Part shown: one piece after another, positions 1 through 64,000 of the stretch | Position numbering within the stretch: position 1 is the stretch's first letter | Layout of the letters: each line of letters opens with the position of its first letter | Assembly (NCBI RefSeq): GCF_036669915.1 | Contig: NC_089318.1 | Location: forward strand, 19,089,422-19,153,421 | Source of the DNA: Pocillopora verrucosa | Taxonomy: Eukaryota > Cnidaria > Anthozoa > Scleractinia > Pocilloporidae | Reading direction: 5' to 3' | DNA: 64,000 nucleotides | Notes under the pieces: model-generated | Told to the model about the DNA's origin: nothing | Databases searched by the model: none | What the model saw: the letters and a program-made list of their open reading frames with translations, nothing else | Translations under genes and position numbers: made by a program

Positions 1-820
1 GTCATGAGCGTGCACAATAGGAATACGAAGCACGCTCGCGCAATTGAATTTGATTAGACAAATTTACTAGCTATGTTATAACTATATTTTGTTCAGAAGA
101 GTTATTTTATACGCACTGTCTAGGGAGCTGTCCTGCAGCACTAACATTGATAGGCATCATGGAAATGTATTCTGAAGGTAATAAAACGAGGATACTCATT
201 GAAGTTTAGTGTCGAGATAATCCGCCCCCAGATCGCAACGTTGTCCTTTCATGTTGAAGTTTTGTGGGAAAAGGTTCTCCCCTCATTCATAGTAAAACTA
301 ACCTGCATTTAGATTAAAACAACTTGTTGGCGAGTTTGAGGCTCGCCTTTTATCTTGATTTTCTCTTACTTTAGATAACTGAAAATTTTTTCTTTATTCA
401 GAAGAACCGGTTTGGTTAGGTTACCGTGAGTGCAACGGAACGTATGAGGGAAAAAGATACTTTAGCTGGTGGGTAATGTTATGTCTCCCGCTTAAGATAA
501 TTTTTGAAACCCAGAAATTCTTATTCGATGTACACGTCACTTGACATCGATGGCATATGACATATTAATGAGGACGGAATTAATTCTGTAACGTCTCCAT
601 TTACTCATGCGCATCTATTTTCGGTTGGTGTCATTAAAATGACAAAGTATATTTTTGTTTGTTGTATTAACCCTCAGTGCACCTGGTAGAGGCTGCTTCA
701 CCACGTTTGATAACGTTCTTAAGTGTCACAGATGACGATATCAGTAATGTGGCTGCTGTTTCTTTGCTTCCAATCCGAAAGAACAAGAAAAGTCAGAACA
801 GTCTCTGTCTACCATCTTGA
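1..820 (+). CDS. 3' end of a RING/TRAF-zinc-finger/CAP-Gly protein gene (copy 0, partial)
   Basis: The last two exons of a gene whose start lies before the window. Exon 402-468 (after an ATTCAG acceptor, donor GT at 469) encodes the second half of a CAP-Gly domain, with ECNGTYEGKRYFS where canonical domains have GKNDG followed by a YFxC motif. The last exon, 724-820, supplies the final Cys of YFSC and a short polar tail ending in LCLPS and a TGA at 818-820. Phases fit (67 nt, then 97 nt) and match three other copies at 30,187-30,560, 55,918-56,296 and, in part, 18,534-18,704. Two paralogs stop earlier, at PM*, where this copy reads CGA, so its tail is 15 residues longer. Bases 1-401 are intron. 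The CAP-Gly assignment comes from the pattern of glycines and aromatics and is fairly secure in context. Confidence 0.7.
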
Positions 821-1490
821 GATGTTCGCCCACTGTTCAAAAGAGATTTCGTCGACCAGTCACAGCAACTACTCCTTGGTCTACCGTCTGTTTGTAAATT
901 CAATAGAAGTTAACAGGCTTGTCATAAGGCTCATAGAATTTCAAATATTTTACAAACGTATGGTATTAAATTAGATACCATAGATTCTTAATTCCCAGAT
1001 GTTTCTTCAAGAAATTATTAAGTAAACTTTCTTGCTAATCCATAATCTTTAAATCATTTTTCTCTTTCCTCATTTTTTTGTCTTTCAAGTGTCATGTACG
1101 GAGAATGTTTTCTGATTTGTTAAGGTAGATACTATGCAAACTAATTGCAATTTTGAAAGGCAGGACCGCCACAAACTTGGCAAACTGGGAGGAATTTTAA
1201 TTCTCGGCCTCAACACATGCCTCAGTTGGCGAGCGTCACCTTCCATCACTTTCAGCATTCCATGCTTGAACTGAGTTTATAACAGCTGCTCAGGACTGAA
1301 AACACGATGAAATAAAAAACATAACAAAACAAAACAAATCGAAAAAAATGTAGACTTGAAACTAAAAGAACTGGTGCAAAAATTGAATAAAAGGAAAAGG
1401 GCCAAGCTTTGTCTTAAGACAAGCTCTATTATCTAGTAATAAATAGGCGAATTAATTATAGTCCTGAAAGACCCGTGATTCTGAAAAATA
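821..1490. other. Intergenic stretch, no gene seen
   Basis: Non-coding DNA between the TRAF/CAP-Gly 3' end and the GPCR upstream minisatellite. It is nearly identical to about 30,560-31,266. Short ORFs here are not conserved in frame and I do not support them. Confidence 0.6.
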
Positions 1491-1792
1491 GATCAAAAAA
1501 TACTGAGAGATATCAGAGGATGGATCAAAAGATACTGAAAGATATCAGAAGATGGATCGAAAGATACTGAAAGACATCAAAAGATTGATCGAAAGATACT
1601 GAAAGATATCAAAAGATGGATCGAAAGATACTGAAAGATATCAAAAGATTGATCAAAGGTTATGAAAGATGTCAAAAGATGGATCGAAAGATACTGAAAG
1701 ATATCAGAAGATGAATCGAAAGATACTGAAAGATATCAAAAGATTGATCAAAGGTTATGAAAGATATCAAAAGATGGATCGAAAGATACTGA
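1491..1792 (+). repeat. 32-33 bp minisatellite upstream of GPCR
   Basis: About nine to ten degenerate copies of a 32-33 bp unit built around GATCGAAAGATACTGAAAG and ATATCAAAAGATG. The array lies about 350 bp upstream of the GPCR start at 2143. The same repeat occurs at the equivalent place in front of other GPCR copies, with fewer units. Confidence 0.9.
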
Positions 1793-2057
1793 ATCAATAG
1801 CATAGATATTGTTTTGGTTTCCACTAGTAGGGAGGCTAATAGTCTTTGTGTTCTGTCAATTTGATAATATTATGAATTCAGCGAAATGTCCTAGGACGCT
1901 GAAATTACGCCTACTTACGATAAATAAGCTGGTGTTTTATCAATACAAAAACAACTTCCGATATGTTTACAGTTGATGGTTCGCTCCTTCCTCAAGATAG
2001 ACGTCACAATTAAATATTCCATAAATAATGAAATCAGTTGCATTTAAATTGCACGAA

Positions 2058-2100
2058 GACCAATGAGCAGGTAGCTCGCAGTGATATATAACTCCAAACT
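2058..2100 (+). promoter_or_regulatory. GPCR core promoter: CCAAT box and TATA box
   Basis: GACCAAT at 2058-2064 and TATATAA at 2085-2091, about 20 bp apart and about 50 bp before the ATG at 2143. The block between and around them (AGCAGGTAGCTCGCAGTGA and ACTCCAAA) is conserved in front of five other GPCR copies on both strands, while more distal DNA has diverged. The promoter role is inferred from this conservation and spacing. Confidence 0.65.
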
Positions 2101-2142
2101 TAGTATACAAAAACTCATTAAGTCATTTCTGTCGCTTAAAAC

Positions 2143-3093
2143 ATGACGATTTATCAAAATATTACTGAAAATATTAATGCAGAGGAGAAAACCTACGAGC
2201 GGTTGTTTTGCTCTCAGGAAATAACTGCGGGAATACGCAGCTATCTGATATTTCTTTCGGCGTTCAATGTTTTGCTGGCCATTTGTTCATCCCTGGGTAA
2301 TATTCTGATCCTGATTGCCCTTCACAAAGAGACATCTCTTCACGCGCCATCAAAACTGTTTCTCCGATCCCTGGCCACAACTGATCTCCTCGTTGGTGTC
2401 ATTTCTGAACCTCTAACCATAACGTGCTGGATGTCCGCGGTGAGAAAGCGACAGAATGATTGCTACAACGCATTATTTACAAGCTTTATAGCAAGCTATC
2501 TTCTCTGCGGCATGTCTTTGTTAACACTGACTGCAATAAGCGTGGATAGGCTGCTCGCCTTAACATTAGGGCTGAGATACAGACAAGTTGTGACTGTGAA
2601 AAAGGCGTGCGCATGTGTCATCATGTTCTGGATTGTTTCCATTATCTTTTCAGCGATGTATGCGCAGAACGTCCGAATAACAATATGGTATAGCCATATA
2701 GTTATACCAGTAAGCTTCTTCACCTCAGTTTCGTCTTATACAAAGATTTTTTGGGAACTCCATCACCAGGAAATCCAGGTACGCGGCAACATCATTCAGC
2801 GAGAGCAATCAAGCAACTCGAGTTCTGCTGCACTGAACATATCTCAATATAGAAAAGGAGTGTCCGGCGTAATTTGGTTGCAGGTGGCAGTTGCTGTTTG
2901 TTATCTTCCACATGGTATAATCACAGCTTTGTGGACCTATAGTGAACAGTCGTCGGCTATTATTGTGCTCAGACAATTTACAATAACTCTAGTTTACTTT
3001 AACTCGTCACTAAACCCGTTGCTTTACTGCTGGAAGATAAGTGAGGTGAGACAATCGGTGAAGGAACTACTCAGACGAACACTTTGCTGCTAA
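2143..3093 (+). CDS. Class A (rhodopsin-like) GPCR, 316 aa, intact
   Basis: Single-exon seven-transmembrane receptor. A short extracellular N-terminus carries a NIT glycosylation site at residue 6. Class A landmarks are: GN at 52-53 in TM1, LATTD at 77-81 in TM2, Cys107 before TM3, DRL at 135-137 in place of DRY, Trp163 in TM4, CYLP at 253-256 in place of CWxP, and NPLLY at 291-295 in TM7, then a short helix 8 and a CC end that could be palmitoylated. Extracellular loop 2 is only about ten residues and has no Cys, a trait known in the melanocortin/adenosine/cannabinoid-type receptors. The ligand is unknown. It is nearly identical to the receptor at 31,750-32,703. The start is the first ATG after the conserved TATA/CCAAT promoter and is shared by all paralogs. 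I am sure of the family and unsure of the subfamily. Confidence 0.93.
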   Translation: MTIYQNITENINAEEKTYERLFCSQEITAGIRSYLIFLSAFNVLLAICSSLGNILILIALHKETSLHAPSKLFLRSLATTDLLVGVISEPLTITCWMSAVRKRQNDCYNALFTSFIASYLLCGMSLLTLTAISVDRLLALTLGLRYRQVVTVKKACACVIMFWIVSIIFSAMYAQNVRITIWYSHIVIPVSFFTSVSSYTKIFWELHHQEIQVRGNIIQREQSSNSSSAALNISQYRKGVSGVIWLQVAVAVCYLPHGIITALWTYSEQSSAIIVLRQFTITLVYFNSSLNPLLYCWKISEVRQSVKELLRRTLCC

Positions 3094-4612
3094 TTAATTT
3101 AAAGGCTAGAAAATTGTCCTTAAAGTGCTAACAGCCACCTTATAGAATTGAGCAAAAAGAGCAGCTGTTCTTTCCCATAATTGACACTGCTAATTTCAAT
3201 ATATACCTAGCTGATGGAAAAAAGGGCATATTACGTGCAGTGCTTGGATTTGAATTTCAACCACAAATGTTAATAGTATTTCTCACGAGTGATTGAAGCG
3301 AACTTATCAGATGTGTCATCAACGGGAGAAGATTATTTCTTATCCACGTGCAGACCTGTAAAGTTCTGTTTATTTTATAGATATTATGTTTAGATAAAGT
3401 ACCACTTTAAAACACATTTTAACAACGCCGAATGAAGAGATCAGCTGCAAGAAAACTGCTTTCATTTCTAACTCGAAAACAAAACAATTGCTTGTAAAAA
3501 TGATGTCTTGCCATTAAAAGAGTTGAATTCAATCCTAGCAACATTGATAAATTGAAAAAAGAAAATCGTCGTGGAGTGTTTCGCCGCCATGTTGATAAAC
3601 ATAGTCACCATAATAATACTGATATCTTCTCAGGTAACGATATAATGATACGCCAACTGCACCAGGTGAAGTTGTCATGCTTTCGAAGTTGGAAAAATAC
3701 TGTTATTTCGTCAATCCCTGTATTATAGATTGCTCTAGTATTTGCGTTTTGCTCAACTGCGGTCTAGCCTAATATCAAAGTGTTTTTCGCTAATTTGTGT
3801 GGAAAGCTTTTCTACCTCGAATATATTATGGGGAAAGGGGCATTGCTTTTCTTGACTTTCTTTAAACTAATGTTCACGAGTTTTAAAAAGAATGTCCACG
3901 GTCTGAATACACTCTACCATCTAGAGAACAAGATTTGGTGTCACACGCAACATTTTCACCTAGACTGGTCACACTCAGATTGGTCGAGGGTTGAATCGTA
4001 CCTAACTATAATTACCTCGCGCAAGGTGATTATAGCAGGAGCGCTAAATTTCGAAATAGCTGCCTCGCCTTTTAAGTGCAATTAAAGGAAATGGTCGTAA
4101 GAGAACCCAAGAGTTTTTTACCTTATGGATTAAAATCTTAGTCAGAAATTATAAGCAGACAGCAACATTGGGAGATAAGTTCACAATACTCCTTGCAAGA
4201 GGTGTGGGTTTTCCAGTTCAAGTTTTGTCGAGACAAACTAAGTCTATCACAAAAATTAGCAAAAAAGAAACGTGGTTGGCAGAGACCACAATTCCAAAAA
4301 AAAACTGAACTATTAGCCTTTATTATACTATATTAGTATATCGAAATTATAATTGTCTAATTTTTCTATACGGCACCTGTTCATTTTGACAGTCACTGCT
4401 TGCGCAAGTCAAATTGATGCCGGAAATTAATATTGTTTCAGACTGAATAACGGCTGCTCCAATCGTAGTAAGAAAGCATCGAAAGAACTGAAAATTTTAC
4501 AAAAGGAAGAATTTCTTTTACCGAAAGTGCGCCTAGCTCTCAGAAAAGCTTAAGCCATCATCAATTCTATAAGCTAACTATAAGCTCTTCCAGGCCCCAG
4601 CCTTGTAATTTA
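3094..4612. other. Intergenic DNA between convergent GPCRs
   Basis: No gene is supported. The stretch up to about 4,320 is nearly identical to 32,704-33,940 and more distantly similar to 20,485-21,930. A small palindrome, ACCTCGCGCAAGGTGATTAT with flanking TATAATTACC near 4,006-4,033, is shared by all three. The short ORF at 3780-4085 is not frame-conserved among copies. Confidence 0.55.
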
Positions 4613-5558
4613 TTAACAGAAAAGTATTTCTCTGATTATATCTTTAACCGATTGTCTCACTTCTCTGATCTTCCAGCAGTAAAGTAACGGTTTTAGTGCT
4701 GAATTTACGTAAACTGGAGTTACTGTAAATTGTCTGAGCACAGTAACAGACGATGACCGTCCTCTATAGGTCCACAAAGCTGTAGTTATACCATGTGGAA
4801 GATAACAAACAGCAACTGCTAACTGTAGGCACATTTCACTGAACACTCCTTTCCTATATCGAGAAATATGCAGTGGCCCTGAACTTGAGTTGCTTGACTG
4901 CTCAGGTTGGATAATGTTGCCACGTACCTGAGTTTCATGGCGGTGGAGTTTCCAAAAAAATCGTCGTGTAAGACAAAATTGAGGTTACAAAACAAACAGG
5001 TATTGTTATGTGGGTGTACCATGTTGTGATACGAGAATCATGCGCATGCATCACGGAGCATACAGCACAAAAAATCCAGAATACAAGAACGATTGCTCGT
5101 GCCCTGTTCAGCGTCACAATTTGTTTATATCTTACCCTTAATGACAAAGCAAGAAGTCTGTCCACGCTTATTGCAGTCATTGTCAACAAAGATATGCCAC
5201 AGAGGAGATACCCCACAATGATACTGGTAAAAAACGTGTTATAACATTCATCCCATCGTTTTCTCACCGCTGAAATCCAGTACGTGATGGTTAGAGGCTC
5301 AGAAATGACACCAACGAGGAAATCAGTTGTAGCCAGGGATCTGAGAAACAGTTTGGACGGCGCGTGAAGAGATGTCTCTTTATAAAGGGCAATCAGGATC
5401 AGAATATTACCTAGAGATGAAAAAATGGCCAGCAAGAAATTGAACACTGAAAGAAATATCAAATAGCCGTGTATTCCTGTAGTTAATTCCTGAGAGCAAA
5501 ACAACCGCTCGTAAGTTTCCTCTTTGCCATCTTCAGAAATGTTTCGGTAAATCGTCAT
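4613..5558 (-). pseudogene. Class A GPCR pseudogene (frameshift in TM5 end)
   Basis: Ortholog-like copy of the intact receptor at 35,489-36,433. The first part (5558 to 4935) encodes the N-terminus through TM5 with LATTD, DRL and the short extracellular loop 2. A run of seven A bases near 4955-4961 (six in the paralogs at 22,552 and 35,829) shifts the frame, ending in a spurious Pro-rich tail. The rest (about 4940 to 4613) continues in another frame through TM6 (CYLP) and TM7. In TM7 the normally invariant Asn of NPxxY is Lys (KPLLY), which supports real loss of constraint rather than only a base-calling error in a homopolymer. The initiator ATG and promoter are still present. Confidence 0.88.
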
Positions 5559-5609
5559 GATTTAAGCGACAGAAATGATTTAATAAGTTTTTGTATACTC
5601 AATTTGGAG

Positions 5610-5643
5610 TTATATATCATTGTGAGCTATCTGCTTATTGGTC
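5610..5643 (-). promoter_or_regulatory. Conserved GPCR promoter (TATA and CCAAT), minus strand
   Basis: On the minus strand GACCAAT (plus-strand 5637-5643) is followed by TATATAA (plus-strand 5610-5616), with the same spacing and neighbouring bases as at 2058-2100. It serves the broken receptor at 4613-5558. Confidence 0.55.
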
Positions 5644-6640
5644 TTCGCGCAATTTTAACGCTCAAACATGTCATTATCAGATTGTTTATCTTAGAGCAGG
5701 TGAATTTGAGAATCTCTACTCTTAATGGAATTATTAATTAAAAATGTCTTTTTTGACGAAGGAAAATTGAGTTGACTCTTTTCTAAAAACCACTTTAGAT
5801 TATTCCCCTCGGAACCACCGTTGAATATTTTAGTAAACAGCATAAATCGGAGGCTTCATTTGTATTGAAGAAATAGTAGCTCATTCGTCGTAATCAGGCG
5901 TAATTTTAGCGTCTTAAAACATTTCTTTGAATTTCTGATATTTTTGAATTAACACGAATGTAGACAGTATTAGCTTTCATGGTGGTGGAAACTAAAGCAA
6001 ACATCCAATGATATTCGATTCATATTTTGGAATAGAATCGGACAATTGCGGAACCCCTGGAGACAAACATTTCTCATTTCAATTATTCCCAAGCGCATAC
6101 CAATCCTCATATCGGCAATGCCTAACCAGTTTTTTCAATTTTTTTCTAGCCCGCCCCACTAGCTTTAAGAGTACATCTTTATTAAATAATACTATCGGCT
6201 TTTTGGCATGTAAATCGAAGAAATACTTGATCGTGAATTCTCATTGTTCATGACGCAGGAAACCTAAAATAACTCGGTGTGGTCGTTGATTGACATCTCG
6301 AGAATCAGAGGTCATCATTACTGGTAAGGGGAAGATCAAAGTAAAGTTTGGGCGCTCTTAACATAACGATGACTTATATTTTATAAATTTCTTAATCATA
6401 AAAAATACAATTTCATCGATTGTGATTGGTTTTCACTAATTTACTTACCAAGTTGTTATCGCACAGTTCAATAAGCCAATCACATTCAAAGTTCTAGTTT
6501 AAATCAACCAATCACATTCATTTTGATTGTATTCAATTTCAGAGCGACATCAAACAAATCACACCTCCTTTGTCAGTCCTTTAATGCAAATTTTCCCTTT
6601 TCCTTCGTAACTTGGCTATTCTTATTTAATCGGAAATTGT
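5644..6640. other. Intergenic, no gene seen
   Basis: Part of this (about 5,640-6,130) aligns by eye with 23,200-23,740 downstream of the unit 2 receptor. It is non-coding duplicated DNA. Several CCAATCA motifs occur at 6,470-6,520 without a nearby gene. Confidence 0.45.
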
Positions 6641-6654
6641 CATTTTCACGATTA

Positions 6655-6795
6655 ATCAATAAAAAGACTTTGTGTCGTCCAATTAAGTATGTAATCATAC
6701 TTGTGGTAAACAAATCGGACTCCCGCTGCGCGGTCGTCCGATTTTGTTATCACTCGTTTGATTACAAGCCTAATTGAACTCCACTCGGTCCTATT
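6655..6795. mobile_element. Hairpin MITE-like element
   Basis: An imperfect palindrome of roughly 140 bp. The core is AAATCGGAC at 6712-6720, a 14-nt loop, then GTCCGATTT at 6735-6743. The similarity extends outwards through TAATCA on both sides to GTCC(A/G)-containing ends. Long hairpins of this kind are typical of foldback/MITE elements in cnidarian genomes. No coding capacity is seen. Confidence 0.55.
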
Positions 6796-7546
6796 ACCAT
6801 AATGTTTATTAATGATATCTTATTGAGTTATCAGTCACGAGCAACTCTAGCCTTAGCGTCAAATTTCAACAGTGGTGCAAAATGAAGCTCGTCAACAAAA
6901 GCCTGTATTGAGAACGAGAAAGAAATTCTATCCAAGTTCCCTGTTTTTTAATTTCCTGATCTAAAGTTTGGGGTGAAGTTTCTACGATGTGCGTCATCAT
7001 CAACCGATCGCATGCAGTAACAGAGGAATGTCAGCGCAAATTTTGGCGGAGAATAAATGGACTTTATTCTGGGAAAGCGAAAGTGTTTTGAAGAGAGGTG
7101 GAGAGTGAAGAGGGTCAAAGAGGTGACAGTTGACATCACTGATGTGCTTTCAGAGATAGAACAGAATTATGAGTGTACAGAGTTGCAAGTTCTACGTTGC
7201 GTGATTTCCATCCTTGCCCAGACTCGTAAACAGGTTTTTTCGCATTAGAGGGGGGGAAGGGAGGTTTGAAGGCCAAAGGCACTTATTGACGAGTAACATC
7301 CTCCTCCGGAAAATTTTGAAAAATTGGGTCGTATGAGACTGCATTTCGTACGTATTAAAATGAAAAAGTTCATTTAATTAGGTTCCATTTCAAACTACAA
7401 AATAAACGAGTCAGGACGAAAGTATTACAATTATCTTGATTTAACCTTTTTTGTAATAACTTGCTTTCTTTTAATCGCCGGAAGCTAGTAAAAAGACTTT
7501 CGCAGCCCGTGGGAGTGTGCGTACGTACCCGTTGCACCCCTCCCCT
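6796..7546. other. Intergenic with one unsupported small ORF
   Basis: No recognisable gene. A 63-codon plus ORF at 7057-7248 (starting MDFILGKRKCFEERW) has a protein-like composition but no paralog in the window and no splice context, so I do not call it. Confidence 0.4.
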
Positions 7547-8516
7547 CTACGGGTCTGTTGCTGATGGATTGTGCACTCTCTGTGGTTGAATATTCAGAAG
7601 GTTGCTGATTTTTTCCCTGACAACTTTTCGAACTTCCTTAATCGTCAAGCAATAGATAAACGGGTTCAGAGTCGAATTTGCGAAGACAAGGGTCCCTGTA
7701 TAATGTCTGTTGAAAGAGGTAGCTGTGGATTCTTCACTATGACGCAGCAAGGCCGACATAATTCCGTGTGGCAGGTAACAACACACTAAGGTTATCTGTA
7801 GCCATAGTGCACTGGACACTGCTCTTCTATTGAAAGCTATGTTCATTGGGCTTCGTGGGTTCGCGTGTTGGTTAATAAGGTCTTGAACTTGTGTTTGCCG
7901 ATGTCGGAGGGTGACGAAAATTGTTGTGTAAGAAAAAACCGAGATTACTAAACAGATCAAAGTGCAAACGTACGCATACGTTAAAGGTATCTGGTCATTC
8001 CATAAGTACAGTATAGAACATACAACTCCTACGATCCAAATTATAGTGACAGTGAAACGTGCTCGTTTCAAAGTGACAACTAGTTTGTACCTCAGTCCCA
8101 TTAATAGCGCAAGAAGCCTATCCAAGCGTATCGCTGTCGATGTAAACAAAGATACTCCACTTAAGATATAACCTGCTATGAAACTGATAACAAAAGTAAG
8201 GCGGCACGTTTCCAAACTTCCATTTAACAAACTCATTTCGTAAGCAGCATACATAGGCTCTGACAAGAGCCCGACCAAAAGATCAGTTGTCGATAGGCAG
8301 CGTAACAGAAGTTTGGACGGTGCATGTAGTGAAATTTCCTGACCAAGAGCGACTAAGATCAGAGTATTTTCCCAGGACTGCAGTTATGGACAAGAAAATG
8401 TTTAGTCCTAAGAGCCAGGTCAGCTGATGGCTTATTCTTGAGTTCAAAACAGCAGCGCATTGTTCTTCAAGTAATGTTTTTGGGATTCCATCCCAGCTAA
8501 CATTTATCTGCGCCAT
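7547..8516 (-). pseudogene. Class A GPCR (second subtype), single frameshift in TM1
   Basis: Receptor related to the one at 37,738-38,583 rather than to the main paralog set. The likely start is the Met at 8516 (MAQINVSWDG), with a glycosylation site NVS. TM1 reads ITAVLG and then runs out of frame at a GGGAAAAT stretch near 8372. Removing one A would restore the GNT typical of TM1. From about 8371 the second frame carries APSKLLLR, STTDLLVG (TM2), DRLLAL (TM3), CYLPHG (TM6) and NPFIY (TM7), then a tail longer than in paralogs ending near 7547. Only one lesion is visible, in a short A run, so a sequencing error or polymorphism is possible. As given, the gene is broken. Confidence 0.82.
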
Positions 8517-8567
8517 TTTCTGCAAATGGTAACATCTACTATTTAGAGCTAATAAAACCAGAACCAC

Positions 8568-9686
8568 GGGTAATATTTCACGATTAAGCTAAAGGTGCAA
8601 TGTATTCAAACTCCGTTCATTACATTTATTTTAAGTGAAAGGTAATTTTAGTTCCTTCCGACTGGCGCCTTCGAATTCAGTCCAACCTGAGTGATATATA
8701 ATAAAAACAGAAGCTTCTGAGCAGGTGATTTTACTGAGCTGATGACACCATGTTGACTGTTATCGTAGTTCTACCGGTCGAAGTGGCTTGGAGGGTTAAC
8801 CTAGAACCTTCAGTTCATTTTCCACATTGTAAACAGCGCCTCTAAATCTGAGAGCGGCATAAACACAGCAAAACAGCTAAGTGTAAACCTCTTTCAAGGC
8901 AAATTTTAGCTGTTAAAAAAACCACAGCGTCAAGCTAGGAACTAATGAGTTCTATTTTGGCAAAATAAATGTCTCTTTTCCTAGTTGACATTTTCAAGAA
9001 TGCTTTTCCTCTGTCAGACATATGCTTCCAACCTTAAACAGAAGCGCAAAACGCCACCGGAAAAAAAAATTAAAAGAAACAAAAAAAGAAAAGAAGGAAA
9101 TGTCGGAACAATTCGCTGTAATTGCATGTCACTCCTGTTGCAATCTCTTTCGATGCAGGTGTTCATTCGTCCTTCATCATAATAAGCTTGAAAGCTTTCC
9201 CTGCTCTCAACAGTCTTTCTACGAGAGACTCAACTTCATGGTCTCTCGTTCACTTTCATGAAAAAGGTCTGAAAGTTACCAGTTACTGCCCGGGTTCCGA
9301 ATCAAATAACCGTAACCCACTTCGTCACGATTCAACAAATGCATTTTTGTTGTACATGTAATAAAAAAAATTTATGAAAAATGCCGGTAGCTGTTGATAT
9401 TACTGTCGAAAAATGTCTCTGAAGACATTTGTTATTTTAGCGTAAAATAGACGAGTGAGGATGATAAAAAGCAGATAAAAAGTAAAGTAAAAGTTCTTCT
9501 CTGCCCAAATGCAATTTCATTCCAAAATAAGTCCATACAAAACAATTAACGACTAGGCTGTCAGGGACGAGTTTCCAACAACAAAGGAAAAATGATAACA
9601 TCAACAAAAGTAAAGTACAAAAAAAGTACGCCGAAACAAAATTCGCTGATAAAGACTGGAGGTAAGAGACCATTAAAAGTATTCAT
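8568..9686. other. Intergenic, no gene seen; purine-rich tract
   Basis: No supported gene. An A-rich tract lies at 9,058-9,100. Segments at 9,115-9,330 and 9,490-9,605 recur, diverged, at 56,500-56,710 and 56,820-56,935 in unit 4. This shows duplicated intergenic DNA. Confidence 0.45.
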
Positions 9687-11237
9687 TTATTTCAAATATT
9701 CCAAATGCTTGTCCTCGACATTCTCGCATTCTGGAAGAGTACAGCGGATTCTTTCCAGCACAAATTCTTTGCGACGCTGTGGTCCTTCCACCAAGAGTGT
9801 TGCAGGAATAAAAGCTCCTCCGCCCGCCTGTTTGTATCTGGAGAACTTCTGGGTAGAGGTTTGCCTCGATGTTACTATCGGTTCTCCGTTGATTTCCCTA
9901 TTTCGGGTTACATGAAAACCAATAAAACAAGGTTGAACCAAATAACGCGCACCGATAACAACAGGGACGAGAGAGGCGTGAGATCGCGGAATCGGGATAA
10001 ATTCATTTCTCTCCAGTATAGATCGAGGAAAGATAATATCTTCCTTCTCTTCTCCTATTTTTAAATAGGCACGTATCAATTTCAGTCCATCAAGTCTTTA
10101 CAAAAAAAGTAACATTAAAGCAAGAAAACAGTAACTTACCCTTCAATCCTGGTTATTTTGCCACATCGGAACAAACCATGCAGCGGTATGTTTAGGAAGC
10201 GCTGAACCCTGCCGATCTGCTGCCCTTTGACATCTTCTAAAGTGTATGTCTTTCTCTGCGATTTACTGAAAATCTGGACTTCTCGTAAAGCCTCTGGAAT
10301 GCGTTCCATTTCTCGTGGAAGAAGACAAGCCAGTGCATGCAGTCATACGTGTTGTCGTCTTCACTTTGAAGAACATGCGGTGTTCCACGTGGAACTTTGA
10401 TCTTGAAATGATGATACCTGGAAAATAAACGCCAATAAACACATGAGTGGGCTAAAATAAAAGCAAGTAGTCACAATCTATTTTAAGACGAATACACATG
10501 ATCGAATTCAACGCAAGAGAATCGTACAGGGTATTTTGCGCGATATCGATCGATTCGCGGGAGAATCTACACTACAAATTCGGTCCTATAGCTTTTAGTC
10601 AGAATAAATATATCCTTTACACATACTCTTTGATTTGAACACTATGTATAGAAATTTTGTATTAGTCCATCACTGCAAAATGTGAGAGCACGTGCGGTGT
10701 TTTTAAACGAGTTCGCAATTACAGTCAAGTCCCTCGTGGTTGTAGACGAAAATTTCACTTTCATCAGTTCGTGTAGTTAAAACACAACCTTTCTTTCCGG
10801 AATGCTGTCAATAGAGAAACTTCGGCAAGGCCTTCCACCAATGTGATTTCTTTATTTTCATCTTCATGCCGCTCTTATCGCACATTTCCCGGATACGATA
10901 CCTGAAGATGTGAGAGCCCAGTGAACAAATACCTCATTGTTTTATGTTTGCCCGAAGGAGAACTTACTCGCTGGTTCACCACGTTTATGTGTAATATCCG
11001 TGACTTCCTGAAATTATTTTTTAGCGTGCATCCGCGAACTCTATATAGAAATCGCTTGCACCCCAAGTGGATTGAGGATGGATGAATCTCTCTGCTGTCA
11101 AGATCGATATTGATTCGTAATTTCATCCAGAGCTCCGATTTAAAAGATTCTTTGTTTGCAGCACTGACCCTGGTCCGCGGAAGATTTGTACCACAAAGAC
11201 GACAAAGTGTCTCGAGATATTGAATGTGTTCATCCAT
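9687..11237 (-). pseudogene. Decayed multi-exon gene of unknown function
   Basis: I do not recognise this gene. Three minus-strand blocks look coding. Block 10,875-11,237 starts MDEHIQYLETLCRLCG and has CxxC, then about 35 residues later HPSSIHLGC (HxxC), a possible C2HC zinc site. A CxxC ... HP ... C pattern like this occurs near the N-terminus of some RAG1-like and transposon-derived proteins, but I would not name it on that. Block 10,140-10,417 has a good acceptor and donor (GTAAGT) and encodes a fragment through DCMHWLVF, then after a frame change PREMERIPEALREVQIF to FRCGKITRIEG. Block 9,687-10,079 is an open frame ending LEYLK. The frame change inside the middle exon suggests a pseudogene. 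It is present only in unit 1. Confidence 0.4.
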
Positions 11238-12938
11238 GCTATTGGCGTGATCTGAAATTCACAATGTAGACTTATATTATAAAGGTCCGATAACTAATTG
11301 TCCTTTTACTTAAAATTGCCCGGCCACAACGTCTGCTTAAAATTTATGGTTTACACGATACTCCGATGGATCAGAACAAAGGAATATGCTAAGTAGTTTG
11401 CACACTAACAGACTTTCAACATCCGTGCACTCAAGCAAAAACCTCGTGCACTCGATTGGAATTTTGACAAATTGGAAGCAAATTTATTCAAGTTTTTAAA
11501 AGATTTTTTTCTATGAATTAAAAAAAATGTTGCATACCTGAAAACCTCAACTGAAGAGAGGTTATTCCTCGATCGAACCCTTCGCCACAAGCACCTCCAC
11601 TCGACTTTTCATCTGAATTTTTCTGTCTCGTCATCGCTACCGCCATCAATTATTTGCTTGTTGTGTGTAATTGCTTGTCTTCCGTAATTTTGAAAGGTTT
11701 CATGGGATATGGCAAGGGAACAAAGTCGCTAGAGCTCGAATAAAGTAATGAATGAGTTTCCTCGAGGTCCCACCACGACATCCATATTAATGACGTCATC
11801 AAGTATCCAGAAATGGTTATGACCCGGACTGCAGAGTATTTGGCAGGATTTGGGCGTGCGTGGTTTATGTTTTCAATATCAGTTTTCCCTTGCAAGTCAT
11901 TTTGTATTTTGATTCAAATCACTTTTTGGATCAGAAAATGTTTTACACAATTCTAATTTCAGTGTGAACCCTTATAGTTATGACCGTTTGCATAAACCTT
12001 GGTGTACTTAAGTGATATTTTGGCGTCATTGCTACAGTAGAATCTTACCATAACCTGACATACTCAAATGAACTAAGACAGTATTTGATACCCCATCGCA
12101 GCTGGGATCCAAACTGTTAATCATTTCATTAACATCAGTTTTGTTGCATCCTGTTCGAATTTCTATAAGTTTATAATTCTTGTAAAAAAATAGTTTAGTA
12201 GATGGAAGGGGGGCCCTCCAGAAACCACGGGGCCTATACGAGGGAGGCCTCCTCACTTACCAAAGAAAATGTATTTGTGGGCGATACGCGTTCATTGGTA
12301 ACATTTCTTTTGGCAAACCATCAATCTTGATTATCAGTATGTCAGTCCATCTAGCAAAAGACCTTAAAGACGTCTTTCAAAAGAAAAGAAAGTTTCAGAA
12401 TGCCTAATGAGGTAAGGAATTCCAAATTTTTGGTCCTTGAAAAACACAAAAAAATATTTAACATTGGTTCGAAATTGATGATATCGGTAGTCAGTGCCTT
12501 ACCTGGTGTTATACGAATGTATGCAGTTATTGGTGGCAGATAGATTGAGAAATGAAGGCGGAGGTAAGCGGTTATGATAGGAAAACATAAATGATGTTAT
12601 AAACTACAACCTCATCCCTTAAGTTCCAAAAATGAATATTTCAAGCGGATGCCTTCTTCGCCGAGCTAAATTTTGTTACATAACAAGATAATTTCACTTT
12701 CGCCTTATCGATTTAGGCAACAGGAAGCCACCTTGGCTAGGCGATTACCCCACTTTGAAACGTTTACATTGCAAACTGTTATCCCGGCTGACAGGGTTAC
12801 CCTACTCAGCACCCAGGGTTACCCTACCTCACCTACTTGAGCCTCCACCTCTATGTAAATAGGCCCTAAAGCATACAGTTGTCGCTACATCTATAATTTA
12901 GTTCGTATGCTTTCTTAATGGTGCGATGCAGTTTTGGA
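11238..12938. other. Intergenic duplicated DNA, no gene seen
   Basis: The segment about 12,160-12,720 recurs at 39,660-40,200 and in part at 23,750-23,870. About 11,840-12,060 recurs at 57,610-57,640 plus 60,300-60,500, where a LINE has landed. The TTACCCTACC-rich stretch near 12,795-12,860 recurs at 60,540-60,665. Short ORFs at 11,650-11,895 and 12,032-12,256 lie in these repeats and are not supported. Confidence 0.5.
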
Positions 12939-13346
12939 ATTCTCTCATCGCAGTATGGTGCAGCAATGTAGCGATTCCTCTTTGCGTATTGATATCCGTC
13001 TTCAATTATACCTGGATCTTCTTCACTCATTGTCATCATCAAACGCAGGTACAGACAGTACTTCATCCACAGTATGATCAACATAACCAAACAATTTCTT
13101 ATGAATTCCACTGAACATGTCTCTATGCAGGAAAGCAGTGGCAAGTGCTATCTGCCCCACGGTGTAGTGGAGGCTTTATTTACTCATAGCGAACGGCCTT
13201 CATTAATTTTCTTTGTTAGGCAACTTACAGGGACATTGGTAAACTAACACTCATCCATGAATCCGATTCTTTATTGCTGGAAAATCACAGAAGTGAGACA
13301 AGCAGTGAAGAATACAATTAAAACTAAATGCTGTTTAAGAAAATAG
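12939..13346 (+). pseudogene. Class A GPCR remnant (TM5 to helix 8)
   Basis: Only the 3' half of a receptor remains. TM5 and loop 3 read AIPLCVLISVFNYTWIFF then HHQTQVQ in one frame to a stop at about 13,112. After a gap that removes most of TM6's start, a second frame gives CYLPHGVVEALF, FFVRQLTGTLV, an in-frame TAA, then [18 protein letters not shown] and a stop at 13,344-13,346. The TM6-TM7 motifs identify the family with confidence. It has a sister remnant at 60,736-61,066 in front of the unit 5 TRAF gene, so this third GPCR position is also part of the repeated unit. Confidence 0.85.
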
Positions 13347-13900
13347 TTCCTATTTAAAGCTTTCAGATGCAAAAGCAAAAGAAAGAGAAATTTATAATAG
13401 TATATTGGTAGGAGTACTACAGCTCATACGAGTTCATACATGTCTTCACTTGCAAATCCTACATAAAGTCGTATTCGATGATTGCTTCAATGTTGTAGTT
13501 TATTAACTTGTCACAGACTGAAATATAAATGAAGGTCACTGGCCTTCTTGTGCGCCTGTTCCAGTGGATACTTATGTCAGAACACAAAAATGTGTCTTAT
13601 GACTTAAAGTTCAGGTTATTATATTATGATGCAGCTGGAAATATTCGCTACAAACTCAAGTACATGCGTAATTGACTTATTTATTCATAATGTTTGTGGC
13701 TACTTTTCTGCCTGTGAAGCAAGTATAATTTAAAGACTGTTACTGATGTATTTAGGAATTGCACTGGAACCTGACTTTAGAAAAATTAACTCCACTCAAT
13801 AGCTATTTATGACAGTTCTCCATCTTCTCTTCCATCCCCCGCCTCTGTTGTTATACACTTATTTGTTAATGCGTGTTTTGCCTTACAACATTTTCTATGT
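13347..13900. other. Intergenic, no gene seen
   Basis: Non-coding DNA, similar to 40,590-41,000 upstream of the unit 4 TRAF gene. Confidence 0.5.
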
Positions 13901-13914
13901 GTTAAGACTTTTCC

Positions 13915-14034
13915 CAGTTCTTGAATCAGAGGGCTTAGTTTGAGTCTTAGAGAGTCTGAGAATTAGGCTTGTTTCACTTGTCGTCACGCAAGACGGATTA
14001 TCTCTTCCGGTTTCGGTCTGAAATCGAACTCACT
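13915..14034 (+). promoter_or_regulatory. Conserved 5' region of the TRAF/CAP-Gly gene
   Basis: A block beginning with AATCAGAGGGCTTAGTTTGA and AGAGAGTCTG, followed by CTCTTCCGG just before the ATG, is conserved in front of all four RING exons here (also at 23,960, 41,285 and 61,380). There is no TATA box. The CTTCCGG is an ETS-type site, lost (CTTCCAG) in the dead copy at 24,075. The copies at 41,403 and 61,501 also have an NRF1-like ATGCGCACA. The regulatory role is inferred. Confidence 0.45.
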
Positions 14035-16929
14035 ATGGCGGCTGGCAAGAATATTCCAGAGCTTGGCGGCTATGATTTTGAGTTTACAAGTGTAGTTCCA
14101 AATGATTTGGAATGCCCTGTGTGTCAGTTAACATTGAAAGATCCCATAAACATTGGAGGATGTGGCCACAGACTTTGTAACATCTGCTTGGAGAGCTTGT
14201 TGAGGTAAAGGCGTATCATTGTTTGTGAAACAATCAAGCTTACCTGAAAGTTGAATGACGATATTGACCGGTCGATTCACTTTCTAAGAGGTGCCTTAGC
14301 TATATAGAAGTAACTACTAGATAGCCTCATCCGGCAAAAAAACAATTCAAACAAGTTCGAGGTCACTGTGAGTACCTATGAATGTGACGGAAATCTATCA
14401 AATATTTTATCAAAGAATGGCTGGCTGCCTTTTAGATGTCTTCGATTGCTTCAGCACAAGCGCATTTAACAGAGTCATTGAATGATGTGATCGTTCTCGT
14501 TTACTTTGTTAAACATGAATCGACTTAAACTAATCATAATTTGTCTTTTAAATGCAAATGTTAGTTACATGCAGCAAGTCCACCATTATGGTTCCTCACG
14601 CAACAGAATATGGCCCAGCGATGAAAAACGCCGAGACTTGAAAGTAAATAATTATAATACACATGATGAACGATTGTTAATATTTTGTTTGTTTTTTTAT
14701 TTTTTCGTTTGTCTGCTGTTGCAAATTTCCTTCTTTCAGGAGCCATTCTCCAAAATGTCCAGTTGACAGACAGCCTCTTTCTCGCGACAAGGTAATGGTA
14801 ACGCATAACTTCATAGTTGTGGGTCACGCAAACTAAGATTCCACGTTCTGCTCTCAGTGAACAGATCCGTAGGCATTTTAACGCACAACCCGAAACGCAG
14901 TTTCCTTAAAATAGGTGGCCCTTATTGCAAAATGAGGTCAAAACAAAACATGTCAGGCATAACGGTAGAAAACATCGTTGCGTTGTTTCGTTTGTCACAA
15001 ACGCAGAATTTTGTTTTAATTGACATAGGATCCTCACTTTTCGACGTTCATGTTCATATACATGTTTGTATCTTTAAAAAATAAGCGGAATTCTTCGAGG
15101 GCAAACCCACCGAAAATTAAAGTTTATTTTGAAGCAATAGTCTGCATTTTCTGTTGGTTTACCATCTTAACAACTTACTTGGGATGTTGAAAGAACATGA
15201 GGAAAGTTTGTAAATCACGAGCTGGTAGAGGCAAGTGATTGACAAACGTTTCTTGGGTTCTTCCAACATCCTGGGTGGGTTATTACGCCGGTAAGTCGAT
15301 AGAAAGTGCGTTCCATCGCTTAATTATTTTCTTCTCACCATTGTCTGTGATTGATCACGGTTCACTGCGAGAAATGCTGGAAAAGGAGAATTGTCTTCAT
15401 GACAAGTAGAGTACAAAACATATGCCAGAGGTTTGAATAGGAAAAAAGCTCTAGCCGTGGAAATTTAGCCTGAGAATTTTGCGTAAAGGCTTGAGAGTTC
15501 TGCGATCACCGGTGACTTGTGAAACCGACCTTTTATTTTAATACTGTCAGCCATTTAAATACTGCCCGTCCTTTTTATGCTGCTAGCAAAAACTGACCGC
15601 ATTTCTTTCGTTTTCTTTTTTCTCGCTCAAGATCTCATTCTCTTTCTATCTTGATTCAAGTCCTCCATGCCGTTATTAAAGAGTGTAAAGATCGTAATTG
15701 AATATAATTATCTTGAAATCCGTGTAACCTGATACCTGATTAGAATCTACTGACCATGAATATGACTAATGTCTGTGTCTGGGTTGTCAGATACTTCCAG
15801 ATATCGCTTGTCATCGCAAAATTGAGTGAGCAATGAATATTGTCGAGGAACATTTATCGTGAAAAACAAGCAGGTTTGTCAAAAAAAATCAATTCTATGT
15901 AAAGCTTTCAGAGGGGCAACATCAAAACAGGGAAAAGTGGTGACGACTTTCAATCCTTATAAAGTCGAGATTTTGTTGAGCTTTAGGTATCTTCTCTTGT
16001 TTGATACAAAATTGTTACACGGGTTGTGAAATGTTACAAAGGTTGGGCTAAAACGTTGGGTTCTAAAACTTTGATTCCCTAGTGATAAAAATGTGAGTAT
16101 TTGACTTCATAAATATTGTTAGTACAAAAGCATGTCTTTATTGGTCAACTTTAATAAGACGGAACGAATTTTGGAAGTACTTTAGCTGTAAAATCTTTTC
16201 AATTTTCTTCAGCAACATCATAACGTCTGCCAAAAGTTTCCGGTTCAATGTACCAACAATTGTGGTCTGAGAAATATTCCGCGAGAAAAGGTGACATTTA
16301 ATATTCTCAGTGATTCTCAGTAATTTTAACGAGAGTTTAATTGAAAGTTCATGAAACACCACAGACTTAGTTCTGTTTTACGTGAGTAATTGGAGGCGTT
16401 CCGTGCAGAACGTGCATTACTGTTTTGAACTTTTTCCTGGCTTCAGTCAGGGGATATTAAGGTCGTTATTTTATTCCATGAGTGAGGCTGCCAGTATTTA
16501 ATCAAGGTAGCTCCATGATGGGGAAATAGTTCATAACACGGTAACGATCCTTTAAAGAAGTTTGCTCCATTAAACCTCCCAGCGGCAATGCCTTAGGCTA
16601 ATAGGGAACATTTAAATTTTTTTTTTAATTCAGTTTCCTGATTCATAAATAACGAACTCTAAGGAGTAATTTTAAGACGTCCAGTGATTTGTGTTCGTTA
16701 TGCATGAGGGAGGATTTCTCCGGCTGCTCACTTAAGACTAAATCTTTTTCATCTTTTTGTTGTAGCTCTTGGCTCATATTCGCGATGACTGTCCTTTAAC
16801 TGAAACTGATTTTAAATACACCGGACTTAGGATGCCAGAGTGCGGTATGAAAGAGATTTCAGTTTATATTAAACTGCAGGTTTGGCGGGGAGGTCGTATG
16901 TATATTATGTCATATATATAGATATATAT

Positions 16930-17336
16930 AAATATTATGAAAGGAAAAAAGGGGACGTAACTACATTTCCCGACAAGCCTGTTTCGTGAATCGCTTCACT
17001 CTTCAGGGGTTTAATGAAAGAATATTCATGTGACTATCGTTTATATACTAGGAAAATTTGCATAATACGCGGTAAACTTAAAAACTTTAAAGTTCAGCTG
17101 TTGCGTAGCAACGCTTTGTTTCTGTGTCGGCATGAAGATACGAGTTCGTTACGCTTATTCAGTGATGAGAGGTCGGGTCGGTAAATTATCAGGAATTTTT
17201 CTTTTAGACAGAGGTTGCATCTTTTACTGGAGCTGTTGTAGGGAGAGTTAGATGATAAGACGCGCCATGAGATAGAATAGTCAATGTTGTCGTTCTTGAG
17301 TGTCCAGATGTGTTTGCTAAGTTCGGTAGAGTTTTT
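16930..17336 (-). mobile_element. Penelope-like element, 3' fragment
   Basis: On the minus strand 17,336 to 17,093 reads as an open C-terminal peptide with LSKHIWTLK, YSISWRVLS, CNLCLKEKFLI, RPDLSSLNKRNELVSSC and a stop. This matches the C-terminal part of the GIY-YIG endonuclease region of Penelope-like retroelements as I know it. It is followed by a 3' tail with a hammerhead ribozyme (16,964-17,016). The reverse transcriptase is absent, so it is a 5'-truncated or decayed copy, sitting in intron 5 of the dead TRAF copy. The T-rich and AT-repeat DNA at 17,340-17,465 borders it. A database search with the peptide would settle the assignment. Confidence 0.65.
16964..17016 (-). ncRNA. Hammerhead ribozyme, type I (Penelope-associated)
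   Basis: Read on the minus strand. Stem I 5' side is CATTAAACCC, then the core CTGAAGA, then stem II GTGAA-GCGA-TTCAC with five perfect pairs, then core GAAA. A two-pair stem III follows (CA-GGCT-TG, plus the core A-U pair), then the cleavage-site UC, then stem I 3' side GGGAAATG, pairing CCC/GGG and CATT/AATG. All core residues of the CUGANGA...GAAA...NUH consensus are present. Hammerheads with very short stem III are known in Penelope-like elements. Confidence 0.75.
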
Positions 17337-17340
17337 GTGA

Positions 17341-17388
17341 GTTTTTTTTTTTTGTAGAGTTTTTTTTTTTTTTTTTCTAGAGTTTTTA

Positions 17389-17452
<64 letters not shown>

Positions 17453-17464
17453 ATATATATATTT
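17341..17464. repeat. Poly-T tracts and (AT)n microsatellite
   Basis: Three T-rich runs (17,341-17,378) followed by an (AT)n array with a few G interruptions (about 17,390-17,462). Confidence 0.9.
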
Positions 17465-18704
17465 AATTTTGCAGGGTTTAAAAAATTCTTGCTAACCAGT
17501 ACGGTAGTTGAATTAGACTGTGTATTGCTGGAAGGAACAATTAGATTTAAAAAATTGACAAAAATTGAATGTTAGGATTGTTTAAAAAAGTTTAATAACC
17601 ACATCGTCTTTTTCTCAATTTCCAAGGACAAGAGAAAAAGCCCACTTAGAATCCCACATGGAAAGCCACTTGAACTTAGCTCTTTGCAGCCTTGCGACCA
17701 CTCAGAATCAGGTTAAACTGAGATCAGTTAAAGCAGATTGAGCAATTGACATCCACATTCAAGGATCAGTTACAGCAGTTGAATGATCAGTCACAGCAGA
17801 TAGAAAGATTGGTGGCCAAGAATACAGAACAGTCACAGCAGATAGCCAGATTGATGGCCAAAGATATGAATTATTCTCAAAAAAATGAGCGATTAATGTC
17901 CTCTCTGAATGACCAGTCACAACAGATAGCCAGTTTAACATCCACTGTGCAGGGTCTGGTGCAGCAGGTAGAACGCCTGACAGGCCAGGATCGATATCAA
18001 GCTGTGCTGATGGACAAAACGACCGACCAAACCAAGGACCAGACAAACGTGAAAGGGACAACCAATGCCAATGTTAAAGAGGGTATGTTTCTATAGAAAT
18101 TGAGGTGCTGCTTCAATGGGGGGTATAATAGAATAACTTGGTTTTATCAACTGAGTTGATGATGTAAATTGTTCACCATAAAGAATTTCTAAAGCTGACG
18201 TTTCGACCGGCAGCCCTTCGTTAGAGCGAACATAGAAATTTTGGGTTTGCGTGTTTTATATGCAGAAAAATAGTAGTCTTACCAATAATCACACTCTTAC
18301 TCGTATCTGACACATCATTTCCCGCAAGTTATTATTGAATAGGAATCTCTTTTTTTTAAGGGAGGGAGGGGGGGGGGCGGAGGGGACGGGGGTACTGGTG
18401 TATTGATAAGCCTATGTTACGCAGAGCTAGGTTCTTTTCTGTTCTAAAAACATCAATGAAGTCTGATTGATGATCGTAATGTATTTAGTATGATGGTCGT
18501 CTTAATTATCTACTGTTTTTTTATTTATTACAGGTGGTGCTATGAAACAGGGCTTCAAGCCTAAATTAATCAATGATATTGAAGTAGGTATGAAGGTCTT
18601 GTTTAGTCTTTTTGGGAAACGTCGAGGAACAGTCAAGTACGTTGGACCTGTTGCTGGCCATGGATCTAAAGATTGGCTCGGCGTAGAGTTAGATCCAGAT
18701 CAAG

Positions 18705-19510
18705 GATGGCTGAATTTTTTTTTTTATGTAGAGCGATCGTTACCGGACTTTTTACCGGCTGCAACATCCACATAGACGTCAAGAGATAGCACGGAGATAG
18801 CAATAACTGGAAGCGAAACTATTCTCCTGTACTGATTCGCTTGTAGTAGTTGCTTAAAAATTTATAAATAAAACGACAATACAAACAGGTTTTCCTTGTA
18901 TCCCTACTCATTAAGAAAGCAAGGGAAGAGGCTGTGCTTATTCAAGATAGGCGCCTGTTTGATATTATGGCATCGGGGGCTAGGTTCATATTATTAGAGC
19001 AAGGGCGCTTATCGGTAACTTAACGGACTCTTCATTGAAAGAGATGTAAGCAGTTTCTGGCACAGACAACTCATTCACGACAATAAAAAGCGAAGAACGC
19101 AAATACCGAGGACTAACTAACAGCAACTTTCAAAAATCACATAACATCACAGCAGCTGACCAATCAGTTTCCACGAGCCAGAAATGTATATTTGAGGCAG
19201 ACAACTCTTCCCTGGACTCTGCTGATGAGTTCCGCTATAAGTGGAGTGGTCAGTCCTGCCAGGTCTACCCTCCTTCAGAGAATAGGATTCATTTTTTATT
19301 GCATGCTAGAAAATCAGTAATAGCGTAGTTTCATAAAAAAGACAAAACAAAAGAAAACAAAATCGAAAAGATATGTAGACTTGAAACTAGAAGAACTGGT
19401 GCAAAAAAGGATTAATAAAGGAAAACGGCGAAGCTTTGTCTCAAGACAAGCTCTGGTATCTAGTAATAAATAAGCGAGTAAATTATGGTCCTGAAAGACC
19501 TGTTATCCTG
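18705..19510. other. Intergenic; inverted counterpart of 37,170-37,660
   Basis: No gene. The block around 18,880-19,400 is similar, in opposite orientation, to 37,170-37,660 (for example GCATGCTAGAAAATCAGTAA here and its complement near 37,322). This reflects inversion and duplication between units 2 and 3. Confidence 0.5.
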
Positions 19511-19516
19511 AAAAAT

Positions 19517-19626
19517 GGATCGAAAGATACTGAAAGATATCAGAAAATGGATCGAAAGATACTGAAAGATATCAAAAGATATATCGAAAGATTCTGAAAG
19601 ATATAAAAAAATTGATCGAAAGTTAC
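19517..19626 (+). repeat. 32-33 bp minisatellite, short array
   Basis: About three and a half copies of the GATCGAAAGATACTGAAAG unit, at the same position relative to the downstream GPCR as the longer array at 1491-1792. Confidence 0.85.
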
Positions 19627-19895
19627 TGAATCAATAGCATAGATATTGTTTTGGTTTCCACTACTAGGGAGGGTAATACTGTTTGTGATTCTGTCAATTT
19701 GATAATATTATGAATTCAATGAAATGTCCTAGGACGCTAAAATTACGCCTGATTTCGACAAATAAGCTGGTGTTTGATTAATACAAAAACAACTTCCAAT
19801 ATATTTACAGTTGATGGTTCACTCCTTCCTCAAGAAAGACGTCACAATTAAATATTCTATAAATGATTAAATCAGTTGCATTTAAATTGTACGAA

Positions 19896-19940
19896 GACCA
19901 ATAAGCAGGTAGCTCGCAGTGATATATAACTCCAAATTGG
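19896..19940 (+). promoter_or_regulatory. Conserved GPCR promoter (TATA and CCAAT)
   Basis: GACCAAT at 19,896-19,902 and TATATAA at 19,923-19,929, preserved in front of a receptor whose 5' half has been deleted. Confidence 0.55.
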
Positions 19941-19981
19941 GTATACAAAAAACTCATTAGGTCATTTCTTTAGCTTAAAAC

Positions 19982-20484
19982 ATGACCATTTAAAGGCGTG
20001 CGCGTATGTCATCATGTTTTGGATTGTTTCCATTATCTTTTCAACGATGTATGCGCAGAATTTCCGAATACCAATATGGTATAGCCATATAGTTATACCA
20101 GTAAGCTTCTTCACCTCAGTTTCGTCTTATACAAAGATTTTTTGGGAACTCCATCGCCAGGAAATCCAGGTACGCGGCAACATCATTCAGCGAGTGCAAT
20201 CAAGGAACTCGAGTTCCGCTCCACTGAACATATCTCAATATAGAATAGGAGTGTCCAGTGTAAATTGGTTGCAGGTGGCAGTTGCTGTTTGTTATCTTCC
20301 ACATGGTATAATCAGAGCTTTGTGGACCAATAGTGGACAGTCGTCGGCTATTATTGTGCTCAGACAATTTACAATAACTCTAGTTTACTTTAATTCGTCA
20401 CTAAACCCGTTGCTTTACTGCTGGAAGATTAGTGAGGTGAGGCGATCGGTGAAGGAACTACTCAGACAAACACTTTGCTGCTAA
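19982..20484 (+). pseudogene. Class A GPCR pseudogene with 448-bp internal deletion
   Basis: The initiator ATGACCATTT of the receptor is joined directly to AAGGCGTGCGC at about 19,992. That sequence lies some 448 bp further on in the intact paralog (2143-3093). TM1 to TM3 are gone, and the join creates a stop (ATT TAA). The remainder is open from TM4 to the end: MFWIVSIIFS, extracellular loop 2, TM5, CYLPHG, NPLLY and the CC terminus. Promoter and downstream flank are retained. A protein starting at the internal Met (20,014) would lack half the helices and is not expected to fold as a receptor. Confidence 0.9.
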
Positions 20485-22208
20485 TTAATTTAAAGGCTAG
20501 AAAATGGTCCTTAAATTGCTTACAGCCAATTTATAGAATTGATGAAGGTTTATGCTTTAGTTAGAACTTCTATACCAGACCTACAATTCTTTTAATACCA
20601 GTTTTTGAGACTCAAGCCGTCAGTCATTTGTAGATGACATTGCTAAACAATCTTAATTTCCTTCATCAATATGACGAATAAGAGCAAGATGTAAATTTAA
20701 AAAAAAAGCAACTGTTCTTTCCCATATATAATTGACAATGCTAATTTAAATATATACTTAGCTGATGGAAAAAAGGGCATATTACGTGCAGTGCTTGGAT
20801 TTGAAATTCAATCACAAATGTTAATAATATTTCTCAGAGTGAGTGAAGAGAACTAATCATATCTATCATTAACGGGACAAGATGATTTCTTATCCAAGTG
20901 CAGACCTGTAAAGTTCTGTTTATTTTATAGCTATTATATTTAGATAAAATACCACTTTAAAACACATTTTAACAACGCCGAATGAAGAGATCACCTGCAA
21001 GAAAACTACTTTAATTTCTGACACGAAAACAAAACAATTGCTTGTAAAAAAGATGTCTTGCTATTAAAAGAGTTGAATTCAATCTTAGTAATATTGGTAA
21101 ATTGAAAAAAGGAAATCGTCGTGGAAAGTTTCACCGCCATGTTGATAAACACAGTCACCATAATAACACTGATATCTTCGCAGGTAACGATAAAAAGATA
21201 CGCCAACTGCACCAGGTGGAGTTGTTATGTTTTTGAAGCAGGACAAATACTGTTATTTCAACAATCCCTGTATGATAGACTACGCTAGTATTTGCGTTTT
21301 GCTCAACTGTGGTCTCGTCTAATATCAGAATGTTTTTCGCTAATTTGTGTGAAAAGCTTTTCTGCCTCGAATATATTATGGGGCAAGGGGAATTGCTTTT
21401 CTTGACTTTCTTTAAAGCAATGTTCTCTGGTTTTAAAAAGAATGTCCACGGTTTGAATATACTCTACCATCTAGAGAACAAGATTTTGGTGTCACACACA
21501 ACTTTCACCCAGTATAATTTCTCTTGTGATTGTGGAAATTCTGACACTCAGATTGGTCGAGGGTTGCATCGTACTTAGCTATAATCACCTCGCGCAAGGT
21601 GATTATAGCAGGAGCGCTAAATTTTGAAATAGCTGCCTCGCGTTTTTAAGTGCAATTAAGGGAAATGGTCGTAAGAAGACCCAAGGGTTTTACCTTATAG
21701 ATTAAAATCTTAGTCAGAAATTATAAGCAGACAGCAACATTGGGAGATACGTTCACCACACTTTTTGCAAGAGGTGTGGGTTTGTGGGTCTTACAATTCA
21801 AGTTTTGTGGAGACAAACTGAGTGCATCACCAAAATTAGCAAAAAAAAAAAAAAAAGGAATTGTGGTTGGCAAATACCACACTTCAAAAATAACACTGAA
21901 CTATTAGCCGTTTATTATAAAATATTAGTATATCGAAATTATGATTGTCTATTTTTTTTATACGGCGCCTGTACATTTTGACAGTCACTGCTTGCGCAAA
22001 ATAAGTCCAGTTGATGCCGCAAATTAATAGTGTTTCAGACTGTTATCTCCGAATGCTTCAATCGTAGTAAGAAGGCATCGAAAGAACTGGAAATTTTACA
22101 GAAGCAAGAATCTCTTTTACTGAAAGTGCGCCGAGCTCTAAGAAAAGCTTAAGCCATCATCAATTCTATAAGCTAACTACAAGCTCTTCAAGGCTCCAGC
22201 CTTGTAAC
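20485..22208. other. Intergenic between convergent GPCRs
   Basis: Diverged copy of 3,094-4,612. It has an extra roughly 130-bp piece near 20,540-20,700 absent from unit 1. The ORFs at 21,309-21,578 and 21,784-21,981 are not supported as genes. Confidence 0.5.
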
Positions 22209-23156
22209 TTATGGGTAGCAAAGTGTTTCTCTGATTATTTCTTTAACCGATTGCCTTACTTCTCTGATCTTCCAGCAGTAAAGCAACGGGTTTAGTGCTG
22301 AATTTACGTAAGCTAGAGTTACTGTAAATTGTCTGAGCTCAGTAACAGACGATGACCATCCACTATAGGTCCACAAAGCTATAGTTATACCATGTGGAAA
22401 ATAACGAACAGCAACTGCTAACTGCAGACACATTACACTGGACACTCCCTTCCTATATCGAGAAATGTTTAGTGACCCTTAACTTTAGTTGTTTGATTGC
22501 TCAGGTTGGAGAATGTTGCCACGTACCTGAATTTCATGGCGGTGGAGTTTCCAAAAAATCGTCATGTAAGACAAAACTGAGGTTACAAAACAAACAGGTA
22601 TCGTTATGTGGGTGTACCATGTTGTTATACGAGAATCATGCGCATGCATCACGGAGCATACAGCACAAAAAATCCAGAATACAAGAACGATTACTCGTGC
22701 CCTGTTCAGCGTCACAATTTGTTTATATCTTACCTTTAATGACAAAGCAAGAAGTCTGTCCACGCTTATTGCAGTCATTGTTAACAAAGAGATGCCACAG
22801 AGGAGATACCCCACAATGATACTGCTGGAAAACGTGTTATAGCATTCATCCCATCGTTTTCTGACCGCTGAAATCCAGTAGGTGATGGTTAGAGGCTCTG
22901 AAATGACACCAACGAGGAGATCAGTTGTAGCCAGGAATCGGAGAAACAGTTTGGACGGCGCGTGAAGACATGTCTCTTTATGAAGGGCAATGAGGATCAG
23001 AATATTACCCAGAGATGAACAAATGGCCAACAAGAAATTGAACACCGAAAGAAATATCAAATAGCCGTGTATTCCTGTAGTTAACTCCTGAGAGCAAAAC
23101 AACCGCTCGTAAGTTTTCTCCTTGCCATCTCTAGAAATGTTTCGGTAAATCGTCAT
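22209..23156 (-). pseudogene. Class A GPCR pseudogene (two nonsense codons in loop 3)
   Basis: Full-length paralog of the receptor at 35,489-36,433 in one continuous frame, from the ATG at 23,156 to the stop at 22,209. Two serine codons of the third intracellular loop have become stops: after EQSNN the paralog's SSSGPLN reads stop-S-stop-G-S-L-N at about 22,477-22,485. CYLP in TM6 has also become RYFP, removing the Cys and Tyr of that motif. TM7 still reads NSALNPLLY. The point-mutational decay suggests an older loss than the homopolymer frameshift in the unit 1 copy. Confidence 0.9.
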
Positions 23157-23181
23157 GATTTAAGCATTAGAAATGACTTAA

Positions 23182-23225
23182 TTTGGAGTTATATATCACT
23201 GTGAGCTATCTTCTTCCTGGTCTTT
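23182..23225 (-). promoter_or_regulatory. GPCR promoter remnant: TATA kept, CCAAT lost
   Basis: TATATAA on the minus strand (23,189-23,195) is retained with its neighbours. The upstream GACCAAT of the other copies is GACCAGG here. This agrees with relaxed constraint on a dead gene. Confidence 0.45.
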
Positions 23226-24074
23226 GCGCAATTTTTTACGCTCAAACATATCATTATCTGATTGTTTATCGAAGGGCAGGTGAATTTGAGAAACTCTACT
23301 CTCAACGGAATTTTATAATTAAAGTTATCTTTTTTGACGAAGGAACATGAATTCAGTAGACTCTTATTTTTAACCACTTTAGATTATTCCTCTCGGAGCC
23401 ACCGTTGGGTACTTTAGTAAACAGCACAAATCAGAGGCTTCATTTGCATTGATGAAATAGTAGCTCATTCATCGAAATTAGGCGTTATTTTAGCGTCTTA
23501 AAATGTTTCTTTGAATTAACTAGAATGCAGACAGTATTAGCTTTCATGGCGGTGGAAACCAAAGCAAATATCCTATGATATTCGATTCATATTTTGGAAC
23601 AGAATCAAACAATGGCGGAACCCCCTGGAGATAAACATTTCTCATCTATTTTATTCCCGAGCACATGCCAATCTGTATATTGGGAATGCCTAACCAGTAT
23701 TTTTCATTTTTGTGTTCAAGCCAACCCAAATATAGTTTTAAGATCTCCATAATTATGGGGAAAAAAATGTGTTTGCAAGCAATACGCGTTCATTGGAAAC
23801 ATTTCGTTTACCAAACCATCAACCTTGACTATATCATTAAATTGAGCGATTTAGTAAAAAACTTTGAAAACGTCCTTTTAAAGATTGGTGTTTTACGGTG
23901 CTCTTCCGTCCCTCGCCTGGATTGTTTACTCTGATTTGTTAATGTTGATTTGTTAATTCCAAGTTCTTGAATCAGAGGGCTTAGTTTAGGTCTTAGAGAG
24001 TCTGGGAACTAGTTTCCTTAGTCTTCACGTAAGACCGATTATCTCTTCCAGTTTCTTTCTAATCCGAACTCACA
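23226..24074. other. Intergenic with deletion joints relative to unit 1
   Basis: The part 23,230-23,740 matches 5,650-6,140. Then 23,750-23,870 matches about 12,260-12,360, so some 6 kb of unit 1 (the second GPCR subtype and the unknown gene) is missing here. The conserved TRAF 5' block begins near 23,960. Confidence 0.5.
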
Positions 24075-25285
24075 ATGGCGGCTGACCAGAAAATGCCAGA
24101 ACTTGGCGGCTATGATTTTGAGTTTACAAGTGTAGTTCCCGATGATTTTGAATGCTTTGTGTGTCAGTTAACAATGAAAGATCCCATACAGATTGGAGGA
24201 TGTGGCCATAGACTTCGTAACACCTGCTTGGAGAGCTTGTTGAGGTAGGGGGCGCATCACGGTACGCTGTATCAAGTTACAACTGAAAACAATCATCTTA
24301 CGTGACAATCACCTAAGAAGATATTGACCGGTTGAGTTACTTTCCAAGGGAATTATCGTGTGCCTCAGCTATATATAAGTAACGGCTAAATAGCTTTATC
24401 TGGTACAAAGCAATTCAAACAGGGTCGAGGTCGCCGTGAGTACTTATGAATGCGACTGAAAGCTATCAAATATTTCATCAAATAGTTGCTTGTTGCCTTT
24501 TAGGTGTCTTCGATTGCTTTAGTACAAGCGCATCTAACAGATTCATCGAATGATATGATCTTTCAATTTAACTTTGATCTTTCGTTTACTTTGTTAAAAA
24601 AGGAATCGACTTAAATTAATAATGTCCAGTGGACAGAGAGCCTCTTTCACGTGATAAGGTAATGATATTGCACGGCAAACTAGTGATTCCACGTTCTACT
24701 CTCGGTTAACAGATCCTTAGGCATTTTGACTTCCAACTAGAAACGCCGTCTCCTTCAAATGGGTGGCCCCTATTGCAAAGTTAAGTCAAAACAAAACATG
24801 TCTAGCACAAGAGTAGAAATCATCGTTACTCTTTCGTTTCAGTGTCACAAACGCAGAAATTTGTTTTGAAATAGGATCCTCACTTTAAGTTATTCGTGTG
24901 TGTGTACATGTTTTTGTCTTCATTAATTAAGCGAAATTCTCCGAGAGTAAAACCATAGAAAATTGAAATATATTTTAAAGCGATAGACTGCGTTTTTATC
25001 GGTTTACCAGCTTAAAAACAAGTTTGTAAATCACGAGCTAGCAGAGGAAAGTGATTGACTTCTCGGGTTCTCCCTACATCCTGCGTGGGTTATTACGCGG
25101 GTAGGCCGATAGAAAGTGAGTTCCATCGCTTAGTTATCACCAACTGCAATATTTCCCGGAGGTGGTGGATGCGATTTTGCGGCAGTGTAGCGCATGAGGG
25201 AATTTAGGATTTTGGTCTCGTTCGAGAGCGGTGAACAGCCTACAAAATGCTTCTGCTGTTTTGCGGCGTATTTTAAACGACGGAA

Positions 25286-25822
25286 GTACCCACGCTCCAG
25301 CTGCGAGGTGATCATCTTGCGTCATGGCGAAAATATAAGAGTTCGTATGGGAATATTAATGATCTCCTTGAGGAAGTAAAAATAGAGTCAAATGGTCATT
25401 AAAAAAATACCTCACCTAACTTCCACAGTGCATTGCTTGTTGTCTGAACGCTTACTTTGTTGAAACGAGGCCATTTCAGGGGGTAATTCATTTTTAGGTT
25501 TCCTACTCTTGGTAGAAGGACAAGGCTGCTCACTCATTTTCCGAAGGCGCAAAATCCTACAGGCGACCCAAGCTCCAGCTTCTCTTAGGAGTAAGTAACT
25601 AGAAATGGATAAGTCGCTAAAGTGGCCTCGTTTCAACACAGTAAGCGTTCAGACAAGACGCGATGCACTTGGAATTATGGTGAGGTATTTTTTTATCGAG
25701 AATTTAACTGTATTTTTACCTCCAAAGAGCAGTTGTAAATATTCCCATACAAACTCTTATATTTTCGCCATGACGCTTCTTACGCAATAAGATCATCTCA
25801 CAGCTAGAGCTTGGGCCGACTG
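25286..25822. repeat. Long imperfect inverted repeat (about 200-bp arms)
   Basis: The left arm, about 25,286-25,478, is inverted at about 25,608-25,822, with a spacer near 25,480-25,607. Matching blocks include CATGGCGAAAATATAAGAG, AAAAAAATACCTCACC and GTTGAAACGAGGCCA. It lies in an intron of the dead TRAF copy B that is 1 kb longer than its unit 2 counterpart, so it is part of an insertion. Confidence 0.8.
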
Positions 25823-26904
25823 TGTGACAACAGGCACTTGGAGGGTTTGCTTCCCTTAATCTGCCAATAAATGAATCTGTTTGAGGACGCCATCTCGTTG
25901 TTTATCTCAAGAATTCTCGACGACACGATCACTTAGGTCATTTTCCGCGATTTGAAACATTTTTCTGGATTTCCAAGGAATCTTGGATCGCAAATTATTT
26001 TTGGGTTTTAAATAAGTCATTTTTGGAAAAAGTGATCCTATCAAGAATTCGTAATTGTTTTTCAGATTTACAATAACTTTTCAATACGGATTTATTTTTA
26101 AAATTATTATTCAAAATATGTTTGATTGCAAGAAAGTAAGCAAGATTTGATTGATTCATCTTTGCTAAACAAGTGGGAGACTGGTTCAAGTTAGAATCAA
26201 TAAAAAATCGATACTAGCACTAACGATTAATGTTTTGCGGCGGCGATTTCAACTTTTCACAAAGATCGGTGGCAACGTTGATTGACATGGTTAAGATTTC
26301 ACAAGCCGTAAAGGTTTAACTTTATCGATTGATACTAAAACCTGTGATTGATATTTAGCGCTATCGATCAGCCTCAGAACACCGGCGATTTATAATTAGC
26401 GCTTTTACTTGGAGTCTTACAGTGGCGTTCACATATAACGCCGTTATCTGTATTCCCATTTACAATTATGATATGTTGCTAGCGATTGAGTTTTATCACT
26501 AGCGATTGAAAATTTTGGCATAAATGGCTCACCATGGTAATACTGCACTATAATTTTATTTTATAATACTGCCAGTCCATTTAAACACTGCCTGTTCAGT
26601 TTATGCTACAAGCAAAAACTGACGGTATTTTTTTGTTTTGTTTTTTCTTGCTCAAGATATCATTCTCTTTCTATCATATTTCAAGTCCTCCACGCCGTCA
26701 TTAAAAAGCGCAAAGATTGTAATTGAGCGTAATTATGTTGACATCGGTGTAACCTGATACCTGGTTAGAATGTATTGACCATGAATGTGTCTGGGTTGTC
26801 AGATATTTCCAGATGTTGCTTGTCATCGCAAAATTCTGGATCTCAAGGTGAAATGTTCTTATGTTGGGTGTCCTTGGCGGGAGAACTCCGAGCTGTGCAG
26901 GTAA

Positions 26905-27010
26905 TTTTTTTCACTCCTGATGAAGGCACTAGACAGGAGTGTCGAAACGTTGGGTCTATGAATTGTAACTTCTTCGGTTACATTCATTAAATCTGTAAAC
27001 CAGAGTAGCA
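26905..27010 (+). mobile_element. Penelope-like 3'-end remnant with hammerhead-like core
   Basis: CTGATGA at 26,917-26,923, a 6-bp stem with loop (GGCACT-AGACAGG-AGTGTC), then GAAAC at 26,944 and GTC at 26,954-26,956 follow the hammerhead core order. Stem I is not well formed. The downstream text is unlike the other TRAF copies, so this is an insertion right after exon 3. Confidence 0.4.
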
Positions 27011-29365
27011 TCAAACCATGTTTGATTGTCCACCTGGTTGCCGTGTGAACTTTAATATATTTTATTTGCGAGGTAATATATCTACGGCACATCCACAGTC
27101 AGGACATTCTCCATTGCTTCATTTGCAGTTAGTCCCAAAACTTTAAAAGTCTCTCAAACATTGTCATTTGTCTCCTAAATCATAAGCAAGCATTGTGCAT
27201 ATTCTTGCTACTCTTGACCATCGTTGCAACAAGATAAGATGTTATACGAAGCAGATAAGGATAACTTGTGGAGCTCAACTCAACAGTTTCTTGCAGCGGT
27301 GTTGTTTTAGTATTTGCCATCTGCGGTGTCATGGACAGCAGTTTGCGTGCGTGCATGCTTATTTTATTAGACGTGTATTTAATATTTATCACCGGTCTTG
27401 GAGATATCATTATTATCAACAAGTCACACGTAAATTTCACATTTCTTTTCTTAGATCCTAAACCGTCAGTTAACCAGTTGTTTTCCTGTCAATCAAGTCT
27501 CTCTTTTCTTTAGCCTGTTGTATGTCTTGGCAGATTGGATCATGATTACATTGCAGTTTATTATCCAATTATGATTTAAGAAACATCAGTCAGATTGCCT
27601 GTTCAAAGTGGTGGAGTGTCCAAATGAAGGATGTAAAGAGAAGCTCACCAGGCGAGATATGAACAATCACATGATAACAGAATGTGTCTGGAGGGAAGTT
27701 AGTTGTGAATATTGTCGAGGATCATTTATCGTGAAAAACAAGCAGTTTTGTTAACAAAAATGTATTCCTTATATAACTTCTACAAAGGCAGCATCTCAAA
27801 CTTTTGCTTTTTATCCAAAGTGGAAAAGTGGTGACGACTATCAATCTTTATTAAGTCAAGATTTTGGTTAGCTATAGGTATCTTCTCTTATTCGATATAA
27901 AATTGTTACACAGAAACATCTTACTAAAGTTGGGGTTTAATGTTGGGTTCGAGAATTTTGGTCCTTTACTGATAAGAAACTTGAAGTGGGTATTTTACTC
28001 TATACATTTCGTTAGTAAAACAGCCTGTATTTATTGGTCATAATTTTAATAAGACGGAGAGAATTTTGAAATTTTTAAAAACTTCTTTTCGATTTTCTTC
28101 AGCAACATCATAACGTCTGTCAAAAGTTTCCGGTTCAATGTGCCAACAATTGTGTACTAAGAAATATTACACGAGAAAAGGTAACATTCAATATTCTCAT
28201 TGATTCTCAGTTATTCTAACGAGAGTTTAATTGAAAGTTCATGCACACAGTCCGCATGGGACATAGTTGTGCTTTATATGAAAGAACACAGGCTTAGTCC
28301 TGTTTTATGTGAGCAATTGAAGGCGTTCCGTGCTCTAGTGTTTAGAGAACGTGTAATACTGTTGTGAATATTTTCCTGGCTTCAGTCAGAGGATATAAAG
28401 GTCGTTGATTTCTGCTATGAGTGAGCCTGCCAGAATTTAATCTAAGTAGCTCCACGATAGGGAAACAATCCATAACACCGTTGCGATCCCTTCTACGAGG
28501 TTTTCTCCGTTTAACTTCGCAGGGGAAATGCCTAAGACTAATAAGGAATATTTTTAAATTTCAATTTCCTGATACATAAATTACGAAATCTTAGGAGTAA
28601 TTTTGAGACCCCGAATGATCTGTTTTCGCTATGCACGAGGGAGGATTTCTCTGGCTGCTCATTCAAGACTAAATCTTTTTCATCTTTTTGTTGTAGCTCT
28701 TGGATCATATTTGTGATGACTGTCCTTTAGCAGAAATTGAATGTAAATACAAGAACTTAGGATGCCAAAATGCGGTATGAAACAGCTTTTAGTTGATATT
28801 AAATTGCAGGTTTGGCGGGGAGGTCGTGTGTTTGTATTGTATAACCATATCATAAAACGAATTACGACGAATTGTCAAATGAATATACATTTTTTCATTT
28901 TGTAGGGTTTAAAAAATCTCTACTGACTAGTGCGGCAGTTGAATAAAGGACTTTACTGACCGCATCGTCTTTTTTTAGTTTCAGAGCACAAGGACCAAAT
29001 CTCACTTAGAATCACACATGGAAAGCCACTTGAACTTAGCTGTATACAGCCTTGAGACCACTCAGAATCAGGTTAAAGATCAGTCAAAGCAGATTGAGCG
29101 ATTGACATCTATATTCAGTGATCAGTCACAGCAGTTGAATGATCAGTCACAGCAGATAGACAGTTTAACGTCCACTGTGCAGGGTCTGGTGCAGCAGGTA
29201 GAAAGCCTGACAGGCCAAGCTGTGCTGATGGACAAAAGGACCAACCAAACCATTGACGAGACAAACAAGATAGGGGCAACTAATGACAAGGTTAAAGAGG
29301 GTAGGTTTCTATAGAAGCTGTGGCGCTGCGTCGATTATTACCAGCAAGTTAGTATTTGATATTAA

Positions 29366-29402
29366 TTTTTTTCGGGGGGGGGGGGTGGGTGGGGGAGGGG
29401 TG
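29366..29402 (+). other. G-rich tract in intron 6 (possible G-quadruplex)
   Basis: A long G run followed by GGGTGGGTGGGGGAGGGG. Similar G-rich tracts lie at the same intron position in copy A (18,360-18,392) and copy C (55,100-55,120). Confidence 0.5.
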
Positions 29403-31266
29403 CACTGGTTTGTAGATAATATTACGCAGAGCAAAGTCATTTGAACTCCGGTCCAAGTAAAACTACTGGGTTAGGTGGGCCTTTGATGACCAAAAACATC
29501 AATGAAGTCTAATTGATGATTGTGATGTAAATTGTATGATGGTCGTTTTACTTATATGTTGCTTTTGTTATTTGTTGCAGGTAATACTATGAAACAGGCT
29601 TCAAGCCCAAATCAATCAGCGATATTGAAGTTGGTATGAAGGTATTGTTTAGTTGGTTTGGGAAACTTCGAGGAACAGTCAAGTACGTTGGACCTGTATG
29701 TGGACTAGGTTTGGTCGTCGGCATAGTGTTAGATCCAGGTGAAGGTAAAATGATGATTAAAATGTTCTAATGAAAATACGTGAGAGTTATTGCTCATGAT
29801 AAAAGTGGAAAATTTCGTGAGTTGAAACTTTTAAAAAGACGGTACATCGACTGCTGTAAGTATCAACTATATTTTGTTCAAAAGAGCTATTTTACGCGCA
29901 CTTAGGGAGCTGTCCTGAAGCAGTGACATAGATAGGCATCATGGAAATATATTTTGAAGGTAATGAAACTAGGATACTCATTGAAGTTTAGAGTCGATAT
30001 AATCCGCCCCCAGATCGAAACTGATTGTCCTTTCATGATGAAGTTTTGTGGGAAAATGTTCTCCCCTCATTCATAGTAAAACTAAACCTGCATTTAGATT
30101 AAAACAACTTTTTAGCGAGTTTGAGGCTCGCCTTTTATATTGATTTTCTCTTACTTTAAATTACTGAAAATTTTTTTTTTATTCAGAAGAACCGGTTGGG
30201 TCAGGTTACCGTGGGTGCAACGGAACGTATGAGGGAAAAATATACTTTAGCTGGTGGGTAATGTGTCTTCCGCTTAAGATAATTTTTGTAACCCAGAAAT
30301 TCTTATTCGATGTACACGTCACTTGACATCGATGGCGTATGACATATTGATAAGAACGGAATTAATTCTGTAACGTCTCCATTTACTCCTGCGCATCTAT
30401 TTTCGGTTGGTGTCATTAAAATGACAAAGTATATTTTTGTTTGTTGTATTAACCCTTAGTGCACCTGGTAGAGGCTGCTTCACCACGTTTGATAACGTTC
30501 TTAAGTGTTACAGATGACGATATCAGTAATGTGGCTGCTGTTTCTTTGCTTCCAATGTGAAAGAACAAGAAAAGTCAGAATAGTCTCTGTCTACCATCTT
30601 GAGATGTTCGCCCACTGTTCAAAAGAGATTTCGTCGACCAATCACAGCAACTACTCCTTGGTCTACCGTCTGTTTGTAAATTCAATAGAAGTTAACAGGC
30701 TTGTCATAAGGCTCATAGAATTTCAAATATTTTACAAATGTATGGTATTAAAGTAGATACCATAGATTCTTAATTTCTAGATGTTTCTTCAAGATATTAT
30801 TAAATAAACTTTCTTGCTAATTCATAATCTTTAAATCATTTTTCTCTTTCCTCATTTTTTTGTCTTTCAAGTGTCATGCACGGAGAATGTTTTCTGATTT
30901 GTTAAGGCAGATACTATGCAAACTAATTGCAATTTTGAAAGGCAGGACGCCACAGACTTGGCAAACTGGGAGGAATTTTAATTCTCGGCCTCAACACATG
31001 CCTCAGTTGACGAGCGTCACTTTCCATAACTTTCAGCATTCCATGCTTGAACTGAGTTTATAACAGCTGCTCAGGACTGAAAACAAGATGAAATAAAAAA
31101 CAAAACAAAACAAAATTGAAAAGAAGTGTCGACTTGAAACTAAAATAACTGGTGCAAAAAATAAATAAAAGGAAAACGGCGAAGTTTTGTCTCGAGACAA
31201 GGTCTAGTATCTACTAATAAATAGGCGAGAAAATTATAGTCCTAAAAGACCCGTGATTCTGAAAAA

Positions 31267-31412
31267 TAGATCAAAAGATACTGAGAGATATTAGAAGATG
31301 GATCGAAAGATACTGGAAGATATCAGAAAATGGATCGAAAGATACTGAAAGATATCAAAAGATTGATCGAAAGATACTGAAAGATATCAAAAGATGGATC
31401 GAAAGATACTGA
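31267..31412 (+). repeat. 32-33 bp minisatellite, medium array
   Basis: About four and a half copies of the unit found at 1491-1792, at the equivalent position upstream of the GPCR at 31,750. Confidence 0.88.
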
Positions 31413-31664
31413 ATCAATAGCATAGATATTGTTTTGATTTCCACTACAAGGGAGGCTAATAGTTTTTGTGTTTCTGTCAACTTGATAATATTATGTCCTA
31501 GGACGCTGAAATTACGCCTAATAACGGTAAATAAGCTGGTGTTTGATTAATACAAAAACAACTTCCGATATGTTTACAGCTGATGGTTCGCTCCTTTCTC
31601 AAGATAGACGTCACAATTAAATGTTCCATAAATAATTAAATCAGTTGCATTTAAATTGCACGAA

Positions 31665-31710
31665 GACCAATAAGCAGGTAGCTCGCAGTGATATATAACT
31701 CCAAACTGAT
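31665..31710 (+). promoter_or_regulatory. GPCR core promoter: CCAAT box and TATA box
   Basis: GACCAAT at 31,665-31,671 and TATATAA at 31,692-31,698, with the same surrounding block as at 2058-2100. Confidence 0.65.
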
Positions 31711-31749
31711 TATACAAAAACTCATTAAGTCATTTCTGTCGCTTAAAAC

Positions 31750-32703
31750 ATGACGACTTATCAAAATATTACTGAAAATGCAGAGGAGAAAACCTACGAG
31801 CGGTTGTTTTGCTCTCAGGAAATAACTGCGGGAATACGCGGCTATCTGATATTTCTTTCGGCGTTCAATGTTTTGCTGGCCATTTGTTCATCTCTGGGTA
31901 ATATTCTGATCCTGATTGCCCTTCACAAAGAGACTACCCTTCACGCGCCATCAAAACTGTTTCTCAGATCCCTGGCAACAACTGATCTCCTCGTTGGTGT
32001 CATTTCCGAGCCTCTTACCATAACTTACTGGATGTCTGCGGTGAGAAAGCAACAGGATGATTGCTACAACGCATTATTTACAAGCTTTATAGCAAGCTAT
32101 CTTCTCTGCGGCATATCTTTGTTAACACTGACTGCAATAAGCGTGGATAGGCTGCTCGCCTTAACATTAGGGCTGAGATACAGACAAGTTGTGACTGTGA
32201 AAAAGGCGTGCGCATGTGTCATCATGTTCTGGATTGTTTCCATTATCTTTTCAGCGATGTATGCGCAGAACGTCCGAATAACAATATGGTATAGCCATAT
32301 AGTTATACCAGTAAGCTTCTTCACCTCAGTTTCGTCTTATACAAAGATTTTTTGGGAACTCCATCACCAGGAAATCCAGGTACGCGGCAACATCATTCAG
32401 CGAGAGCAATCAAGCAACTCGAGTTCTGCTGCACTGAACATATCTCAATATAGAAAAGGAGTGTCCGGCGTAATTTGGTTGCAGGTGGCAGTTGCTGTTT
32501 GTTATCTTCCACATGGTATAATCACAGCTTTGTGGACCTATAGTGAACAGTCGTCAGCTATTATTGTGCTCAGACAATTTACAATAACTCTAGTTTACTT
32601 TAACTCGTCACTAAACCCGTTGCTTTACTGCTGGAAGATAAGTGAGGTGAGACAATCGGTGAAGGAACTACTCAGACGAACACTTTGCTGCTTATTAATT
32701 TAA
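31750..32703 (+). CDS. Class A (rhodopsin-like) GPCR, 317 aa, intact
   Basis: Near-identical paralog of the receptor at 2143-3093, with about ten residue differences. It lacks two codons in the N-terminus (TENAEEK instead of TENINAEEK), has a Tyr where the other has Cys in loop 1 (TYW for TCW), and QQDD for RQND just before TM3. The class A landmarks are the same: NIT near the N-terminus, LATTD, DRL, CYLP and NPLLY. The stop codon after CC has mutated (TAA to TTA), adding Leu-Leu-Ile before the next stop. The ligand is unknown. The start is the conserved ATG 52 bp after the TATA box. Confidence 0.93.
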   Translation: MTTYQNITENAEEKTYERLFCSQEITAGIRGYLIFLSAFNVLLAICSSLGNILILIALHKETTLHAPSKLFLRSLATTDLLVGVISEPLTITYWMSAVRKQQDDCYNALFTSFIASYLLCGISLLTLTAISVDRLLALTLGLRYRQVVTVKKACACVIMFWIVSIIFSAMYAQNVRITIWYSHIVIPVSFFTSVSSYTKIFWELHHQEIQVRGNIIQREQSSNSSSAALNISQYRKGVSGVIWLQVAVAVCYLPHGIITALWTYSEQSSAIIVLRQFTITLVYFNSSLNPLLYCWKISEVRQSVKELLRRTLCCLLI

Positions 32704-33940
32704 AGGCTAGAAAATTGTCCTTAAAGTGCTAACAGCCACCTTATAGAATTGAGCAAAAAGAGCAGCTGTTCTTTCCCATAATTGACACTGCTAATTTCAA
32801 TATATACCTAGCTGATGGAAAAAAGGGCATATTACGTGCAGAGCTTGGATTTGAATTTCAACCACAAATGTTAATAATAATTCTCACGAGTGATTGAAGC
32901 GAACTTATCAGATGTGTCATCAACGGGAGAAGATTATTTCTTATCCACGTGCAGACCTGTAAAGTTCTGTTTATTTTATAGATATTATGTTTAGATAAAG
33001 TACCACTTTAAAACACATTTTAACAACGCCGAATGAAGAGATCAGCTGCAAGAAAACTGCTTTCATTTCTAACTCGAAAACAAAACAATTGCTTGTAAAA
33101 ATGATGTCTTGCCGTTAAAAGAGTTGAATTCAATCCTAGCAACATTGATAAATTGAAAAAAGAAAATCGTCGTGGAGTGTTTCGCCACCATGTTGATAAA
33201 CACAGTCACCATAATAATACTGATATCTTCTCAGGTAACGATATAATGATACGCCAACTGCACCAGGTGAAGTTGTCATGTTTTCGAAGTTGGACAAATA
33301 CTGTTATTTCGTCAATCCCTGTATTATAGATTGCTCTAGTATTTGCGTTTTGCTCAACTGCGGTCTTGCCTAATATCAAAGTGTTTTTCGCTAATTTGTG
33401 TGGAAAGCTTTTCTACCTCGAATATATTATGGGGAAAGGGGCATTGCTTTTCTTGACTTTCTTTTAACTAATGTTCACGAGTTTTAAAAAGAATGTCCAC
33501 GGTCTGAATACACTCTACCATCTAGAGAACAAGATTCGGTGTCACACGCAACATTTTCACCTAGACTGGTCACACTCAGATTGGTCGAGGGTTGAATCGT
33601 ACCTAACTATAATTACCTCGCGCAAGGTGATTATAGCAGGAGCGCTAAATATCGAAATAGCTGCCTCGCCTTTTTAAGTGCAATTAAAGGAAATGGTCGT
33701 GAGAGAACCCTAGGGTTTTTACCTTATAGATTAAAATCTTAGTCAGAAATTATAAGCAGACAGTAACATTGGGAGATAAGTTCACTATACTCCTTGCAAG
33801 AGGTGTGGGTTTTCCAGTTCAAGTTTTGTCGAGATAAACTAAGTCTATCACCAAAATTAGCAAAAAAGAAAAGTGGTTGGCAGAGACCACAATTCCAAAC
33901 AAAAAAAAACTGAACTATTAGCCTTTGTTATGCTATATTA
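32704..33940. other. Intergenic, near-identical to unit 1
   Basis: No gene. It matches 3,094-4,330 almost base for base up to the insertion at about 33,945. Confidence 0.6.
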
Positions 33941-33944
33941 GTAT

Positions 33945-35215
33945 TTATAATAAAGTTCGGATATAACGCGCGCTGTCATTGGTTGAAAGAGCGTGCTCTA
34001 TGAGACTATAGAGCATAGAGCTGAGCTAAAGCTATCACGCCATCTGCCAATTGTACTATGTTCGAGCTTTTCCGGGACTTCTTTTTAGCTTTTTTCCGAT
34101 AATTGAAATTGAAATTTCGGAACTAAAGCGAGCCGGTAAGTAGCAACAGAAGAATCAAACAAAGGTTTGTAAACATACCAGGCGCCGTAATTTACGTTAT
34201 TAAAACGTGAACAGATACGAAAATCCAAAAGGAAAAGCAAAATAAACATTCCGAGTTTTAAAGATTTTCACGCTCAGTTAGATTGCAAGCTTACGTACGG
34301 TAATAAAAATCAAACACAGCTAACCCTCGTATAGTATATAAAGTTCAGTGTTCAAAAACAAAACAGAACAAAACAGAAATGATGAAAAATATAACTAAGC
34401 TGGCATAATTGTTAAAATTCATACTAATCATGACGGTGTCTGAGCGAATATGATCATGCTGAAGTTCAGCGGCTCGCTCATCATGGCGATCTCCGGTCAT
34501 CACGGTAAAGCAAGCCTCAGAAACTACATCGGCCGCCCTTCAAGTGAAAAAATAAGAGCTTGCTCTGATATCCTTTCCGATACGTTGAGTGGAAAGTCAC
34601 ATCAGTCACTGCAGCCGAGTTTTGCGGCGCTGTCATCACGAGCGATCTTCATGTTCCGGTGAATTCGGCTGTCGTTCATTCAAAATACACTCGCCTTGAA
34701 CAGTTTGTTTTCTACCTTGTCATGTGAAAAAACTCGCGTGTTTTTATGAGCCATAATTCGGCTGAAGTTCACTGAACATTTCACTTCAAGATTCTGTATT
34801 AGAGAGTTAAATTCGACTTGCCGGACTATTTTAGTTTCTAAACTATCGTAGAATGTGAACTTTGATGGTTTGACACTTTTGACAGCTTTAGTCTTGTACA
34901 GCCAATCAGATTATTTCAACCATTCTAACAGGGATTCTGATTGGCTTATTGTAGCGTGCTTTATGAGAGTATAGAGCATGCTGACGACACTGTTGTTCGC
35001 TTTGGAAATAAAGTTTGTTTTAAAAATTGAAAGTAATGCTTGAGGAATTTAACGGATCCTTTATTATAAAACAAATAGAGAAGAAGAAGTGGGAAGAAAC
35101 ACTCGACTATGTCTCGTGTTTCTCCCTACACTTCTTTCGTACTCTAGCCGCTTCATAAGTGCTTTATAACAGAACAGAGCACAGTCAAGGCTTCTCTATT
35201 TGTTAAATCGAAATT
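33945..35215 (+). mobile_element. About 1.27-kb non-autonomous element (family X, forward)
   Basis: Insertion relative to unit 1, where the flanks (about 4,338-4,345) are contiguous. It begins AATAAAGTTCGGATATAACG and ends near CTTCTCTATTTGTT. A second, inverted copy lies at about 53,130-55,078. Shared internal blocks include AAGCAAGCCTCAGAAA and CGGCCGCCCTTCAAGTGAA. A 70-codon ORF at 34,450-34,662 falls in the shared block but is not kept open in the second copy, so I do not call a gene. Superfamily unknown; a target duplication is not clear. Confidence 0.65.
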
Positions 35216-35488
35216 ATAATCGTCTATTTTTTTTATACGGCATCTGTTCATTTTGACAGTCACTGCTTGCGCAAGTCAAATTGATGCCGGAAATTGATAT
35301 TGTTTCAGACTGTTATCTCCGAATAGCGGCTTTTCCAATCGTGATAAGAAGGCATCGAAATAACTGGAAATTTTACAAAAGGAAGAATTTCTTTTACCGA
35401 AAGTGCGCCTAGCTCTCAGAAAAGCTTAAGCCATCATCAATTCTATAAGCTAACTATAAGCTCTTCCAGGCCCCAGCCTTGTAATTTA

Positions 35489-36433
35489 TTAACAGAAAAG
35501 TATTTCTCTGATTATTTCTTTAACCGATTGTCTCACTTCTCTGATCTTCCAGCAGTAAAGTAACGGGTTTAGTGCTGAATTTACGTAAACTAGAGTTACT
35601 GTAAATTGTCTGAGCACAGTAACAGACGATGACCGTCCACCATAGGTCCACAAAGCTGTAGTTATACCATGTGGAAGATAACAAACAGCAACTGCTAACT
35701 GTAGGCACATTACGCTGAACACTCCCTTCCTATATCGAGAAATATTCAGTGGCCCTGAACTTGAGTTGTTTGACTGCTCAGGTTGGATAATGTTGCCACG
35801 TACCTGAATTTCATGGCGGTGAAGTTTCCAAAAAATCGTCGTGTAAGACAAAATTGAGGTTCCAAAACAAACAGGTATTGTTATGTGGGTGTACCATGTT
35901 GTGATACGAGAATCATGCGCATGCATCACGGAGCATACAGCACAAAAAATCCAGAATACAAGAACGATTACTCGTGCCCTGTTCAGCGTCACAATTTGTT
36001 TATATCTTACCCTTAATGACAAAGCAAGAAGTCTGTCCACGCTTATTGCAGTCATTGTCAACAAAGATATGCCACAGAGGAGATACCCCACAATGAAACT
36101 GGTGAGAAATATATTATAACATTCATCCCATCGTTTTCTCACCGCTGAAATCCAGTACGTGACGGTTAGAGGCTCAGAAATGACACCAACAAGGAGATCA
36201 GTTGTAGCCAGGGATCTGAGAAACAGTTTTGATGGCGCGTGAAGAGTAGTCGCTTTGTCAAGGGCAATCAGGATCAGAATATTCCCCAGAGATGAACAAA
36301 TGGCCAGCAAAACATTGAACACCGAAAGAAATATCAGATAGCCGCGTATTCCTGCAGTTATTTCCTGAGAGCAAAACAACCGCTCGTAGGTTTTCTCCTC
36401 TAAATTTTCAGTAATGTTTTGGTAAATCGTCAT
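35489..36433 (-). CDS. Class A (rhodopsin-like) GPCR, 314 aa, intact
   Basis: Intact minus-strand receptor, convergent with the one at 31,750-32,703. Its N-terminus (MTIYQNITEN) matches that receptor, while TM3 to TM6 follow the other minus-strand copies (LRVRYKQIVTLNRARVIV; HAHDSRITTWYTH in extracellular loop 2). LATTD in TM2, DRL after TM3, CYLPHG in TM6 and NSALNPLLY in TM7 are all present. Extracellular loop 2 again lacks Cys. The mixed similarity suggests gene conversion between plus- and minus-strand paralogs, since the N-terminal part is closer to the plus-strand genes. It is the only intact member of its subgroup here. Ligand unknown. Confidence 0.93.
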   Translation of the reverse strand: MTIYQNITENLEEKTYERLFCSQEITAGIRGYLIFLSVFNVLLAICSSLGNILILIALDKATTLHAPSKLFLRSLATTDLLVGVISEPLTVTYWISAVRKRWDECYNIFLTSFIVGYLLCGISLLTMTAISVDRLLALSLRVRYKQIVTLNRARVIVLVFWIFCAVCSVMHAHDSRITTWYTHITIPVCFGTSILSYTTIFWKLHRHEIQVRGNIIQPEQSNNSSSGPLNISRYRKGVFSVMCLQLAVAVCYLPHGITTALWTYGGRSSSVTVLRQFTVTLVYVNSALNPLLYCWKIREVRQSVKEIIREILFC

Positions 36434-36473
36434 GTTTTAAGCGACAGAAATGACTTAATGAGTTTTTATACTC

Positions 36474-36516
36474 AATTTGGAGTTATATATCACTGCGAGC
36501 TACCTGCTGATTGGTC
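36474..36516 (-). promoter_or_regulatory. GPCR core promoter: CCAAT and TATA, minus strand
   Basis: On the minus strand GACCAAT (36,510-36,516) precedes TATATAA (36,483-36,489), as in the plus-strand copies. Confidence 0.62.
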
Positions 36517-36774
36517 TTCGTGTAATGAAAATGCAATTTAATTATTCATGAAATATTTAATTATGACGTCTTTGTTGAGGAAACTGTAAACATATCGGAA
36601 GTTTTTTTTGTATTGATAAAACACCAGCTTATTTTTCGCAATTAGGCGAAATTTCAGCATCCTAAGAAATTTTATTGAACTCATAATATTATCAAATTAA
36701 CACAAATACAGACACTATTAGCCTTCCTGGTAGTGGAAACCAAAACAAACTTCCTATGCTATTGACTCAGTATT

Positions 36775-36826
36775 TTCGATCCATCTTTCAATATCTTTCA
36801 GTGTCTTTCGATCCATTTTTCAGGAC
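36775..36826 (-). repeat. 32-33 bp minisatellite, minimal inverted array
   Basis: Just under two copies of the same unit in reverse orientation, about 350 bp upstream of the minus-strand GPCR. This places the repeat symmetrically on both arms of the inverted GPCR pair. Confidence 0.8.
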
Positions 36827-37014
36827 GTACACGGATCAGAACTATAATTTACCCACCTATTTATAGCGGAGCTCGCAGAGCGTAGCCCCATAATTATACA
36901 AAATAGTAGTAACCCATCAAGCCGAAAAAATTTGGATGTACGACCGTACGACGGTACAACCGTACAAGTTGCTACTTTTAACATGCGTGGTCAACTGTAC
37001 CGCGGGCACGCCAA

Positions 37015-37105
37015 CCCAACGGCTTTGTTCAGTAGTCCAGTGGTCAGTGCACTGGGCTCCGAGTCGGACGACCCGGGTTCTATTCCTGGCCGAGGCAAGG
37101 CGTTG
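37015..37105 (+). mobile_element. tRNA-derived SINE head (box A and box B)
   Basis: Box A TAGTCCAGTGG at 37,033-37,043 matches TRGYNNANNNG, and box B GGTTCTATTCC at 37,076-37,086 is one base off GGTTCGANNCC, 32 bp apart as in a tRNA. A cloverleaf is only partly formed, so this is a tRNA-like retroposon and not a working tRNA. Upstream at 36,936-36,970 is a short cluster of GTACGAC/GTACAAC palindromic motifs. Confidence 0.6.
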
Positions 37106-37689
37106 TGCCCGTGAGAAGTGCGGGAAACAAAATGCGAGTTCCGCTTTTAGGCTTGGCAAAATCTATATATTAATTAATTACTAGAGCTTTTCCTACGACA
37201 AATTAAGCCGCACCGTTTTCCTCTTTTTTCTTTTTTTGAACCAGTTCTTCTAGTTTCAAGTCCACATTTCTTTTTCGATTTTTTTGTTGTTGTTGTGTTT
37301 TTTTCATGGACCTGCGCAGTTACTGATTTTCTAGCATGCAATAAACTGACCACTCCACTTATAGTGGAAGTCATCAGCTAAGTCCAGGGAAGAGGTGTTG
37401 GCCTTAATAATATATTTCTGGCTAGTGGAAACTGATTGGTTAGCTGCCGTGATGTTTTTTGTTGTTTGGCAATTGCTGTTAGTCAGTCCTCGGTGTTTGC
37501 ATTCATTCGTTGTTGTTAATGTCGTGAATGAGTTGTCTGTGCCATTCTAAAATGTCGATGAGCGCTCATGCTCTAATAAGCGCCCTTCCCCGAGTAAGCA
37601 CCGAGCCCCCGATGCCATAATATCAAAGAAGCGCCTATCTCGAATTGTAACCAAAATGGTTCGTAGAGTGAAGAAATTATATAAGCCTA
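37106..37689. other. Intergenic, inverted copy of unit 2 upstream DNA
   Basis: No gene. The stretch 37,170-37,660 mirrors 18,880-19,400, and in part 31,100-31,200. Confidence 0.5.
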
Positions 37690-37737
37690 TTATGAACAAA
37701 ACCATTTCCTTAATATGTCGTTCACAGCTTGTCTTAC

Positions 37738-38583
37738 TTATCCAATCTTCCAGCAGTAAAGAATGGGATTTAATGTTGAATTTAGGTAAACTAAAATAAA
37801 CGTGTGCTGAGCAGCGAGAAAGACTGATGGTGTAACATTGTTCGGATCATAATTAATATCTGTAATTTGAAATGGCAGATAGCAAGCTATTAATGCCAAC
37901 TGCAGCCACAATGCACTCGAGACAGCTTTTTGTATCGGGTAATCAAGTGCACTCATCTGATTTGTCTGTACATTTAGTCGAGTTTGGTGTTGGCGGAGCC
38001 TCCAGAAAATCATTGAGAAGGAAAAAGTTGAGGTCGCTAAACTCAGTGATATACCAATGTAGTCATACCATGTTGTGATAAGGTCATTCCATCGTGAGAT
38101 CATTGCAGCCATTGTAGATACTATCAAGATAAAAGCCAGAGTCACGGAAATTCGCCTACACGTTACAACTTGTCTGTATCGCAACCCAAGCATTAGGGCG
38201 AGAAGCCTTTCCACACTAATTACTGTCAGCGTCAACAAAGAAACGGAACCCAATAAGTAACTAGCCATAAAAGACAGAATACTGAATAATCGGCAAAAAG
38301 TCCAGTTTCTGACCACAATTGAGATCCAAAAAGCAACAGAGAGTGGCTGGGAGATAAGACCAACGGACAGATCAGTTGTAGCCAGACAACGAAGCAAGAG
38401 TTTGGATGGCGGATGAAGGGAAGACTCGTGATGTAGAGCAACAAGAATCAACGTGTTCCCAAGAATGGCTGTAATGGCGAGAAAAATGTTCACAACCGAT
38501 AGAAAAGTTAGGTGCCAACGTAAATCCCCTGTTAAATCTTTCAATTTTCGCACTGTGAACTCTGTATGGTTTGCGGTTGACAT
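37738..38583 (-). CDS. Class A GPCR (second subtype) with truncated C-tail
   Basis: Receptor of 281 residues if it starts at the Met at 38,583 (MSTANHTEF, with an NHT glycosylation site). An upstream in-frame Met at 38,649 would add 22 residues without membrane character. TM1 has GNTLILVAL, TM2 LATTDLSVG, TM3 ends VERLLAL (ERL in place of DRY), TM6 CYLPF and TM7 [18 protein letters not shown] at 37,738-37,740 stops the frame right after TM7. Beyond it the same frame reads VRQAVNDILRKWFCS and a stop at 37,690-37,692, which is the helix 8 and tail of the paralogs. So one nonsense change has removed helix 8. It may be a recent pseudogene, or a receptor with a minimal tail. Confidence 0.85.
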   Translation of the reverse strand: MSTANHTEFTVRKLKDLTGDLRWHLTFLSVVNIFLAITAILGNTLILVALHHESSLHPPSKLLLRCLATTDLSVGLISQPLSVAFWISIVVRNWTFCRLFSILSFMASYLLGSVSLLTLTVISVERLLALMLGLRYRQVVTCRRISVTLAFILIVSTMAAMISRWNDLITTWYDYIGISLSLATSTFSFSMIFWRLRQHQTRLNVQTNQMSALDYPIQKAVSSALWLQLALIACYLPFQITDINYDPNNVTPSVFLAAQHTFILVYLNSTLNPILYCWKIG

Positions 38584-38649
38584 TATTGTGGTTTTCTTTT
38601 CCGGGAAATGATGGCGCAAATCTTGTGTAGCTTGATTGGAGCAGCTCAC

Positions 38650-41280
38650 CCAACTGATAAGTGGATGGAGTAATAAACACGTTGCCGTTTATCACAAATC
38701 ATGAACGGTGAATAAAGGCGTATATGTCTGAGATCATGAGAAACGTAAACATTTTAGTCAATTGTGGCCATCTATGCAAAGTTTGCATGTCATTAGACAG
38801 GAAATAAAGACTCTCATAGTGGAGTGTATTCTCGATCAAAACCTACCGTCTGCGTGGGAACACAATTTGGTAGAAATAAAAGTCATTGTCGTACTTAATA
38901 TATTCCACTAATCGTTGATTGTTAAAAGCAAAACAGCTGGATTTGCTTTCATCTGTGTATTCTTGCGGTTTAAAACACACATTCGCAGTTTTATGTCAGG
39001 TCTTGTGATTATATCCAAACAGTGAAACTTTTTCGTGACCAGATGGAGAACTTAGGGTCGATAGTTAGTTTCAATTAATTAAGGCGACATAGTAATTGTT
39101 TTCTCTGTATCTGGCCATAATTACATGTTATGCTTTGAAGACAAAATCGTATTTATGAGCAATGAGAAAGCTAGACTTTTTTTAAATAAAGTAAACACGA
39201 GTCATTATTGCTTACAATTTTGTCAAAATATTTGTTTTGCTTTCCGCATGCAGGTATGACTACGAAATCAAACGGTAGCAACTGCGCTAGCTTTCGTGAC
39301 TTGTCTATTGCTCAAGTACAGAATACTGATGATATTGAAGCACTTTCAAATGCGGATGAATCTGATTGGTTCTTGATAACAAAGACAGCACGCATTTCAA
39401 TACCGTTTACGTGCGAAGTGTTTAGCTTATTTCTTCCCTTCTTTGGTAAAATGTTTGTGAATGGCTCTTCTCAACTAAATGTTAGTTGCAATTGATCAAT
39501 ATTAGGATTAAGAGAAAAAAAAATTCAAAAAAGGAATTGGAGTGAAAACTGTGTTACGTGTTTTTTCCCTCTTCAGAGGGTAATAAAATACAGTAAAAAT
39601 TTCATTCGCCAGTCGTAAATGTGGTTTATATCAAAAAATTCTCAAGTTCACAATTCTTGTTAAAATAATATTTGAATAGATGGAAAGGGGGCCCTCTAGA
39701 AACCACGGGGCTTATACGAGGGAGACCTCCTTACTTATAAAAAAATGCATATGCTAACGATACGTGTTCATTGAGAACATTTCTTTTCAAAACTATCGAT
39801 CTTGATTATCAGTACTACTGATCAATCGATTTAGTAAAGAAACTTTGATGACACTTTTAAAAGCAAAAAGTTTCAGAATGCCTGATGAGGCAAGGAATTC
39901 CAAATTTTTGGTCCTTGAAAAACTACAAAAAAGTATTTAACACTGGTTCAAAATTGTTGATTTCGATAATCAGTGCCTCATCTGGTGTTAATACGGGTGC
40001 ATGAAGTTATTTGGTAACAAATAGAAATCTTAGGAAATGATGGCAGAAGTAAGCGGTTGTGATAGGAAAACACGAACTACAACAAATGGAACTACAACCT
40101 TACCCTTAAGTTCCATAAAAGAATATTTCAAGCGGATGCCCTCTTCGCCGAACGAAATTTTGTTAACATGAGAAGATAATTTCACTTTCGCCTTATTGAT
40201 TTAAGTTCCTACATGAAAAGCGTAGTCATTCGTCTCGGAAATACAGAATTTTTATATTTTAAGATATAGAACCGTTACGGTGCTTCACATTTATAAACTT
40301 GTTTACATGAATCGATAATTAAACATATCGAAGAAAAATCATCTTGCTTAGTAATAATAAAAACTACTTGCTCGTCAAGAAATAATAACGGCGAACCGAG
40401 TGTAAAAGATTTAGTTATTAACCTGCTGAAGTCGTAAAGGAGAAGATCACGTATTATGCAAATAAATGGAAATCGCGTATGAATGACTCTCAGGTGTGTT
40501 TGACAACTCGTGGGAATTAGCTAATAGGAATAGTTTATACCGTGATTAGAAAAAAATGTACACAAAAAACTATAGTTTCGGACAGGACAGTCTTATGACT
40601 TAAAGTTCAGGTTATTATATTATGATGCAGCTGGAAATAATCGATTCAAACTCAAGATAAGTACATGCGTATTTGACTTATTTATTCATAATGTTTGCAG
40701 CTACTTTTCTGCTTGGGAAGCAAGTATGATTCAAAGGGTATTATTGATGTATTTAGGAATTACACTGGAACCTGTCTTTCGAAAAATTAAGTCTACCCAA
40801 TAGCTATTTATGACACTTCTCCTACTATCGAGTGTTTTCCTTGCGTGGCATATTCGCTACCAGCAAATAATTCAATTAAAAAAGGTTCTTTTCGTTTACA
40901 CCTTTCAGATACCCCTAAATACTCTTTAAAGTCTTTCATGACGTACCCTGGGGAAGGGGGGCAGGGGTGGAGGGGGGGTAGTTTCTCGCTCAGAGTTATA
41001 CACACATCAGACAAAGCGCTCCTGTGGATATTGCACACTTTGCTCCGGGGCTTTATTCTACCCCTGGCTTAGTATTCGATGTATTTCATGAAATCATTTT
41101 TTTTATAAAATTCTTATTTCCTTGTTTCCCCCTCGACTCAGCACGCTGTGCCAGTTGGTACTCAGTACAGATAAGTTTTGTGCGGTGCTCCTCCATCCCC
41201 CGCCTCTGTTGTTGTTCTTTGATTTGTTCATGCGTGTTTTGTCTCACAAATATTGAATATGTGTGGGGATTTTTCCCAGT
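38650..41280. other. Intergenic, duplicated DNA; no supported gene
   Basis: The segment 39,640-40,200 matches 12,160-12,720 and 40,590-40,800 matches 13,600-13,820. At 40,980-41,060 a short stretch (CTCGCTCAGAGTTATACACA and CTTTATTCTACCCC) matches the DNA next to the GPCR remnant at 61,066. The ORF at 39,208-39,495 contains an acceptor-like site and an acidic stretch but has no recognised similarity. Confidence 0.45.
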
Positions 41281-41284
41281 TCTA

Positions 41285-41402
41285 GAGTCAGAGGGCCTAA
41301 TTTGAGTCTCAGAGAGTCTGGGAACTAGTTTTGTTTCTATGGAAGTCACACATGCGCACATCTAATTTTCTCTTCCGGCTACGTTCTGAAACCCAGATCA
41401 CA
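41285..41402 (+). promoter_or_regulatory. Conserved 5' region of the open TRAF/CAP-Gly gene
   Basis: It contains the shared GAGTCTCAGAGAGTCTGGGA block, an NRF1-like ATGCGCACA near 41,352 and CTCTTCCGG near 41,372 (ETS-type). TATA-less. The role is inferred from conservation across four copies. Confidence 0.45.
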
Positions 41403-44400
41403 ATGGCGGCGGGTCAGAATATTCCAGAACTTGGAGGCTATGATTTTGAGTTTACAAGTGTTGTTCCCGATGATTTAGAATGCCCTGTGTGTCAGTTAAC
41501 AATGAAAGATCCCATACAGATCGGAGGATGTGGCCACAGGTTTTGTAACATTTGCATGGAAAGCTTGTTGAGGTAAAGGCCTATCATTGTTTGTTGACGG
41601 AAACAAGTTACTACTGAAAACAATCAAGCTTACCTGAAGGTTGAATGACGATATTGACCGATTGATTCTCTTCCCAAGGGTATCATAGTGTGCCTCGGCT
41701 ATATATAAGTAACTGCTAGATAGCTTTGTTCGGCACAAAACAATTCAAACAGGTTAGAGTTTAGTGTGAGTACTCGTGAATGCGACGGAAAGCTATCAAA
41801 TATTACATGAAATAGTTGTTGGCTGCCTTTTAGGTGTCTTCGATTGCTTCAGCACAAGTGCATCTAACAGAGTTATCGAATGATAAGATCTTTCTCGTTT
41901 ACTTTTTTAAATATGAGTCGACTTAAACTAATCATAATTTGTCTTTTAAGTGCCACTCTCGCTAAGAGCGGTCCTCTCGACTTCTCGTCTCGAAATGCAG
42001 GTGTAAATCGGGCTAAAAAAGCATATCAGTGGATAGTTTATACATTAATGAGGTCACTGCTTGTCTCAAACCCGCGGGTATCTCGCTAGATTTTATCCAC
42101 CATCATCTTGAAAACAACGCAAATCCATGTGTTTACTCAATTACGCACATGTAAAGGTTATTTGCATAATTATGAAAATTGACCAAAATATCTCTTTGAC
42201 CGTTCAAACTTCGTTTGTTTATCTTCTACGTAAATTGTTTTAGGTTTTTATAACAACTAGATGGAAAATTAATCCCAAGTTGTCTTAAAACGTTGCATAA
42301 ACGAGATAAGTCGTAACGCTAGCAGGACCAACAAAGTAAACAAAAGCGATCGAAAGACGATTCCCTTGAATCAGGTCATGAACCACGCACAGAGTGGAGA
42401 AGATCAAAGTTAAATAACACAACTTGGCACTCTGGTCATTGCATATATACTGCGTAGTTTAAAGGTAAATGGAAACAATTGAAATACACGTACGTTTCGG
42501 TATTATTTACAAAACAATACGTGTACACTCTGCAAGAATCCTTGCAGTTTCGATCAAGGTTTAGCACACGGAATGCAATCATCAGGCTTTCCTTTCTGAA
42601 AATTTGCCGCCATCATTAAATATTTCATGCTCCTAGAGTCCACAAGGTTGTTTGCGACAGACTTAACCTTTTTCTGCGACCATCAAAACCAGCTAGGCAA
42701 ATATTGACGTGACTATGCTAATTAATTCATGCCATGCAACTGTTGGTAACAAAAACAAAGACACAAATTACACTTCTGATAACGAATTTTAATATCGAAA
42801 GTCATGAAATGAAATGAAGCACAGAGTTAGGAATTGCCTTCATAAATTTTTAAACTTCCTTAAATATCAAATAATATTGGATGAGTAAGTCCGATTTCGG
42901 AAGTAACATCTGCTACCTCCTTACTCTGTGTTCTAGGTAAGCGCTTTCTTCTTCGTCTTCGTCGTTTGCATCCTGCTCTTGATCTTTTGCGGCTCTTCTT
43001 CGTTTCGTAGTAGAAAGCCTCGAAAACTAGCTTTGAACCTGGTTCTTCGTTAGCCATTCACTTCTGATGAATTTTCTTGCACCATCTGCCTCTCTGGCCT
43101 TTCTCATTTCTGCTGCAACTTGCGCGGGATCGGCTTTTCTGCCTGTTCTTTCACCGGTTTGAAACCTGCTTGAAAGATACCCTTTCACTTTCTCCGTGAA
43201 CCTTGTTCCACTGCCTCGCGTTTTCTGAAGAGCCCAGCCCATCTTGCACACTTCGCTTTTAACTTTGCCCGTTACTTCGAGTGTTGCTATCTTTGATTCA
43301 AGCGTTAGGGAGGAAAATTTCATGGCCCAGTCACGTCTAAGGCTGTCGTAAAGGCTCTCTGAAGCTTTTATCTCGCTGTGCTTCCCGAGGTGCACATGAT
43401 CTTGGAGTTCTTCTGAAGAAGTGAACTCAGAGCAGCATCCTTGTTCTGGGCAGTGAAACAGCATGTCTTTATTATCGCTGGAAATTTGGCTGAGATTGCG
43501 ATTCTGTTTTATGGCTCGTGGTGCTATGGCAAAGAAACCATGATTCCCAACTTCCCTTAACACAACAGGGCCATGCTTCTCAAGGATAAGCTCTGACCAT
43601 GGTATTAATTTGCCCTTTCCGACCCCATAGGCTTTTGAGAGACGAAGACCGTCCTTTTCATAAGCAAAATTGTGAAAAAAGCTGAAATTATTGATGCGCT
43701 TAATTTTTACTTCTTTTCTGTTACTATCAATCTCGCAAACAGCAGCTGATGATCCCTTCACTTGTCTCACTTTCAATGCCTCGTGCATGTCAGCTGCTGT
43801 CAAAATGTTATGGCCTTCATTGCAGTATCTACGAATTGCCCCTTTCATTGGACTGATGATGCGATCGCAAACATCCTTGCCAGATTGAGGTTCAGAAAAA
43901 TCATACCTTTAGAATAAGGAAAGGAAGTGTCTCAGTTAGAATAACTGATCTATCAATACCTGTCATACTAATACAGATGTTGCTACGTAAGTTCAGTGTA
44001 TGTTCCTGCCTCTAACAGCACATTCTGCTCATCATGAAAATGTTAAAATGAAAATTATACTTCTAACGATTCTAAAGAAGAGGCAACAAAAGGACTACGG
44101 TAAATAGACAAACCTACTTGAATTATCCTAGGATGTCCTTTGAGAAAGGTAAGCATTCATTCGCTACTTGTACTTTGCATAGAGCAATTATAAGTAAACT
44201 ACTGCGGTTTAGCAAAAATGCGTTTTAATTCTCTTTTAAACAGGGGTACGACAGTATGCGATGTTTCAAGGGTTCAGAGGATAATTACATTCCTGCAGTA
44301 TATTATCAAAAGATTTTGATCTATTTTGTTTGTGTCGGCTCTGAAATACCACTTACTATAATGAACAGAAACAGCATGAAAGTTTAGTTCTGAAGTCGAT

Positions 44401-47400
44401 CAAGTTGCTTTTGGAAGGCGCATGCAACTTTGAAGAATGTGTTCGTGTTGTAATCTAAAAAGCCTTTTTAACTTACCTCATCACCTTGATTCCATTCCTT
44501 GTGCCAACGTTAGAGGCAGCTGCAATTAGATTATTGTTGTGGTAACAGCCTGCGCCATCTGATCGCAAAAATACCTCGTTTACGGTAGGCTTGATCTGTT
44601 TGATGTTGCCGAGAAGGTTTTCCAGAATTGCGCAAACCGTATACCAGTGTTGGGCACAGCTTTAGAATAGATGAACATATGACAATCTCAAGGCCGTTGT
44701 TCTCTGCATTCCTGGTAATAACTGAACTAACGTGCCAATTTATTCCTCTCTTTCCGAACCACTCAGACTGCTTTTCTCTGTATTTCAGTTGGATGAACTT
44801 CATGGCCCAGTCCATGACAATAAGGGAGGCATTCTTTAGGAGGGACGTGAGCAAATTCTGTTTTATTCTCTCCTGGTTCTAAGTCCTGATGATATGCGCC
44901 TTCCACTGAAAAATCGCCTCTCTGGCTTCATCGTGGTCGTGTTTCAGGTCCTCTTTCTTCTATATGTTGTCAAAAGTTATCGAAGGAGTTTCAATTTCTT
45001 TTCCAACTGCCTGAATCACGGATTTCAAACTTTCGCAACTATCACGGCTAACTTGATGTTCATGGGAACAACTTCCTTGAAACTCGGGGTTTTGAGGATC
45101 ACTTAAAGAAAAACACATACTATGGTCAGGGCAAGGACTACCATCTTCCTGACAGTGCATCCCATACTCTGTCTTCATGTATCGCTTGGCATCCTTCAGT
45201 GTTCTTCGAACTTCTTCACACCACTTTTCAGTTGCCCCACCCTCCTCCAATTCCTTTACTATCTTGTGCATTGCTTCGAACCCTTCCGCTCCGCTTACTG
45301 CAGTGTTGTCTAGCCCTTGAAGGGACCACCTTTGAGAGGCCTCTCTTACTTGCAAAATTCTGTAAAGCGTCGATTTTCCAAGGGGGTCGAAATCTTCCTC
45401 GCAACAGTGTTTAAGATACTGTTCAATCATCGTTGATCGTCCAACAATTCTGATGACATTTGGCATGACGAGATGATCCCTAGAGTCAAGTTTTAAAGTC
45501 CTTGTTCCATAGGCCACATCTTGATAAAAATATGGTTGGTCTACAAAAGACAGAAAATGATCAAGTTTCACCAAGTCTATTCGGACTCTGTGGTGTGGCA
45601 TTTTGTTGAGGTTAAAGCCAGCACCGACATTTTTGGCATGAGCCCTTGCCTTCTTAATTTGTTGATCGCTCAGTTTTTCAAAGGGCTCGTGAATTTTTTT
45701 TAAGAATCTCGCTGAATAGCGCAGTGCATATATGCTCAAGATCTGGGTTTTCAGGTTCTTCGAAGGTGCCTGTTTGTATGCGGTTATCAGCGTGATCAAG
45801 TCATCCGAGCAAACCTCATTTACTGCCGGGGTCTTAAAGGCTTGCAATAACTCTTCGCTGTCTCGTGGAGCGATTACATTGCAAACAGCGCGACATGCCT
45901 CTTCCACGTGATCTAAACATAGGGCTTTTTCATTTGCCGTTGCTTCTTCCCATTCCTTTGAAAGCCTAACGGAAACATGTTTAACTTTTTGTTCTGTGAG
46001 TGAAGCAATCCTTGTCATAGCCTCATTGTAGGCCTTTAACACGTGCACATCAACTTCTTTTTCATCTGATGAGTCATCGTTTGACGAAACCTCAGCCATT
46101 TCATGCCACTGCTCAGGAGTCCAAGTGGAATCCCGATTGTGTATTTCGACGCCTACAGCTGGAGAAAAAAACATCGCCGATTTTGCCTACATTTGATTAC
46201 ATTTATCAACGTCGGTAAACTAATGGAGAGTTCCCATTCCGTTCTTAGTGAAACAAATGCGGACTAATTGCGCTAAGCCTCACAATTCATTTGCATGTTA
46301 GACACATGATTTAAAGTTATCAGTATACGTACCTCGACAAGTATGATATGCCACAAGAATCCTTTTCTTCGGCTAGAAGCCGTTTTTGCTCCCCCGATGT
46401 TCTTAGCCAGAGCCACTCATTCTTTAACCGGCTGTTATGTAACTTTCTGCAGCTGCTTCAGATGGCTGAAATGTGCACAGAAAAGTTATTCTTATAATTT
46501 ACCTAATTTGACCTATTGCGCGAAAAAAGTATCGTCATGGTCATTGCCATTCAAGAGATTATAAACTGTTATATTCTCTAGATGCGAACTTTATCGGTGC
46601 AGCTATCATCGTTGTTTAATCTTTTTTAAAACGGCTGCCTTGTTTGTTTAAGTTGTATATTGTTATGCCATTAAAACGCCAAAACGAAACTGAGGCAATT
46701 TTTTTTACTAGTTCTCGTGGTGATTGGAAGTAATATTCAGGAATTGGCTTTTACTCCCTCTCTCTTTTTTTTTTATAAATTCCTTTTTATTCATTGCAAT
46801 TTTCATTTGGACATCCTTTTCCCTGGTTTTGTTCTCGCTCCAGTTTTCCTTCTAATTACTTATAACAAGAGCAAATAACGGAACATTTTATCTCTTGGTT
46901 CCAAAGGTTAGTAGTGTTATTTGAATTTCAAGACTTAATTATATTTTCCTTGAAAAACGGCTTCAAATTTCAGCCCAAAATTTAACCTTTGAAATTTTTA
47001 GGGCCTATCCGGATCCATATCAACAAAAAAATTTTTTATCTCGAAACATTTTCTATCTTCAACAACACCTTCTAAAAGTGTGGATGGTTTGTCGCGACTT
47101 GACAAATATTGGCTGAAGCAGGAAAATCTCCCAGTGCACCGCCGACAAAATTTCCCACGGGTGAAAACTGGACTAAAGCGACTAAATAAACAAAGCCGTG
47201 TTAAACTTGTCCATCATTTGTTACAAAAGGTACCACCAGAGTAGACAGTAGTAGTCTTTTCTTGCGAAACTCGTGGATTTTTAAAACTTTGAAAAGACTT
47301 AAGATGAATCCTGGCAATTCAAGTTTGAATCCATTGGCAAATTATGCCGGCCAGTCATACGAGCAGATCAAGCGCTGACGAAATTTGACAGCTTTGAAAT

Positions 47401-50400
47401 TTTTAAGCCGATGCAAAAACAGAGACATTTTTCATGGCAAAAAGTTGTCCTATGATTTTATGGAGACGATTCTATTTCAGTCTGCAAGGGCAGATAGGTC
47501 CTTACGAATAAATTATTAGAAAGATACTAGCCTTCTCACAATCGAGAAATTGAGTAATATTACTCACGTGATCCGACTGCAACTATAATTCCGTAAACTT
47601 CGAAAACATCTCTAGCCAATCTGGCGTTGAACACTCGGTCTCCTTTCACTGCCTCACATTTTCCTTTGTGCTCTGGATGCTGGCAAGTACTTTTACCACA
47701 TTTCCAATGTTTTCCCAAAGCGTTCCGATGTTTAGAACAAACAAACATCTGTTTTAATTTTCCCATTTCGAGGCCAAAATGACCGGAACGAAACAAAATT
47801 AACTCGTACTCTAAGATTTTGCTGGATAGGTGGTAGTACTTTAAATGACTTGATACGTCGTCCTGGCATTCCAGGAGAGATATCGGGGCTGAAACTCCGC
47901 TGAAATGCCCGCAACCACTACAATCTTTGCTTTCCAAGAAACAAGTAGACATTTTTTTTTGGGATAAATATCTCAAAACATATGAATAACTGAAGTAACT
48001 CTCCTCTCCGCCAAGCAAGCACGTGGGGCACAACCTTAGCTTAAGCGAGGGGGCTGGATAGAGGTATGCTGGGACCATGGCCCCCCTCATGAATTTTGAA
48101 GTGGGGCGGGGACGAGGAGGTGGGTGCAACATTGCAAACTCAAATACCATCCCCATTTCCTTTACTTCAGTCCATTCTAATTAACATTATATTAACTACT
48201 TTTTAGGTTCAATTTTCACACCCGCGAAACGAGTCATATATCAAGTGAACTATTTAGCATAATCGCGTCACGCAACACACCAATCCGGGTTTGCCTAACT
48301 GGTTTGAATGGTCGCAGGAATAGTTAGAGTCGTCCCTCAAGAACGTTGTGGTTTAATGATGGCAGCAAATTTTCAGAAAGGAACGCCTGATGATTGCATT
48401 CCGTGTGCTAAACCTTGATCGAAACTGCAAGGATTCTTGCAGAGTGTACACCTATTGTTTTATAAATAATACCGAAACGTACGTGTATTTTAATTGTTTC
48501 CATTTACCTTTAAACTACGCAGTATATATGCAATGACCAGAGTGCCAAGTTGTGTTCTTTAACTTTGATCTTCTCCACTCTGTGCGTGGATTATGACCTG
48601 ATCCAAGGGAAACGTCTTTCGATCGCTTTTGTTTACTTTGTTGGTCCTGCTAGCGTTACGACTTATCTCGTTTATGCAACGTTTTAAGACAACTTGGGAT
48701 TAATTTTCCATCTAGTTGTTATAAAAACCTAAAACAATTTACGTAGAAGATAAACAAACGAAGTTTGAACGGTCAAAGAGATATTTTGGTCAATTTTCAT
48801 AATTATGCAAATAACCTTTACATGTGCGTAATTGAGTAAACACATGGATTTGCGTTGTTTTCAAGATGTTGGTGGATAAAATCTAGCGAGATACCCGCGG
48901 GTTTGAGACAAGCAGTGACCTCATTGATGTATAAAATATCCACTGATATGTTTTTTTAGCCCGATTTACACCTGCATTTCGAGAATTATTTCTTATAAAT
49001 TGATGAATTTTTAATATGCAAATTAAGGTCGAAGGGAAGGTTCTCTTCTGATCACGCTGGTATGAATAAGATTTCAAGTGAAGTTTTCATATTTTGTCTG
49101 TGAACTGACTGAATATATCTTGCAACTTGTAGCAAGAGAGAATTCCGTGAGCTATATAATTGCAGTCGCAGCACCCTCGACAAAATCTATGAAAATTACA
49201 CTTTCAATCGCTGTCTACACAAGGGGTCTAGCCAAAAATCATTTTTGGCTTGTGGCGACGCGAAAAAAGAGAATTAGAGATCAATCAAACTATTATTGAA
49301 ATATGTGTCCTAAACCCTTTTCATGGGCAAAAAATCAAGGAAAACTTTTTTTGGGCGGGAAGTCGAGAGGACCGCTATTAGCGAGAGTGGCACTTAAATG
49401 CAAATGTTAATTACATGCAAAAAGTCCACCATTATGGGTTCCTCACGCGACAGAATATGGCCCAGCGATGAAAAACGCCAAGACTTGAAAGTAAATAATC
49501 ATAATACACACGATGAACGATTTTTAATATTTTGTTTGTTTTCTGATTTTGTTGTTTGCCTGCTATTGCAAATTTCCTTCTTTCAGGAGCCATTCTCCAA
49601 AATGTCCAGTTGACAGACAGCCTCTTTCACGTGACAAGGTAAAGATAACGCACAACTTCTTACTTGTGGGTCACGCAAACTAGCGATTCCACGTTCTGCT
49701 CTCAGTGAACAGATCCTTAGGCATTTTAACGCACAACTCGAAACGCAGTTTCCTTCAAATGGGTGGCCCCTATTGCAAAATGAAGTCAAAACAAAACATG
49801 TCACTGAGGCACAAGGGTAGGAAACAACGTTGCTCTTTCGTTTGTCACAAACGCAGAAATTTGTTTTAATTGACGTAGGATCTTCACTCTTCGACGTTCA
49901 TGTTCAGGTAAATGTTTGTGTTTTTATAAAATAAGCCAGATTCTTCGAGGGCAAAGCCACTGAAAATTAAAGTTTATTTTGAAGCAATAGTTTGCATTTT
50001 CTATTGGTTTACCAGCTTAACAACTTGGGATGTTGAAAGAACACGAGGAAAGTTTGTAAATCGCAAGCTGGTGGAGGCAAGTGATTGACAAACGTTTCTC
50101 GAATTCTCCCGACATCATGGGTGGGTTATTACGCCGGTAAGTCGATAGAAAGTGCGTTCCATCGCTTAATTATCTTCTACTCACCAATGCCTGTGATTGA
50201 TCACGGTTCATTGGGAGATATGCTGGAAAAGGAGAATTGTCTTTAATTATTACAAGTAGAGTACAAAACATATCCTTGTGTCTGGGTTATCAGATATTTC
50301 CAGATGTCGCTTGTCATCGCAGAATTCTGGATCTCGAAGTGAAATGTTCTTATGTTGGGTGTCCTTGGACTGGAGAACTCCGAGCTGTGCAGGTAATGTA

Positions 50401-53400
50401 TCTACGTCATATTCACCGTAAAGGCGTTCTCTATCACTTCATTCACAGTTGATCCCAAAAATTAAAAATCTCAAACATTTTAATTTGTCTCCTACATAAT
50501 AAGCAAGCATTGCACTTATTCCTGCTACTCTTAACCATCGAGGCAGCAAGACATGATGTTATACGAAGCATATATAGCTCAACTCAACAGTTTCTTGCAC
50601 AATAGTAACTATATGGACTGAACAGCGGTGTTATTCTGGTATTTGCAATCTGAGGTGTCATGGTCAGCAGTTTGCGCGCAACATGACAGATTTTCTTCCT
50701 GTCTGATAATCTTTGATAGGTGCCTATTATACTAAACGTTTATTAAATATTTATCTCTAGTCTTAGGGATATCATTATTATCAACAAGTCACACGTAAAT
50801 TTCACATTTCTTTTCGTAGATCCTAAACCGTCAGTTAACCGATTGTTTCGCTGTCAATCAAGTCTCTCTTTTCTTTAGCCTGTTGTATGTCTTAGCAGAT
50901 TGGATCATGATTACATTACAGTTTATTATCGATAAATAATGATTTCAGAAACATCAGTCAGAATGCCTGTTCAATGCAGTGGAGTGTCCAAATGAAGGAT
51001 GTAAAGAGAAGCTCACCATGCGAGATATGAACAATCACATGACAACGGAATGTGTCTGGAGGGAAGTTAGTTGTGAATATTGTCGAGGATCATTTATCGT
51101 GAAAAACAAGCAGGTTTGTTAACAAAAATGTGTTTCTTATATAGCTTCTACAAGGGTAGCATCTGAAAGTGGCGACGAATTTCAATCTTTATTGAGTCAA
51201 GATTTTCTTAAGCTCTAGCTATCTTCTCTTATTTGATATAAAATTGTTACACGGAAACATCTTACTTAAATTGGGCTTAAATGTTGCGTTCGAAAACTTT
51301 GATCCCTTACTGATAAAAAAAGTGGGTATTTTACTTCATAAATTTCGTCAGTACAACAACCTGTCTTTATTGGTCATAATTTTAATAAGACGGAGAGAAT
51401 TTTGAAAGTACATTAGCTATAAAAAGTTCTTTTCGATTTTTCTTCAGCAACATCATAACGTCTGTCAAATGTTTCCGGTTCAATGTGCCAACAATTGTGG
51501 TCTGAGTAATATTCCACGAGAAAAGGTAACATTTAATATTGTTAGTGATTCTCAGTAATTCGAACGAGAGTTTAATTGAATGTTCATGCACACAGCCCGC
51601 ATGGGACATATTGCTGCTCTATCTGAAACGTCACAGGCTAAGTCTTGTTTTATGTGAGCAATTTGGAGACGTTCCGTGCTCAAATGGTCAAAGAACATGC
51701 ACTATTGTTTTGAATATATTCCTGGCTTCAGTCAGAGGACATGAAGGTCGTCATTTTCTGCCTTAAATGGGCCTTCCACAATTGAATCTAGGTAGCTCCA
51801 TAATAGGGAAACAATCCATAACACCGTAACGATCCCTTCAAGGAAGTTTGCTCCGTTAAACTTTGCAGTAAAATGCCTTACACTACTAGGGAACATTTTT
51901 AAATTTTGTCTCTGAATTCAGTTCCCTGATTCATACATTACGAAATCTAAGGAGTAATTTTGAGACACCGAATGATTTTTTTTCGCTAAGCACGAGAGAG
52001 GATTCCTGTGGCTGCTCACAGAAGACTAAATCTTCTCTATCTTTTTGTTTTAGCTCTTGGCTCATATTCGTGATCACTGTCCTTTCACAGAAATTGATTG
52101 TAAATACAAGAACTTAGGATGCCAAAATGCGGTATGAAACAGCTTTCAGTTTATATTAAATTGCAGGTTTGGCGGGGAGGTCGTATGTTTGTATTGTATT
52201 TCCATATCATGTTGTAAAATGAATTAAAATGGAATGTCAAATATGTAAAAATTTTTCATTTTGTAGGGTTTAAAAAATTCCTAATAACCTGTGCGGCAGT
52301 TGAATCAAACTGTTTATTTCTGGAAGGAACAAGTAGATCAATAATTAACAAAAATTTAATGTTTGGATTGTATTAAAAGAGTTTAATGACCACATCGTCT
52401 TTTTTTCAGTTTCCAAGAAAAAGAACGAAATCTCACTTAGAATCACACATGGAAAGCCACTTGAACCTAGCTCTGTGCAGCCTTGAGATCACTCAGAATC
52501 AGGTTAAAGAAAAGTCAAAGCAGATTGAGCAATTGACATCCAAATTCAAGGATCAGTCACAGCAGTTGAATAATCAGTCACAACAGTTGAATGATCAGTC
52601 ACAGCAGATAGAAAGATTGGTGGCAAAAAATACAGAACAGTCACAGCAGATAGAAAGATTGGTGGCCAAAAATACAGAACAGTCACAGCAGTTGCATAAT
52701 CAGTCACAACAGTTGAATGATCAGTCACAGCAGATCGAAAGATTGGTGGCCAAAAATACAGAACAGTCACAGCAGATAGCCATCTTAGAACCTCTGAGAA
52801 GCCAGCCTCAATATCAAGCCGCAGTGGTGGACCCAACCGCGACCAAACAAACGAAGGACCAAACAAACAAGATAGGGGCAACCAATGCCTATGTTAAAGA
52901 GGGTAAGTTTCTATAGAAACTTTGGCGTTGCGTCGATGGGGGGTATAATAAGATATCTTGGTCAGTTTTATCAGCTGAGTTGATGACATAAATTGGCCAC
53001 CGTAAAGAATTTCTAAAGCTGACGTTTCGACCGGTAACCCTCCGTCAGAGTGAATAGAGAAATGGTTGCGTGCGTTTTATAGGTAGATAAAATGGAAGTC
53101 TCACCGATAATCACACTCTAAAACATTATTACTCGCAAGGTAAAGCACGTAGGAAGCGGCTAAAGCACGAAAGAAATGTAGAGAGACACACGAGACGCAG
53201 TCGAGCCGCTTCCCACGTGCCTTACGATAGAACAGAGCGGAGTCAAGGCTTCTCTATTTGTTTTATGATAAAGAATCCGCTAAATTCCCCACTCATTGCT
53301 TTCTATTTTTTAAAACAAACTTTCTTTCCAAATCGATCAACAGTGTCGTCAGCATGCTCTATACTCTCTTAAAGGAAGCTACAATAAGCCAATCAGAATC

Positions 53401-56296
53401 CTTGATAGAATGGTTCAATTAATCTGATTGGTTGAACAAGACTAAAGCTGTCAAAAATGTCAAACCATTAAAGTTCACAAACCATGAAAGTTTACAATCT
53501 TGAGTAGTTTACAAACTGAAATAGTTTGGCACGTCGAATCCAACACTGTTGCCTAAAGTAATTTAGTCTCTAATACAGAATCTGAAAGTGAAATGTTCGG
53601 TGAAATCCGGCCGAATTGTGGCTCATAAAAACACGCGAGTTTTTTCCATGATAGATAGAAAACATACTGCTCAAGGCGTATGTTTTATGAATGAGCAACA
53701 ACCGAAATCACAGGAATATAAAGATTGATCGGGATGACGGCGTCGTAAAACTCGGCTGCTTTGAGTGATGTAGCCTTCCACTGAACGCATCGGAAAGGAT
53801 ACCAGAGCAAGCTCTTATTTGTTCACTTGAAGGGCGGCCGATGTAATTTCTGAGGCTTGCTTCACCGCGATGACCGAAGATCGCCACTATGAGCCAGCCG
53901 TGTTGGACCTCAGCATAATTGCAGTCGCTCTGACACCGTCATGATTGATGAATTTTAACAGTTATGCCAGTTTGGCTATATTTTTTTATCATTCCCGTGT
54001 TGTTCTGTTTTGTTTTTGAACACGAAATTATATGTACTACACGAGTGTCAACTGTGTTTTGATTTTTATTACCGTATGTAAGCTTGCAATCTAACTGAGT
54101 GTGAAAACCTTCAAAACTCGGAATGTCAATTTCTTTTTCTTTGAGGATTTTCGTATCTGCTTACGTTATAATCACGCCAATTACGGCGCTTGACATGTTG
54201 CAAACCTTTGTTTAGGGACTTGTCAGAAATTAGCAGGGGGGGAGGGGGGGTGGAAACAGAGGGGGGGTCACAACTTTTTGAGCCTCAGAAAAGGGAGGGG
54301 TCATGAAAAATGGGCAGTTAAAAGGGGGAGGGTCATGCAAATATATGCCCGTGATCATGTAGAGGTTCACCCACAGAAGAAAAAGGAAGTTCTTTATTTG
54401 GAAGAGGTGGATGATCATGATGAATGTGAGGTAGATGAAGGGGATGAGGCATTACCCACTTGTTCTAGTGATGAAGACTTTGTATTGGGAGAAATAGGAG
54501 AGTCGAGTGATCAGTCGGACTCTTAATGCTGTCATCGAAAATGTATGTATGTAGCATGACAAAGAACAGATTAGAAATATATTTTGAGTTTTCATAATAC
54601 TGACGCACCCTAGTGTATTGCAAGAACTAGATTTTATCATTTATACAAGAGGGGGAGGGTCATGATATTTTAGGCCAAGCTCAAGGGGAGGGTTAGCAAA
54701 TTTCACTCCCATTGCAGGGATGGGTCACCTAATTTCCGAACCCAAATTTAGAATTCCCCCCCCCCTCCCCCCCTGCTAATTTCTGACAAGTCCCTTAGTC
54801 CTTCTATTTGCCGACTCACTTGTTCCGCCGGATTCAATCTCTCTGACGAAGGGCTAATGCTCGAAACGTCAGCCTTTTTACTCTTTAGGATGGCCAATTT
54901 TCGTTTTCAACTCAGTTGTTAACTCCAAATTACATGTTATACTCTCCCACCGACGCAGCACCATAGTTTCTTTAGAAACTTACCCCTTTATTCATTTCTC
55001 TTGCTCTATGTTCTATACTCTGGTAGAACACGCTGTTTCAATCAATGACAGCGCGCGTTATACCCGGACTTTATTAAAATATTTGGTAAGATTATTTTTT
55101 TGAGGGGTGGAAGGGGGTACTGGTGTGTAGATTCGCTCATAAGCTAACGTTACGAAGAGCTGAGTCATTTGAACTCCGAGTAAAACTACTGGGTTATGCC
55201 GGCCTTAAATGAAATCTAATTGATGATCGTGATGTATTTAGTATTGTGGTCATTTTAATTATCTATTGTTTTTGTTATTTATTACAGGTGATACTATGAA
55301 ACAGGGCTTCAAGCCTAAATCAATCCATTATACTGAAGTAGGTATGAAGGTATTGTTTTTTCAAAGGTTTAGGAAACTTCGAGGAACAGTCAAGTACGTC
55401 GGACCTGTACTTGTACACGGACGTGTACTTGATTTCATCGGCGTAGAATTAGATCCGTGTGAAGGTGAATATCGATCTATGAACATTGAAATGTACTGAT
55501 AAAATTAAGAGAAAGTTATTGCTCGTAGTAAAAGTGAGTAAGTTCGTGAACTTGAGACTTTAAAAAGACTGTATCAAGTACCTTTGGTTCAGAAGAGCTA
55601 TTTTATACGCTTTGGTCTAGGGAGCTGTCTTAAAGCACTAACATTGATAGGCATCATGAAATTGTATTCTGAAGGCAATAAAACAAGAGTACTCATGGAG
55701 GTTTAATACCGAGATAACCCGCCCCAAGATCGAAACGTAGTCCTTTCATGATGAGGGTTTGTGGAAAAAGGTTCTCCCCTCATTCATAGTAAAACTAGAC
55801 CTGCATTTAGATTAAAACAACTGGTTAGTGTGTTTTTTAGTAGTAAAACAGAGTCGCCTTTTTATAATGATTTTCTCTTACCTTAGGTAACTGAAAGTTT
55901 TTTTTTTCTTCTTTCAGAATTACCGAGTTGTTTAAGTCACCGTGAGAGCAACGGAATGTGTGAGGGAAAAAGATACTTTAGCTGGTGGGTAATGTTATGT
56001 CTCTCGCTTAAGATAATTTTTTTATCCCAGAAATTCTTATTTGATTTATACGTCACATGACATCGATGGCGTATGATATATTGATAAGGACGGAATTAAT
56101 TCTGTAACGTCTCCATTTACTCATGCACATCTGTTTTCGGTTTGATTTATTAAAAATGACAACAGATATTTTTTGTTTTTTGTATTAACCCTCAGTGCAC
56201 CAGGTAGAGGCCTCTTCATTGAGTTTTGTGACGTCATTGAGTGTTACAGATGACGATAACAGTAATGTGGCTGCTGTTTCTTTGCTTCCAATGTGA
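41403..56296 (+). CDS. RING/TRAF-zinc-finger/coiled-coil/CAP-Gly protein, 451 aa, nine exons, open
   Basis: Exons: 41,403-41,572; 49,587-49,638; 50,294-50,392; 50,949-51,113; 52,054-52,131; 52,410-52,902; 55,288-55,464; 55,918-55,984; 56,242-56,296. All introns are GT-AG, phases agree, and the sum is 1,356 nt with one stop. Residues 27-66 form a C3HC3D RING (CPVC, CGH, CNIC, KCPVD) as in TRAF6. About 92-215 carry TRAF-type zinc fingers (CSYVGC, CPNEGC, CEYC, CKYKNLGC with their H-x-C partners). About 215-320 are heptad repeats with QSQQ. About 360-435 form a CAP-Gly-like domain (VGMKVL, RGTVKYVGP, FIGVELDP, EGKRYFSC). There is no MATH domain. The likely role is a cytosolic E3/adaptor in TRAF-type ubiquitin signalling; this is inference. 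Intron 1 holds a 7.4-kb transposon and intron 6 nested MITEs, so expression needs checking. Confidence 0.8.
41950..42621 (+). repeat. Left terminal inverted repeat of the transposon
   Basis: About 670 bp, matching 48,351-49,393 in reverse orientation at high identity. About 375 bp present in the right repeat (48,982-49,358) are missing here, at about 41,985-41,990. Confidence 0.85.
42913..43906 (-). pseudogene. Transposase exon 3 (catalytic end, C2H2-like finger, basic tail)
   Basis: The exon starts at 43,906 after an AG acceptor and begins YDFSEPQSGKDVCDR, probably holding the third acidic catalytic residue. It continues with a domain containing FHNFAYEKDGLRLSKAYGVG and a CPEQGCCSEF...HVHLGKH zinc-finger pattern (C-x4-C-x12-H-x4-H), then a Lys/Arg-rich C-terminus. 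A TAG at 43,027-43,029 interrupts it after LTKNQVQS. Beyond it the same frame runs on (FSRLSTTKRRR) to 42,913. It is joined in phase to the exon ending at 44,477. Confidence 0.7.
44477..46158 (-). pseudogene. Transposase exon 2 (RNase H-like core), with stops and a frameshift
   Basis: The acceptor is CTCCAG at 46,159-46,160 and the donor GTAAGT at 44,471-44,476. The frame is open for about 400 codons (acidic start with SSNDDSSDEKEVDV, then a helical region and PYFYQDVAYGTRTLKL). Two stops follow at about 44,960 and 44,887, with readable sequence between (KKEDLKHDHDEAREAIFQWK). Next comes VMDWAMKF, a candidate first catalytic Asp, then a frameshift near 44,640. RSDGAGCYHN, a candidate second Asp, is in the other frame. 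The motif order Asp...Asp...Asp/Glu over three exons fits a DDE/D transposase. The catalytic assignment is inferred. Confidence 0.7.
46200..47560. other. Transposon interior without coding sequence
   Basis: Intron-like DNA between transposase exons 1 and 2. No ORF or repeat is supported here. Confidence 0.5.
47568..47952 (-). CDS. Transposase exon 1, Cys/His-rich N-terminus
   Basis: The likely start is the Met at 47,952 (MSTCFLESKDCSGCG). The exon encodes 128 codons plus one base, with many Cys and His: CSGCG, VCSKHRNALGKHWKCG, CQHPEHKGKC. These probably bind zinc and may bind the transposon ends. The donor is CAC|GTGAGT at 47,562-47,567. The phase (1) fits exon 2 at 46,158. The frame is open upstream to 48,156, but that part is Pro-rich and may be leader or untranslated. 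Confidence 0.6.
48351..49393 (-). repeat. Right terminal inverted repeat of the transposon
   Basis: About 1,040 bp. It shares the outer 35 bp and the inner 630 bp with the left repeat and has an additional roughly 375-bp block between. Confidence 0.85.
52546..52790 (+). repeat. 21-bp (heptad) coding repeat in exon 6 of the TRAF/CAP-Gly gene
   Basis: Nearly perfect 21-bp units encode seven-residue repeats of the types DQSQQLN, DQSQQIE, RLVAKNT and EQSQQIE. They are arranged partly as 42-bp double units. At least eleven heptads occur here and fewer in copies A (17,762-17,990) and B (29,065-29,200). They encode a parallel coiled coil, where TRAFs normally have one. Confidence 0.88.
52950..53115 (-). 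mobile_element. Penelope-like 3'-end remnant
   Basis: On the minus strand it reads CTCTGACGGAGGG...GTCGAAACGTCAGC, a diverged relative of the hammerhead-type tail at 54,841-54,960. A matching piece lies in the same intron of copy A at about 18,140-18,260. It therefore predates the duplication of these two copies. Confidence 0.45.
54212..54797. mobile_element. Nested 580-bp MITE with 27-bp inverted repeats and G-rich ends
   Basis: The inverted ends start GGGACTTGTCAGAAATTAGC followed by a G run (54,215-54,250) and are mirrored at 54,760-54,794. A TTA flanks both sides (54,212-54,214; 54,795-54,797) as a possible target duplication. Inside, GGGAGGGTCATG-type motifs recur three times near the edges. 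A central 82-codon ORF (54,278-54,526) encodes a Lys-rich start and a strongly acidic end (EEVDDHDECEVDEGDE, SSDQSDS). It may be captured coding sequence; function unknown. Confidence 0.7.
54841..54960 (+). mobile_element. Penelope-like tail with hammerhead-type motif
   Basis: CTGACGA at 54,843-54,849, a short stem GGGC-TAAT-GCTC, then GAAACGTC at 54,863-54,870. The core fits CUGANGA...GAAA...UC. Stem III would be the self-complementary ACGT, which can pair only between two molecules, as described for minimal hammerheads that act as dimers. Confidence 0.5.
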
Positions 56297-57637
56297 AAGA
56301 ACAAGAAAAGTCAGAACAGTCTTTGTCTACCATCTTGAGATGTTCGTTCACTACTCATATGATATTTTGTCGACCAATCACAGCAACCACTCCTTGGTCC
56401 GTTTGTTTGTAAATTCAATAGAAGTTAACATAAGTTAACACAGCTTGTCATAAGGCTCGTAGAATTTCAAAGATTTTACAAACGTATGGTATTAAAGAAT
56501 TGCATCTTACTCTTGTTGCAATCTCTTTTGATGCAGGTGTTCATTCGTCGGTCATCATAATTAGCTTGTAAGCTTATCCCGCCGTCAACAGCTTTTCAAC
56601 ATTTTTATGTGACTCAACTTCATGGTCTCTCGTTCACTTTGATCGAAAAGGCCTAGATCTGAAGTTAACCAATTGCTTCCCGGGTTCCGAGTCAAATAAC
56701 CGTTACACACTTCAATATAAGAAATTTATGAAAAGCGCAGGTAGCCTTTGAGGACAACTGTTGAGTTAGCAGAAACCTAGACGCGTGTTGATAACCAAGT
56801 GCAGATAAAAAGCAAAGAAAAAGTTCTTACTCTACCCAAAGGCACCTCCACCCTAAAATAAGTCCGCAAAAAATTTAAGATTAAGCTGTCTGGGACGAGT
56901 TTTCAATAACAGAGGAAAAATGATAACATCAACAAATGCTTTGTACATTAATTAACTGAAGATGACAGAAGTTTCTGTCGAAATATGTATTACAGATTCA
57001 AAAGTTTTGTCTCTATCTTTAAATTCTTATCGATTAACGACAATATAGCAAAACAAAATAAATTATGTAAAATTTCGTATCCGTAAATACCCATCTGAAT
57101 TTCTTACATGCAAGTGAAACCATTCGCTCTAAAAAGCTCACCAGCTCAAAAACTGAGTAGATGAAGAAGTAAAGGAAGATTGAAAATAACGTGTATTGCA
57201 TTGTTAGCATAACTGCAATATATGCTCACAGAAATAATTGTGTGTTGGGCATCTTTGAATCGTGTATTCATGACAAAACCATAGAATTGATAGTGGTAAA
57301 TATTTGATTTTCCATGAATGTAACAACCTGCCAGTTAAATCTATGAAAGCTCATAATTACTTTGATAAAAGGTATGTATTGTTGGTTGTCAGTCTACAAC
57401 AATACAAGTTGTCAATATGAAGGATGAATACAGTTAATGAAATAGCGAAATGAAAAAAGAAACCAAATGTATATCAATTTTTGGAAAACGTTACGCTCAT
57501 CAATCATTGTCTTGATGTCACAAGGATGCGCTTCTTTCTCTGATTTTTTCATACAATTTTCCAAGGCTCATGGTTTCTCTTCCCTTTCAGTTGTGTTTAC
57601 CCAGAGCATATAGTAGGATTTGGACGTGGGTGGTTCA
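56297..57637. other. Intergenic with deletion joint; no gene seen
   Basis: At about 56,494 the DNA jumps from sequence matching 965 to sequence matching 9,115, so the GPCR block of the unit is missing. The rest, to 57,637, is non-coding and partly similar to 9,115-9,605. Confidence 0.5.
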
Positions 57638-60290
57638 TAAATAAATAAATAAATAAATAAATGACAATTTATATAGCGCCAAAAGCTCTAAGGCGCTTCA
57701 CAATCAAAGAAAAAAATAAAAATAACAATCAAAGGTAATCATTCATAAAAATAATGCTTAAAAAGATAATTTTTAAGATTACGCTTAACAGCGTTAAGAT
57801 CTACACTACATTTTATGGTTTCAGGAATGTCATGCCACAGCTTAGGTGCAGAGACAGAAAAGGCGCGATCGCCATAAGATTTCAACTTGGAGCGAGGAAT
57901 CACCAACAAATTCCTACTCGATGATCGTATAGACCTGATAAGCTTATAAGTTTCTAACAAGTCACTGATATAACTAGGGCATAAATTATTTAAAGCTTTA
58001 AAAGCAAAAAATAAGATTTTAAAAATAATCCTCTACTCCACGGGGAGCCAGTGCATTTCCCTCAGTAAAGAAGTAGCGTGATCATGCTTGCGACCACATA
58101 AGATCAGCCATGCCGCACAATTCTGGGCTAATTGCAATCTATGAACTAAACGTTTCGGAAGACCATATAACAGAGAATTACAGTTGTCTGATCTGCATGT
58201 GACGAAGGCGTGTAATAACGCCTTAGTACTACTAACTGACAAAAACTTTCTAGTCCGAGAAATATTCCGGATGTGAAAAAATGCAGATTTACAATTTACT
58301 TGACGTTCCATATTTAACTTATTGTCAAAGATTACACCTATGTTCTTGGCAGAGTGCGAAGGCTGTATAACAGAACCGGCAGTCGCTGTAAACGAAGGAA
58401 GCTGAGAAGCAGACAAATTACCCGATCCGATGACCAAAAGCTCAGTCTTATCATCGTTTACTTTAAGCTTGTTCAATGACATCCAAGTTCCAATATCTTG
58501 TAGGCAGGCTTCGATTCTCGTAGTAGTAACTGATGAAACTCAGTCAAGCGAAAAATAAATCTGAAAGTCATCTGCATAGAAATGGAAGCTCATATTATGT
58601 CTTCTTATAATGTCGCCGAGAGGAGACGTATACAATAAGTACAAAATCGGACCTAGAACAGATCCCTGGGGAACTCCAAACAATCAAATCAGAGTGACAG
58701 GAATTTGATCCATTTATGCCAACAAATTGACTTCGGTCTGTGAGATAAGACTTAAACCAAGCAAGAACCTTGCCTTTGATACCAAACCGAGTATTAAGTC
58801 TGTGAAGTAATAAACCATGGTTGACCGTGTCAAATGCTGCAGAAAGATCGAGCAGTAATAAAACAACAGTACAGCCACGATCCACAGTACATAAGATGTC
58901 GTCATGAACTCTCCGGAAGGGAAGTCTCAGTGTTATGCAATTTCTTGTAAGCAGATTGTAATTTCTCATCAAGGTTGTTGTCATCAATATACTGCACAAG
59001 TTGTACCGCAACCGATTTCTCAATCAATTTAGAGACGAACGGAAGGTTAGAAACAGGACGAAAATTCTTAAAAAATCTTCAGTATCTAAATTAGTTTTCT
59101 TTTACAATGGAATAATCAAGGCAGTTTTGAGTAAGTTTGGTATAAGAGCCTCATCTAAGGAACGATTTACAATATCAGTTATGACTGGTAACAACCTTGG
59201 TAAACATTAAGTTAGCGCATAATCTGGGAAGGGATCGAGAGCACAAGTTTTCACTCTGGAGGATTTAATAAAGTTAGCTATAAGGTCGGTAGAAACACGT
59301 TGAAAAGTCGCAAATTCACAGGACCGGGACTGAGTCGCAGAGTTATTCAAGGAAGGGACATTCGGAAACTATGAACAGGTAAACTATCGCGTATACGTCG
59401 TATCTCGTCAATAAAGAATGATTTGAACTTTTCAGCTATAGCCATATCCGAACCCACAGAAGGATAACGTACTATTGGTTTCCTGTATAAAAAATTATTA
59501 ACTGCTTTAAATAATATTTTCTGGTCTCCTTGGTTGCTTTCAATTATATATGAAAATTGGTTTTCTTTTGCACAACGAATCAAGTCATTCACCTCACGAG
59601 AATGTTCGGTGTATAATAGATGATTAGCTTCGGTGTTATGCGCGCGCCATCGTCTATCCAGTTTTCTTCTCTTTCTCTTTGCAACTTTGATTTCATCCGT
59701 AAACCATGGCGCATAAGGGGAAGGGTAACAGACCTACGAATGATTGGGGCATGATTGTCGATCATAGATTGCAGCGGAGTGGAGTTGAATTGATCAACAG
59801 CTAATGAAAGGTCATCATTTAGAGGTGATCTAATTAGCGCAGAGTCTTCCAAGTCAGAGGAGAACTTATACATGTCAATGGCACGTAAACGTCGGAAAGA
59901 TAACATTTGATCTTGAGCAACATGTTTACAAAATCCAGATTACACCGGATCATAAAATGATCAGAAAATGCAGGGTCAAAGACTCTTGAGATTCTTGATG
60001 AAAGATTGTTCCTCTCTAGTGATAACGAGGTCTTATGCGTAGAATCATTTACATGCTGGCGAAGGTTAAATGAATGGCCAGTAAATCGCCGACCAGCATT
60101 ATTTTGAGAATCAACATGAAAGTTAAAGTCACCAGCAATCATAAAATAGCCTGATGCTGTCACTATATGGGCAAGATAGCTAGCAAACTCATCAAAAAAC
60201 AGTGACACATTGGATGAAGGAGGACGGTACAAGACAATTAAATGGACAAAATACTTCGTAGCCCTGAATTCCAGATGTTCGAAAGAGCAA
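57638..60290 (-). mobile_element. CR1/L2-like non-LTR retrotransposon, 5'-truncated and dead
   Basis: Minus-strand LINE ending in an (ATTT)n-type tail (57,638-57,661). In order on the minus strand: endonuclease C-terminal part (YRPPSS, AGDFNFH, SDHFMIRC) at 60,232-59,930; linker with AIAEKFKSFFIDEI; reverse transcriptase with [24 protein letters not shown] and YADD (58,567-58,578); then KLKVNDDKTELLVIGS, LLYGLPKRLVHRLQLAQN and a C-terminal domain with APKLWHDIP to 57,739. At least four frame changes or stops break it. It is 5'-truncated inside the endonuclease. It interrupts DNA that is contiguous near 11,860 in unit 1. The CR1/L2 placement rests on the tail and motif style. Confidence 0.85.
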
Positions 60291-60294
60291 TGGG

Positions 60295-60735
60295 ATTATG
60301 TTTATGTTTTTAATATAAGTTTTTGTTTATGTTTTTAATATAAGTTTTCCCTTGCAAGTTATCTGGTTTTTGATTCAAATCACTTTTTGGATCAGGAAAT
60401 GTTTTACACAAATCTAATTTCAGTTTGAACCCTCATAGTTAAGACCGTCTGCATAAACCTTAAGCTTAGTGTACTATAGTGATATTGTGGCGTCATTGCT
60501 GCAGTCATCTCAGCTGCCCGATCTACTGAGTAGGTTAACCCTGCCAACCCGCCTAGACGGGTCACCCCATCTATCTTGTAAACACGATTAAGATAAAATA
60601 AGAGATTATATGAACGGGCGGGTTACCTCACCTACCTGGGCTCCCACTTCCATGTAAACAGGCCCTAAAGCGTACAGTTGTCGCTACATCTGTAATTTAG
60701 TTCGTATGCTTTCTTAATGCTGCGATCAGTATTTT
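60295..60735. other. Intergenic; 25-bp direct duplication at the LINE 5' end
   Basis: GTTTATGTTTTTAATATAAG with its TTTTT end occurs twice in tandem at 60,299-60,348. The rest matches 11,870-12,060 and 12,780-12,920 of unit 1. No gene. Confidence 0.55.
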
Positions 60736-61066
60736 TGGAATTCTCTCATCTCAGTATGGTGCAACTATGTAGCGATTCCTCTTTGTGTATTGATATCCGT
60801 CTTCAATTATACCTGGATCTTCTTCAGTCATTGTTAACATCAAACGCAGGTACAGACAGTACTTCATCCACAGTATGATCAACATAATCAAACAATTTTT
60901 CATGAAACTCCACTGAACATGTGGCGATACAGGAAAGCAGTGGCAAGTGCACTGTGGCTGCAGTTGGCTTTAGTCGCTTGCTATAAGCCCCTCGGCATAG
61001 TGGAGGCTTTGTTTACTCAAAGCGGACAACCTTCATTAATTTTCTTTGTTAGGCAATTAAAGGGAC
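60736..61066 (+). pseudogene. Class A GPCR remnant (TM5-TM7 start)
   Basis: Sister of 12,939-13,346. TM5 (NYVAIPLCVLISVFNYTWIFF) is followed by a stop in loop 3 (HC-stop-HQTQVQ). Then MWRYRKAVASALWLQLALVACY (TM6, here CYKP with Lys for Leu), FTQSGQPSLIFFVRQL, and loss of similarity before NPxxY. This copy keeps the start of TM6 that the unit 1 remnant has lost. Confidence 0.83.
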
Positions 61067-61500
61067 ATTGGTTTCTCGCTCAGTTATACACACAGACAGA
61101 GCACTCCTGTGGATGTTGCACACTTTGCTCGGGGGTTTTATTCTACCCCAGGCTTAGTATTCTATGTATTTCCTAAAATTTCTTTTTTAGAAAATTCCCA
61201 TTTTCTTGTTTCCCTCTCGACTCAGCACGCTGTGCCAGTTGGTACTCAGTACAGATTAGTTTTGTGCAGTGCTCCCCCATGCCCCGCCTCTGTTGTTGTT
61301 CTTTGATCTGTTAATGCGTGTTTTGTCTCACAAATATTGAATATATGTTGGGATTTTTCCTAGTGCTGGAGTCAGAGTTCTAAAGTCAGAGGGCCTAATT
61401 TGAGTCTCAGAGAGTTTGGGAACTAGGTTTGTTACTCTGAAAGTCACACATGCGCACACCTAATTCTCTCTTCCGGCTTCGTTCTGAAACCCAGATCACA
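61067..61500 (+). promoter_or_regulatory. 5' region of the unit 5 TRAF-like gene
   Basis: The part from about 61,380 holds the conserved CAGAGGGCCTAATTTGAGTC block, ATGCGCACA near 61,450 and CTCTTCCGG near 61,469. The earlier part matches 41,000-41,280 and has no gene. Confidence 0.45.
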
Positions 61501-62244
61501 ATGGCGGCGGGTCAGAATATTCCAGAGCTTGGAGGCTATGATTTTGAGTTTACAAGTGTAGTTCCCGATTTTGAATGTCCTGTGTGTCAGTTAACAATGA
61601 AAGATCCCATACAGATCGGAGGATGTGGCCACAGACTTTGTAACATATGCTTGGAGAGTTTGTTGAGGTAAGGGCGAATCATTGTATGTCGAAACAAGCT
61701 ACAACTGAAAACAATTAAGGTTATCTGAAAGTTGAATTACGATATTGACCGGTTGAATCACTTTCCAAGGGGTATCATAGTGTGCCTTAGCTAAATAGAA
61801 ATAACTGCTAGATAGCTTTATCCGGCATAAAACAATTCAAACTGGTTCGAGTTTGGTGTGAGTACTTATAAATGCGACGCAAAGCTATATTTGTTGGCTG
61901 CCTTTTAAGTGTCTTCGATTGCTTCAGCACAAGCGCGTCTAAGAGGGTCATCGAATGATTTGATCTTTCTCGTTTACTTTGTTAAACATGAATCGACTGA
62001 AACTAATTACAATTTGTCTTTTAAATGCAAATGTTAATTATATGCTATAAGTCTATCATTATGGATTCCGCAACAAGATATGGCCCAGTGATGACTTTAT
62101 AATAAATAATACACGCGATAACCGATTTTTAAAGATTTTGTTTGTTGTCTGATTCTTTTGTTTGACTGATGTTGCAAATTTCCTTCCCTCAGAGGCCATT
62201 CTCCGAAATGTCCTGTAGACAGACAGCCTCTTTCACGTGATAAG
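61501..62244 (+). CDS. RING exons of another TRAF-like gene (copy D, partial)
   Basis: Exon 1 (61,501-61,667) encodes the same N-terminus (MAAGQNIPELGGYDFEF) and RING as the open copy but lacks one codon (PDFECP for PDDLECP). Exon 2 (62,193-62,244) completes the C3HC3D RING (HSPKCPVDRQPLS). Splice sites are good: GTAAGG donor, CTCAG acceptor, GTAATG donor, and phases 2/0 as in other copies. All RING ligands are present. After 62,370 the sequence no longer resembles the other copies, and the zinc-finger exon 3 that follows within 700-2,200 bp in them is not seen before 64,000. The gene is either truncated by a rearrangement or has a longer intron running out of the window. Confidence 0.75.
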
Positions 62245-62379
62245 GTAATGATATCCCATGTCTTCATACTTGCGGGTCACGCAAACTAGCGATTCCACGT
62301 TCTGCGCTCGGTGAACAAATCCTTAAGCATTTAACTTACAACTCGAAACGCATTCTCCGTCAAATGGGTGCCTGTAAAA

Positions 62380-63509
62380 TGCCGAAAAGAGCACAACGCA
62401 TAAATTATGACTGACAATGCAATTGACGCCATGTGGTCACTCAGTATTCGTCACGCAAAATACGGTTTTGTCGAATTGCTCTCGCTTTAAAGGCTGACCT
62501 TTCGGTGACATACTTTGTTTGACGCTGAATTCTTGACTAATCTTTAGGCTACTCGTTTCACAAAGAGTCATAAAAGCCCACTAGACGCTTAGATCCCTCA
62601 TTGTAACGTTGCGTAAATTGAGTACAGCGGGTCTCGAAATTCTTACCCTGATTAACTAATATTCAAGTAGTGTTATTTAAATTTAGGTAGCGACAATTTT
62701 GCCAACAAAATAAGGACAACAAAACGATAAATTAATGATAATGTTCTTTATTGTAACAAATGGCTATGAAATGTAATCGAAATAAATTTTCAAGGGAGAG
62801 ATAATACAAATATTAGGAAAAGATAACATCGTAATATTCCCCAAAGTTAACAAACGTTTGAATTGGTAAAGAACGTGATAGCCGATAAAGAAATTACCCG
62901 CGAACCTAAAAGTACTCTGCCAACGATTTCGTTTTGTCTAATACCGTACGTTATCAGGATTATAATGACTTTTCAACGCATCAACAATTCATATCTCTCC
63001 CCTTGTGGGACTGACTTGAGCTGTTTTTATCTATAGTAAGAATCCCGTCAGTTATTTGCGGGCGATCCTCTTCGCATATTTTTTGTCAAACGAGCTAAGA
63101 ACTTATCAGGATGCCAGAAGAGTGCATGCATAATTAATATTAGTTTTCTGTTTTACTGCGAGTATCACCGTGACCATATCTTCAGAAGTACCATCGCTAG
63201 GTAAGCGACGTCATAATATCTTATTTTTCTAAGAGTTGTCTCCAAAAATCTCTTTATTTGATATGAAATCGAATCTACCTCTCACTTCTTTAACTACCAC
63301 AGGTGGATGTTTTAATTTTGGAAGCAGCTCATTCTATTTTTTTGAAAGAAAACGGTGTTTAACGCCTTGTCCTCACGTAGTGCTTTACCCATAGGTATAT
63401 CCTTGTCACAGCTTTCCCGTTCCATGAATAGGAACTTTATCGCTTTCTCGGCGAGTACTTCCTAAATATATCTGTAAAATATCGCTTTAACTAAAATTTC
63501 GACTTCTCT
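62380..63509. other. Unique intergenic DNA, nothing recognised
   Basis: No similarity to the other units and no supported gene. Confidence 0.45.
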
Positions 63510-64000
63510 CGAAACACACATGTTAAGTAAGATCGCCTCAGGTTTCGCACACTATTTGGCACGCATATAAACATACTTGTCAAGCAAGATTGACTACAAC
63601 ACACGTACTCTATTCAGCACGCACGAAACGCACATGTCAAATGAGATTGACTACAAGTATCGTGTTCTATTCGGCACGCACACAAAACGTACATGTTAAG
63701 TAAGGCGGACTTACTGTTACTTACTCTGTTCGGCACGCACAGATACGCACATTTCCAGTGAGATTGACCGCAACACTCGTACTCTATTCGGCACGCACAG
63801 AATTGCACATGTCAATTAACATTGAAAACGTCTCGCTCACTATTCGAGACGCACAAAAACGCATATGTAAAGCGAAATTGCCTCAAGTCTCGCACTCTAT
63901 TCAGCACGCACAGAAAACGCACATGTCGAGTGAGATTGACTACAAGTCTTGTGCTTTATTCGACACGCACAAAAACGCACATGTCAAGTAAGATTGCCTT
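63510..64000. repeat. Tandem satellite, about 58-bp period, runs off the window
   Basis: At least eight diverged units with shared blocks TCGGCACGCACA, AACGCACATGTCAAGT and GAGATTGACTACAA. Spacings between successive GCACGCAC blocks are about 55-59 bp from 63,618 to 63,964. It continues beyond 64,000. ORFs inside are a by-product of the repeat. Confidence 0.9.

Follow-up and report, generated by a model that had tools for sequence, protein, structure and literature searches.

TRAF proteins are usually defined by a MATH domain, which binds receptor tails; their RING and zinc fingers work with a UBC13-type E2 and their coiled coil oligomerises the protein. In TRAF6 and TRAF2/3/4/5, a RING, TRAF zinc fingers and a coiled coil are followed by such a MATH/TRAF-C domain. 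CYLD, which also acts in TRAF/NF-kB signalling, is a deubiquitinase and not a RING protein, with three CAP-Gly domains and a USP domain. Innate immune signalling has a role in coral symbiosis and disease. Published work gives acidic C-terminal [YF] motifs as the typical ligands of CAP-Gly domains (PMC10320722, PMC13376213), and varied peptides, NEMO and ubiquitin as ligands of those of CYLD (PMC13376213). For corals, two papers describe an expansion of TRAF3 in Stylophora (PMC5730576) and coral-specific TRAF-like genes (PMC6208414), and a term search of PMC10236652 returned no TRAF, TNF, CAP-Gly or CYLD. Here, we describe a locus of the coral Pocillopora verrucosa that encodes the RING, TRAF zinc fingers and coiled coil of the TRAFs, but has a CAP-Gly domain, otherwise known in this signalling context from CYLD, at the place of MATH/TRAF-C. 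An initial sequence-only reading of the DNA held that no family of this order had been described; no TRAF with a CAP-Gly is named in the titles and abstract beginnings that were searched, but such proteins are already present in public annotation, under names such as TRAF4-, TRAF5- or TRAF6-like.

The window, the whole stretch of 64,000 nucleotides that was analysed, contains an open copy of this gene (copy C) on the + strand at 41403-56253, with ten exons and an open frame of 478 aa. The sequence-only reading had given nine exons and 451 codons; the open frame and the matching phases stand, but the exon at 52054-52131 had been missed, and the stop at the end of the last exon lies at 56253 and not at 56296. 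The nine-exon form, with GT-AG borders throughout and matching phases, encodes 452 aa. Exon 1 (41403-41572), placed by the splice model and the RING ligands, holds the start codon and the greater part of the RING, which ends in exon 2 (49587-49638; AG/GT, phase 2 in and 0 out). Exon 3 (50294-50392; splice model) encodes a zinc finger, exon 4 (50949-51113; protein 100% identical to P0001) TRAF zinc fingers, and exon 5 (51448-51525; splice model) a further TRAF zinc finger. Exon 6 (52054-52131; 78 nt, AG/GT, phase 0-0, acceptor TTTTAG, donor GTATGA) came to light by comparison with P0001, a P. verrucosa relative that is, like P0002, a product of annotation; the exon is 100% identical to P0001 and encodes the zinc finger LLAHIRDHCPFTEIDCKYKNLGCQNA. 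The last finger, a heptad coiled coil and a linker are encoded by exon 7 (52410-52902; splice model, with one helix at 228-341 in the model of P0001). Exons 8-10, entered in phases 1, 1 and 2, encode the CAP-Gly: its first half in exon 8 (55288-55464; splice model and Pfam), the loop with a degenerate GKNDG motif (RESNG) and GKRYF in exon 9 (55918-55984; splice model and alignment), and the end of the domain and the stop in exon 10 (56196-56253; splice model). Intron 1 also contains a DNA-transposon-like element (41945-49398) with 633-nt terminal inverted repeats that are 98% complementary (41988-42620 and 48352-48984) and three long minus-strand ORFs with no Pfam match.

The domain order proposed from the letters, with a TRAF6-like RING, TRAF zinc fingers, a coiled coil and a CAP-Gly where MATH should be, was borne out by Pfam and the RING ligands. 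The 478-aa protein matches zf-C3HC4_2 at the N-terminus (E 2.6e-9), zf-TRAF (E 1.2e-25) and, at the C-terminus, CAP_GLY (E 3.8e-11; 43.2 bits against a cut-off of 26.5), and the 452-aa form matches the same three families. All eight RING ligands are kept after splicing (C27, C30, C43, H45, C48, C51, C63 and D66), a C3HC3D set which we take to be the TRAF6 pattern, and the N-terminus of TRAF6 was the top fold match. The coiled coil is a single helix (228-341) in the predicted model of P0001, and heptad-like repeats can be read by eye in exon 7 of copy C. The model of P0001 also has the CAP-Gly fold, and its CAP-Gly region is 97% identical to that of copy C; the closest PDB sequences to this domain are the CAP-Glys of dynactin (best E 1.1e-3), with CYLD at 0.095. 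The 478-aa protein has no match to MATH at a Pfam E of 0.001 or below. Since the C-terminal MATH/TRAF-C domain is lacking, copy C is a TRAF-derived protein and not a full TRAF. Neither does it resemble CYLD with its USP domain and three CAP-Glys, as it has a single CAP-Gly stretch and no Pfam match to USP at E ≤ 0.001.

The window lies in the middle of a tandem array on C7 (NC_089318.1), where 13 copies or fragments on one strand span 19.014-19.183 Mb (19014027 to 19182635). The array was mapped in 263 kb around the window (19.000-19.263 Mb, with one gap of 5,000 N at C7:19230422-19235421, outside the mapped copies), and copies elsewhere were sought by exon-8 DNA alone; this exon has 12 DNA matches genome-wide, all 12 within the array. 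Nine of the 13 copies were modelled exon by exon. The frame is open to the same C-terminus in five (c03, c04, c05, copy C, which is c10, and copy D, which is c11), and their exon-8 lengths (162, 162, 165, 177 and 177) differ only by multiples of three. In c04 the exon-6 acceptor is lost, and skipping this exon keeps the frame; in c11 the end of exon 7 is rearranged. The other eight are broken (c01, c07, copy B and c13) or fragmentary through deletion (copy A, c02, c06 and c12), and the copies look partly mosaic. Within the window, all on the + strand, exons 9-10 of c07 (402-468 and 678-735) occupy 402-735, this copy being broken by two stops in the coil; copy A (c08; 14035-18696) is dead, with exons 3-4 partly deleted and exons 9-10 not found; copy B (c09; 24075-30517) is dead, with frameshifts and with one splice donor and one RING ligand missing; and exons 1-2 of copy D (61501-62244) begin a gene that continues past the window with its frame open. 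The earlier proposals of two dead copies at 14,035-18,704 and 24,075-30,560 and of a 3' end at 1-820 were thus correct. So was the view that this is an established family: a chance join or artefact is ruled out by the recurrence of the exon order along the array, by relatives in two other species and by c03, which, spliced by the rules of copy C, equals the annotated NCBI protein P0002 letter for letter.

Between the TRAF copies lie single-exon GPCR-like ORFs (2140-3093, 7547-8383, 31747-32703, 35489-36436 and 37738-38688), and the three of the five that were scanned (at 2140, 7547 and 35489) match 7tm_1. The ORFs at 2140, 31747 and 35489 are part of segments that recur with ≥90% identity, so TRAF and GPCR-like genes may be duplicated together as one unit. 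On the minus strand between copies C and D (58033-60295), there are ORFs that resemble retroelement fragments, of which the one at 58595-59023 has a weak match to RVT_1 (E 5.7e-4) that is below the cut-off.

The order of TRAF and CAP-Gly is present in P. verrucosa, P. meandrina and Stylophora pistillata. A protein search with the CAP-Gly part gave six proteins among 16 candidates, all from Pocillopora or Stylophora, and when the complete P0001 served as query, 87 of 2036 candidates reached E ≤ 1e-10. Among those listed, the bearers of CAP_GLY (P0001, P0002, P0003, P0006, P0010 and P0018) are from Pocillopora and Stylophora only, and P0005 of Stylophora scores slightly below the CAP_GLY cut-off. 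No other protein with RING, zf-TRAF and CAP-Gly in this order was found among the search returns (16, 2036 and 38 candidates scored), a distribution bounded by searches that score only candidates of limited length with exact words in common with the query. Relatives from Oculina, Porites and Desmophyllum that have a C-terminal domain have MATH, and the same is true of P0013 from P. meandrina and of P0014 and P0029 from Stylophora; the MATH-TRAFs of Oculina, Porites, Stylophora and Pocillopora are close kin of the RING and zinc-finger half of copy C, but end in MATH. Two gene models deviate from the order. P0018 has its CAP-Gly ahead of the RING, which would fit the merging of two neighbouring copies of the array into one gene model. 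P0008 (P. verrucosa, 413 aa, three member sequences) ends before the CAP-Gly, apparently because its model continues past the exon-7 donor into the intron; it would be either a mistake of annotation or a genuine short isoform, and some products may lack the CAP-Gly. In a tree of the RING and zinc fingers (25 chosen rows, midpoint root, 200 bootstrap trees), a branch with support 99/98 parts 11 MATH rows (nine named corals) from seven CAP-Gly rows. The twelfth MATH row, the long sponge row P0033, joins the CAP-Gly side; with it, the CAP label needs two changes, a single change is enough in none of the 200 bootstrap trees (0%), and midpoint rooting leaves the CAP-Gly rows as a grade. On this tree, a single fusion would suffice only if the long P0033 row is set aside.

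Splicing of the TRAF exons to a MATH domain elsewhere, which the sequence-only reading had named as a possible refutation, can be rejected for the listed matches: the genome has at least 62 matches to MATH, none of those listed lies within 1.7 Mb of copy C, and C7 is empty of them between 17.25 and 21.21 Mb. No MATH was found in the 263 kb around the window with eight MATH-region queries either; hits at E < 0.1 were all to a part of the coil left in the P0013 query, and the others were weak. With the protein relatives and the array taken together, the locus very probably reflects a domain swap in a real gene, with CAP-Gly in place of MATH in a Pocilloporidae subfamily of TRAFs, of which copy C is apparently a working member.

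The two halves of the protein are under different constraint. RING and zinc fingers are conserved and the CAP-Gly is not: over the 10 pairs that the five open copies form, dN/dS is 0.13-0.50 for the RING and zinc fingers, 0.26-0.74 for the coil and linker, and 0.68-1.44 for the CAP-Gly exons. In two 'independent' pairs, which were picked by similarity and not from a tree, pN/pS is 0.23 for the RING and zinc fingers versus 1.00 for the CAP-Gly (N:S 16:18 versus 52:15; Fisher p 0.003), and a second pair set gives 0.33 versus 1.02 (p 0.008). A CAP-Gly pN/pS of about 1.0 is explained equally well by relaxed constraint. CAP-Gly loops delimited post hoc have ratios of 0.83-3.85 over the 10 pairs. 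The GKNDG loop, from GVELD to GKRYF and chosen afterwards for its known role, has a pN/pS of only 0.65 or 1.13 depending on the pair set, so the ratios do not establish positive selection on the ligand loop. These ratios are what would be expected if the fusion had mainly removed MATH and left the CAP-Gly as a drifting remnant, so that the protein would act as a dominant-negative or decoy TRAF, which would associate via its coil with TRAFs that have MATH and blunt receptor signalling. The MATH matches still in the genome, the loss of GKNDG in copy C, the eight decayed copies of 13 and the absence of a CAP-Gly from P0008 would all agree with a decoy. However, the CAP-Gly frame has stayed open in five copies with exon-8 differences in threes, the core CAP-Gly columns (picked post hoc from the alignment) have lower ratios of 0.15-0.85 in 10 of 10 pairs, and P0010 of Stylophora has GKHDG. 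We regard a decoy as unlikely, though a serious alternative.

A second alternative is an E3 targeted to microtubules or their plus ends, in which the CAP-Gly would bind the C-terminal EEY/F of alpha-tubulin, EB or CLIP and bring the RING there. The dynactin domains nearest in the PDB, the GKHDG of P0010 and P0089 and the THDG of c11 fit this, but copy C, c03, c04 and c05 have a degenerate GKNDG loop. This makes an altered ligand more likely for copy C than tyrosinated tubulin tails, and a microtubule-end ligase, which would fit the Stylophora member and the ancestor better than copy C, appears improbable.

The source of the CAP-Gly was sought with P0010, the more conservative Stylophora member, as query, which among 38 candidates returned only P0010 itself and P0089. 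The latter is a protein of 816 aa with a coiled-coil stretch and a CAP-Gly at the C-terminus, and is 62% identical to P0010 across 99 aa, a stretch that takes in the lead-in and a nearly identical C-terminus, and 41% identical to P0001 over 93 aa. Like the TRAF CAP-Glys, that of P0089 is C-terminal; it shares their lead-in (F.P.S..I..GM.VL) and ends almost as they do. Unlike copy C, P0089 has a long N-terminal body that includes the coiled-coil stretch, matches neither RING nor TRAF fingers, and has GKHDG. An HMM of the TRAF CAP-Gly, built from copy C, P0001, P0002, P0003 and P0006, gives P0089 68.0 bits, the best of 27 CAP-Gly stretches of the own genome 33.7 bits, and eight CYLD-like stretches on C3, which are among these 27, 17.6-22.1 bits, the last being half domains, which makes the comparison unfair to them. 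An origin from CYLD with retention of CYLD-type binding (NEMO, ubiquitin), a kind of binding that the initial description had offered beside a microtubule-end type, is highly improbable on these scores, and the fold, common to all CAP-Glys, does not discriminate. The donor was probably a P0089-like gene, and an exon swap from a gene of this type is the simplest reading, and a likely one. The C3 stretches belong to a cluster of ten CAP-Gly half-domain matches (C3:21570443-22149076), of which eight were translated and are CYLD-like, of the PGSGTCDGTFRNKRYFTC type, and one, searched alone, has CYLD as its best match (3.2e-5); a CYLD-like expansion in the same coral is possible.

The domain swap may then have proceeded as follows. 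The last exons of a P0089-like coiled-coil/CAP-Gly gene would have been joined 3' of the TRAF coiled coil before the split of Pocillopora and Stylophora, with local tandem duplication afterwards. RING and zinc fingers would act as a TRAF6-like E3 paired with a UBC13-type E2, the coil would oligomerise the ligase, and several CAP-Glys together would hold a peptide or partner through avidity; recruitment would then run through a CAP-Gly ligand instead of MATH-bound receptor tails. By analogy with known TRAFs, re-targeting of the ligase by its CAP-Gly is about an even bet, and we give the same even chance to the whole chain of domain swap, P0089-like donor and re-targeted oligomeric RING ligase. 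A wider and rather doubtful extension is a lineage-bound class of TRAF-derived ligases, in which the RING/zinc-finger engine would stay constant and the array copies would diversify the CAP-Gly ligand surface as a fast-changing recognition module, perhaps against symbiont or pathogen factors acting on host microtubules or NF-kB signalling.

Names given by automatic annotation, 'TRAF5-like' among them, mask proteins that would not be expected to engage TRAF receptors in the customary manner. The fusion can be dated loosely, before the Pocillopora-Stylophora split, and its candidate donor is testable. With the ligase half kept and MATH swapped for CAP-Gly, the Pocilloporidae would offer a natural test of whether a TRAF-type ligase can be re-wired through its recruiting domain alone.
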